Source: a virus. Taken from it: a stretch of 39,569 nucleotides of DNA. The notes beneath the pieces are model-generated. The model saw only the letters and a program-made list of their open reading frames with translations. It did no database searches and was not told the DNA's origin. Positions 1 to 39,569 of the stretch are shown piece by piece. Position numbers and translations under genes: made by a program. The stretch lies in IMG/VR virus record IMGVR_UViG_3300043313_000716, positions 1 to 39,569 of that record. One strand, 5' to 3'. Position 1 is the stretch's first letter; the number at the start of each line of letters is the position of its first letter.

Positions 1-352
1 AAGGTCGGGTCAACTCAGTGCGACGTGCTCTGTCGTGGAGCGATGGTCTCGTCGCGCTCGGCGCTCAGGCCCCCACCCCATGAGCAAAAAGCACGGGGGC
101 TCGGCGCGGCCTCACACCGCCGAGCGCAAAATGTGAAAAATCAACTTCAGTGGCACCAAGAGCTAAGCTCAGAGTATATGGAAGCAGAGTTCTGAGCGGC
201 CTCCTACCAAGCGCTAAGCGCCTAGAGCTATACTGGTGGCGCCCTACCTGCGAACGTTTACTCCAGGCCCCTTGGAGTTGTCCTACTAGCCTTCTACGCG
301 CCTAGCGCTGCCCTACTTGGAAGCCCAGCAGTTTTGCGCTTCGCCGCCGGTA
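1..352. other. Noncoding left end with short repeats
   Basis: No credible gene is seen before the terminase promoter. The stretch holds a 9-bp inverted repeat (GCGCTCGGC near 54-62, GCCGAGCGC near 118-126), an AGCGCT-rich segment at 210-220 and 304-309, and five copies of CCTAC or TCTAC at about 204, 242, 281, 293 and 311. One GTGGCAC operator-like site lies at 150-156. The position next to the terminase genes and the short repeats would suit a terminase recognition (pac/cos) site. That role is inference; nothing shows a cut site. Confidence 0.4.
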
Positions 353-381
353 TTGCTTTCGCCATTAGAGCGTGCTATAGT
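353..381 (+). promoter_or_regulatory. Sigma-70 promoter for the terminase/late operon with overlapping operator
   Basis: The -35 box TTGCTT (353-358) and -10 box TATAGT (376-381) are separated by exactly 17 bp. The -10 is extended by TGC directly upstream. The palindrome GTGGCAC (380-386) overlaps the end of the -10 box and the expected start site, the arrangement seen at several other promoters in this window. Transcription would begin near 387, about 35 bases before the first gene. Confidence 0.7.
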
Positions 382-421
382 GGCACCCATCCGTCCATGC
401 TTCTTGGCACTGGAACACGTC

Positions 422-775
422 ATGAAAGAAATATCATTCGAGGAAGCTCTGGACATTGCGCTGACGCAGCGGCAGATGACCCTCGCCACGGGCGGGAAGG
501 TCAGGCGGCCGACGCGGAAGGAAGTAGAGCAGACATTCCTGGAGACTTTTGAACTCGTGGGTGGGGTGCCGCGTCTCGCTGTGTGGGCCAATAATCCAGC
601 GAACTATGGGGAATTCCTCAAGCTGTATGCGAAGATGATTCCTAAGGAAGTGGCCGAGGAAGCTGGACAGACCTTCATCTACCAGAGTAATGTACCTCCG
701 AGCGCTCTCAACAAGCCAGCGCTGACCACTAAGATCGACGAGCCGGAGGTAGGAGATGATTCTGCCCCCGAGTAG
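422..775 (+). CDS. terS: Terminase small subunit
   Basis: A 117-residue acidic-tailed protein directly upstream of the large terminase. The middle carries the FELVGGVPRLAVWA...EFLKLYAKMIP pattern typical of small terminase subunits of podovirus-like phages, which recognise the packaging site and stimulate the large subunit. I chose the ATG at 422 because the predicted promoter would start transcription near 387, so longer in-frame starts (from 317) would lie upstream of the transcript. A weak GGA lies 8 bases upstream. It overlaps terL by 20 bases. The assignment rests on position and the conserved segment, not on a visible helix-turn-helix. Confidence 0.72.
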   Translation: MKEISFEEALDIALTQRQMTLATGGKVRRPTRKEVEQTFLETFELVGGVPRLAVWANNPANYGEFLKLYAKMIPKEVAEEAGQTFIYQSNVPPSALNKPALTTKIDEPEVGDDSAPE

Positions 776-2171
776 TAGCCCAGCGAACTTTAGCCTCAAC
801 CGTATCACGAACGATGTGAGAGGAGAAGGTGTACGCACCATTAAGTCGCCGTACGTCTGTCGTCATCAATTCATGGACTTTCACGCTCGGCACCAGCGCT
901 TCGCTATCCTCGTGTGCCACCGACGGATGGGCAAGACTGTGGCCTGCATCAACGATCTTGTAGATAAGGCTATCCAGTGTAACTTGATGATGCCAAGGTA
1001 CGGGTATGTAGCTCCATTCTACACGCAGGCCAAGAGCATCGCGTGGAACTACCTGAAATATTATGCTGGGCCTCTAATCGAGAAGATCATGGAGTCTGAG
1101 CTCTCCGTTATTCTGCGCAATGGGGCGTTGATCAGGCTGCACGGCGCTGACAACCCAGATTCTCTGCGGGGTGTGTACTGGGACGGTATCGTGCTTGACG
1201 AGTACGGCGACATGCAGCCTCGGCTATTCGGCGAGATTATCCTGCCAGCGTTGGCAGACCGGACAGGATGGGCTGTGTTCGTGGGGACTCCCAAGGGGCC
1301 GAATCACTTCTACGATATCTGGGAAGAGTCTGAGAACGACGAGCGGTATTTCCGCCAGATCTCGCGCGCTTCTGAGACAGGGATCTTTACGCAAGAAGAA
1401 CTCGATGGCTTTAAGGATATGCCGGGTTCTGATGAGGAATCATATGAACAAGAATTCGAGTGCGACTTCCGGGCGGCTGTTCGTGGAGCGTACTATGGGA
1501 AGATTCTCAACGACCTCGAAGCGACTGGTCACCTCAAGGCGCTCACATATGATCCGAACTTACCAGTCATTTGCGGATGGGACTTGGGTATCAGTGATGA
1601 CACGTCCATCTGGTTCTGCCAACGGCATTTCGACGGGATTGCTGTTATCGACTTCTTCACTGTCAGTGGCTACGCGATTGATGACATTGTACAGCATCTC
1701 AAGACAAAGCCGTACTCGTATGCACCTATGCTCCTCCCGCATGACGCCAACAGCAGGTCGCTCCAAACTGGTAAGACTATCCGTGAGCAACTATGGGCGC
1801 ATGGGATCCAGAGCATTATCGTGCCACAGGTAGGTCTGCAGAATGGGATTCAGGCTGTACGTAAGACTCTTCCGAAGATGTACTTTGACACGACTAACCC
1901 AGATGTGAAGATCGGAGTGAACGCCCTGCGTCTCTACCAGCGGGAATGGGACGATAAACGCAAGATCTTTAAGCAGTCTCCGCTCCACGATTGGTGCTCT
2001 AACCCTGCGGATGCCATGCGCTACTTGTCGCTCGGGCTGAACCCAGCGTATGCTAAGGCACAGGAAACCCCAATCGTCACCTCTAAGCCAGATATCAAGA
2101 GTAATGTCATGAGTCTGGAGAAACTATTTGCAGAGCGTGAAGCGCGCAATGCAGGCCCACGGAGAATATAA
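756..2171 (+). CDS. terL: Terminase large subunit (packaging ATPase and nuclease)
   Basis: A 471-residue motor protein that pumps DNA into the prohead and cuts it. The ATPase domain has a variant Walker A, CHRRMGKT (about residues 54-61), and a Walker B, GIVLDEYGDM (about 144-153), with the catalytic Glu after the Asp. The C-terminal RNase-H-fold nuclease shows the acidic clusters GWDLGISDDTS, LPHDANSR and SNPADAMRYL. Length and motif order fit the gp17-type large terminase. The ATG at 756 has a GGAGGT ribosome-binding site and the gene starts inside the end of the small-subunit gene, suggesting translational coupling. Confidence 0.95.
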   Translation: MILPPSSSPANFSLNRITNDVRGEGVRTIKSPYVCRHQFMDFHARHQRFAILVCHRRMGKTVACINDLVDKAIQCNLMMPRYGYVAPFYTQAKSIAWNYLKYYAGPLIEKIMESELSVILRNGALIRLHGADNPDSLRGVYWDGIVLDEYGDMQPRLFGEIILPALADRTGWAVFVGTPKGPNHFYDIWEESENDERYFRQISRASETGIFTQEELDGFKDMPGSDEESYEQEFECDFRAAVRGAYYGKILNDLEATGHLKALTYDPNLPVICGWDLGISDDTSIWFCQRHFDGIAVIDFFTVSGYAIDDIVQHLKTKPYSYAPMLLPHDANSRSLQTGKTIREQLWAHGIQSIIVPQVGLQNGIQAVRKTLPKMYFDTTNPDVKIGVNALRLYQREWDDKRKIFKQSPLHDWCSNPADAMRYLSLGLNPAYAKAQETPIVTSKPDIKSNVMSLEKLFAEREARNAGPRRI

Positions 2172-2172
2172 G

Positions 2173-4179
2173 ATGGCTGCCAAGATGTCCGGCAATAAGT
2201 GGGACGCGCGCATCACAAAGGCCGAGAAGTCTATGGACATCTGGCATAATCACGCAGAGAATGTCTATAAGCGCTATGAGGATAAGCGTGAGGGGGCAGA
2301 GAGCAATGGGGCTATTAAGCGTTGCAATTTGTTCTACGCCAACGTCAATACTTTGAAGGAATCTCTGTTTAATAGTCTGCCAAAGGCTGACGTACAGAAG
2401 ATCCACAAAGGTTCTTACAACGATAACATTTCCAGAGTTGCCAGTATGGTGACAGCAAGGGTCTTAGATTATGAAACTATGTGTGCGCCGGACTTTCGTG
2501 AGGCGATTGATCTCAGCATATTGGACCGACTCGTGCCCGGTCTCGGTCAGGTGTGGTGCAGTTTCGACGTTGAAGAAGGTGCCGATGGCCAACCAATCCA
2601 GGGCACAGAGTATATCAAGGTAGAGAACGTAAACTGGAGGGATTTCGGCTGGGAACCAGCCAAGCGCTGGTCTAAGGTAGGCTACGTCTGGCGCAAACTG
2701 CATCTCAGCAAGGAAGATTTTACCGAGCGCTTCGGAGAAGAGATGCTGGCCAAGGTCGGAGCGCCTAGCGCTGAGCGCAATGACTACGATATGCAGGACG
2801 TAGATAAGAACAAGATCTGCGTCTATGAGATTTGGGACAAGGAAACTAAGACGGTTCTCTTCCGCTACAAGGGCATAGAAGAGAATTTGCTGGAAATGGA
2901 CGATCCTCTACAGCTGAAAGGATTCTTCCCTTGCCCACGCCCGCTGATCGCCAACCCAACTACTAACAAATTCATCCCGATCACTGATTATCACTTGGCC
3001 CAGGACCAGTATAATCAGCTCGACGTGCTCTACGCTCGCATCAGTCTGATCATTGACGCGCTCAAAGTGGCCGGTATCTATGCCAGTGATCAAGGTTCAA
3101 GCATTGGTCGTATGTTGCAGGAAGGCGAGAATAAGCTGGTGCCAGTGGATAACTGGGCCATGCTCAAGGAACAGGGGGGCTTAGCAGGTTTAATTGAGTG
3201 GTATCCTGTACAGAACGTCATTCAAGTGCTTGAGAAGCTCCAGCAGCAGTTTGAGGCCATTAAAGGACTCCTTGCTGAGGTCTCAGGCATGTCTGACATC
3301 GTACGGGGGGATAGTAACCAGTACGAGACGGCTAAGGCCCAGCAAATAAAGGCGCAATTTGCCAGCGTGCGCATGAATGGATACCAAAGGGACGTCGCTG
3401 TATTCGTCAGAGACACGATGCGTATCATGGCGGACTTGGCGTTCGGTCTATACAGTGACAAAAAGCTTCTGGAGATCATTGGAGATATTGACGAGCCAGA
3501 TCAACAGTACATCCCTCAGGTTGCTCAGATCCTGCGCAGTGACCAGAGGACCAAATACAAGATCGACATTCAGGCCGATAGTCTGACTCAGGCTGACTGG
3601 GCCCTTGAGAAAGGTCAGAAACAGGAATTGGTACAGACTTTAGGGGCCATGATCGGTCAAACTATGCAGATGGTAGAGCAAGTGCCGCAAATGGCCATGC
3701 TCGCCGTACAATTGATTAAATTCTCTGTGTCTGGCTATCGAGGAGCTAGTGAACTTGAGGGGTGGATTGACCAACAACTGGATGCCATGGCAAAAGAGGC
3801 GCAGCAAAAGGTCAATAATCCGCAACCCCCTCAGCCAAGCCCTGAAGAGCAAAAAGCTCAGGGTGAAATGCAGAAATTGCAGATGGAGGCGCAGATCAGC
3901 CAGCAGGAAGCCCAGCAATCAGCGCAACTTGAGCAGCAGAAGATGGAATTTGAGCAACAACGGCAGCAAGCTGAATTAACTCATCAACAGCAGATGAATG
4001 CCATGGAGCTTCAGATGAAGCAGATGGAGCTGAATCTGAAGCAGCAAGAAGCGGCGATGAAGGTAAGAGCTACTGCTGTGACAAATCAGCAGAGTTTAGA
4101 GCATACTCAGGCTAAAGGAGAACTTGCCCTGAAGCAGCAAGCCGAAAAACCTAAGACTCCCCCTAAAGGTGCGAAGTAA
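2173..4179 (+). CDS. Portal protein (head-tail connector)
   Basis: A 668-residue protein in the expected place after terL. The body resembles large podovirus-type portals, which form the dodecameric ring at one capsid vertex and receive the terminase. The last 120 residues or so are a Gln-rich, strongly coiled-coil tail (repeats of QQ, EQQ and MEL) ending in Lys/Pro-rich sequence; a long C-terminal helical barrel is known in some podovirus portals. The start at 2173 (MAAKM) is preferred because GGAG lies 9 bases upstream and it begins just after the terL stop, whereas the longer frame from 2128 lies inside terL. Confidence 0.88.
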   Translation: MAAKMSGNKWDARITKAEKSMDIWHNHAENVYKRYEDKREGAESNGAIKRCNLFYANVNTLKESLFNSLPKADVQKIHKGSYNDNISRVASMVTARVLDYETMCAPDFREAIDLSILDRLVPGLGQVWCSFDVEEGADGQPIQGTEYIKVENVNWRDFGWEPAKRWSKVGYVWRKLHLSKEDFTERFGEEMLAKVGAPSAERNDYDMQDVDKNKICVYEIWDKETKTVLFRYKGIEENLLEMDDPLQLKGFFPCPRPLIANPTTNKFIPITDYHLAQDQYNQLDVLYARISLIIDALKVAGIYASDQGSSIGRMLQEGENKLVPVDNWAMLKEQGGLAGLIEWYPVQNVIQVLEKLQQQFEAIKGLLAEVSGMSDIVRGDSNQYETAKAQQIKAQFASVRMNGYQRDVAVFVRDTMRIMADLAFGLYSDKKLLEIIGDIDEPDQQYIPQVAQILRSDQRTKYKIDIQADSLTQADWALEKGQKQELVQTLGAMIGQTMQMVEQVPQMAMLAVQLIKFSVSGYRGASELEGWIDQQLDAMAKEAQQKVNNPQPPQPSPEEQKAQGEMQKLQMEAQISQQEAQQSAQLEQQKMEFEQQRQQAELTHQQQMNAMELQMKQMELNLKQQEAAMKVRATAVTNQQSLEHTQAKGELALKQQAEKPKTPPKGAK

Positions 4180-4583
4180 TGGCAAGGTATGACGCGCAGT
4201 GCAATCAGTGTGAGGCCCAGTTCGAGTTCATAGCCAGTGTGGCTGCCTACAGGGACGTCCCACCGTGCCCGCTATGTAATAGCACGGCTAGGCGTGTTAT
4301 GCTAAGCGCGCCACGAGGGTTTGTGAAGGGCAAATTTGATGCCTTTGTGTCTCCAGTAGACTTCTCTGTAATCTCCACAGAACGAGATCTTGCTGAGCAT
4401 AATAAACGCAACGGCGTAGTGAATATCCAGGAAGGATATTCTGAGGAGAAGGTGCTCAAAGGTGATTTTGGGCAGAAGAAAGAAGAAAATAATGTCAAGG
4501 AAGTCGCTGACGACGTTCAGCAGGCTATCCATGACGTAACTCATGGCTACGTCCCCACTATAGGTGTGCAAGAAGATGACTGA
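4179..4583 (+). CDS. FmdB-type zinc-ribbon protein
   Basis: A 134-residue protein with an N-terminal ribbon: CNQC near residues 8-11 and CPLC near 30-33, with the spacing of the FmdB/CxxC-CxxC regulatory-type zinc ribbon. The remainder is acidic and Lys-rich with no recognised domain. The start codon shares its A with the portal stop (TAATG), so translation is coupled, and the gene also overlaps the scaffold gene. Zinc-ribbon genes between portal and scaffold occur in other podovirus-like phages. A role in assembly or in binding nucleic acid is possible but not shown. Confidence 0.65.
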   Translation: MARYDAQCNQCEAQFEFIASVAAYRDVPPCPLCNSTARRVMLSAPRGFVKGKFDAFVSPVDFSVISTERDLAEHNKRNGVVNIQEGYSEEKVLKGDFGQKKEENNVKEVADDVQQAIHDVTHGYVPTIGVQEDD

Positions 4584-5631
4584 GACTACTCTGCAGGAAG
4601 ACATGGCAGCCGCCATCAGTGAACTTGAGGCCAAAGGGGATTCTACGGCCACTGAGTCCATTGATAAGGTAGAGCCAACGTCGCAGGAACGCGACGAGAC
4701 TGGCAAATTCAAATCTAAGGAAGAGAAAGAAGAAGTCAAGGATGAGATAAAAGAGCCTGAGGCAAAAGAGCCGGAAGCTAAGGAGCCTGAGTCTAAGCAA
4801 GAACCTCTAGGAGGAGATCCGGATAAACAGATCCTCTCGCAGGATAAGGCCCCATCCAGCTGGACTCCAAAAGCTCGTGAGTCATGGGCAGCCCTGCCAG
4901 AGAATGTCCGCCAAGAGGTACTTCGTCGGGAAGAAGACTCTATTAAGGGCATCAGACAGCTACAGGACCAAACTGCGCCCTACATGCAGTTTGCGCAAAC
5001 CCTGGAGCCCTTCATTAAAGAGGCCTTCGAAAATAAAGCGGACCCAGGACAATACATCGGCAATGTTATGCAGGCCGAGCGTCGTCTGCGCACAGGCACT
5101 GCCGAAGAAAGATTTAGTTCGCTTGTTGAAATTGCAGAAGGATACGGGATTCCGTTACGCAAGATTATTAACGACGCGGTCGGCCAGGAGATTATTCCTC
5201 ACCCGTCCATGAATCAGAATAAGCAGCAGATCCCAGCGGAAGTCCAGCGCGAATTGGAAGAGGCCCGCCAGTTCCGCCAGACTTATCAGTCTAGCCAGCA
5301 AGAGACTAATGCTAAGCTGATTGACGACTTCAGGAAAGACAAAGAGTTCTTTGAAGACGTCAGAGAGGATATGGCGGTCCTCATGGAAGCTGGTAGGGCC
5401 ACGACCCTAGATGATGCGTATACTAAGGCATGCCGCATGAACCCTGCGGTATGGGATGTCATTGCAGAGCGGGAATCTAAGCCAGCTCTGTCAGATAAGC
5501 AGAAAGCAGCGGCCAAACTCAAAGGCACTTCTTCAAACTCTGCCGAAACTGTCAACACCGACTTCGATGACGATGATGACACTGAGACCACTATTCGCAA
5601 GGCTATGGCGCAGTCGGCCGGGCGAATCTAA
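4576..5631 (+). CDS. Scaffolding protein
   Basis: A 351-residue, highly charged, mostly helical protein. The N-terminal third is rich in Glu, Lys and Pro (repeats of EPEAKE), the middle is Gln-rich, and the C-terminus contains a run of five Asp followed by a basic end. Composition, length and position upstream of the capsid gene fit a capsid assembly scaffold, which is lost or cleaved before packaging. The ATG at 4576 has AGGTG about 8 bases upstream and overlaps the previous gene by 8 bases. Confidence 0.78.
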   Translation: MTETTLQEDMAAAISELEAKGDSTATESIDKVEPTSQERDETGKFKSKEEKEEVKDEIKEPEAKEPEAKEPESKQEPLGGDPDKQILSQDKAPSSWTPKARESWAALPENVRQEVLRREEDSIKGIRQLQDQTAPYMQFAQTLEPFIKEAFENKADPGQYIGNVMQAERRLRTGTAEERFSSLVEIAEGYGIPLRKIINDAVGQEIIPHPSMNQNKQQIPAEVQRELEEARQFRQTYQSSQQETNAKLIDDFRKDKEFFEDVREDMAVLMEAGRATTLDDAYTKACRMNPAVWDVIAERESKPALSDKQKAAAKLKGTSSNSAETVNTDFDDDDDTETTIRKAMAQSAGRI

Positions 5632-5653
5632 CTGACAGAGGGAGGGCTTGCTC

Positions 5654-5953
5654 ATGGCGGCCGAAGGGTTAGAGGAAGTATTTTCAAGACTAGGTCGCCT
5701 TGAGCAAGATATGCATACGCTCAAATATAGAGCTGATGAGTTGGCCGAACACAATCTTCCAATACGAGTTGCTAACTTAGAGCCAGTCGTGAAGAGTGTC
5801 AGCTCCGATGTTGCAAAGATAGAGATCAGTACTGAGAAACTAGCTTCTGCTGTGGATAGCATGAAGAGCTGGGGGGTAGGATTCGCAGCAGCCCTTAGCT
5901 TCGTGCTTGTTTTGATCACTCTAGTCCCTATGCTGAGGGAGATCTTTAAATGA
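5654..5953 (+). CDS. XhlA-like membrane-anchored lysis protein
   Basis: A 99-residue protein with an N-terminal coiled-coil region (about 1-70) and one strong C-terminal membrane segment (about 74-95: GVGFAAALSFVLVLITLVPM). This layout is that of XhlA-type holin-associated proteins. It lies immediately before the endolysin and overlaps it by 4 bases. The ATG at 5654 follows a GAGGGAGGG ribosome-binding site; a TTG six bases upstream is less likely. It could instead be an inner-membrane spanin-like protein, but no outer-membrane partner is nested here. Confidence 0.55.
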   Translation: MAAEGLEEVFSRLGRLEQDMHTLKYRADELAEHNLPIRVANLEPVVKSVSSDVAKIEISTEKLASAVDSMKSWGVGFAAALSFVLVLITLVPMLREIFK

Positions 5954-6498
5954 AGACCGTTGATGATATCCTTAATGGAATCCTCGAAGTAGAGGGAGAA
6001 GCCTACACGGATGATCCGGCTGACAATGGAGGTCCGACTAAGTGGGGCTGGACTAAGAAAGCTTTGAGGGATATGGGGTGGTTTGGGGATGTTAGGAGTC
6101 TAGATAGGCAGACAGCCTTTGATCTCTACTATCGTAGATTCGTGACCAATTCAGGTTTTGAACCCATTGCAGCTCTTAGCAATAAGATTATGGCAGAGTT
6201 GGTTGATACAGCAGTCAATATGGGAGAGTCCTGGGCTGGCAACTTCCTGCAGACCAGCCTTAACGCCCTAAATAACGAACAGAAGATCTACCCTGATATA
6301 GTAGTAGATGGCAAGGTGGGCCCCAACACTATCAAAGTTCTGAAGAAATACCTGGACTATAGAGGTGATGGTGGAGAAGTCGTTATGCTGCGAGCCCTCA
6401 ACTGCCTACAGGGAGCTAGGTATCTATCTATAGCCGAGACCTCACCGAAGAACGAGCGCTTTGTCTACGGGTGGCTGGATAATAGGGTGGCAGTATGA
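5950..6498 (+). CDS. Endolysin, glycoside hydrolase 108 N-acetylmuramidase
   Basis: A 182-residue cell-wall hydrolase. The N-terminus has the GH108 catalytic region, with Glu15 in an EGEAY variant of the usual EGGY motif, followed by DDPADNGGPTKWGWT. The C-terminal half fits the peptidoglycan-binding domain normally found with GH108 (DGKVGPNTIKVL). Length is normal for the family. There is no signal peptide or membrane anchor, so release through a holin is expected. ATGA overlap with the upstream lysis gene. Confidence 0.87.
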   Translation: MKTVDDILNGILEVEGEAYTDDPADNGGPTKWGWTKKALRDMGWFGDVRSLDRQTAFDLYYRRFVTNSGFEPIAALSNKIMAELVDTAVNMGESWAGNFLQTSLNALNNEQKIYPDIVVDGKVGPNTIKVLKKYLDYRGDGGEVVMLRALNCLQGARYLSIAETSPKNERFVYGWLDNRVAV

Positions 6499-6752
6499 AT
6501 GATTCCCTTAATCGGTGGCTCACTAACCGTGGGTTCACTGGAAACTTAGCTGACAAGACTAAGCAATATCTAATGACAGTCGTTCCCGGATCCACTGGAT
6601 CGGAAACAGTAAATGATCTTTGGGTAAGCTGGGCCGCATTGAATGGGCTGGGCGGAGCAGAAATGCAAAGAATACAAAGGAGCTGGGCGATCCTACAGGG
6701 CTCGAACGGATCCCAAACTTGGAATGATGCCATGAGCACCCTTCCACCATAG
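6495..6752 (+). CDS. Small protein of unknown function after the endolysin
   Basis: An 85-residue protein whose start overlaps the endolysin stop by 4 bases. It is rich in Trp, Asn, Ser and Gly and has no membrane segment or recognised motif. Its place between endolysin and holin suggests a lysis or virion role, but nothing in the sequence decides this. It may be a small structural protein, since the next gene also looks structural. Confidence 0.55.
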   Translation: MNDSLNRWLTNRGFTGNLADKTKQYLMTVVPGSTGSETVNDLWVSWAALNGLGGAEMQRIQRSWAILQGSNGSQTWNDAMSTLPP

Positions 6753-6761
6753 GAGAATATC

Positions 6762-7337
6762 GTGGCCTCAGAAGTCTTTCCAAATGTGCCGAACGGGCTA
6801 TTCTCAGGTACGAGAGCCATTACCTCACAGAATTATACCGAGGCTAATGTCAAAAATGGATTGCAGTTTGAGGCCGCGTCTGCCATAACAAGCCTCGCCG
6901 TCGCGGGGTTTCTTGATGTTATATTCATTACTGGCAGCAAGCCAGTCATAGTCAAGGGGCGTAATATAAAGTTCAATGGTCTACTATTATCCGTAAGGGT
7001 ATATAGGGCCCCCACCTATACTGGCGGAACCCCCCTAAGCGCGTTTAATCTAAATGATATTGCCCCGATCGCCTCTACAGTCACTATTCTCGGGGGCGCT
7101 GTAGTCACTAATGTCGGCACCGAGTTCGGGGCGCCGACGTTTGAGATTGGCTCTAGTGGCGGTAAGGATGCTCCAGCCTCTACCTATTCTGTATCGGGCA
7201 TTGAGCGAATACTCCGCCCCAATACCACTTATCTACAAAGAACCCTTAATATTGATGTGGCGGTACAAAGTGTATGCAGCGCGCTCACTTGGTACGAGGG
7301 GCCGACAGATCTTCCAATCACTGGACCATTGCCATGA
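6762..7337 (+). CDS. Putative virion structural protein
   Basis: A 191-residue beta-rich protein without Cys until the C-terminus, rich in Gly, Thr, Val and Ile, as expected of a capsid-accessory or minor tail protein. It starts with GTG at 6762, supported by AGGAGA 6 bases upstream. It ends in a 4-base overlap with the holin-like gene. No family is recognised with confidence; the structural role is inferred from composition and context. Confidence 0.5.
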   Translation: MASEVFPNVPNGLFSGTRAITSQNYTEANVKNGLQFEAASAITSLAVAGFLDVIFITGSKPVIVKGRNIKFNGLLLSVRVYRAPTYTGGTPLSAFNLNDIAPIASTVTILGGAVVTNVGTEFGAPTFEIGSSGGKDAPASTYSVSGIERILRPNTTYLQRTLNIDVAVQSVCSALTWYEGPTDLPITGPLP

Positions 7338-7753
7338 ATCCTCTTCTACTTAGTAGCATCTTTTCTATGGGGCAAGGTCTCATAGATAAACTGTTCCCCG
7401 ATCCAGTAGATAAACTGAAGGCACAGACTGAACTGGCCCAGATGCAGCAGAGCGGGGAGCTCCAGGCGCTGACTGTGCAGATGTCGGCCATTATTGCTGA
7501 GGCGCAGAGCCCGGATCCGTGGACTAGTCGCGCACGCCCCATGTTCATGTATGTATTCTATACCATCATCCTCTTCATGACGATGGTAGGGCCAATGCTG
7601 GGCATCTTCTTTCCTGATAAGATGGATCTATTCTTCAGTAACGTCAGCAAAGGATTTGCCGCCATCCCAGAAGATCTGTGGTGGACCTTCTCCGCTGGCT
7701 ATCTCGGGTATGCTGGCTTGCGTACTGTAGAGAAGAATCGCGGCACAGCATAA
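7334..7753 (+). CDS. Holin of the three-TM / gene-transfer-agent-release type
   Basis: A 139-residue membrane protein. After a charged N-terminal helix (LIDKLFPDPVDKLKAQTELAQ) and the SRARPMFMYVFY segment there is a strong membrane span near 75-97 and a second hydrophobic region near 112-128 (WWTFSAGYLGYAGLRTVEK). The order 'PDPWTSRARP' plus hydrophobic segments is that of the holin_3TMs family, which forms membrane lesions for endolysin release. The ATG at 7334 overlaps the previous stop. With the XhlA-like gene at 5654 it makes two candidate membrane lysis proteins in one cassette. Confidence 0.7.
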   Translation: MNPLLLSSIFSMGQGLIDKLFPDPVDKLKAQTELAQMQQSGELQALTVQMSAIIAEAQSPDPWTSRARPMFMYVFYTIILFMTMVGPMLGIFFPDKMDLFFSNVSKGFAAIPEDLWWTFSAGYLGYAGLRTVEKNRGTA

Positions 7754-7759
7754 ATAAAT

Positions 7760-7788
7760 TTGCATCAATGCATGAACAGTGGTACTAT
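7760..7788 (+). promoter_or_regulatory. Sigma-70-like promoter before the major capsid gene
   Basis: TTGCAT (7760-7765) and TACTAT (7783-7788) are separated by 17 bp. The sequence GTGGTAC at 7779-7785 is one mismatch from the GTGGCAC operator found at other promoters and sits across the spacer/-10 boundary as in those. It would give an extra transcript for the highly expressed capsid genes. A lone TATAAT at 7868-7873 has no good -35 box. Confidence 0.5.
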
Positions 7789-7834
7789 ACCAGCTAACAG
7801 TCCCTCGGACCTAAGCTAACCTTAGATCCTGCGA

Positions 7835-7889
7835 GCTCACCTCGTACGAGACCAAGCAATCCTGAGGTATAATTCTTTCCGAGGTGAGC
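7835..7889 (+). promoter_or_regulatory. Inverted repeat that can hide the capsid ribosome-binding site
   Basis: GCTCACCTCG (7835-7844) is the exact reverse complement of CGAGGTGAGC (7880-7889), and the second arm contains the GAGGTGA ribosome-binding site of the capsid gene. In RNA this would be a 10-bp stem with a 35-base loop. A second self-complementary element, CTCGTACGAG (7841-7850), overlaps the first arm and could compete. Control of capsid translation is an inference. Confidence 0.5.
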
Positions 7890-7892
7890 CAA

Positions 7893-8867
7893 ATGGCCTT
7901 TCCGAACGTAAGCGATATCATCGCTACTACCATCGAGAAACGTAGTCGCAAAATTGCGGACAACGTTACTAAGAACAATGGTCTACTCTCCAAGCTGAAG
8001 CAGAAGGGCAAAGCCCGTCCGTTCAGCGGCGGCCGTCTCATCTACGAAGAACTGAGTTTTGCTGAAAACGGCAACGCTGGGTTCTACAGTGGTTACGATC
8101 TTCTGCCTGTTAATGCACAGGATGTTCTCACCGCCGCTCAGTTTGATATCAAACAAGCAGCGTGCCCAGTGGTCATCAGCGGCCTGGAACAACTCCAGAA
8201 CGCGGGCCCAGAGCAGATGATTGATTTGCTGACCGCTCGTATCGATGTTGCAGAAGCCACCATGCAAAACCTCATTTCCGGCGGCCTGTATTCAGACGGT
8301 ACTGGTTACGGCGGCAAGGAAATCACCGGACTGAACTCCGCGATCCCAAACACCGTCACTGCCTCGCAGACTAACGTCTACGGCGGCATCGACCGTACCA
8401 CTTGGGCTTTCTGGCGTACTCAGTCGGTCGATCCAGGCAACTACACCAACATGCTCGCCAACATGAACGCCCTCTGGGCTCGTCTGGTTCGCGGCATGGA
8501 TCGCCCAGACCTGATCATTGCTGACTCCCTGTCGTGGGCCCAGTATGTCGGTCTGCTGAGCGCTCTCCAACGCTTCACTGCCGCCGACGGATCTGGCACA
8601 GCGGGCTTCGGCTTCCCAACTGTCAAGTTCATGGATGCTGACATGATGCTGGATGGGGGTATCGGCGGCTTCGGCGCTGCCAACACCATGTACTTCCTCA
8701 ATACGAAGTACATCCACTTCCGTCCTCATAGCGCTCGTAACTTCGTGCCTCTCAGCCCGAACAAGCGCTACTCCATCAACCAAGACGCCGAAGTGCAGAT
8801 TCTTGCATGGGCGGGGAACCTGACCTGTTCTGGGGCCCAATTCCAAGGCCGCATTGAGTTCGCGTAA
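7893..8867 (+). CDS. Major capsid protein
   Basis: A 324-residue protein and the most likely HK97-fold major capsid protein: it follows scaffold and lysis genes, is Gly/Asn/Ala-rich, and contains the pattern GMDRPDLIIADSLSWAQYVG and a C-terminal RYSINQDAEVQILAWAGNLT region typical of podovirus-like capsid proteins. Codons here end more often in C or G than in neighbouring genes, consistent with high expression. The ATG at 7893 has a strong GAGGTGA site 5 bases upstream; a GTG start inside that site is rejected. Confidence 0.88.
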   Translation: MAFPNVSDIIATTIEKRSRKIADNVTKNNGLLSKLKQKGKARPFSGGRLIYEELSFAENGNAGFYSGYDLLPVNAQDVLTAAQFDIKQAACPVVISGLEQLQNAGPEQMIDLLTARIDVAEATMQNLISGGLYSDGTGYGGKEITGLNSAIPNTVTASQTNVYGGIDRTTWAFWRTQSVDPGNYTNMLANMNALWARLVRGMDRPDLIIADSLSWAQYVGLLSALQRFTAADGSGTAGFGFPTVKFMDADMMLDGGIGGFGAANTMYFLNTKYIHFRPHSARNFVPLSPNKRYSINQDAEVQILAWAGNLTCSGAQFQGRIEFA

Positions 8868-8899
8868 GCGGACTCTTTGTCCTTAATCGGAGAACTATC

Positions 8900-9442
8900 A
8901 TGTACGAGATGGGCATTGATCCTACCCAAGTTAAGACGGCCACGGACGGTCCGGCCTTCATTCTGGGTACTCTCGGCGCCAACGCCGGGACTTCCACCAT
9001 GTACACTGCCCCAATGGGCACTACAGGGTCCACAGCAGGCACCAACGTCGGCCCCAAAGCTTACGTCTACTGCAAATCGGCAGCGGGCGTGACTGCTGGT
9101 AACGTCGTGCTTATTGACGGCACCACTACAGACGCAGTAGCTGCCTCGGCGACTACTGGTGCGGCTGGCACAGGTATGGGCAAGCAGCTCGGAGTTGTTG
9201 TCGGCACCATCGCCGCCAACGGGTTCGGCTGGGTCCAAGTGTACGGCAAGGCGACCTTCCTGGTCGTGGCAGCTACTGCCGCCAACTCGCCAGTTTCGCT
9301 CGGGGCAACTGCCGGGGCATTCGATGACCTGACCACTACTGGCTCTATCACCGTAACTGGTGTGCAGATCCAAGCGGTGAACAGCACCACCGGCACAGGG
9401 TTCCTGAACTGGCCGCACCTCGTGGTAGATGATGTAACGTAA
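8900..9442 (+). CDS. Probable capsid decoration / head stabilisation protein
   Basis: A 180-residue Ala/Gly/Thr/Val-rich, beta-rich protein with few charged residues, directly after the capsid gene and with the same high-expression codon style. Such proteins (compare the decoration proteins that follow capsid genes in many phages) coat the capsid surface. GGAG lies 10 bases before the ATG. The role is inferred from composition and position. Confidence 0.6.
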   Translation: MYEMGIDPTQVKTATDGPAFILGTLGANAGTSTMYTAPMGTTGSTAGTNVGPKAYVYCKSAAGVTAGNVVLIDGTTTDAVAASATTGAAGTGMGKQLGVVVGTIAANGFGWVQVYGKATFLVVAATAANSPVSLGATAGAFDDLTTTGSITVTGVQIQAVNSTTGTGFLNWPHLVVDDVT

Positions 9443-9456
9443 TCAACCAGCGCCAA

Positions 9457-9477
9457 GGCCAAGGATGGCCACTTTTT
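9457..9477 (+). terminator. Weak terminator/attenuator after the capsid pair
   Basis: GGCCA (9457-9461) and TGGCC (9466-9470) form a 5-bp stem with a 4-base loop, followed by AC and five Ts (9473-9477). The stem is short, so partial termination or message-end stabilisation is more likely than full termination; the next gene begins only 12 bases later. Confidence 0.35.
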
Positions 9478-9488
9478 AGGGAATAGAG

Positions 9489-9731
9489 ATGATTATTACA
9501 GTGATTGGCTACGACGACTTCAAATTGCTCACCGGCACTTTCGGCGCGCCCACTTATTCGGTCTTTGCGGGTGGATTTGCAGGGGCCCCGCAGACCACGA
9601 AAGTGGCCTACGCGTTCTATGCTGATGGTTTGTGTGTTAAGATCACCATGAACGCGGCTGTTTCCACCGCCCAATTCCAGATCGATTTCCCATCGGCGGT
9701 AGAGCTGCAGAATATGCTGGCGTTCTCCTAA
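9489..9731 (+). CDS. Small protein in the head gene cluster
   Basis: An 80-residue protein with an AGGGAATAGAG leader just upstream of the ATG. It is rich in Phe, Ala and Gly with no recognised motif. Position between capsid-decoration and head-tail genes suggests a minor head protein, but its function is unknown. Confidence 0.55.
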   Translation: MIITVIGYDDFKLLTGTFGAPTYSVFAGGFAGAPQTTKVAYAFYADGLCVKITMNAAVSTAQFQIDFPSAVELQNMLAFS

Positions 9732-9765
9732 TAAGATCTTACAACTTTAATTGAATAGGTGTGCT

Positions 9766-10332
9766 ATGGATCTCTCGAACGAATTTGGTAGTGACGATTT
9801 CATGAAGGGGCGGTATGCCGGGGATGTAGGAGTCCACGCCCGATTCTATACTGTAATGGTCCACAATGAGGAAGAGAGCGCCAAGGCCGGTCGCCCTATT
9901 CACATTGAAAAGGAATTCATTGAGATTATTGCGTCAGGCAACCCTAACAACATCATCCGCCGCAAGGCCTCTGATGAGGACCGCCAGCGGTTTCGTCGTC
10001 AGTACGAGATCTTTGGCAGGGACAGAGATGCCACTGGCGAGCAGTTGGTGGGAACGCCTCTGGTAGAGGTCCCTTGGCTGAGCAAGCCGCAGGTTCACGA
10101 GTTGGCCTATATTCGTGTGCATACCCTGGAGCAACTCAGCAGCCTTGACGATAATACCTGTTCGCGCTTTGCTGGCATGTATGATCTCAAGCGCAAAGCT
10201 CTGGCCGCCGTAGAGGCCGCCAATAAGGCCGCTCCAATGACGGAAATGGCTCTTCAGATGGAACAGATGAGGGCCCAGTTGGAAGATCTGCTGGCACAGA
10301 ACAAGGAGCTCAAGTCAGCAAAATCGAAGTGA
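9766..10332 (+). CDS. Head-associated protein of unknown function
   Basis: A 188-residue acidic protein. The first 100 residues are mixed alpha/beta (HARFYTVMVHNEEESAKAGR...); the C-terminal 50 residues form a coiled coil (LQMEQMRAQLEDLLAQNKEL). It resembles proteins encoded between capsid and adaptor genes in other podovirus-like phages. The ATG at 9766 has GGTG 4 bases upstream and is preferred to the GTG 15 bases earlier. No enzymatic motif is visible. Confidence 0.6.
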   Translation: MDLSNEFGSDDFMKGRYAGDVGVHARFYTVMVHNEEESAKAGRPIHIEKEFIEIIASGNPNNIIRRKASDEDRQRFRRQYEIFGRDRDATGEQLVGTPLVEVPWLSKPQVHELAYIRVHTLEQLSSLDDNTCSRFAGMYDLKRKALAAVEAANKAAPMTEMALQMEQMRAQLEDLLAQNKELKSAKSK

Positions 10333-10336
10333 TTTA

Positions 10337-10379
10337 GGAGGATTTCCTCCAACGCCCTGACCCGCACCGATCAGGGCGT
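10337..10379 (+). other. Two intercistronic hairpins
   Basis: GGAGGA/TCCTCC with a 2-base gap (10337-10350) is followed by a perfect 9-bp stem, ACGCCCTGA (10352-10360) and TCAGGGCGT (10371-10379), with a 10-base loop. No T-run follows, so this looks like an RNA processing or stability element, or an attenuator, between head and tail genes rather than an intrinsic terminator. Confidence 0.5.
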
Positions 10380-10399
10380 GATTTACAGGAGTCTTTATA

Positions 10400-11113
10400 A
10401 TGGCGACTCGGGCTACAGTACAGGCTATCGTAGACAGCGCCCTCGCCGAGTTAGGGCTCCCATCTGCTATAGTGGGCTCTTCTAATCAGGGCCAACTCGT
10501 ATCGCAGGCAGTGGCATTGCTCAATAGCCTATGTCTGGATGCTGTATCAGTACACGACTGGCAATTCCTCATGCTGACGGCCAATTACACCGGCGACGGC
10601 ATACAATCTGCGTTCACAATGCCTAGTGACTTTAGTCGACAAGTTAATCAAACTCAATGGGCGCTGAATAACAAGCGCCCCATGATTGGGCCACTGTCTC
10701 CTCAGCAATGGGGCTGGACACAGTATGGTATTGTGAGTGTAGGGGTATACTTCCGTTATCGCATTCTCCAGAACGACTTCACCATCTTCCCAGTTCCGGG
10801 AGTAGGGGAGCAGTTCGCGTTCTACTATATAACTCAAAACTGGGCAATAGACAGTATGGGGATCCCCAAGGCGACTTTGACTGCACCCACAGATGTCCCA
10901 CTGTTTGATAGTAGATTGCTGATAACTGGACTAAAACTCCGTGTGTGGGCCACTAAAGGATTCGATACTTCCCAATTGGCGAATGAATACAATTATATGC
11001 TCCAGGCGCAGATTGGCCAAGATCAAGGAGCTCCTGTCATCCAACTTAGTGGTACAGATGGATTCCATTACATCGATACCAGTAATGTTCCTGATGGTAG
11101 TTGGGGTGTCTGA
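10400..11113 (+). CDS. Tail tubular / head-tail adaptor protein
   Basis: A 237-residue protein with the pattern of short-tailed-phage adaptors: an N-terminal helical half (VDSALAELGLP..., LNSLCLDAVSVHDWQFL) and a conserved centre (FTMPSDFSRQVNQTQW, PLSPQQWGW). In such phages this ring joins portal to tail nozzle. Its stop codon shares one base with the start of the next gene (TGATG). The family is recognised by pattern and position; T7 gp11-like versus P22 gp4-like cannot be decided by eye. Confidence 0.7.
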   Translation: MATRATVQAIVDSALAELGLPSAIVGSSNQGQLVSQAVALLNSLCLDAVSVHDWQFLMLTANYTGDGIQSAFTMPSDFSRQVNQTQWALNNKRPMIGPLSPQQWGWTQYGIVSVGVYFRYRILQNDFTIFPVPGVGEQFAFYYITQNWAIDSMGIPKATLTAPTDVPLFDSRLLITGLKLRVWATKGFDTSQLANEYNYMLQAQIGQDQGAPVIQLSGTDGFHYIDTSNVPDGSWGV

Positions 11114-12735
11114 TGTGGGCAAAGAAGCAGTCTAGAGCATCCGTTATCAAGAGCGTTCCTGCCCCCACCAAGGGCATAAACGACTATCAATCTATAGCCA
11201 ACATGGACCCAACCTTCGCTCTGGACATGCTCAACATGTTTCCCAGTGCGAAGTCCTGCAGAGTCCGTAATGGCTACCAGGAATGGCTCACGGGTCTGGG
11301 AGCAGTGTCCAAGACCTTAATGGCTTACAATGCGGCTAATGGATCAACTCAATTATGGGTGGCCACCGATGCCGGAATCTACAATGCCACCACTTCTGGC
11401 GCAGCCCCAGCCCCCTCCATAGCAATCACCAATGGCTACTTAGCTAATATTACATATTCCAACGTTGCTGGTCAGTATATGATAGCAGTGAATGGCGTTG
11501 ACATTGGTAAGATCTACGACGGCACTGCATGGGCCAACATGGCTACCACTGGCGCCAGTACACAGGACATGAACAACGTACACTCGTACAATAAGAGGCT
11601 GTGGTTCGTTCAGAAAGACTCTATGGTGGCTTGGTACTTGCCGGTTGACGCCATTACAGGTGTTCTCACCCCCTTCTATTTGGGGGGAGTCTTCACAATG
11701 GGCGGCTTCTTGCAGAATATCTTTACTTGGTCCATAGACTCAGGAGCTGGCCTTGATGATGTTCTGATCTTCCAGAGCAGCAAGGGGGAGATAGTCGGGT
11801 ATATCGGCTCAGACCCAAGTGCTGCCGCCACCTTCGAATTGAAGGCATCCTACTTTGTTGGCGCGCCGCTTAGTCGCCGCACTAACAAAGATTTGGGAGG
11901 AGACGTGGCTATGCTGACCATTGGTGGGGTAGTGCCGATCAGTAAGGTGGTCGGCGGTACTCAGGCCATTAGTAGGGATGAGGATACTCTAAGTAAGAAT
12001 ATCAGTCAGACCTTCAATGATTTAGTGGCGAAGATAGGGCTTCTGCCAAACTGGGAGATACTGAACCTCCCAGCTATGACCTCGTTGTTCGTCAACTTCC
12101 CGGCCACTGGAGGCACTGATGCTATACAGTTTGTAATGAACACTCTGACCGGGGCATGGACCAAATATGATCTCCCCATGAGATCTATGACGGAGTACAA
12201 TCAGACTCTGTACTTCTCAGATGAGCTGGGTCGAATCCTGTTTATGAGTAAGACTAATAACCTAGATAATCTGTCCATTGACGGATTATCTGGCGAGTTT
12301 ATCGTTAGTGGGACCCAGACTGCATACAACTACTTTGATCTTCTTGGGGTGGATAAACACTTTAATCTAATTCGCCCACTATTCATTAGCCAATATGCGC
12401 CATCTTTGCTGACCAACGTATCGGTAGACTTCAATCCTAATTCAATTGATGCAGTCCCTACTCCAACAGACGGACCTACCTCTATAAACTTCTGGGATAC
12501 AGCTTTGTGGGATGTGAACAACTGGTTCATTCCCAATGCGCCCACTGAAGCTGATGTGTGGGATTCTGGCATCTGGGACACTACTCTATGGTCTCCTCCA
12601 GTAAACGCTCAATTTGAGTGGATAGGTGTGGGGCAGCTGGGATATGCGGCTAGCTTAGCCATTAAGATGTCCACCAATGCCCCAACTGAATTCGTTAGCT
12701 GTGACTGGGCTATCGTACCGGCGCAATCATTATGA
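11113..12735 (+). CDS. Tail nozzle / stabilisation protein (beta-propeller type)
   Basis: A 540-residue, beta-rich, Gly/Asn/Thr/Trp-rich protein. The N-terminus (PTKGINDYQSIANMDP... MLNMFPS, RVRNGYQEW) and repeated beta-propeller-like segments (MIAVNGVDIGKIYDG, YNKRLWFVQKDS) match packaged-DNA stabilisation or nozzle proteins of short-tailed phages such as the P22 gp10 class. It follows the adaptor and precedes the GNAT-like gene. The ATG at 11113 overlaps the adaptor stop. Confidence 0.7.
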   Translation: MWAKKQSRASVIKSVPAPTKGINDYQSIANMDPTFALDMLNMFPSAKSCRVRNGYQEWLTGLGAVSKTLMAYNAANGSTQLWVATDAGIYNATTSGAAPAPSIAITNGYLANITYSNVAGQYMIAVNGVDIGKIYDGTAWANMATTGASTQDMNNVHSYNKRLWFVQKDSMVAWYLPVDAITGVLTPFYLGGVFTMGGFLQNIFTWSIDSGAGLDDVLIFQSSKGEIVGYIGSDPSAAATFELKASYFVGAPLSRRTNKDLGGDVAMLTIGGVVPISKVVGGTQAISRDEDTLSKNISQTFNDLVAKIGLLPNWEILNLPAMTSLFVNFPATGGTDAIQFVMNTLTGAWTKYDLPMRSMTEYNQTLYFSDELGRILFMSKTNNLDNLSIDGLSGEFIVSGTQTAYNYFDLLGVDKHFNLIRPLFISQYAPSLLTNVSVDFNPNSIDAVPTPTDGPTSINFWDTALWDVNNWFIPNAPTEADVWDSGIWDTTLWSPPVNAQFEWIGVGQLGYAASLAIKMSTNAPTEFVSCDWAIVPAQSL

Positions 12736-13184
12736 CCCATATTAGCTCAAATCCCATGTACCTCCCCTTCCTTGGGCAGATGTTGGAGTATGTGCCTAGT
12801 GCCAGAGCTCAGTGCATTATGTGCGTAGAGAGCGAAGCTGGCGCGCCCATTGCAGGCGTGGCATACGATGGGTATAATGGGCAGGTGATCATGGCGCATA
12901 TATGGATAGATAAAGGCCGCAAGCCCTCTAAGGAATGGCTTGCTGCCATTTTTGACTACCCATTCAATAAGCTGATGGTGGTCAAGATAGTGGGACAAGT
13001 CCGTTCCAGTAACGCAGCAGCGCTGGAAATAGACAAGCATTTCGGGTTCGAGCATGAGGCTCGCATCACTGATTTCTATGGCAATGGAGATAGTCTGGAA
13101 GTGCTAACCATGACCAGATCCCAGTGCATGATTCTTAATTCCCCCCTGTGGGCCAAGGTTGTGGATAGAGTAGCGAGGATATAG
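12732..13184 (+). CDS. GNAT-like acetyltransferase domain protein
   Basis: A 150-residue protein with a GNAT-like fold pattern: a central strand region (IAGVAYDGYNGQVIMAHIWID) and a C-terminal region (VRSSNAAALEIDKHFGFEHEARI) matching the acetyl-CoA-binding helix and the 'N.aa....k.GF..e...' end of GNAT proteins. Small GNAT-like genes inside the tail cluster are common in podovirus-like phages; the substrate is unknown. It overlaps the previous gene by 4 bases. Confidence 0.65.
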   Translation: MTHISSNPMYLPFLGQMLEYVPSARAQCIMCVESEAGAPIAGVAYDGYNGQVIMAHIWIDKGRKPSKEWLAAIFDYPFNKLMVVKIVGQVRSSNAAALEIDKHFGFEHEARITDFYGNGDSLEVLTMTRSQCMILNSPLWAKVVDRVARI

Positions 13185-13186
13185 TC

Positions 13187-14011
13187 ATGAGTGGAGGAGG
13201 AAAGGGCGCAAAAACAGCGAAAGCCCCTGACTATACCGCGCTTGCTGAGCAGCAGGGTCAGATCAACCAAAACGCGGCCAATGCCCAGACATCAGCTAAT
13301 CGCCCAACCCAGATAAATGCTCAGGGCAATACTCTTCAGTGGTCTCAGGGACCTGATGGTAAGTGGACTCAACAGGTTATACTTACTCCTGAGAACAAGG
13401 CCGCTCAGGATACGGCAACCTGGAAGGGAAATGCGAATAATGATGATTATTCCACCCTTCTCCACAATTATCTTTCTACTTACAAAGCCCCTGTAGACTC
13501 TAGAGATCCCCAATTTAGCGGTAAGACAGTATCAGATGCCTTGTATGGATCTGTCATGGATCGTGGCAGAGTAGAGCAGCAGCGCGAGAGTGATTCTCTA
13601 ACCTCACAATTACGTAATTCAGGTCTCCAGCCCGGTAGTGAAGCCTACGACCGCGCCATGAAGAATCTGATGACCAGTCAGAATGATGCTAATTTGCTGG
13701 CTGGGCAGAACGCAACTCTGGCGGGGGCTAATGAAGCTAGAGCACAGTACGCATCTTACCTCACAGGAAGAAACCAGCCTGTAAATGAGTTAACAAGTCT
13801 TGGCGGAATGGCTGGACAATCTCAGGCCACCTCTACTCCCACTTTCCAGGGATTTAGTGGGGCTACAGGGTACAACCCAACCGATTTGGTGGGGGCTGCT
13901 CAAGCTCAGTACGGCGCTAGTCAGCAAGGGGCCAACGCTCAGAACTCTAAGAAAAGTGGCTTGATGGGCGCTGGCGCAAGCCTCGGCGGCAGCTATCTGG
14001 GGAGTAAGTGA
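13187..14011 (+). CDS. Internal virion / tail-associated protein
   Basis: A 274-residue protein rich in Gln, Asn, Ala, Ser and Gly, without enzymatic motifs. Its N-terminus is basic (GGGKGAKTAKAP) and the C-terminus Gly/Ala-rich. It is the first of a run of low-complexity proteins leading to the transglycosylase protein, an arrangement typical of ejection proteins. GGAG-type sites lie before the ATG. The assignment is from context. Confidence 0.55.
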   Translation: MSGGGKGAKTAKAPDYTALAEQQGQINQNAANAQTSANRPTQINAQGNTLQWSQGPDGKWTQQVILTPENKAAQDTATWKGNANNDDYSTLLHNYLSTYKAPVDSRDPQFSGKTVSDALYGSVMDRGRVEQQRESDSLTSQLRNSGLQPGSEAYDRAMKNLMTSQNDANLLAGQNATLAGANEARAQYASYLTGRNQPVNELTSLGGMAGQSQATSTPTFQGFSGATGYNPTDLVGAAQAQYGASQQGANAQNSKKSGLMGAGASLGGSYLGSK

Positions 14012-14700
14012 TGGACTATCAGGCGATGGCCCAACAACTCAGAGCTACTAGACAAGCTGATCAACAGAAGAATGATCAGCAAGTACAGTCTGGAGGCGCT
14101 GCTATGTCCAGCGGCGGAATAGTGGGGCAAGGGAACACTATGTTTCAGTCTGGAGGGTACGCCCCTCAGACTCAGCAGCAGACTCAGCAGAACCCATTGC
14201 AGACTGGTCTGGATGCCTATAATAAGTATAAGAGTCTAGCCCCGGCATCCACCACCGGGGCATTTGCCGGAGCTACTCCGGCCACGATGTCGGCCATGGA
14301 AGCTGGTGGCGGCAGCAGCCTAGGCAGCATGGGCTTGATGTCCAGCGCGCCAGCCGTGAGTTATCCTGGGGCTACGGCAGCGGGTGGCAGTGCAGGTGGG
14401 GCGGGTGCTGGCGGCAGTGCTTCTAGCGGCGCTATGGGCAGCGCTGGGGGTCTAGCGGGATTAGCGGCATTAGGCTATCTTGCGGATAAAGAAATGAATG
14501 GAAGTAAGGACAGTTTCATAAACACAGATAAACTCAATAACTCCGGCTCTATCGGCGGTAGCGGCATCGGCCTTAGATTTGGGGACTTTGCCAACGGATT
14601 CAACCCGGCCACTTGGGCCAGAAATCCTAAGCAGGGAGCCAAGAGTCTGGTCAATGCGTTCACTTTCGGCCTCGGCGATAAGTTCTTTGATCTGTTTTAA
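14011..14700 (+). CDS. Gly/Ala/Gln-rich internal virion protein
   Basis: A 229-residue protein. The first 80 residues are Gln-rich (TQQQTQQNPLQ), followed by Gly/Ala/Ser-rich low-complexity sequence (about 110-150) with membrane-active potential, and a C-terminus FGLGDKFFDLF. Start ATG shares a base with the previous stop (TGATG). Such Ala/Gly-rich segments are common in phage ejection proteins that cross the cell envelope; the role is inferred. Confidence 0.55.
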   Translation: MDYQAMAQQLRATRQADQQKNDQQVQSGGAAMSSGGIVGQGNTMFQSGGYAPQTQQQTQQNPLQTGLDAYNKYKSLAPASTTGAFAGATPATMSAMEAGGGSSLGSMGLMSSAPAVSYPGATAAGGSAGGAGAGGSASSGAMGSAGGLAGLAALGYLADKEMNGSKDSFINTDKLNNSGSIGGSGIGLRFGDFANGFNPATWARNPKQGAKSLVNAFTFGLGDKFFDLF

Positions 14701-14710
14701 GGAGTGATGT

Positions 14711-15973
14711 ATGGGACCCTTTGATCCACCGATGGTGACAGGTCAGGGATATAATGATCCTTCGCAGCCGACTGTAGGAGCCCCCACCGCTCCCATGGAT
14801 CAGAACGCCATGCTGGCAGAACTCCTGCGCCGCCGCAATGCAGCTTCTAAACAGGCTGAGTTATCAGCAGGCAATGCCCAGCAATACGGCTCCATGTTCC
14901 AGAATCCCCAGTTCCAGCAGACCATTCGTGGCTCTAACGGGAACCCAGACATGGTCCAGGCTAACTGGGGGGATATCTTGGGTAAGGGTATCTCTAATTA
15001 CATGGGGGCCAAGGAGCGAAAACAGGCTATCGACAGTAAACAGCAAGTGAATGAAATAAACAATGAATTCATGCAGACCACACTGCGCGATGACCCTCAG
15101 GCCACCAAGCTCTATGGGGCTGTGCAGGCAGGAGTCCCGGGAGCTGGGCAAGCCCTGTCTGCCCACTTGGCGCCTAAGAAACAGGCTATGGCGGTGGCCG
15201 TGCAGGCAATCACTAGCGGTATGCTGGATCCTGAGATGGCATATCAGATGGCCCCTCAGTATGGGCTGGACCCGAATGTCATGCGTAAGGCCGCTGAATA
15301 CGCTGCGACCAAGAAGCAGGAAGCTGAGAACTCCAAATTTGCAGATAAGTCCGCAATAGAAAATCAGAAAATTGAAGGCAAGCAAGCTCTGCAATCTAGT
15401 AAGCCCACTGCCAGCGGGTATACCCCAGCCGAGCTGGCGGCCATGCCTATTGAGCAGCGCTTGGCAGCAGTGCAGGCTGCCTCTGGGCGTGAAACTGCTG
15501 AATCTAAACTTCGTGGAAAAGCTAAGATTAACGCTGAGCAGCAACTGCCCAAGACCCAGTATGCTCTGGATAACATTAACCGGGTAATAGGGCTGGCTGA
15601 GAAGGCTGATTATTGGCCCGGAAACCTTGGCCTCAAGGCAAATAAGGTGACCACCAACCCGAATAACGTCAACCTGCGCCAAGCTCTGTATCAACTCACC
15701 TTGGATGCTAACAACGGTAGTCTCGGGACTGGGTTCTCCAACGCCGACCGAGACTTCTTGCTCGGTGCTCAGGCAGATATCGAGTCCGGCAACGTAAAGA
15801 CTGTCACCTCTCAATTGCGTAACTTGATCGTCAGACTCAAGCAGAAACAGGAGAGCTTTCAGAGAGAAGCGGCGGGAGGAAAGACCCCTATGCCATCAAC
15901 TTCATCGAACGCTGCTCCTAGTGGACCAGCGTTCGATGATATGTTCCCCGCTGGGACATTCCCAGGTGAGTAG
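14711..15973 (+). CDS. Internal virion (ejection) protein
   Basis: A 420-residue, mainly helical protein rich in Ala, Gln and Met. A region near 280-350 (LPKTQYALDNINRVIGLAEKADYWPGNLG ... GFSNADRDFLLGAQADIESG) resembles a segment found in phage DNA-ejection proteins. GGAG lies 6 bases before the ATG. The gene ends overlapping the transglycosylase gene. Confidence 0.6.
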   Translation: MGPFDPPMVTGQGYNDPSQPTVGAPTAPMDQNAMLAELLRRRNAASKQAELSAGNAQQYGSMFQNPQFQQTIRGSNGNPDMVQANWGDILGKGISNYMGAKERKQAIDSKQQVNEINNEFMQTTLRDDPQATKLYGAVQAGVPGAGQALSAHLAPKKQAMAVAVQAITSGMLDPEMAYQMAPQYGLDPNVMRKAAEYAATKKQEAENSKFADKSAIENQKIEGKQALQSSKPTASGYTPAELAAMPIEQRLAAVQAASGRETAESKLRGKAKINAEQQLPKTQYALDNINRVIGLAEKADYWPGNLGLKANKVTTNPNNVNLRQALYQLTLDANNGSLGTGFSNADRDFLLGAQADIESGNVKTVTSQLRNLIVRLKQKQESFQREAAGGKTPMPSTSSNAAPSGPAFDDMFPAGTFPGE

Positions 15974-18095
15974 AAGAGAAGAGGCCAAGGCCCTCTGGGA
16001 AAAGGACCTGGCGGCTGGGTATCATCCCTCTGAGGCGAAGGATCGCGTCATGCATTATGCTCAGACCGGCATAGCGCTACCAGATCCCACTGAGAAATAC
16101 TGGCCTGCCCTGATTAACCAAGAATCAGGCGGCAAGCAGTCGGCAGTATCCCCAGTGGGAGCTACTGGGATAGCTCAGGTCATGCCCTCCACTGGCCCAG
16201 AGGCTGCGGCTTTAGCAGGTCTCAAGTGGGATCCGGTTGCTTTCAAGAACGATGCTGTGTACAATGCCAAGTTAGGTAGAGCTTATTTGCGCAAGCAGAT
16301 GGCCGACAATGGTAATGACCCAGCTCTGGCTCTGGCGTCTTACAATGCCGGTCCGGGAGCAGTGCGCAAGGCCGGTGGAGATCTAAGTAAACTACCGGCA
16401 GAGACACAGAATTACGTCCCCTCTATTATGAATAAGGCGGATCAGGGCATGCAGCAAGACTTGGATAGCCCAGAGGCAGTGGCACAAGCTAAAGAAGCTT
16501 TGATGTCCCCTCGTGATCGTGCCCGTAAAGCCTACGAAACTGTGCTTAGCCAAGGCGGCAGCCCTGAGGACGCTAAGGCTGCGGCTATGCAGTTTGCTGC
16601 TCCTCAACAAGCACTGGCTGCGCAACAGGCTGCACCAACGCCAAGCGCGCAGCCTACAGCAGCACCTGATGGCACTCCATCAGAGCCAACATTTGCGCAG
16701 GGCTTGCAGAATGACATTGAAAAGGTCTATCAGACTGATCCTGTGACGGCCGGCATGGGCAGATCTCTTGCGGGCACTATTCAGGGAGTAAGGAAACTCT
16801 ATAACCAAGCCACTGGTGATGAGGCTAAGGTCTCAGAACTGAACGCTGATGAGCAGCGCTCTAGAGATTTCTGGAATAAGGTGGATCCTGAAGGCAGCGG
16901 ATTCTCTCAGGGAGACTTTGGTCGTGTGGCTGGTGACGTTACTCAGGGCGGAGTGCTCGGCAAGGTTCTCAAGGGGGGCATACTCGGCAATGCTGCGGCT
17001 GGGGCTGTACAGGGCGGTCTTCAACCTACCACAGAGGGAGAAAGTCAGGCGGTCAATGCTGGAGTCGGTGGAGCCATCGGCGGGGTTATCGGCGCCGCTG
17101 GCAAGGGGATATCCGCCCTTATAGGCCGTGCTGACCCCGAGCGCCAAGCACTGAGCACTTCCTTGCGTAGCCAAGGAGTGGACGTTCCAGTTGGTCAGAG
17201 CTATGATTCTCCTTTAGGAACTGCTCTACGCAAGATGGGTGGAGAGAAGGGCTCTGGGCCAGCTTCTGAGGTCTCTTTAACTAAGAAGCTCGCTGAACGT
17301 ATGGGCATCGCAGGGCAAGACATTACCAACTCATCTCTAGAAGCTAACGAGCGTCGAGCTGGTAGTGCCATAGGTAATCTCTTCAAGAATGACTCTGCCA
17401 CTCCAGGCCGAGACTTCGCCCGTAAGATTATAGATATCGGGCAGGAATATCATCTGTCTGGCCCCATTAAGAATAGTGATCCAGTCATATCTATGGCCGA
17501 CCACCTTCTTGAGCTTGCACGTCCTGGGAGACAAATGTCTGGCAAAGAATACCAAGCTCTTAGGACAGGGCTTTCAGCCAATTCCATTACTGGTGGCGCT
17601 GCTGAGAAGATGGCTATGGGCGGCATGAAGAGGGCTCTGGACGACATGTTTCAGGCTCAGAATCTCCATCCAGAGGCGGCTGGTCTTCGCAGTGAGTACC
17701 GCCTCTCCAAGATTCTGCGCAAGGGATCCGGCATCCCAGCTGAGGGCATGACCGCCAAGGCGTTGCGCAATAGGATAGAAGGCGCCGCCAACAAAGGGCA
17801 AGTTGATCCAGCAGTGCGAGGCCTCTTAGACGAGACCAACATGCTGATCCCAGGATCTAAGATTGGCGGAGATGCAGTGGCTGGAGCTGGTGACAATATG
17901 GTTATCAGAGGTCTTGATCGTCCAGGAGTATGGTCTGCTCTACAGGCCGCAACACGAGGAGTTTCTGGCCCACTGAGCAAGTTCTATGACAAAGGCTATG
18001 TACAGTCCATTGTCAATAATCCAGCTGCACGAACTTCTTTGTCTAGTCTTCTTCGAGGTGGCGCAATTCCACCCGCCACTCCAAAGGGAGAATAA
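15966..18095 (+). CDS. Internal virion protein with lytic transglycosylase domain
   Basis: A protein of about 709 residues that would be injected and locally open peptidoglycan. Near the N-terminus is a goose-lysozyme-type SLT domain: catalytic Glu in INQESGG (about residue 53), then GATGIAQVMPSTGP, and ALASYNAGPGAV with the conserved NAGP. The rest is Ala/Gly-rich and helical with a hydrophobic Gly/Ala stretch (VGGAIGGVIGAAGKGI). I chose GTG at 15966, overlapping the previous stop; GTG at 15921 or ATG at 15936 are possible, as no clear ribosome-binding site decides. Confidence 0.8.
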   Translation: MSRREEAKALWEKDLAAGYHPSEAKDRVMHYAQTGIALPDPTEKYWPALINQESGGKQSAVSPVGATGIAQVMPSTGPEAAALAGLKWDPVAFKNDAVYNAKLGRAYLRKQMADNGNDPALALASYNAGPGAVRKAGGDLSKLPAETQNYVPSIMNKADQGMQQDLDSPEAVAQAKEALMSPRDRARKAYETVLSQGGSPEDAKAAAMQFAAPQQALAAQQAAPTPSAQPTAAPDGTPSEPTFAQGLQNDIEKVYQTDPVTAGMGRSLAGTIQGVRKLYNQATGDEAKVSELNADEQRSRDFWNKVDPEGSGFSQGDFGRVAGDVTQGGVLGKVLKGGILGNAAAGAVQGGLQPTTEGESQAVNAGVGGAIGGVIGAAGKGISALIGRADPERQALSTSLRSQGVDVPVGQSYDSPLGTALRKMGGEKGSGPASEVSLTKKLAERMGIAGQDITNSSLEANERRAGSAIGNLFKNDSATPGRDFARKIIDIGQEYHLSGPIKNSDPVISMADHLLELARPGRQMSGKEYQALRTGLSANSITGGAAEKMAMGGMKRALDDMFQAQNLHPEAAGLRSEYRLSKILRKGSGIPAEGMTAKALRNRIEGAANKGQVDPAVRGLLDETNMLIPGSKIGGDAVAGAGDNMVIRGLDRPGVWSALQAATRGVSGPLSKFYDKGYVQSIVNNPAARTSLSSLLRGGAIPPATPKGE

Positions 18096-18097
18096 TC

Positions 18098-18796
18098 ATG
18101 CCACGTAATGGTTCAAGCGTATATAGTCTGCCAGCTGGCAACCCTGTAGTTGCCGGGACAGTGATCGCCACTACTTGGGCGAACACCACACTGACAGACA
18201 TAGCAACCGCGTTAACGAACAGTCTTTCTACTGATGGTTCAACAGCCTCAGTCAGCCTGTCTGGCAAGACTATGGCGGGGGGCACATTCAGCGGGCCAGC
18301 GGTGACAGGCATTCTTACCCTGACAGGTGGCCAGATAGCGTTCCCAGCTGTGCAGGTTCCATCAGCTAACGTCAACACTCTTGACGACTACGAGGAAGGG
18401 ACGTGGACCCCAGTAGTAACATTCGCCACTCCCGGCAATGTGAACGTGGCTTATAGCACACGAGTGGGCACTTACACAAAGATAGGTAATCAGGTAATTC
18501 TGACTCTAAGTATAGTCACCACCACCTTCACCCACACTACTGCATCTGGTAGCTGGCTGATTACGGGAGTGCCATTCACCTCAGCTGTGAACACCACTGG
18601 ATCTCTCTTTATAGACGGAGTTCTCCTAAATACTTCAGCATTAGGATCTCCGAACTTGCAGATTTTAAGTTCCACCACGCAATTGACCCTGTCAATTGCG
18701 GGTCTTAACAATAACTCCGGCGGGCCCATGGACGTCTCTAGACATACTACTGGATCCCTAAGCCAATTTGCGGGCTCCATAGCCTTTACAGTTTAA
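18098..18796 (+). CDS. Tail fibre / receptor-binding protein
   Basis: A 232-residue Thr/Ser/Gly/Val-rich, beta-rich protein. The centre (LDDYEEGTWTPVVTF ... YSTRVGTYTKIGNQVIL) is a conserved block of phage tail-fibre tips. The N-terminal 60 residues likely attach it to the tail. It is short for a fibre, so it may be a distal or single-domain fibre. It begins 2 bases after the previous stop, with GGGAG just upstream. Confidence 0.72.
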   Translation: MPRNGSSVYSLPAGNPVVAGTVIATTWANTTLTDIATALTNSLSTDGSTASVSLSGKTMAGGTFSGPAVTGILTLTGGQIAFPAVQVPSANVNTLDDYEEGTWTPVVTFATPGNVNVAYSTRVGTYTKIGNQVILTLSIVTTTFTHTTASGSWLITGVPFTSAVNTTGSLFIDGVLLNTSALGSPNLQILSSTTQLTLSIAGLNNNSGGPMDVSRHTTGSLSQFAGSIAFTV

Positions 18797-18809
18797 TGAG
18801 AGGTGTGAA

Positions 18810-19157
18810 ATGATTGAACGTAAATCTATTGTAGATCAGATTGAGGCGCCGATCAGCGGTGGAGTAGGCATTCGCGTTGCTCTGCAACTGGTGGAGAATG
18901 GTGTAGTGCTGAGCTCTAAGTGGCACCGCACTATGATCCCAGCCGATATCTCTCCAGCCGAGCAGTTGTCTTATGTGAATGATCATCTGGAGCAGATGGG
19001 AGAGGCAAAGCTAAGCACAGCTGACATTCAGCGTGTGGGTCTCTTCCACAAGTTGTCTGTAGATCTGCCATCTGATCACGCCCCAGTCAAGACTATTGAT
19101 GAGACTGTAGCTGAGATCCAAGTGGCCAAGGCTAGCACAAAAGTCAAAGCACGATAG
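18810..19157 (+). CDS. Protein of unknown function after the tail fibre
   Basis: A 115-residue protein, last gene of the late operon, preceded by GAGAGGTG. The sequence (mixed alpha/beta, charged C-terminus) shows no known motif. Being next to the fibre gene it might be a fibre chaperone or a small virion protein. It is followed directly by a strong terminator. Confidence 0.5.
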   Translation: MIERKSIVDQIEAPISGGVGIRVALQLVENGVVLSSKWHRTMIPADISPAEQLSYVNDHLEQMGEAKLSTADIQRVGLFHKLSVDLPSDHAPVKTIDETVAEIQVAKASTKVKAR

Positions 19158-19164
19158 TCCAGGC

Positions 19165-19194
19165 GCACAAAGCCCCGCGTGCGGGGCTTTGTGC
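19165..19194. terminator. Strong bidirectional terminator between converging operons
   Basis: GCACAAAGCCCCGC (19165-19178) and GCGGGGCTTTGTGC (19181-19194) are perfect reverse complements, giving a GC-rich hairpin of at least 12 bp whose own arms supply T-rich 3' ends on both strands. It lies between the last late gene (plus, ends 19157) and the modification operon (minus, ends 19201), and should end transcripts from both sides. Confidence 0.9.
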
Positions 19195-19200
19195 TGAGCG

Positions 19201-19491
19201 CTATTCCTGTGGGGCGGCCATATGAGACTCCACCAGAAGCAGATAGCGCCTCAGGTCCTGGATATCATCCAAAAGGCCATCTGGCTCTCCCCCAGCTAAG
19301 ATGGCCTCGAAGATATCGTATCCCTGAGCTTTACATTGATTCTCCAACCGGTCCCACTTGCGCGCCAGCATCATAAAAGCGCCTACGCCCCCACGGTTCC
19401 GCCAGCTAGACCCGTAGGCCTTGCCCTTCTGCTCTAAGACTGCTACATCGTCAAAGGCTATGCGCTGCATATTCTCGTAGTCTTCGATCAT
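19201..19491 (-). CDS. Nmad1-like (DUF1599-type) nucleotide-modification-associated protein
   Basis: A 96-residue protein. The core reads KAYGSSW, then GGVGAFMMLARKWDRLE, and ends with LLDDIQDLRRYLLLVES; the order 'YG.sW ... K..Rle ... DD..DlrrYl' resembles DUF1599/Nmad1, a small domain known to associate with phage base-modification genes. ATG at 19491 overlaps the stop of the HD gene (ATGA) and has GGAG 8 bases upstream; the in-frame ATG at 19509 lacks a site. It is the last gene of the modification operon. The family call is by pattern and moderate; the biochemical role is unknown. Confidence 0.5.
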   Translation of the reverse strand: MIEDYENMQRIAFDDVAVLEQKGKAYGSSWRNRGGVGAFMMLARKWDRLENQCKAQGYDIFEAILAGGEPDGLLDDIQDLRRYLLLVESHMAAPQE

Positions 19492-20018
19492 TTGTGGCTC
19501 CAGTGCCATTCGGTCAGTGTGAGTTGTACCAACTCGGCGGCAGGACCGCCGCCAAGTGCCGGGAGCTGAGAATTGAGATAGCTGGCGTAGTTCTCGCCCA
19601 CTTCCTCAATCGTGTAGTTCCCCATACGTTTCTCCTCAATGCACTTGAGGAGACCATCAAGGTTATCGGCGGTCTTAAGTAGAAGATACTCCCAGTCAGT
19701 CAGTTTGTACTGGCAGTTGTAGTGCACTTCCTCCATGGCTCTATCTTCTAAAGCATTCAACAGACCGACCACGTCCGAGCCCAGCCCTTTCTTCACTGGG
19801 CTCGGAATATCCCCAGTAGCATACTCCCCCATGTCGTGCGCCATGGCCGACATTATGAGCTCAGCTCTCAGGATCCCCCCGGTCATTATCATCAGCAAGT
19901 TGATCAGTCCGAAAGTATGTTCCGCAACATTCTCCGGCTTCGTCAAAAATTGAGTATGATATCGAGTTACCCGCCCAGCTCTCCGCGCTAAATGTGCCCG
20001 TTCCAGTGTAGTCTTCAT
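19488..20018 (-). CDS. HD-domain deoxynucleotide phosphohydrolase (YfbR-like)
   Basis: A 176-residue metal-dependent phosphohydrolase. Metal-binding residues are visible: His34 in AEHT, His61-Asp62 in AMAHDMGEYATGD, and a distal Asp in LLLKTADNLDGL. The GDIPSPVKK segment is typical of YfbR-type 5'-deoxynucleotidases and related phage HD enzymes. In a phage with a modified base such enzymes remove the competing canonical nucleotide (for example dTMP or a dNTP). The ATG at 20018 overlaps the upstream stop by 4 bases, with GGGAA upstream. Substrate is not predictable from sequence; a DatZ-type dATPase is discussed and set aside. Confidence 0.75.
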   Translation of the reverse strand: MKTTLERAHLARRAGRVTRYHTQFLTKPENVAEHTFGLINLLMIMTGGILRAELIMSAMAHDMGEYATGDIPSPVKKGLGSDVVGLLNALEDRAMEEVHYNCQYKLTDWEYLLLKTADNLDGLLKCIEEKRMGNYTIEEVGENYASYLNSQLPALGGGPAAELVQLTLTEWHWSHK

Positions 20019-21052
20019 TTTGTTCCCTTTTTGAATAGAGCTCGGCTGTACCACTGCACGATGGCGAGGCGCCAGTCATACGCATCAATGCATTCTGCAA
20101 TATCAATAGCTTCTTGATAGTTGCCAGCCTTCCACTCCCGCCAGCTAGCCCAAGCTGGCTCGACAGTCTCCTCCAGAAACGGTTCTGTAAATCCTTCTGT
20201 CTTCCCATTACACAGCTCCTCACACTCTTTGAGGAAGGTGCGCCAGTTGACCACCATAGGCTTCCGCTTTGGCGGAGTGAGGACGCCAGCGTATTTCTCC
20301 CAAGGTACTGAGCCCTGATGCACTTCATCGGCAATCCTCTTCACCAGTGGCCAGTGCTTTTCGTACACGTGCAGGTTGTTAGTGATGTGGTGCCAAGCCC
20401 CGCATTTAACGCCCAGAGCGTCTGCCATAAATTCCTGCAGCATGGTAAGGTGTACGGCATTGGCCCCACACAGGCCCCACACAAGGTCGTTGCTGCGGTT
20501 AATGATGGTGAAGTCAAGGCGGTCGTACTGAGTCATGCCGTCAGGGCTATCCTTGCGACTGAACGAGGGCATAATCATCATATTGCACGGGAAGTCCTTT
20601 CCCCCCCTGCCGTTGCCATCCTCTCTGGCATCCCACATACTGATGATAGCCCGCCGATCGTTGGGATCTTCATCAAGCATTTCTATACACTTAGTGATCT
20701 GATCCACACTAAAGTGGTTACGCCAGCGATGGCCGTAAGCTGCATGAAACACAGCGCCGTCATCAGAATAGGATTCAATATTGGAATTGAATTGCTGAAC
20801 AAAGCCAACATCATTGCGGCCAGCGAGCATCCAAATTGACTCCATAAGATGGAATACATGATTACAGTTCCGGTCCTGGTCAAAGAGTACCCTTTCCCAT
20901 GGTTCTCGTACTGTAATGGCCTGTACTCCTTTGAATTTCCTGGCTTTTCCATTGCGGGTCTCCACTATCTCTGAGAACTTGGGGTCCATGATGCGGTAGC
21001 AGAGATTCCGCCACATACCGCGTAGATCAGTAAACTCTCTGGTAACTAGCAT
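20015..21052 (-). CDS. Thymidylate-synthase-fold enzyme, probable dUMP hydroxymethylase
   Basis: A 345-residue enzyme of the thymidylate synthase / deoxynucleotide hydroxymethylase superfamily. The nucleophile is Cys156 in KDFPCN, the phosphate-binding Arg is Arg186 in RSND, a base-recognition Asn is at 198 in WGLCGAN, and the NNLHVY (His228, Tyr230) element is intact. An Asn rather than Asp at 198 favours dUMP over dCMP. PCN replaces the PCH usual in thymidylate synthases. Surrounded by base-modification genes, it most likely makes 5-hydroxymethyl-dUMP; plain dTMP synthesis remains possible. Its start shares a base with the previous stop (TAATG). Confidence 0.78.
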   Translation of the reverse strand: MLVTREFTDLRGMWRNLCYRIMDPKFSEIVETRNGKARKFKGVQAITVREPWERVLFDQDRNCNHVFHLMESIWMLAGRNDVGFVQQFNSNIESYSDDGAVFHAAYGHRWRNHFSVDQITKCIEMLDEDPNDRRAIISMWDAREDGNGRGGKDFPCNMMIMPSFSRKDSPDGMTQYDRLDFTIINRSNDLVWGLCGANAVHLTMLQEFMADALGVKCGAWHHITNNLHVYEKHWPLVKRIADEVHQGSVPWEKYAGVLTPPKRKPMVVNWRTFLKECEELCNGKTEGFTEPFLEETVEPAWASWREWKAGNYQEAIDIAECIDAYDWRLAIVQWYSRALFKKGTK

Positions 21053-21912
21053 TATTCACCTCTTTTGTAGTAACGGCGGCGGAAGGTCTTCTGCGCGGTA
21101 GTTTGGCGACTCAGGCGCATGTACTTGGCGAACTCACACAGGCAGTTCTGCAAGTCCTGAGCGTGAAGCTCCATGTCCCATATATCATCTGGCATGTCGT
21201 TGTAGAGCTCAGTAATGCGTCCCATGAAGTTGCGCTTGGTGGTCTTCTCTTCATACAGGAAGTCAAGCCCCTGCATACTGCCTGGACCGGGGCAGCACCA
21301 ATCCTTCTCAGCTGCTGCGGCTACTAGATAGCGGTCATTGCGCAGATCGGCTATGACTTGGCCAGCCAAGAACCCTGTGCCGCCAAGGCCAGGTATAGAG
21401 CTCAGCGCAGCGTGGGCATTGGCAAGCGAGTCGGTGGGAATAATCACTCTCTGCGCCGCCAACACCAGACGTAGGACGTAGTCTATCTTATCCATTGCCT
21501 CACCAGCGGTACTCACTACATAGGCCGGATTGAAGATCTTATTACCAGCGTCACGATACTCCTTCAGCTGAGCAAAGGATTCCTCAATGGTGGCCCCATG
21601 ATCAGTGGCCAGCAGGATACGCTCCAGCGTAGGGGCATGGTTAAAGAGCCGAGCCATGAGGTAGATAGTTGGAAGACAGCTGATGGAGGCAATGTCATCT
21701 TCCTCTACAGGGAAGTAATGCCGCACTACATCGCGAATTTCCTTGGTTCCACGGTCGTCTTCACGACGAACATTGCAGAAGTGGTAAGTGTTGAGGATAT
21801 GATCGTCAGAGTATCCCCCCTCAATTCCTTCTGGGTACTTTTCTTTGAGCAGGCGTACCTGCTCTCTGGCTCGTATCCAGTACCAGAATGTATTCAGTGC
21901 TTCTGCGTTCAT
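21052..21912 (-). CDS. Stand-alone aGPT-pyrophosphorylase / hmdU-kinase-helical-domain protein
   Basis: A 286-residue protein of the family named for alpha-glutamyl/putrescinyl-thymine pyrophosphorylases, whose all-helical DNA-glycosylase-like domain is also found fused to 5-hmdU DNA kinases. Visible marks, in order: NTFWYWIRARE (7-17), SDDHILNTYHFCNVRREDDR (35-54), KIFNPAYVVSTAG, GGTGFLAGQVIADL, CPGPGSMQGL and LQNCLCEFAKY near the C-terminus. There is no P-loop kinase domain. It lies one base downstream of the glycosyltransferase stop, and its own stop overlaps the synthase-like gene. It probably acts on hmU in DNA, but the exact reaction is open. Confidence 0.75.
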   Translation of the reverse strand: MNAEALNTFWYWIRAREQVRLLKEKYPEGIEGGYSDDHILNTYHFCNVRREDDRGTKEIRDVVRHYFPVEEDDIASISCLPTIYLMARLFNHAPTLERILLATDHGATIEESFAQLKEYRDAGNKIFNPAYVVSTAGEAMDKIDYVLRLVLAAQRVIIPTDSLANAHAALSSIPGLGGTGFLAGQVIADLRNDRYLVAAAAEKDWCCPGPGSMQGLDFLYEEKTTKRNFMGRITELYNDMPDDIWDMELHAQDLQNCLCEFAKYMRLSRQTTAQKTFRRRYYKRGE

Positions 21913-21913
21913 G

Positions 21914-23155
21914 CTATACCCCAGCGAAAAAGTGTTGTAGGGCTTGATAGCCTTTGACCTTAACGTCTTCTGACAGAACTCCTCGTTGCTCGCATAGATC
22001 CCCCATGCCAAGGTCTATGAATCTCTGCGCAATTGCTTTGCGCTCGAATTTCCGCAGGAGTTGGCGACCATTGTGGGTGACCTCCTCATATACCCCCCAA
22101 CTCATATTAGCCAAGTATCCTACTGCCTCCCCAAACTCTTGGGGGGTAGAGTTCCATGGTACTGTGAAGCAGTTGCGCCCAGCTTGGAACAGGTCGTCTG
22201 GACTGCCCCCAATCCCCAAGTCCCGAGCTATGGGCACAGCGCCCTGAAGAATGGCATCCACCATTACTCTGTTAAAATGCGCTCCAATGGCCCCATATTT
22301 CTTGGACCAACTCGCATCTATAAGAGTCGTTACTTTGCGCAGAGTGGCATCTCGCCAACTATTACTCACTACACCTACGTAGTCCATGCCAGCCTCAAGC
22401 GCTGCATCCCAAATCCCAGGGTACTTGCACTTGTCCTTGCTTGTCAAATAGTAGTAGTCTATGCCCTTACCGGCCAGCACCTTGGCAATATTGCCCATGT
22501 AGGGTATTGCAGCGCAAAGCTCTGGGACGCGCTTCCACGCCTTAAAGGTCTGCACGCTCAGGAACCCCGGTCTCCGCGCTTGGAAAGACTCTTTATCTAT
22601 TGGTGCCGGGTTGCTGATGTCGAATGGGTTAAGGATGAGAGCCGACGGGACGTTAATATGCCTAGCAGAGTTGAATGCGCAAGTATGGACGCATGCAAGG
22701 CCCGTAAGTCTATTTCCGACCAAGTGCAGCCAAGGGTAGGAATCAAGGAAATTCCCGTCATGGATAACAGCGACCTGCGGAACGTCGCAGTTATACAGTC
22801 CGATCCAGTCAGTGTTGCCAGCATTCTCTGCTCGTTTGGTAGGAACTGCCACTTGCCAGATGATGAGATCAAAGCCACTTGCATACTCCTTCCATCGCGC
22901 TAAGTTCTCAGAGCCTTGGTACGGGATAATGTTATCAGAAGTCCAGGAGAATCCCTTACGCTGGTCGTACAGAAGACCGCTGTGGCCGTAATCATCATTG
23001 CCGCCAGCCACTGAGCGCGGAGCGGTTGGTCGCCACATCAGTAGTTTGGTAGTCACTTCATGACCAAGCTCTTGGAGCCCAGCGCATAGCTGTTCGTGAT
23101 GATTAATGATTCCGCCCATGTCGTCAATGGGGAAGAACGTTATTAGTATCTTCAT
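21914..23155 (-). CDS. GT-B (GT4-like) glycosyltransferase, probable DNA-base modifying
   Basis: A 413-residue glycosyltransferase. The N-terminal Rossmann half opens with KILITFFPIDDMGGIINHHE and ELGHEVT, the glycine loop and helix of GT4-type enzymes; the C-terminal half has SVQTFKAWKR and a GAHFNRVMVDAILQGAVPIA element like the nucleotide-sugar site (E/D...EA...G.P). It is the first gene of the modification operon, with GGAGA about 10 bases before the ATG. In context it likely transfers a sugar from a nucleotide-sugar to a hydroxymethylated base in DNA; modification of a host surface glycan is the alternative. Confidence 0.75.
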   Translation of the reverse strand: MKILITFFPIDDMGGIINHHEQLCAGLQELGHEVTTKLLMWRPTAPRSVAGGNDDYGHSGLLYDQRKGFSWTSDNIIPYQGSENLARWKEYASGFDLIIWQVAVPTKRAENAGNTDWIGLYNCDVPQVAVIHDGNFLDSYPWLHLVGNRLTGLACVHTCAFNSARHINVPSALILNPFDISNPAPIDKESFQARRPGFLSVQTFKAWKRVPELCAAIPYMGNIAKVLAGKGIDYYYLTSKDKCKYPGIWDAALEAGMDYVGVVSNSWRDATLRKVTTLIDASWSKKYGAIGAHFNRVMVDAILQGAVPIARDLGIGGSPDDLFQAGRNCFTVPWNSTPQEFGEAVGYLANMSWGVYEEVTHNGRQLLRKFERKAIAQRFIDLGMGDLCEQRGVLSEDVKVKGYQALQHFFAGV

Positions 23156-23179
23156 GTGAATACGATCTCCAGAGGGTCG

Positions 23180-23201
23180 AAACCCGGCCGGAGCCGGGTT
23201 T
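23180..23201. terminator. Hairpin between the KAPKEP protein gene and the modification operon
   Basis: AAACCCGGC (23180-23188) and GCCGGGTTT (23193-23201) form a perfect 9-bp stem with a 4-base loop. Only three Ts follow on either strand before other bases, so termination is likely partial. It lies 25 bases before the glycosyltransferase start and may reduce read-through into the modification operon from the gene at 23222-23722. Confidence 0.55.
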
Positions 23202-23221
23202 CTTGGCGCCGAATAAGCAGA

Positions 23222-23722
23222 TTATTCAATGCTTACCGACTGGTCGCCGTTGATGTACCAGACGAGGTACGTGTGGCCGACCGATTTGCCACCAGCAGCA
23301 GCGTAGAAGTCAGCCACTGTGATGCCCGGAGTTACTAGATCGAAGAACTCTTTACGCTTGCTGCCGTCACGGTAGCCTGCGCCCTTGCCCTCAACTTTGT
23401 TCAGCACCTGGGTGTCCAGGAAGACATTGCTGCCACGAGGCCCGCGAGGAGCTTTCGGAGCCTTGAATGCTGTCTCTTTTGGGCCGAGGACAGGAGTGGT
23501 GCCGTCCTCTTCGAACTTCTGGGTGCCGTCCTCATTTGCCTGAGGGTATTGCTTAGGAGCTTTTGGCTCTTTCGGAGCCTTCGGTTCCTTGGGAGCTTTC
23601 TCGGCTTTGGGCGCGCCGTCCAGGGTCTTTTTCACTCGCTCCTTCTTGGCTGCTGGGACTTCTACGCCAGCAGTGGCTTGAGCGGCTTCGGCCAAGAGTT
23701 CATCAACAGTCTTGTCAGTCAT
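23222..23722 (-). CDS. Lys/Pro-rich linker protein of unknown function
   Basis: A 166-residue protein. Residues about 25-60 are a low-complexity (A/E)PK repeat (KAPKEPKAPKEPKAPK), probably an extended linker or DNA-contacting arm. The C-terminal part (VLNKVEGKGAGYRDGSKRKEFFDLVTPGITVADFY ... HTYLVWYINGDQSVSIE) looks like a small folded domain. It is transcribed from its own predicted promoter at 23770-23798 and preceded by AAAGGTG. The basic linker and folded domain suggest a DNA-binding or histone-like protein, but I do not recognise a family. Confidence 0.55.
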   Translation of the reverse strand: MTDKTVDELLAEAAQATAGVEVPAAKKERVKKTLDGAPKAEKAPKEPKAPKEPKAPKQYPQANEDGTQKFEEDGTTPVLGPKETAFKAPKAPRGPRGSNVFLDTQVLNKVEGKGAGYRDGSKRKEFFDLVTPGITVADFYAAAGGKSVGHTYLVWYINGDQSVSIE

Positions 23723-23769
23723 TTCTCTGCACCTTTCAGTTAGTTGGTAACGCTTTCTTAGGAGTACAC

Positions 23770-23798
23770 ATTATGCCATAGTGGCACCTGCTAAGCAA
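23770..23798 (-). promoter_or_regulatory. Sigma-70 promoter with operator in the spacer (minus strand)
   Basis: On the minus strand TTGCTT (23798-23793) and CATAAT (23775-23770) are separated by 17 bp. The palindrome GTG(C/G)CAC (23781-23787) sits in the spacer. It would drive the gene at 23222-23722 and perhaps the modification operon beyond the hairpin. The promoter overlaps the end of the helicase gene. Confidence 0.65.
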
Positions 23799-25230
23799 CT
23801 AAATACTTCCTAAGAGTACTTAAAAAGTTTTCCTCGCTATCTTCTTTCCCGTCCACAATAGCCAGCAGAGCTCTCTCAAATGGGCAATCCAGCATGATCC
23901 TATAGATAAACACCTGATCAGCCTTGGTCCCTTGGCGGGCCACTCGTCGGTTGGCCTGGAAAGTATTCTCCCAGCTAGGGTCATTGGCAAACCAGATCAC
24001 GTTATTACAGTTATTTTGTAGCCCATCCACCCCATGCGCCACGCTTTGTGGTTGGCCCAATAGAAGCGGCATGCCGCCCGCTCCGAACGCTTGGCACCAC
24101 GCGGCACCTTGCTTGGGGCTAATGCCGCCCCCCACACGCGGCACCGTGTAGCCAAGTCTTTCGTTAATTCTCTTATAGTCAGAGTGGTACTGGTAAAGAC
24201 AAAATGCCGGCTCTCCGTTCAGCTCTTCCAGCAGGTTCTCTAGAGCATCCAATTTAACATCGTGAGCAACACGATACTCGCTATCTTCCTCGGCATCTAC
24301 AAATGCTCCTTGTACCAGTTGGCGCAACTTTCCGAAGAGGACTCCAGCATTGGGGGCCATGACGGTCTTGCCGGCGATCTCTGCAATGAAGTCCTTTTCC
24401 AACTTCTTGTAGGAAATCTTTAACTCTTCAGGGAACGGAGCCCAGACGTCGACGTACTGACAAGGTATAGCTTCGGCGTCTTCGAGCTGTAACGTGGTCG
24501 GGGCGATCTTCTCTGCAATTCGCTCAACTGCCGTAGTTTGAGGTATATACTTACCGTCAAAATCGAGAGCCATATACTCTGTGCGGAAGTGCGTGATAAA
24601 CTCACCTAAGTCATCCCCCATGTCGGTGATGTAGCACTGCGCGAATAGGTCTTCCAGCAGGTTGGGCTTTGGCGTCCCTGTCATGACTACTCGGCGAGGC
24701 ATGTATTTCAGGTATTTCTTTAGAGTTTTGAACCTAGCGCTCTGAGGATTCTTGAACTTGGAGGACTCATCGACGGCCAGCATTACGCGCTTACCGCGCA
24801 GAAAGCTGAGAGCTACCTCATTAAGCGGGTAGCCGCGTTTCTGCTCCCCCAGCCGCCACTCGCTGGATAGCAGCCCCTCAATATTCATCAGATAGACGTC
24901 TACGTCCTCCTTCATAGCCTTCAATCTCTGTGTCTTCCCCCCATGGATCAACGTGCTCGTCAGATGCCTGAAGTCCTCCCACTTGCTCAATTCTGAGAGC
25001 CACGAGGTCGTCACGACGCGCAGAGGACCTAGGACCAACAAGACGTCTACCATGTCCATTCGCTTTAGGACTTCGAACGCCTTTAGGACTATTGACGTCT
25101 TTCCCTTTCCCGGCTTTAAGAACAATCTGGTCCCACCATTCTGGACGATTAGTTTCATCCCACGGACCTGTTCCGATTTTGGCTCTAACGAAGGCCTCGA
25201 CTTCGACCAGAGCGATGTAGTGGTTGTCAT
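23791..25230 (-). CDS. SNF2/SF2-type DNA helicase
   Basis: A 479-residue superfamily 2 helicase. Motif I is LFLKPGKGKTS (about residues 36-46), motif Ia region VLLVLGPLRVV, motif II VDESSK, motif III MTGTP, and the C-terminal motif VI region reads QANRRVARQGTKADQVF. Short SNF2-like helicases beside VRR-NUC and PolA genes are standard in phage replication modules. I chose the ATG at 25230 because GAGGT lies 8 bases upstream; the ATG at 25158 lies only about 15 residues before the P-loop and would remove part of the usual leading segment. The gene overlaps the VRR-NUC frame by 353 bases. Confidence 0.85.
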   Translation of the reverse strand: MTTTTSLWSKSRPSLEPKSEQVRGMKLIVQNGGTRLFLKPGKGKTSIVLKAFEVLKRMDMVDVLLVLGPLRVVTTSWLSELSKWEDFRHLTSTLIHGGKTQRLKAMKEDVDVYLMNIEGLLSSEWRLGEQKRGYPLNEVALSFLRGKRVMLAVDESSKFKNPQSARFKTLKKYLKYMPRRVVMTGTPKPNLLEDLFAQCYITDMGDDLGEFITHFRTEYMALDFDGKYIPQTTAVERIAEKIAPTTLQLEDAEAIPCQYVDVWAPFPEELKISYKKLEKDFIAEIAGKTVMAPNAGVLFGKLRQLVQGAFVDAEEDSEYRVAHDVKLDALENLLEELNGEPAFCLYQYHSDYKRINERLGYTVPRVGGGISPKQGAAWCQAFGAGGMPLLLGQPQSVAHGVDGLQNNCNNVIWFANDPSWENTFQANRRVARQGTKADQVFIYRIMLDCPFERALLAIVDGKEDSEENFLSTLRKYLVA

Positions 25231-25483
25231 ACCATCGTACCTCAGCGCCCAGCGCTCGGAGTTCATTGTGGACATGTACCTGCATGGCATCAGGCTCTTT
25301 CCCAGGCTGCTTCCACTCTATATACAAGTGGTGCCCGGTTGGGCCAAATAGCAGCAGCCTGTCCGGCCATCCCTTGCTGCCTGGAGTAGTCGTTTTGACG
25401 TACTTAAAGGGGAGGCCATAGGATTCAAACAATTGCTTACAGATACGGGCAAATGCTTTCTCAATACTAGATTCACGGCGCAC
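24878..25483 (-). CDS. VRR-NUC domain nuclease with long out-of-frame tail
   Basis: A 201-residue frame. Residues 1-105 are a VRR-NUC (PD-(D/E)XK) nuclease: Glu8, GWPDRL with Asp41, EWK with Glu56 and Lys58, and Gln68. This family cuts branched DNA. The remaining 95 residues are basic and low in pattern, and lie entirely over the helicase gene in another frame, where the helicase motifs are clearly the conserved ones. The stop that would normally end a domain of about 100 residues is missing, pointing to a frame extension, a sequencing indel or a frameshift joining it to the helicase. Confidence 0.75.
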   Translation of the reverse strand: MRRESSIEKAFARICKQLFESYGLPFKYVKTTTPGSKGWPDRLLLFGPTGHHLYIEWKQPGKEPDAMQVHVHNELRALGAEVRWYDNHYIALVEVEAFVRAKIGTGPWDETNRPEWWDQIVLKAGKGKDVNSPKGVRSPKANGHGRRLVGPRSSARRDDLVALRIEQVGGLQASDEHVDPWGEDTEIEGYEGGRRRLSDEY

Positions 25484-26099
25484 TTGTGCAGTCCCCCCCG
25501 TTCCTCCAACTCAGTTTGCACCAATTGCATTCGCGCCCAGTGGTTGGCCGCCACTCTTCATCGGCGCGGATGATGCGTATTTTATCGTCTATCTGGCCGC
25601 GAGCATCCTGCACCTCATCAGCGCTGAACGCGAAGGACTCAACGTGAAGAGGTATGTCCAGGTACACAAAGTCGGCTTCGCGCTTATCTTTCATGGCGCA
25701 GTAGAAGAGTCCCTGCATCCAATGGTCATCATAAATCTTGCCGGACTTCCAGTCGTATACCTTCTCCAGCTCCCCATCGATCTTGCCGCGTGCCCATGCC
25801 GTAGGATCGTCAAACTTGGCTGGGGTCCAGTCTTCGAACACCGCAACCTCGCCCTCAGCCACCAAGCCCTGAGCTTTGAGATTCTTCATGTAGTCCTGCC
25901 ACTTGGTCAGACAAGAGTTTCCGGTTGGATATGGGCCAAGGTCTTTGAAGAACTTTTCAAGAAGATCGTGCAGTGCGGTTCCGCGCTCAGCTGCTGCGCC
26001 ACTCGGTTCTCTGTTCCCGTGGATATAGGCATGAGCCCATTTCTTAGGGCACTTGTTGTAGAGAGACATACCACTATAGCTGATCGGCCGATCATACAT
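25473..26099 (-). CDS. RecB/Cas4-like exonuclease with four-cysteine cluster
   Basis: A 208-residue PD-(D/E)XK nuclease. Active-site elements: RGTALHDLLEKF (His44), GKIDGE (Asp108), VYDWKSG (Asp116, Lys118) and the Gln in HWMQGLFY. Cys17 near the N-terminus and Cys191, Cys194 and Cys204 at the C-terminus match the iron-sulfur cluster arrangement of Cas4/AddB-type nucleases. It likely works in recombination or end processing with the helicase and VRR-NUC protein. It overlaps the VRR-NUC start by 11 bases. Confidence 0.82.
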   Translation of the reverse strand: MYDRPISYSGMSLYNKCPKKWAHAYIHGNREPSGAAAERGTALHDLLEKFFKDLGPYPTGNSCLTKWQDYMKNLKAQGLVAEGEVAVFEDWTPAKFDDPTAWARGKIDGELEKVYDWKSGKIYDDHWMQGLFYCAMKDKREADFVYLDIPLHVESFAFSADEVQDARGQIDDKIRIIRADEEWRPTTGRECNWCKLSWRNGGDCTSAP

Positions 26100-26241
26100 T
26101 TAGCCATACCCCATTCAGTGAGTACTTCCCATACCAGTCTCCCAGACGGAATACAATGGTCCCGTCCATGGGCAACAGAACTTTCTGGTCAGCCCATGGC
26201 CCCCCACAGACTTCCAGCATTTGGCGCTTGGACTTCTTCAT
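26092..26241 (-). CDS. Small conserved-looking protein between polymerase and RecB-like gene
   Basis: A 49-residue basic protein beginning MKKSKRQMLEVCGG and continuing with an VLLPMDGTIVFRLGDWYGKY segment. Its ATG overlaps the polymerase stop (ATGA) and it ends 8 bases inside the RecB-like gene, so it fills the gap in a tightly packed operon. No known motif beyond short beta-strand-like segments. It is too short for usual gene thresholds but its couplings support it. Confidence 0.6.
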   Translation of the reverse strand: MKKSKRQMLEVCGGPWADQKVLLPMDGTIVFRLGDWYGKYSLNGVWLNV

Positions 26242-28040
26242 GAGGGCTTAGCCTCTCCCCACTGAGCGCCATAGTCAACATCGAAGATCATCGGCACGTC
26301 GCATGGAAGATAGTTAGCGGCTTCTTGGTAGATTTCAGTGATATAATCCACATCCTTCTCGAAGACGCTAGAGTTAATTTCGTCGTGTACCGGCACCAAT
26401 ATCCGGCCGCCAGTGGCCGTGATCCTAGGATCCAAGTAGATCATGGCCTCCTTACCTTGGTCGGCTGCGCTACCCTGGATCAGAGTGTTAAGCGCTTTAT
26501 AATCCCATGTACCTCCCCAAGGGCTGGATCCCGGCTCGCAGTAATAGATACGCCCGCCAAGGGTCTTAATTGGCAGCCCATGCTGAAACCGCTTCTTGCA
26601 GTCAGAGTCCAGATCTACTACGTCCACCAACATTGACTTGATTGTGTCGCGCAGATACTTGGCTCGCTCCTTGGCGCAGTCAAGTTTCTTGGCCAACGCA
26701 TCCAGACCCATGGAATATACCAGACCCAGGAAGATCTGCTTGGCTTCATGGCGGGTGACATCTCCACCAACCAAGTTCTTAACCCACTGATAACAATCGA
26801 GGAATGGCTCATCTATGTACGCCTGCATAAGCGCGCCACACTCAAAGTGCGCGGTCAGGCGCGGCTCTTGCGACTTAAAGTCACCACAAAACCAAACCTG
26901 ACCGATCTCAGGTAGCAGATAAGTACGCATATCTGGGAAGGGCTCGCCCCAGAAGTCAAGACCTTGATCTTTTGGAACGTTCTGCCCGTTAGGGTCGCTA
27001 GAAGATAGACGTCCTGTGCGAGTTCCAAAGCCATCTGGGTTTCGCACCTGATGATACGAGGGGTGAATTCTCCCTCCGTTGGATTGACAATAGCGAAGCC
27101 ACGGCTCCATGAAGGTCCCGATGAGCGTATCGTAAGTACTCCTAGATGCCAAAAGGCTTTTAAGCTTTGGATCATTTTCAAGGACGGCCTCCAGGCTGGG
27201 CTTGCCCATAGAGTACTTGCCTTTCGGCGTTAGTAGGAATCCTTCATAGCCAAGCTCTAAGAGCCGAGCGCACAGCGCTGCATCCTTGACCACGAAATCG
27301 GGGCCAACCCGCAAATGCTCGCGTATAAGCTGATCCAACAGAGCGCGCTTGATATTGGCCTTATGGCAGTCATCCTTAAGCCGCGCCTCATCAACCCTGA
27401 TCCCCTGATTCTGCATACGGCTGAGGATGGGGGCCAGTGTGCGCTCTCGGTTATACGGCTCCAGCTGATCTTGTATGGTGGGCTTGTTGAACTCGTGCAG
27501 CTCTCTGGTGCGGTATATGTCCCCGACAGCATAGGGGCCAGACATGCTTACTGGGGTATCCGCAATGTATGCGCCGGCCTCTGAGCGCTTAGCTCCTGGG
27601 ACATTGGCCACAATCCAGTCGTACATGTCTTGCTGCTCGTCCGGCGCAATTCCCAGCCAGTCGTTGGCCAGATCCTTCAGTGAAAGGGATCTCGCGTGCG
27701 GGTTGTTGAGGTACGACGAGAAGAGGGTGTCGTGCGTAAGTAATGGGTCGCGTTCAGGCAGGTCGAAGTGATGAGCAAGAACAGGAATATCAAAAATAAG
27801 GCCGTTGTGAGTGATGAAGATTTCATCCCAGTACTTGAGAAGCACTTCACGCGCCTGCTCCTTAGTGCAATTGTTGCCTTCTGGATGGCCCCACGCCAGA
27901 TACACTCGCTGAGTGCTTCCATCAGCCTGCGGTATGCCCAGCGCCACGCCTACGGGCACGGCTGCGTAAATAGGGGCGCCCTTAATGATCTTGGTAGATT
28001 CAATATCGAGCTCAATTTCTAAGCGCTCAGTGCCTATCAT
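26238..28040 (-). CDS. polA: Family A DNA polymerase with 3'-5' exonuclease domain
   Basis: A 600-residue replicative polymerase. The exonuclease shows LDIE (Asp12, Glu14), THNGLIFD (Asp84) and a Tyr170/Asp174 motif. In the polymerase domain, TGRLSSSDPNGQN is at 342-354, motif A DFKSQE starts with Asp387, motif B is RHEAKQIFLGLVYSMG (Lys434, Tyr442), and motif C is VHDE (His552-Asp553). The residue aligned with E. coli Phe762 is Leu438. Gly of the usual YG is Ser443. There is no 5'-3' exonuclease domain. Start ATG overlaps the stop of a 29-residue peptide gene and has AGGGG upstream. Confidence 0.95.
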   Translation of the reverse strand: MIGTERLEIELDIESTKIIKGAPIYAAVPVGVALGIPQADGSTQRVYLAWGHPEGNNCTKEQAREVLLKYWDEIFITHNGLIFDIPVLAHHFDLPERDPLLTHDTLFSSYLNNPHARSLSLKDLANDWLGIAPDEQQDMYDWIVANVPGAKRSEAGAYIADTPVSMSGPYAVGDIYRTRELHEFNKPTIQDQLEPYNRERTLAPILSRMQNQGIRVDEARLKDDCHKANIKRALLDQLIREHLRVGPDFVVKDAALCARLLELGYEGFLLTPKGKYSMGKPSLEAVLENDPKLKSLLASRSTYDTLIGTFMEPWLRYCQSNGGRIHPSYHQVRNPDGFGTRTGRLSSSDPNGQNVPKDQGLDFWGEPFPDMRTYLLPEIGQVWFCGDFKSQEPRLTAHFECGALMQAYIDEPFLDCYQWVKNLVGGDVTRHEAKQIFLGLVYSMGLDALAKKLDCAKERAKYLRDTIKSMLVDVVDLDSDCKKRFQHGLPIKTLGGRIYYCEPGSSPWGGTWDYKALNTLIQGSAADQGKEAMIYLDPRITATGGRILVPVHDEINSSVFEKDVDYITEIYQEAANYLPCDVPMIFDVDYGAQWGEAKPS

Positions 28041-28126
28041 AGTCCCCTAGCCTCATCTTCCAGTACTTTGCACCCGTAACAGTAAACAACGAAGAAGGCG
28101 AATGCTCCGCCAATGATCCACCACAT
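28037..28126 (-). CDS. 29-residue single-span membrane peptide
   Basis: The frame begins MWWIIGGAFAFFVVYCYGC, one strong membrane span, then a short acidic tail. GAGGA lies 7 bases before the ATG and the stop overlaps the polymerase start by ATGA, so it is coupled to polymerase translation. A longer frame back to 28222 is not supported because it overlaps the next gene. Function is unknown; membrane micropeptides can act on host envelope functions. Confidence 0.6.
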   Translation of the reverse strand: MWWIIGGAFAFFVVYCYGCKVLEDEARGL

Positions 28127-28166
28127 AATAGTATCCTCTAGGTGGCCATCCTTGGCCTTGGGGAAA

Positions 28167-28958
28167 TTAGAAGCGTTTACCGCGAGCCGAGCTCTTGGTG
28201 GCCGCTGCGGCTTTCTCGGCAATCTGCTCCTCTGTAAGCTCTGGGTTGGCCTCGTACACGCGCTCCAGCTGCTCCTGGACGACCTCGGCCTTCTGCACCA
28301 GCGGCATGATCATGCTAACATCCACCAGTGGGCCGTTGAGGAAGGTCAACTTGAAGGTGGTGTCACGATCTGGCACGCTGCCGATCGTGGTGTACACGCC
28401 GAGCGGTGGGCGCGCAAAGAGAGTGCTGAGCTTGTTGACGTACTGCGCCCAGATCTTAACGCTGGTGACCGGGAGCTGCATGGTGGCGATTTCGGCCGTC
28501 TTCAAATCTTCTACTGTGGTATCCGCAGGAATGAGGGCAAGGCGCCGAGTATTTTTGCAAGCCTTGCCGCGACCGCCTTTCGGATCACTCTCCCATGCAT
28601 TCCACGGACAAGATGCGCAGTCCGTATGTTGGGGCTTTGAGCTTTTAGGATGCGGTGCCATGTTCTCTCCGTCCTCGGAGTAAGCATAGCAGACAGGATT
28701 CGTCGGGTTCTTCTCGTCGTAGACTCCCTCGTAATACAGGTTGGCATGGGTGCTGGCCATGACGATAACGTTCAGCTTGTTATCGGGGACAGGCGTGCCG
28801 TTGAGGGTCAGGATACCAGCACGGGTGCCGATGTTACTGGTAGTAGGCTTTTCAATGGCAGTGGCTTTCTTGGCCATGGCCGCCAACATCTCGTCGTAGT
28901 TAGCAATCTCTTTGGTTTGCTCTGCTACAACGTCTTCATCAGGCTTTTTAGTGGTCAT
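28167..28958 (-). CDS. Replication-module protein with cysteine cluster, possible ssDNA-binding protein
   Basis: A 263-residue protein. The middle carries a cysteine cluster: Cys at VCYAYSEDGENMAPHP, then TDCASCPWNAW and KACKN, which could bind zinc or an iron-sulfur cluster. The C-terminal 40 residues are helical and end in a basic SSARGKRF. Similar abundant proteins occur next to polymerase genes in other phages and are suspected single-strand-binding analogues, but the acidic tail of classical SSB is absent. ATGA overlap with the upstream gene. Confidence 0.55.
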   Translation of the reverse strand: MTTKKPDEDVVAEQTKEIANYDEMLAAMAKKATAIEKPTTSNIGTRAGILTLNGTPVPDNKLNVIVMASTHANLYYEGVYDEKNPTNPVCYAYSEDGENMAPHPKSSKPQHTDCASCPWNAWESDPKGGRGKACKNTRRLALIPADTTVEDLKTAEIATMQLPVTSVKIWAQYVNKLSTLFARPPLGVYTTIGSVPDRDTTFKLTFLNGPLVDVSMIMPLVQKAEVVQEQLERVYEANPELTEEQIAEKAAAATKSSARGKRF

Positions 28959-29323
28959 ACAATAATACTCGTCGACGGGAGGATAAGGGATAGTTTAGTG
29001 CATTTTTCGAAGCGTTCGTTTGACGCTTCCAGTAGTGGCTCCACATTATCAAGGAGGGTATCTAGGCCGCCAGTGGCCAGGAACATAGCGCACCATACCT
29101 CGGGAGTTAGCGTGCCGGGCGTTGCTGTGATGCGTGATTGCAGGGCGCTGGCGCCAGTAGGTGAAGACTTATGTACAAAGCTGACGAAGCAGCTAGTGCC
29201 GAGCTCGTCGGCTCTTTCTACCACCTTTGAAATCAGTTCGTGCATTCCATCAATTTCTTCTTGCGTAAGGTCCAGCGCTTCGGGCTTGGTTTCCGCCCAT
29301 GATTCCAACGACATTTCTATCAT
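28955..29323 (-). CDS. Protein of unknown function upstream of the Cys-cluster protein
   Basis: A 122-residue acidic protein. The N-terminal part is helical (LTQEEIDGMHELISKVVERADEL), the rest mixed. No motif is recognised. The ATG at 29323 (MIEMSLESW) has GGAGT 7 bases upstream; a GTG nine bases earlier is less likely. It is the first gene after the operator-bearing promoter at about 29355-29368 and overlaps the next gene by 4 bases. Confidence 0.5.
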   Translation of the reverse strand: MIEMSLESWAETKPEALDLTQEEIDGMHELISKVVERADELGTSCFVSFVHKSSPTGASALQSRITATPGTLTPEVWCAMFLATGGLDTLLDNVEPLLEASNERFEKCTKLSLILPSTSIIV

Positions 29324-29354
29324 GCTAGACACTCCAAAGGTTATATTGCAGCAG

Positions 29355-29368
29355 GTGCCACTATAGCA
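29355..29368 (-). promoter_or_regulatory. Extended -10 promoter with operator just downstream (minus strand)
   Basis: On the minus strand the sequence reads TGC TATAGT (29368-29360), an extended -10 box identical to that at 376, followed by the GTGGCAC palindrome (29361-29355). The -35 region is poor (AGCAAT at 17 bp), which an extended -10 can offset. It would serve the genes at 28037-29323 and the polymerase beyond. Confidence 0.6.
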
Positions 29369-29370
29369 CG

Positions 29371-29709
29371 TTACGCCTGCCCATTGCTACCAGTGAGCAT
29401 CATCGCGTCATTCTCTTTGATGAAGACGCCGTCAACCATTTTACCCTTACGATCCTTGATGATATCCCATACAGCTTCGAGAATGTTTGGCGGAGTGCTG
29501 CCTCTCTGGGCGCACATAATAATCGCGATAACCATAATGTCCCCCAAGGCGTCATCGACGACGTCAGGTTTGCCTCTAGCGAGCCCGGCAGCGAGCTCTC
29601 CAACCTCCTCAACCATCTTAACGAATTGCTTATCGACTGTGGAGCCCTCAATGAGATTGCGGTCATTGGCCCACCCTAATATATTTGCTGTCAGTTCATC
29701 CATTCGCAT
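29371..29709 (-). CDS. MazG-like nucleotide pyrophosphohydrolase
   Basis: A 112-residue all-alpha NTP pyrophosphohydrolase. The metal-binding pattern is visible: KMVEEVGELAAGLARGK (the EExxE helix) followed by VVDDALGDIMVIAIIM (the ExxD-type DDxxD helix). It would convert a (d)NTP to its NMP. With the HD enzyme it may remodel the phage's nucleotide pool, for example removing a canonical dNTP, or act on ppGpp as suggested for some phage MazG proteins. AGGA lies 9 bases before the ATG. Confidence 0.82.
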   Translation of the reverse strand: MRMDELTANILGWANDRNLIEGSTVDKQFVKMVEEVGELAAGLARGKPDVVDDALGDIMVIAIIMCAQRGSTPPNILEAVWDIIKDRKGKMVDGVFIKENDAMMLTGSNGQA

Positions 29710-29749
29710 GGGTTATTTCCTCAGAGAGCCGTCCATGGCCGTTAAGATA

Positions 29750-29899
29750 TTAGGCACGGAACTTTGAGATCACCCAAGCACCGAGCTTGCGGCCCAGAGC
29801 AGTGATCTCGTCGGTGTATGGCAGACCCAAGAGGGTGTAGCCCCCGTAGATAGCCAGTGGGATTGTCACGAGGTTCAACAGATCGCTTAAGAAGTTCAT
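29750..29899 (-). CDS. Small hydrophobic protein
   Basis: A 49-residue protein beginning MNFLSDLLNLVTIPLAIYGG, with an N-terminal hydrophobic, probably membrane-bound segment, then TLLGLPYTDEITALGRKLGAW and a basic end. An ATG directly upstream (29902) gives one extra Met; the AAGGTG site suits the second ATG. It lies directly after the stop of the gene at 29903. Function unknown. Confidence 0.6.
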   Translation of the reverse strand: MNFLSDLLNLVTIPLAIYGGYTLLGLPYTDEITALGRKLGAWVISKFRA

Positions 29900-29902
29900 C
29901 AT

Positions 29903-30349
29903 TTACACCTTTTTATCCGATAGGTCATATACATCAATGTACTCAACTCCTGGAACCGAGACCCCAGTAGCTTTGTACTCATCCACTGTCCCTGTGGCCA
30001 GACGAAATTGCAGTAACGAAATATCGCCAGTTTCACGCATGAATTCAATCAACTTTTCCTTATCACTGACTGTGGCCACGTTCCGAGTGTTGAGTCCGGT
30101 GATGCGACCATCAATAAGCACGCCCTCAAGCTTCTGAGCGCGACACACTTCGATGGCGTAGGACTTGAAGGCAGTCTCAGTTTCCTGTGCCGCCTTGGCT
30201 TGTCTCTCCAGCTCTAAGCGCTTGGCGCGCATGGCCCGCCACTGCACGATAACTCGTTCGTACAGATCTCTGGGGGACTCAGCCACTGGTATCATAGCCA
30301 CTAGACTCAGCAGCTTTTCAGCGCTTAGCTCTTCTTTTTCATCAATCAT
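29903..30349 (-). CDS. Phage protein of unknown function, helical N-terminus
   Basis: A 148-residue protein. Residues 1-65 are helical and charged (RDLYERVIVQWRAMRAKRLELERQAKAAQETE), the C-terminal half is alpha/beta (LIDGRITGLNTRNVATVSDKEKLIEFMRETGDISLLQFRLATGTVDEY). Such two-part proteins are common in phage replication operons but are unassigned. It overlaps the next upstream gene by 8 bases. Confidence 0.55.
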   Translation of the reverse strand: MIDEKEELSAEKLLSLVAMIPVAESPRDLYERVIVQWRAMRAKRLELERQAKAAQETETAFKSYAIEVCRAQKLEGVLIDGRITGLNTRNVATVSDKEKLIEFMRETGDISLLQFRLATGTVDEYKATGVSVPGVEYIDVYDLSDKKV

Positions 30350-30698
30350 ATTCGTGAAACCTCTGGATAATTTGGTTGTACTTCTTTCTCACAGCTTCGT
30401 GATCCCAGAATACGTTCTCAGCATGGACTCCTCTTACCTGGAATCCTTCCATGATCATTGAATTTGTTAGCTCCAAGAAGTGAATCTCACAGCCAACTCC
30501 GAACTCCATAGTCATAGCATTGTGACGGACGCGAGTGGCCCCCATGTCCTGTAGAATAGGCACGCAGTAACTGAAGAACTGAGCGCTAGGTATGACTACA
30601 TAGACATGTCTTCCCCCGAAGCACTGACGCATGGCCGCTGCCAACATTGCCCGAGTCCTGCCACTGCGCCGTTTGTCCCAGCGCTCCGGGCCACTCAC
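30342..30698 (-). CDS. Small protein with degenerate P-loop
   Basis: A 118-residue protein. Near the N-terminus RRSGRTRAMLAAAM resembles a Walker A loop in which Lys is replaced by Arg or Thr (GRT instead of GKT), followed by a strand VYVVIPSAQ. A later VFWDHEA resembles a Walker B strand. Similar 'GRT'-type small phage proteins exist with no assigned function; ATP binding is doubtful. It overlaps the next upstream gene by 4 bases. Confidence 0.5.
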   Translation of the reverse strand: MSGPERWDKRRSGRTRAMLAAAMRQCFGGRHVYVVIPSAQFFSYCVPILQDMGATRVRHNAMTMEFGVGCEIHFLELTNSMIMEGFQVRGVHAENVFWDHEAVRKKYNQIIQRFHEYD

Positions 30699-31015
30699 TT
30701 CCCATACTCCTTGACAGGGATAGTAAATACCAGATTACCGCGCCGAGCACTACGCGCCCAGCCCATAGCCTGGAGACTTCTGCCCAGCTTGGCGATATCA
30801 GTGGTTGATGGGGATCTTTCGAACATCAGGCCCCATAGTTCCCCTGGGCGTATAGTAATCTTTCCGTTACGCTCAAAGCCAAGGTTGAACATGGTGATCC
30901 CAGTTGGCAGCTCATCCTTAACCAGATTGGTGAATGCCTCATCTTGACCAAATGAGAGCTTTTCCCGAAGCTTCTCATTCTCCAGCTCCAACTCTTCGTA
31001 TGTAGGCTTGGTCAT
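30695..31015 (-). CDS. Coiled-coil protein with winged-helix-like C-terminus
   Basis: A 106-residue protein. The first 30 residues are a short coiled coil (TYEELELENEKLREKL), likely for dimerisation. The C-terminal part (GELWGLMFERS ... TDIAKLGRSLQAMGW ... GNLVFTIP) has the helix-helix-strand pattern of a small winged helix. It is the first gene behind the operator-bearing promoter at 31050-31079, which makes it a candidate DNA-binding regulator. The ATG at 31015 follows GGAG; a longer frame to 31051 would overlap the promoter. Confidence 0.5.
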   Translation of the reverse strand: MTKPTYEELELENEKLREKLSFGQDEAFTNLVKDELPTGITMFNLGFERNGKITIRPGELWGLMFERSPSTTDIAKLGRSLQAMGWARSARRGNLVFTIPVKEYGK

Positions 31016-31049
31016 TACATCTACTCCAGCAATAAAAGGTGGTGCCCCC

Positions 31050-31079
31050 ATTGTACACGGGTGGCACCACGAATTGCAA
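31050..31079 (-). promoter_or_regulatory. Sigma-70 promoter with operator in the spacer (minus strand)
   Basis: On the minus strand TTGCAA (31079-31074) and TACAAT (31055-31050) are 18 bp apart. The palindrome core GTGGCAC at 31061-31067 (full GGTGGCACCAC) sits in the spacer, and a degenerate copy, GGTGGTGCCCC, lies at about 31039-31049 just downstream of the -10. It drives the block 29371-31015. Confidence 0.65.
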
Positions 31080-31102
31080 CCCCAACTCTAATGGTCTTAA
31101 CC

Positions 31103-31426
31103 CTAAAACGGGGTATCATCCCCAAAACTATCTAAATCAGCTGGATTAGGATCATCGTACTCAATGGCCAGCAATTTCTGAATCTTATCCTTGATCTCGT
31201 TAACCTTGCCTTGCGCCACTCCTAGCTCTTGGTTCAGAGCTTTGAGCGTTAATTCTTTCTCATCAAACTCTACATCTCCGAAGTCAACCGGCACAGCAGC
31301 CAGCCAAGTGTACTCATGATATCCACCCATACCCTTGTTCGTATGCAAGGTGAAAGATCCGTAGTTGCCGGACTGTACCCAATACAAATGACACTCAGTA
31401 GGTATTTTCTTATTCACAGAGATCAC
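31103..31426 (-). CDS. Protein with SSB-like acidic C-terminal tip
   Basis: A 107-residue protein. The first 50 residues are aromatic- and strand-rich (HLYWVQSGNYGSFTLHTNKG), the middle helical, and the C-terminus is acidic, ending DSFGDDTPF. This closely resembles the DDDIPF tip through which bacterial SSB recruits partner proteins. It may be a phage SSB analogue or a competitor for SSB-binding proteins. No OB-fold can be confirmed by eye. Confidence 0.55.
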   Translation of the reverse strand: MISVNKKIPTECHLYWVQSGNYGSFTLHTNKGMGGYHEYTWLAAVPVDFGDVEFDEKELTLKALNQELGVAQGKVNEIKDKIQKLLAIEYDDPNPADLDSFGDDTPF

Positions 31427-31676
31427 CTTCCATAAAACGTCGTTGTGTTACTAAGACACCGAGATCATCCCGGCACCAGTCGTCGTTCTGCCGCACTCCT
31501 TCAAGGGCGAAGTGTGTAGCGCCTAGCTCTCGGGCCTTTATAGGGCCCACATGCTGCACAGAGCGTAGATTCCAGCGGGCGACTAGTGTATGCTCGCCAA
31601 CCGCGTAGATGTCTGCGGCCACTAGTATTCCGAGTTCGTAGATAAACAATGATGCTCCAGTCTTCACGCAGTGCAT
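31410..31676 (-). CDS. Protein of unknown function in leftward early operon
   Basis: An 88-residue protein with a beta-rich N-terminus (ASLFIYELGILVAADIYAVGEH) and no recognised motif. It overlaps both neighbours (13 bases upstream, 17 bases downstream), so it is part of the operon starting at the promoter 32001-32030. Confidence 0.45.
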   Translation of the reverse strand: MHCVKTGASLFIYELGILVAADIYAVGEHTLVARWNLRSVQHVGPIKARELGATHFALEGVRQNDDWCRDDLGVLVTQRRFMEGDLCE

Positions 31677-31954
31677 GGCTTTTTCTCCTCTTGTTTTGTC
31701 GTGATTGGGTCAGCCAGTGGTGGGATGGGGAGCAGACGAGCAGAAGTAAACAGGCTGTAATTCCTGTCCACAAGTTCACCTGTAACCTTATTGCGCACCT
31801 TTAAATCACGCCCCGTACACAGCCAATAGTCATGGCCCGCATGTCCACCACTAGGTAAAGAATCTCCTGCGTGAACAAATCTTTCGGCGATCACGCTTTG
31901 TCCGGTGTGGTATCCCTTAGTCACTAAGCACAGAGTGCCGGGTGTGATATTCAT
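31664..31954 (-). CDS. First gene of the leftward early operon, unknown function
   Basis: A 96-residue protein. An SH3-like beta-rich region is suggested by TPGTLCLVTKGYHTGQSVIAERFVHAGD and the later HDYWLCTGRDLKV. The ATG at 31954 has AGGGG 9 bases upstream; the longer frame to 31999 runs into the predicted promoter. The position directly downstream of an operator-controlled promoter suggests early expression. Confidence 0.5.
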   Translation of the reverse strand: MNITPGTLCLVTKGYHTGQSVIAERFVHAGDSLPSGGHAGHDYWLCTGRDLKVRNKVTGELVDRNYSLFTSARLLPIPPLADPITTKQEEKKPCTA

Positions 31955-32000
31955 GCTATTTGCCCCTGCCTTTATATGTATGTGTGTATGTAGTGCCACC

Positions 32001-32030
32001 TTAATACAGTGGTGCCACCTAGAGCAACAA
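32001..32030 (-). promoter_or_regulatory. Leftward sigma-70 promoter with two operators
   Basis: On the minus strand TTGTTG (32030-32025) and TATTAA (32006-32001) are 18 bp apart. One GTGCCAC palindrome (32012-32018) lies in the spacer and a second (31993-31999) just downstream of the -10, 19 bp apart. It faces the rightward promoter at 32061. Confidence 0.65.
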
Positions 32031-32060
32031 AATATTTTTAAATTATTTTATGTCGTGGGA

Positions 32061-32089
32061 TTGCACGCCTAGCAAAGTGGTGCCACTAT
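32061..32089 (+). promoter_or_regulatory. Rightward sigma-70 promoter with operator over the -10
   Basis: TTGCAC (32061-32066) and CACTAT (32084-32089) are 17 bp apart with TGC extending the -10. The palindrome GTGCCAC (32080-32086) overlaps the -10. It drives the early genes from 32130. With the leftward promoter at 32001-32030 it forms a divergent control region. Confidence 0.6.
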
Positions 32090-32129
32090 GTACCTGCACC
32101 AACCCCACTACATATAAAGGTACAACAGC

Positions 32130-32573
32130 ATGAACTCTCTTCTTACTGACCCGGATCTGAGCGGCGAATTCGTGATTACTCCTGAGCCTAACTTCTTCAT
32201 CGTAGTACTGAAATGCACTCCTGAAGAACTGGCGGCGTTCCACAGCGAAACCGAATATCTGGGAGTCTGCATGCAGATCGAAAGCCCTACCTCCGCCGGT
32301 GTGAGTTACGTCTACAACATCGTGGAGGAGGATGGCCTGAACCAGCCTGGAGAGTACAAGGTGGTTGATCTTGACTTTAACGATGCTCAGGTCGCAGCGC
32401 TCAGCACTCAGGACTTCCAGGACCGCGTCCACGAGGCCATTGTCACCTTCTGCGCCGCCACGAAAGATGACTGGGAAGAGTATTACTCTGGTCTGAATCA
32501 AGAGCGTATCCTTGCTGCTCTTAGCAGTGAAGAATACGATCTTACCAAGCTAATCAACAGCCTGCTCGGCTAA
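32130..32573 (+). CDS. Acidic early protein of unknown function
   Basis: A 147-residue, strongly acidic protein, first gene of the rightward early operon. It has alternating strand-like and helix-like segments (FVITPEPNFFIVVLKCTPEEL; EYKVVDLDFNDAQVAALS). Acidic early phage proteins often act as inhibitors or DNA mimics of host proteins, but no family is recognised. AAGG-type bases lie upstream of the ATG. Confidence 0.6.
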   Translation: MNSLLTDPDLSGEFVITPEPNFFIVVLKCTPEELAAFHSETEYLGVCMQIESPTSAGVSYVYNIVEEDGLNQPGEYKVVDLDFNDAQVAALSTQDFQDRVHEAIVTFCAATKDDWEEYYSGLNQERILAALSSEEYDLTKLINSLLG

Positions 32574-32584
32574 CCCCGCACTCA

Positions 32585-32606
32585 GGGCTGGTCATAAGGC
32601 CAGCCC
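32585..32606 (+). other. Hairpin between early genes
   Basis: GGGCTGG (32585-32591) and CCAGCCC (32600-32606) pair perfectly; with a G-T and a C-G pair inside, the stem reaches 9 bp with an ATAA loop. No T-run follows, so it may be an attenuator, an RNA end-protecting or processing element. Confidence 0.5.
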
Positions 32607-32624
32607 ATCAATTGAAAGGTGAAT

Positions 32625-32693
32625 ATGATGGAAGTCTGGCGGGCCGGTAATGACAACCCACTCAGCATCCTTGAGTCTCTTCTGAAAGGATGA
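32625..32693 (+). CDS. 22-residue leader-like peptide
   Basis: A short frame begins with two ATG codons (32625 and 32628) behind AAAGGTGA and ends with TGA at 32691-32693, overlapping the next start as ATGA. The peptide contains EVWRAGNDNPLSILESLLKG. It may be a true small protein or a coupling leader that carries ribosomes to the gene at 32690, which has no strong site of its own. Confidence 0.5.
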   Translation: MMEVWRAGNDNPLSILESLLKG

Positions 32694-32875
32694 AGCGTTG
32701 CAGGGTCATGGTGAACGATCTGTCTAATGGAACAGCCGTTTGCCAAGACAACTTGAGTCAGGAGGGCGCTGATGTCCTCCTGGCCGCCAAGCAGAAGAAG
32801 TACAAAAACGGGCGCGATAAGCAGAACCGCGCCTACTTCATCCAAGAGTATGAAGAAAGTAGGTACAACAAATGA
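32690..32875 (+). CDS. Small basic early protein
   Basis: A 61-residue basic protein rich in Lys, Asn, Gln and Tyr, with two Cys near the N-terminus. It is translationally coupled on both sides (ATGA overlaps with 32625 and with 32872). No known motif. Confidence 0.5.
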   Translation: MKRCRVMVNDLSNGTAVCQDNLSQEGADVLLAAKQKKYKNGRDKQNRAYFIQEYEESRYNK

Positions 32876-33192
32876 AACTTCATGACCCAACCCTCATTGA
32901 CTCCGTGTTCGGCTACTGTGCGTTCGCTGGTGTAGAGGTATCCTCTCTGGCTCCTCTCACTTTCATGGAAGTTTCTAAGCTCTTGGCCGAAACTGCCCAG
33001 CACCATCCAGAGTACATCCTGGCCAGCTACGAAGTCCGTAAGTATTACGAGATCTGCCATGGCGACTGCCATATATCGCGTATCCGCGCTCTCCTGGCCA
33101 ATGGTGGCTGGGAGGAAGGCCAAGGCCCGAACGCTGAGGTCAACATTCCTGACAACGTGGTGGAATTCCCCACCAACAACACGAAGCATTGA
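32872..33192 (+). CDS. Early protein of unknown function
   Basis: A 106-residue protein starting in a 4-base overlap. The sequence is helical (FMEVSKLLAETAQHHPEYILASYEVRKYYE) with Cys and His residues (YYEICHGDCH) that could bind a metal. No family is recognised. Confidence 0.5.
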   Translation: MKLHDPTLIDSVFGYCAFAGVEVSSLAPLTFMEVSKLLAETAQHHPEYILASYEVRKYYEICHGDCHISRIRALLANGGWEEGQGPNAEVNIPDNVVEFPTNNTKH

Positions 33193-33202
33193 GGAGAAGA
33201 AT

Positions 33203-33748
33203 ATGTGCGTAAGTATCTCTAAAGAATTTCCAGCCAAGAGAGGTGAGACTTGGTTCATCAAGGGCGTGGCCTATACGGTGGGGATCACCAATATGAAGTA
33301 TATAGACACCAACGGTGATCCTGATACTCTGTACGTGTTCCTGCGCCCAGTTGGTGGTACGTCAGATGAAGGTTGGGTCATCACCCGCAAGGCATTCCTT
33401 GATAAGGCCAAGCGCGAAGAGCCGATCAAGGATGTCTTCATTACTCCGCGCCAGATCCTGGATGCCGAACCTTGCGCTGATGGGGTACAAGCGCTTGGCG
33501 CTGTGCTGGGAGTATCTATCTGGTCAGATCCTCCTTGGTTGGCGGCCAACCGCATAGCCGACAAAAGCATGATGGACAATGCTGTTAAGGTCTCAGATCT
33601 ATACACTTGGTACAAGAACGGCATTGGGCGTATCCCTGATATTTCCTATCTCAAGTTCCTGGCCGTTGTGCTCGGGCTGATTCCTCGCCAGATTGTCCAA
33701 GGCCCAGACCGCGAAACCCTGAAACGTCTCCTCGGCATCAAAGAGTAA
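33203..33748 (+). CDS. Early protein of unknown function
   Basis: A 181-residue protein with GAGGAGAAGA just before the ATG at 33203. The N-terminal half looks beta-rich, with GETWFIKGVAYTVGITNM; the C-terminal half is helical (VKVSDLYTWYKNGIGRI ... YLKFLAVVLGLIPRQIV). No catalytic motif is visible. Confidence 0.5.
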   Translation: MCVSISKEFPAKRGETWFIKGVAYTVGITNMKYIDTNGDPDTLYVFLRPVGGTSDEGWVITRKAFLDKAKREEPIKDVFITPRQILDAEPCADGVQALGAVLGVSIWSDPPWLAANRIADKSMMDNAVKVSDLYTWYKNGIGRIPDISYLKFLAVVLGLIPRQIVQGPDRETLKRLLGIKE

Positions 33749-33758
33749 CGGAGGCAAC

Positions 33759-34034
33759 ATGAAATCCTTTGCAGATTGGACTCAGGAATTGGCCGAGTCC
33801 GTTGGGCCAGTGGAGCACCACTGGGAGACACGTAAGGAGGCTGAGCTTAAAGAGTTTAATCCCATAACAACAGGCTATGATCTTGCGGCTCCTATCCCTG
33901 ATATGCAGATCGCAGTGCGGTACGATAAGTGTGATTACTGCAATCGCGAGAGTTATCTGTTTGATTATCAGCCAATAGCTGGTTTTGGCAAGTTCCTATG
34001 CAAGGCTTGTCTAGACCAATTGCATTGCCCCTAG
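33759..34034 (+). CDS. Early zinc-ribbon-like protein
   Basis: A 91-residue protein with a GGAGG site before the ATG. The C-terminal half has CDYCNRES and CKACLDQLHC, a CxxC...CxxC zinc-ribbon pattern with an extra terminal Cys. The N-terminal half is charged and helical. Small zinc-ribbon proteins of this kind are often found among phage early genes; a host-takeover role is possible but unproven. Confidence 0.5.
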   Translation: MKSFADWTQELAESVGPVEHHWETRKEAELKEFNPITTGYDLAAPIPDMQIAVRYDKCDYCNRESYLFDYQPIAGFGKFLCKACLDQLHCP

Positions 34035-34037
34035 CCC

Positions 34038-34071
34038 TTGCATGGTGCCACTAGCTATAGTATAGTGGCAC
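34038..34071 (+). promoter_or_regulatory. Rightward sigma-70 promoter with paired operators
   Basis: TTGCAT (34038-34043) and TATAGT (34061-34066) are 17 bp apart. Two palindromes flank the -10: GTGCCAC at 34045-34051 in the spacer and GTGGCAC at 34065-34071 at the start site, forming together a larger inverted repeat with arms GGTGCCACTA and TAGTGGCACC. It drives the genes from 34105 to about 38450. This is the clearest example of the operator arrangement. Confidence 0.75.
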
Positions 34072-34104
34072 CTACGGCAACAACATTACCAGGAGTTACA
34101 CATT

Positions 34105-34266
34105 ATGACTTGCCTCTTCCGCGCCCCGCTCTATATTCCTCTGTCGTTCAATACCTACGAAAACCTTATCCTATGGCAGCGCCCGTATCACGGGTGCGCG
34201 CCCTTCTATGGCTTTGAAGATGGTCTTCACTGCCCAATAACCTTTGATCTGAGAGGGCTGATGTAA
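34105..34266 (+). CDS. Small early protein of unknown function
   Basis: A 53-residue protein beginning MTCLFRAPLYIPLSFNTYEN, rich in aromatic residues, Pro and Leu. AGGAG lies 9 bases upstream. Its stop shares a base with the start of the pentapeptide gene (TAATG). No motif recognised. Confidence 0.55.
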   Translation: MTCLFRAPLYIPLSFNTYENLILWQRPYHGCAPFYGFEDGLHCPITFDLRGLM

Positions 34267-35123
34267 TGAAAATTTCAAAAGAAGAACTTACTGCTATAAT
34301 TCTAGCGCACTCACTCTGGCTGTCTTCTGATGGTGAGGAGGGAACGCGGGCCAACCTGACGGGGGCCACCCTGATGGATGCCAACCTGATGGATGCCAAC
34401 CTGATGGATGCCAACCTCAGGTTGGCCAACCTGACGGGGGCCGACCTGACGGGGGCCACCCTGATGGATGCCAACCTGACGGGGGCCGACCTGACGGGGG
34501 CCACCCTGATGGATGCCAACCTGAGGGATGCCAACCTGACGGGGGCCGACCTGACGGGGGCCAACCTGAGGGATGCCAACCTGACGGGGGCCGACCTGAG
34601 GGATGCCAACCTGAGGGATGCCAACCTGACGGGGGCCGACCTGACGGGGGCCGCCCTGATGGATGCCATCCTGACGGGGGCCGACCTGAGGGATGCCAGC
34701 CTGACGCGGGCCAGCCTGACGGGGGCCAACCTGATGGATGCCAACCTGAGGGGGGCCAGCCTGAGGGATGCCAACCTGAGGGATGCCAACCTGACGGGGG
34801 CCAGCCTTAGCGGCTTCATGCACTGCCCAGAAGAGGGAGAATTTGTAGCCTTCAAAAAGCTTTCAGGAGGGGTAATAGCCAAGCTCCGAGTGCCGAGCGC
34901 TGCGGGACGTACAAGCTCACTTATAGGGCGCAAGTGCAGGGCTGAATTTGTAGAGGTTCTTGAACTCTCGAAAGGAGAAGTGGGGATATCGTCTCATGAC
35001 GATAAGACTGAATACCGTGTGGGGCTCATAGTGCGCCCGGACAGTTACGATCCAGACATCAGAGTGGAATGTACTAACGGTATCCACTTCTTCATTAGCC
35101 GCAAAGAAGCCGAGGAGTATTGA
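34266..35123 (+). CDS. Pentapeptide-repeat protein with DUF5758-like C-terminus
   Basis: A 285-residue protein. After a 28-residue N-terminus come 31 consecutive pentapeptides of the A(N/D/T/S)LxX type (about residues 29-183), predicted to form a right-handed quadrilateral beta-helix. The last 100 residues (FVAFKKLSGGVIAKLRVP ... GLIVRPDSYDPDI ... NGIHFFISRKEAEEY) match the DUF5758-type domain often attached to phage pentapeptide proteins. Some pentapeptide proteins (MfpA, Qnr) mimic DNA and bind gyrase; others have no known role, so this is only a possibility. Confidence 0.85.
   Translation: MKISKEELTAIILAHSLWLSSDGEEGTRANLTGATLMDANLMDANLMDANLRLANLTGADLTGATLMDANLTGADLTGATLMDANLRDANLTGADLTGANLRDANLTGADLRDANLRDANLTGADLTGAALMDAILTGADLRDASLTRASLTGANLMDANLRGASLRDANLRDANLTGASLSGFMHCPEEGEFVAFKKLSGGVIAKLRVPSAAGRTSSLIGRKCRAEFVEVLELSKGEVGISSHDDKTEYRVGLIVRPDSYDPDIRVECTNGIHFFISRKEAEEY
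34350..34814 (+). repeat. 31 x 15-bp tandem repeat within the pentapeptide gene
   Basis: Thirty-one in-frame 15-bp units with only a few recurrent types (gccaacctgatggat, gccaacctgacgggg, gccgacctgacgggg, gccaacctgagggat). Copies are often identical at DNA level, not just in protein, so slipped-strand or recombination changes in repeat number are expected. Opposite-strand open frames of up to 255 residues across here are artefacts of the repeat. Confidence 0.9.
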
Positions 35124-35124
35124 G

Positions 35125-35313
35125 ATGAGCAGCTTTAAGATGCAGTGTGTCAACTACCTGCTCGTTAATGGCTGGATACAGGATTACGACGGATATGAGT
35201 GGGCCTACACCAAAACTAATCATTCCTATACGGTCTTCACCGATACTATGGAGGCTGCTCTCTGGTATCAATTTGGGTGGGAAGATGATGAGCCAAATTT
35301 CTACGTGGACTAA
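35125..35313 (+). CDS. Small early protein of unknown function
   Basis: A 62-residue protein rich in Tyr, Trp and Asp, starting 2 bases after the pentapeptide stop with GAGGAG upstream. No motif. It overlaps the next gene. Confidence 0.5.
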   Translation: MSSFKMQCVNYLLVNGWIQDYDGYEWAYTKTNHSYTVFTDTMEAALWYQFGWEDDEPNFYVD

Positions 35314-35497
35314 TGATGAGATGCGAGCCGCTGCGGAGGAATGGCTTCGCGCTCGGGGCTGGGTTCACAAGCATCATAGCTGGCCTTGGGTAAAGGATAT
35401 TCCTGGTCAGAGGAAAGTAAGAGTTTCGAGCTTCGGCCATGCGCTTGAGCGAGAAATGGACTGGGATATCCCCAACATTTATATGAGGACTGAGTGA
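35288..35497 (+). CDS. Small Trp/Arg-rich early protein
   Basis: A 69-residue protein. Starts at 35285/35288 have GGTGG upstream; ATG 35321 (MRAAAEEWLRARGW) is a shorter alternative. The sequence EEWLRARGWVHKHHSW ... ALEREMDWDIPN has no known family. The stop overlaps the start of a following 19-codon frame. Confidence 0.45.
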   Translation: MSQISTWTNDEMRAAAEEWLRARGWVHKHHSWPWVKDIPGQRKVRVSSFGHALEREMDWDIPNIYMRTE

Positions 35498-35556
35498 TGA
35501 TTACTTGGCTGCTGTGCGGGGACCTTTGTGGTCTTAGCGCTCTGGGTGCTGTATGA
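35497..35556 (+). CDS. Possible 19-residue hydrophobic peptide
   Basis: The frame MITWLLCGDLCGLSALGAV begins at the TGATG overlap with the previous stop. It is short and hydrophobic with two Cys, and could be a micropeptide or just coupling sequence; support is the overlap only. Confidence 0.25.
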   Translation: MITWLLCGDLCGLSALGAV

Positions 35557-35571
35557 TGGGGAGGAACTATA

Positions 35572-35751
35572 ATGTCCATAACTAGGTTCCACCCTCCGTA
35601 TTACCCCGATACCCATGAGCATATCCCAATGGATAAAAGCGCTAGGGGGCGATACGTATTGTACAAGGATCATGAGATAAGGATCAATATTCTTAAGAAA
35701 GAGATCGAAGAGCTTAGAGCTAAGATCGCCGAATCGGGAGCAAGCGAATGA
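35572..35751 (+). CDS. Small coiled-coil early protein
   Basis: A 59-residue protein with GAGGAACTATA before the ATG. The N-terminus is Pro/Tyr/His-rich (RFHPPYYPDTHEHIPMDKS), the C-terminus a helix (RINILKKEIEELRAKIAES). Its stop overlaps the next gene as ATGA. Unknown function. Confidence 0.5.
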   Translation: MSITRFHPPYYPDTHEHIPMDKSARGRYVLYKDHEIRINILKKEIEELRAKIAESGASE

Positions 35752-35903
35752 GAGCCTTTGAGCTAGGATACAAAGCGCATAGTGAAAATGTGCCAAGAGA
35801 GCAGAACCCATATGATAAAGAGAAGTCCCCTAAGTCCATGAGTGAGTGGGATCGCGGCTGGGTAGCCAGAGCTAGGCACTACGCTGGTCTAACCTACCGC
35901 TAG
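35748..35903 (+). CDS. RMF/CrpP-like small protein
   Basis: A 51-residue protein with the pattern of the ribosome modulation factor / CrpP family: FELGYKAH near the N-terminus, NPYD in the middle (compare CPY in RMF) and a C-terminal WDRGWVARA. RMF binds 100S-forming ribosomes in bacteria, and CrpP has been reported as a ciprofloxacin-modifying protein. Phage copies exist and their role is unknown. It overlaps the preceding gene by 4 bases. Confidence 0.7.
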   Translation: MRAFELGYKAHSENVPREQNPYDKEKSPKSMSEWDRGWVARARHYAGLTYR

Positions 35904-35930
35904 GGCGTATTATGCAAAACCTACACGCAA

Positions 35931-35966
35931 TAAAAAGCCCCTAGTGACCGCTGCATCACTAGGGGC
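35931..35966 (-). terminator. Terminator-like hairpin oriented to the minus strand
   Basis: GCCCCTAGTGA (35937-35947) and TCACTAGGGGC (35956-35966) form an 11-bp perfect stem. The five As at 35932-35936 would be a T-run after the hairpin on the minus strand, while the plus strand continues AAACTG. So the intrinsic terminator faces left, although genes on both sides are on the plus strand. It may block antisense transcription, or act in plus-strand attenuation. Confidence 0.6.
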
Positions 35967-36024
35967 AAACTGCGTTCTAGCATGAACGGTCCAATTGTAG
36001 CACGGGCCAACCATTGGAGCAAGC

Positions 36025-38202
36025 ATGGCTATTTCTAAGTTCCTCCAGACGGACAAGAACTATTTATCAGAAGCCGCTGTCTACCTGGACGAACGCGGCG
36101 TTACTATCCAAGACCTGCCAATACTGCCATACAAGAACGCCAACCTCGGATTCTTCACCAAGATGGGGGCGGATCAGTATGCTCCGCATATCCTTGAGGG
36201 ATGGGCGTTCAAGATCAGGGGGCCTGAAGGGGAATACTATGATGACCGCTGGTTACTGAGGGTCGAGAACTGGGATAAGAACGTTGAGTATTGGCAACGT
36301 CGCGGCAAAATCTATCACAAGGTAGACAAGCCCCCCAAGTTCGTACAACTGAGTAACAAGGGCGATGACTGCATCTACTACATGTCCACTCTTGAGGAAC
36401 TCTGTCATGCCCCCATCGTCATGTTTCACGAGAAGTTCACTAGCTCCATGCTGGCGCGCAATCTCACGGGAATACCGAGCTTAGCGCTCAGCGGATGCGC
36501 CAACTGGTCTACAGATAAGCGTCTCAAAGACTCTCTGAGCGATATGATCAAGTGCATGGTGCCAAGCGCTAAGATCGTAGTGTGCTTTGACGGAGATATA
36601 ATCGAAAATCCTAACGTGATGCATGCTGCGAGCCAATTAAAGGGGTGGATCCATGCAATTAGGCCTGATATTACCTGCACCTTTCCCAATGTCCCTCCCA
36701 TGGTTGATGGGCGTAATGGCTGGGACGACTGGCTGGTCGATCAAGCAGAGTTCGCTAGATCACACTTCCTCAGTATCATCGAGGACAGCGGAGTAGATGT
36801 TACAACAGCTCTTCCAATTGCTCATCTCATTGCGAAGTACCAAGTCAAGGTCAAAGTCCTTAAAGACCGAATCCTAATTGAGCAGACAGCCGCCAACTAC
36901 CGTCGATTACTGAATCATCCTCTATGGTCCGACTATGTGCAGGACGTTAGCGGGGCAATCTACAACAAAGAGAATATAGCGGCTGGCGCTGAAAGCTTAG
37001 AAGTCTTTGCTATGCGTTACGAGACGTGGCTGGCGGACACAGTGTTTATTGGGGAAGGAGCTGGAGTCCGTGGTACACAGGTCAAGCAGGCTTGTAGGAT
37101 GGAATTAGCTCAGCGTCAGATGTCCATACCACTGCTATTGCTTAGCCAGCAGCCCCCGGTAGCCTTGGCCCAAGCGCAGGTCGCAGCAGCGCGCATGCTA
37201 ACAGACGGTATCCGCGTGCTGGGCCCTATGACAATGGATGAGAACGTTGAAACCCTGATTCGTTGCGCTCGGGACATGGTGGCCCTGTGGTCCCCGGATA
37301 GATCTGTGGATGTTCAGTGGGTGCTGGCGCTCGTTGGCCCCAGCGGCTGTGGTAAGTCAAACTTTCCGAAGAGCTTCATGCGTTGCCTAGAGCCTCTCGG
37401 CTACTCTGCGCCAATAGCTCAGTTAGAGAAGGAAGGCCCACGATCCAACATGGTGGAATATGTCCGCCAATGCCGCGACTCTCTAGCCGCTGTGTTTGAT
37501 GAGTATGATCCAGATGATAGATGCGCAAAGATCGTAGAGCAGAATATCTTCACGCTCAGCACTACTCGCATCAGCAATCAGCGTCGTAGTCATGAAGAAG
37601 ATTCCAGCGAATGCCTGCGCAGAGCTGCTCTATTCCTCACCACTGTGGATAAGAACCGTAAATACATACGCTCCAATAAAGGGGCTGGGGAACGCCGCTT
37701 CATCACTATGGAAGTCATGGGCGTCAAGATGTATGGCAGCACAATGGCCAGCGATCGTGAAATAATCACAGAGTGTGCCCTTGATCTCCTAGTGTATGGA
37801 TATCAGCTATTTCTCGAGAAAGATACTCGCTCAGCTACTGAGTTCTCCGCGCTTACCACTGGCCAGTATATAGCTGAGGCAGGCATTCTATCTAAGATAG
37901 CCAAGCGTTGGACAAACGGAGACGTGGCCAACAAGCTCAGCGAATTTAAGAAGATTGTGTATAGAGATGGAACAGGGGATTATCGTTTCAGCATGCCGAT
38001 GATGCTGGACATGCTACTCCCAGAGGACCGGCTGGGGCGCCTGGAAGTAGCAGACTTCAGGGACTTTATCGAAGAGCTTGGCGCCGAGGATATAGGCAAA
38101 GGAAGAGTCAATACGGTCGCCAAGAAAGATGTGCAGAAGGACAAAGTGTTCTGTGTTCAGGACTTTGATGAATTCATAGATAATCTAATAGCCAAGATGT
38201 AG
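36025..38202 (+). CDS. Primase-helicase (DUF3854/Toprim-like plus SF3/VapE-like ATPase)
   Basis: A 725-residue replication protein. The N-terminal part contains a Toprim-like DUF3854-type region: IVMFHEK (131-137), IVVCFDGDI (184-192) and GWDDWL (232-237). The C-terminal half has an ATPase with Walker A VGPSGCGKS (437-445) and Walker B-type LAAVFDEYD (about 488-496), like D5/VirE/VapE-type helicases, followed by an Arg-rich region (RRSHEEDSSECLRRAALFLTT). It would prime and unwind DNA for the PolA enzyme, though it lies in the opposite operon. GGAG lies 6 bases before the ATG. Confidence 0.82.
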   Translation: MAISKFLQTDKNYLSEAAVYLDERGVTIQDLPILPYKNANLGFFTKMGADQYAPHILEGWAFKIRGPEGEYYDDRWLLRVENWDKNVEYWQRRGKIYHKVDKPPKFVQLSNKGDDCIYYMSTLEELCHAPIVMFHEKFTSSMLARNLTGIPSLALSGCANWSTDKRLKDSLSDMIKCMVPSAKIVVCFDGDIIENPNVMHAASQLKGWIHAIRPDITCTFPNVPPMVDGRNGWDDWLVDQAEFARSHFLSIIEDSGVDVTTALPIAHLIAKYQVKVKVLKDRILIEQTAANYRRLLNHPLWSDYVQDVSGAIYNKENIAAGAESLEVFAMRYETWLADTVFIGEGAGVRGTQVKQACRMELAQRQMSIPLLLLSQQPPVALAQAQVAAARMLTDGIRVLGPMTMDENVETLIRCARDMVALWSPDRSVDVQWVLALVGPSGCGKSNFPKSFMRCLEPLGYSAPIAQLEKEGPRSNMVEYVRQCRDSLAAVFDEYDPDDRCAKIVEQNIFTLSTTRISNQRRSHEEDSSECLRRAALFLTTVDKNRKYIRSNKGAGERRFITMEVMGVKMYGSTMASDREIITECALDLLVYGYQLFLEKDTRSATEFSALTTGQYIAEAGILSKIAKRWTNGDVANKLSEFKKIVYRDGTGDYRFSMPMMLDMLLPEDRLGRLEVADFRDFIEELGAEDIGKGRVNTVAKKDVQKDKVFCVQDFDEFIDNLIAKM

Positions 38203-38213
38203 CGAGGTGTAAT

Positions 38214-38450
38214 ATGAGAGCTTTAGTATTGTGCGCCATGCTTGTAATTGCAGGATGCACCCATTCAACGCTTAGCTCTCGGAGCCCAGACACTGGCTAT
38301 ACCAATCAGTCCAAGTGGCAAATGCAAAACGACGAAATACAGAAAGCCTGTGTCCTACGCATCATAGAGATAGCTCCTCCAACCGCAACGGCCGAGGAGC
38401 TAGACTACAACTTGCTGATGTGCTTACTCCGCAACGACGCCTTCATATAG
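38214..38450 (+). CDS. Small early lipoprotein
   Basis: A 78-residue protein with a lipoprotein signal: basic start MRALVLCAML, then lipobox VIAGC with the lipidated Cys15. The mature part is about 64 residues, Ser/Thr-rich then helical with two further Cys. AGGTG lies 7 bases before the ATG. It lies in the early region beside the primase and not in the lysis cassette, so a superinfection-exclusion (receptor-blocking) role is as likely as an o-spanin role. Confidence 0.6.
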   Translation: MRALVLCAMLVIAGCTHSTLSSRSPDTGYTNQSKWQMQNDEIQKACVLRIIEIAPPTATAEELDYNLLMCLLRNDAFI

Positions 38451-38711
38451 CCCCCACCCTGATCAGGATCGTTGGCCGGAAATGATTCCGACTTGCACAT
38501 CTACGTATGAGCAACTAGGACTCTAGGATTGATCTTTTCGCGCTCGGCGCTTCGCTCCAGACTGGCTCAGGCACGCCAGTGGTGTGCTTCACAGCCGCTT
38601 GTGACACGCCAACTCCGTGCTAGACTCTCCACTGCTTATATGCGTCCGCACACGTAGCAAGCGCCGTGCCATAACGACATAAAAATAAACGCAAAAATCT
38701 TAAAATAAAGC
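38451..38711. other. Noncoding region before the last gene
   Basis: About 260 bases without a credible gene. It contains TCGCGCTCGGCGCT (about 38538-38551), also present at about 51-64 of the left end. An AT-rich stretch (38680-38710: AAAATAAACGCAAAAATCTTAAAATAAAGC) immediately precedes the promoter at 38712. An origin or promoter up-element in this AT-rich part is possible. Confidence 0.4.
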
Positions 38712-38739
38712 TTGCGTGGTGGCACCACTGCGCTATAGT
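38712..38739 (+). promoter_or_regulatory. Sigma-70 promoter with 13-bp palindromic operator
   Basis: TTGCGT (38712-38717) and TATAGT (38734-38739) are 16 bp apart. The spacer contains GTGGTGGCACCAC (38716-38728), the longest palindromic form of the operator in the window. An AT-rich stretch upstream could act as an UP element. It drives the gene at 38788. Confidence 0.65.
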
Positions 38740-38787
38740 TAAGTCCAAGCCAAGGCACAACGCACTGGCAGCCAAGAGTACACAGCC

Positions 38788-39228
38788 ATGAAAACTACTA
38801 CCAAAACCGCCAAGACCCCTAAAGCCTTTGTTGGTCCAGTTGCACCACAAGGCGCTGCACTGCCTACCCCTGTAGCTACTGCACTGCTGGCCCTTGTAAA
38901 CGCTCCAGCAGCGGCACAGGCAGCCCCAGCTACCGCCAGCGGCACAATGTACGCCATTACCGCCAAGGCCAAGGTAATTGCGCCCCACCTGACCCTGCAA
39001 CGCGGCTGCACCGTCGCTGTAGGCGCCCACTGGCGCAACAACGGCCACAAGGCCACCAACACCCGCGCCATTGTGATTGAAACGCTGGCCAGCCTTGGAG
39101 AAACCTTCACCCGTGACCAAGCGCTGTCCGTGCTGGCCCCGCTCAAGGCAGCGGCCATCCTCGGTAGCGGCACCCCGGCCAGCTACATCGCTGCCTTTGT
39201 GAAAAGCGGCTACCTGGAGGTCGCCTAA
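38788..39228 (+). CDS. Ala-rich protein with winged-helix-like C-terminus, unusual codon use
   Basis: A 146-residue protein. Residues 1-55 are low-complexity, Ala/Pro/Thr-rich and basic at the very start. The rest (HWRNNGHKATNTRAIVIETLASLGETF ... VLAPLKAAAILG ... TPASYIAAFVKSGYLEV) has the helix-helix-strand pattern of a small winged helix. Codons are strongly C/G-ending compared with neighbouring early genes, suggesting recent gain or high expression. Its place directly behind an operator-bearing promoter makes it a candidate autoregulator. Confidence 0.55.
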   Translation: MKTTTKTAKTPKAFVGPVAPQGAALPTPVATALLALVNAPAAAQAAPATASGTMYAITAKAKVIAPHLTLQRGCTVAVGAHWRNNGHKATNTRAIVIETLASLGETFTRDQALSVLAPLKAAAILGSGTPASYIAAFVKSGYLEVA

Positions 39229-39326
39229 AGGATGCAGTTAAGGTTGTAGTACTGCCCCACCCTGGCCCAGTGTTTGCATACACCAACACCGGCTACCGCT
39301 GCTGATACAATGTAACATTCCAACCT

Positions 39327-39352
39327 AGCCCCGCCCACCAGCGGGGCTTTTT
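39327..39352 (+). terminator. Strong rho-independent terminator
   Basis: AGCCCCGC (39327-39334) and GCGGGGCT (39341-39348) form an 8-bp GC-rich stem with a 6-base loop, followed by TTTTT (39348-39352) and ATT. It ends the rightward transcript after the Ala-rich protein gene. Confidence 0.88.
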
Positions 39353-39359
39353 ATTGCCT

Positions 39360-39569
39360 GCGATTTAGCATTGCCTAGGACGTGCCTAAGCGCTTAAAGA
39401 GTGGGGCCCTTGGCCCACCTATTGGCCCACCTAATAGACGTCCTTGCAGGCCCTTTGGCGGCCTTTGGTGGCACCATAGTTGGGGGGGTTGGGGTTGGCG
39501 GCTATACCCCCCCAACTAGCTGGCCTAGTGCTGGCCATTGGTGGCGCAATAGTGGCCTCGCTGGGGGGG
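39360..39569. repeat. Repeat-rich noncoding right end
   Basis: No gene is seen. The stretch has a perfect 12-bp tandem repeat TTGGCCCACCTA (39410-39433), an imperfect repeat CCTTTGGCGG/CCTTTGGTGG (about 39452-39471), an operator core GTGGCAC (39468-39474), a 13-bp inverted repeat with G7/C7 runs (39477-39489 and 39506-39518), and a run of seven Gs ending the window. A packaging end, replication or assembly-limited end is possible. Confidence 0.55.

Follow-up and report, generated by a model that had tools for sequence, protein, structure and literature searches.

In a compact phage operon a GT-B glycosyltransferase was found in place of the 5-hmdU DNA kinase, and such a swap is recurrent and widespread. 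We put the probability at roughly three in four that this operon replaces thymine by 5-hydroxymethyluracil (hmU) and then glycosylates the hmU in DNA. The window, meaning the whole stretch of 39,569 nucleotides that was analyzed (IMG/VR record IMGVR_UViG_3300043313_000716), is a metagenomic contig from a virus of bacteria. Protein families, folds, gene order, the absence of the kinase and of the amino-acid transferase, and the repeated swapping of partners were all observed directly. The replacement of the kinase by a glycosyltransferase is the main point absent from the initial annotation of this DNA. The features concerned are as follows.

21914..23155, minus strand: GT-B glycosyltransferase (GT), GT4-like, 413 aa, predicted 5-hmU DNA glycosyltransferase
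21052..21912, minus strand: HMUDK_hel protein (hel; older name aGPT-Pplase1), all-helical, 286 aa, PF18723
20015..21052, minus strand: thymidylate-synthase-family enzyme (TS), 345 aa, PF00303, predicted dUMP hydroxymethylase
19488..20018, minus strand: predicted HD-domain YfbR-like 5'-deoxynucleotidase (HD), 176 aa, PF12917
19201..19509, minus strand: small conserved protein, 102 aa, with homologues in GT loci and in Pam3
19166..19193, no strand assigned: 28-nt inverted repeat located by script, possible end-of-operon hairpin
26238..28040, minus strand: family A DNA polymerase, PF00476, outside the operon and given for context

The initial annotation had described five packed minus-strand genes with ATGA, TAATG and one-base junctions, and both coordinates and junctions were confirmed by the open reading frames and by direct reading of the sequence. 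The GT stop codon (TAG) is separated by one base from the hel ATG, hel and TS meet at TAATG, and TS and HD share an ATGA overlap. The HD gene and the small gene overlap by 22 nt, and use of an internal ATG would give a tighter ATGA overlap. The same order, GT-hel-TS-HD-small gene, recurred in a relative (L003) whose hel and TS are only 42-46% identical to those of the window, which argues that the operon arrangement is not due to chance. Just after the last operon gene lies the inverted repeat CACAAAGCCCCGCGTGCGGGGCTTTGTG, and the strand around it folds at -29 kcal/mol. As this repeat is without a T run it was not listed by the terminator scan, which found no terminator on the minus strand of the operon region; promoter-like sites in the same region were at chance level. 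A DNA-level search of the operon against phage records gave no match.

TS matched PF00303 with an E value of 2.6e-22 and carries both Cys156 and Asn198, in agreement with the thymidylate-synthase fold first assigned to it. Cys156 was conserved in 96/96 and Asn198 in 95/96 of the TS homologues of the set. The enzyme is approximately 40% identical to those of phages PaMx11 and M6, for both of which thymidine hypermodification is proven, and Asn198 together with a PCN motif is common to TS and the M6-type enzymes of thymidine-modifying phages. The best PDB match was the CMP 5-hydroxymethylase MilA (E 9e-19), with true thymidylate synthases behind it at 1e-9. Because Asn198 is present dUMP is the expected substrate, and TS is predicted from its sequence to be a dUMP hydroxymethylase of the hmdUMP-synthase type. 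Sequence cannot safely tell hydroxymethylases from thymidylate synthases (PMC5977210), so that TS could be an ordinary thymidylate synthase in a genome with normal thymine, with hel and GT doing something else. We consider this improbable, since the nearest phage enzymes are of the M6/PaMx11 type, the nearest solved structure is a hydroxymethylase, and a window-type TS was carried by 75 of the 76 classified hel loci. TS might also make a different precursor to which the sugar is then added, either 5-hmdCMP or, as in Mosigvirus, a pyrimidine hydroxylated directly at its 5 position; TS homologues make 5-hydroxy-dCMP in phages with arabinosylated DNA (PMC13390438), and the T-even TAGT acts on hydroxymethylcytosine DNA (PMC13216743). 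This too is unlikely in light of the residues shared with the enzymes of thymidine-modifying phages and of the occurrence of hel with hmU-modifying kinases.

With respect to hel, the 21052-21912 protein lies inside the aGPT-pyrophosphorylase/HMUDK family in which it had been placed, matching PF18723 (HMUDK_hel) with an E value of 4.2e-32 and 112.1 bits (curated cut-off 25) over residues 4-271 and profile positions 2-278. Its AlphaFold model (pLDDT 92.3) gave no significant match in Foldseek (E above 0.001), and a profile search against PDB sequences returned nothing meaningful. The best VIA match was the 5-PmdU glycinyltransferase 8z2n, with a Z score of 10.6 that is moderate for a helical protein, and the next were HhH DNA glycosylases (AGOG, Z 8.6); the model is predicted to represent a DNA-glycosylase-type fold close to the glycinyltransferase. 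Deposited annotations name the family alpha-glutamyl/putrescinyl thymine pyrophosphorylase, but aGPT-Pplase is an older predicted family name and Pfam now uses HMUDK_hel. In the pyrophosphorylase-like step proposed in the initial annotation, hmU would be activated to a pyrophosphate-type intermediate, either ahead of glycosylation or alongside it. While both the old name and the nearest solved structure, a transferase acting on phosphorylated hmU, speak for such a step, the window and its relatives are without the kinase that would supply the phosphorylated substrate, the amino-acid transferase, which works on that phosphorylated base, is also missing, and hel adjoins glycosyltransferases in most of the surveyed loci. 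With the family name outdated and the fold probably of the DNA-glycosylase type we regard this step as unsupported and quite unlikely. It is most likely that hel serves as a base-recognition or base-flipping partner of the adjoining enzyme. No fusion of hel to a kinase, GT or TAGT was present among the proteins of the set, and a physical pairing is therefore without fusion support.

Profile searches for the 5-hmdU DNA kinase (PF18748) and the amino-acid:DNA transferase (PF18724) found neither in the window or in two relatives, while M6 and Pam3 matched both profiles in the same search. Both enzymes occur in M6, Pam3, ViI and PaMx11, the PaMx11 kinase falling below the cut-off. Gene order in PaMx11 is gp49 (a P-loop NTPase with a weak PF18748 match)-gp50 hel-gp51 TS-gp52 HD and in M6 kinase-hel-..-TS-HD, with hel, the TS-fold hydroxymethylase, HD and PolA in an order common to these phages and the window. 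The GT-hel-TS-HD order of the window thus matches that of the kinase-route phages but for one gene, with GT-B in the kinase slot and, unlike M6, PaMx11 and ViI, neither kinase nor amino-acid transferase.

The neighbor of hel was TAGT in 48, the kinase in 17 and GT-B in 9 of 90 hel genes, counts which include near-copies and loci that are not independent; glycosyltransferases adjoined hel in most loci surveyed. The amino-acid transferase was restricted to kinase loci (8/17 versus 0/59, Fisher p 1e-6). The TAGT enzymes form an established family of DNA glycosyltransferases (PMC13216743, PMC13390438) with the GT-A fold (PMC13216743), and TAGT was detected in the records of L015, L016 and the cultured Brevibacterium phage LuckyBarnes; a TAGT (PF20691) profile search of the window found none. 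The closest relative of the window hel is that of L015, its sister with a support of 97. The core genome of L015 is otherwise 80-85% identical to the window (polymerase, helicase and TS 83-84%), and L015 carries TAGT where the window has GT. A second scan, seeded with GT alone and taking 6 kb flanks, yielded 72 loci, with hel in 69/72 and TS in 69/72, all on the same strand as GT; here too near-copies are included and the loci are not independent. No amino-acid transferase was found in these 72 loci, and seven matches to a custom kinase profile were rejected as helicase-type and APS-kinase-like proteins, leaving no true kinase. Locus MW202897 consists of TAGT-TS-HD with no detectable hel, so that hel is not indispensable everywhere, and GT-B, TAGT and hel occur together in four large phages, so that the partners are not strictly exclusive. 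A second, unrelated glycosyltransferase family, GT-B, is added to the same slot, in 71 IMG/VR loci.

The window GT had no Pfam match over cut-off, yet the GT-B label originally given was borne out: its AlphaFold model (pLDDT 90.7) adopts the GT-B fold, and its relatives L162 and L119 passed the cut-off for Glycos_transf_1 (PF00534). Structural matches in Foldseek and VIA were HepE, PimA, TarM and T4 alpha-glucosyltransferase (AGT), with Z 26 against GT4 enzymes and Z 25.8 over 343 residues against AGT, a likeness which at 11-13% identity is structural. PDB entries for AGT include HMU-DNA complexes, and the second-best BFVD match of the model was a glycosyltransferase of phage SP-15. A GT profile gave weak matches only against PDB sequences. 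A tblastn search of 50,697 phage records with the GTs of the window and of L013 found nothing, so that no isolate with a window-type GT is known among them. Acceptors of GT4-type enzymes are mostly lipids, sugars and proteins, and the fold likeness leaves the acceptor unspecified. Should the acceptor of GT be the host surface or some other molecule that is not DNA, as in serotype conversion, and GT lie in the operon by chance, the lipid, teichoic-acid and small-molecule GT4 enzymes among its top structural matches would be accounted for. Such an activity is very unlikely given the same-strand company of hel and TS within the 6 kb flanks (69/72 each) and the replacement of GT, at the same position in other loci, by a DNA kinase or by a family of DNA glycosyltransferases. 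The window GT is predicted to be a 5-hmU DNA glycosyltransferase.

The HD deoxynucleotidase label of the initial annotation agreed with a match to PF12917 (YfbR-like; E 4.4e-16, 59.5 bits, cut-off 25.9); a PDB match was YfbR (2paq, E 1.7e-7), and HD is 27% identical to PaMx11 gp52. HD is predicted to remove a competing dNMP. The family A DNA polymerase matched PF00476 (E 2.2e-39) and is predicted to incorporate the modified dNTP; polA was present in 61/72 GT-seeded loci.

Each chemical step of the pathway, together with the sugar, its linkage, the modified fraction of T and the role of hel, we infer from these observations. TS would convert dUMP to hmdUMP while HD would deplete a competing deoxynucleotide, probably dTMP; further kinases would raise hmdUMP to the triphosphate, which the phage PolA-type polymerase would build into DNA. 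In finished DNA the GT-B enzyme would then use a nucleotide-sugar to glycosylate the hydroxymethyl group. Hel, the neighbor of the 5-hmdU DNA kinase in known phages, most likely recognizes hmU and flips it for the adjoining enzyme, possibly within a particular sequence context. The pathway proposed at the outset is retained in its thymidine-hypermodification locus, hmdUMP-type TS, HD, GT-B and expected sugar-bearing hmU, and loses its pyrophosphorylase-like step. More tentatively, and at somewhat less than even odds, HMUDK_hel may be a base-flipping adaptor for interchangeable hmU-modifying enzymes (P-loop kinase, GT-A TAGT, GT-B and perhaps others), such that a one-gene swap changes thymine chemistry within a lineage and many phages carry glycosylated hmU, a counterpart of base J.

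The expected product is of the same type as kinetoplastid base J, a glycosylated 5-hydroxymethyluracil. Base J arises through oxidation of thymine within DNA, carried out by JBP1/2, and accounts for about 1% of T (PMC6449724), whereas the hmU of the window would be a product of the nucleotide pool and may stand in for a large part of T. As in T-even phages (T4 alpha-GT and beta-GT, T6 TAGT), a hydroxymethylated pyrimidine would be followed by a DNA glycosyltransferase, although the base expected here is uracil and not cytosine, and hel is a partner in the window. Bacillus phage SP-15 DNA contains a glucosylated hypermodified uracil (PMC5977210), dihydroxypentyluracil, and so resembles the window in a sugar on modified uracil as well as in the structural match of GT, but its base side chain is another and its cluster is larger with a flavin-dependent TS (PMC5977210). 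LuckyBarnes, whose operon is TS-TAGT-TAGT-hel with no kinase or transferase detected, likewise combines a TS-fold enzyme, a DNA glycosyltransferase and hel, but has two TAGT copies where the window has GT-B. We know of no sugar-bearing thymine from phages of this layout, although an earlier proposal of glycosyltransferase partners may exist; a 2024 paper on a virus-encoded glycosyltransferase reportedly deals with 5hmC. If our reading is true, a base-J-like thymine evolved in phages through a nucleotide-pool route, the HMUDK_hel family gains a testable role, and the enzymes able to decorate DNA with sugars become more numerous; the cultured LuckyBarnes makes the sister TAGT version testable.

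The small gene had been labeled Nmad1-like, for which no Pfam profile support was obtained, 14 members of its family giving no relevant match. PaMx11 gp53 was not homologous to it. Homologues were present in 32/72 GT-seeded loci, and the label rests on the likeness of the small protein (49.5% identity) to the product of a gene that carries the annotation 'nucleotide modification' in Pseudanabaena phage Pam3.

The window, a 39,569-base virus record, belongs to a tailed phage and carries terminase, portal and head genes. The initial annotation had described five tightly packed genes, and this arrangement was borne out, the four junctions being, in order, a single-base gap, TAATG, ATGA and an overlap of 22 nt:

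23155-19201, minus strand: operon of a GT-B glycosyltransferase (GT), an HMUDK_hel gene (hel), a thymidylate-synthase-fold enzyme (TS), a YfbR-like deoxynucleotidase (HD) and a small gene first labelled Nmad1-like

In Pfam, hel matched HMUDK_hel (PF18723) over almost its full length (E 4.2e-32), TS matched PF00303 and HD matched the YfbR-like family PF12917. No Pfam model was matched above its cut-off by the window GT; its relatives in loci L119 and L162 matched Glycos_transf_1. Pfam matches were found in 0/14 homologues of the small gene, which shared 49.5% identity with a gene of Pam3 whose annotation reads 'nucleotide modification'.

The window TS shared approximately 40% identity with enzymes from phages resembling M6 and PaMx11, and M6 DNA bears a base derived from 5-hydroxymethyluracil (hmU) (PMC6449724). 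Its best solved relative was MilA CMP 5-hydroxymethylase (E 9e-19), with thymidylate synthases behind (1e-9). Cys156 was conserved in all 96 homologues and Asn198 in 95, with a PCN motif equally common. Judged from sequence, these relatives, the MilA match and the conserved residues and motif favour, without proving, hmdUMP as the product; sequence-based naming of such enzymes has been cautioned against (PMC5977210).

The predicted GT structure (pLDDT 90.7, pTM 0.90) adopted a GT-B fold, with GT4-type enzymes the best matches by both VIA (Z approximately 26) and Foldseek (E approximately 1e-11). The VIA alignment to T4 alpha-glucosyltransferase (Z 25.8, 343 residues) was among the longest listed, and the T4 entries matched include complexes with HMU-containing DNA. 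The second match in BFVD was a glycosyltransferase of phage SP-15 (E 4e-13), whose DNA contains a modified uracil bearing glucose (PMC5977210). For hel, the model (pLDDT 92.3) gave no significant Foldseek match; by VIA the PaMx11 5-PmdU glycinyltransferase came first (Z 10.6, 209 residues) and DNA glycosylases next, which fits a predicted handler of a flipped base.

Comparison with known phages placed GT directly before hel, the position occupied in M6, Pam3 and Sonora by a P-loop kinase. The 5-hmdU DNA kinase family (PF18748) was confirmed in Pfam for the M6 and Pam3 kinases. PaMx11 carries, in order, gp49 (a P-loop NTPase), gp50 (hel), gp51 (TS) and gp52 (HD), and gp49 matched PF18748 only below the cut-off. 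Neither PF18748 nor the amino acid:DNA transferase (PF18724) was found in the window or two of its relatives by searches in which M6 and Pam3 were positive; ViI matched both families strongly. The records of M6 (L005, 7686-8249) and PaMx11 (L172, 6218-6787) label the P-loop protein beside hel 'terminase small subunit', and that of M6 matched PF18748.

Among the candidates examined, an IMG/VR scan with the hel alignment recovered 529 relatives. The top 80 loci were retained and, together with other comparison loci, supplied 90 hel genes, which were classed by the adjoining gene. The neighbour was a protein of approximately 265 aa in 48, the kinase in 17, the GT class of the window in 9 and another GT-like class in 3, with the rest other or ambiguous. 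All four of the 265-aa neighbours scanned belonged to the DNA glycosyltransferase family TAGT (PF20691, E down to 2.8e-16), and two scanned against PHROGs matched phrog_842, named DNA glucosyltransferase. The amino acid:DNA transferase profile was matched at 8/17 kinase loci versus 0/59 others (Fisher p approximately 1e-6), and TS was present in 75 of 76 classified hel loci. Because many loci are near-copies, none of these counts is independent. Fifteen residues were invariant across 46 hel proteins from kinase, TAGT and GT contexts, consistent with a putative common role.

In the hel tree, where the partner label must have changed 14 times or more, the window was sister to the TAGT-bearing locus L015 (SH-aLRT 97). 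Although the two share polymerase (83% identical), helicase (84%), TS (84%) and hel (75%), the same slot held TAGT in L015 and GT-B in the window. Other glycosyltransferase-like proteins adjoin hel in L022, L034, L071 and L093, and the one scanned, from L022, had no Pfam match; further GT classes may use this slot. A radical-SAM/SPASM gene lies between TAGT and hel in L083 (6197-7980), suggesting an additional step.

So that loci were not chosen by hel, IMG/VR was also scanned with the GT alignment alone, giving 71 loci which, with one Flavobacteriaceae MAG contig, made 72. Within the fetched flanks hel was present in 69, TS in 69, PolA in 61, HD in 58 and the small gene in 32; the amino acid:DNA transferase was found in none. 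The commonest orders were hel-GT-TS (53) and GT-hel-TS (13), with the three genes on the same strand in all 69 hel-bearing loci. Seven kinase-profile matches were rejected as helicase-type (five) or APS-kinase-type (two) ORFs, one of each kind being scanned in Pfam and the others judged from sequence. GT-B, TAGT and hel occurred together in four loci (L158, L160, L161, L168), some of them belonging to phages as large as 238 kb, and might add two sugars, possibly a disaccharide. An APS-kinase-like gene lies upstream in L161 and L168.

The genes present, their folds, their synteny and the exchange of partners are what was observed here; from these we infer all of the chemistry of the probable pathway: TS would convert dUMP to hmdUMP, HD would deplete a competing deoxynucleotide, hmdUMP would be phosphorylated to the triphosphate, a step for which the window showed no gene, PolA would incorporate the modified nucleotide into DNA, hel would recognise or flip hmU, and GT would transfer a sugar. 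The 5hmdU DNA kinase acts on DNA and prefers TG/TC (PMC7653180, PMC6449724), a kind of preference that hel might supply. The individual components are of known kinds. As far as the consulted literature shows, the novelty lies in a hel/TS module whose kinase slot holds a glycosyltransferase and in how widespread this combination is, though it may have been mentioned before. Glucosylated 5hmdU was unreported in phages as of 2019 (PMC6449724), and solitary TAGTs without known role occur in 288/753 phage genomes (PMC13216743, 2026).

Two further records carry TAGT:

5562-9577 of NC_047851 (Brevibacterium phage LuckyBarnes): overlapping genes for TS, for two TAGT glycosyltransferases and for hel
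8001-10299 of MW202897: TAGT adjoining a pyrimidine hydroxymethylase and an HD gene

In LuckyBarnes, a cultured phage, kinase and amino acid:DNA transferase were not detected, and its paired TAGTs resemble the GT-B plus TAGT loci with their possible two sugars. No hel was detected in the 40 kb record of MW202897.

The major head protein of the window shared 71% identity with the one in Stenotrophomonas phage BUCT555 (MW291508), the isolate nearest by this protein, in which hel was not detected. BUCT555 carries adenylosuccinate-synthetase and DUF550 genes (13954-15328), suggesting a 2-aminoadenine pathway; related phages may thus change which base is modified. Upstream of GT, the gene at 23222-23722 of the window encodes a start rich in Lys, Pro and Ala (KAPKEPK repeats) and a C-terminal end that aligns with L002; L015 and L016, the relatives bearing TAGT, gave no such alignment. 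A similarly charged gene lies upstream of hel in L014.
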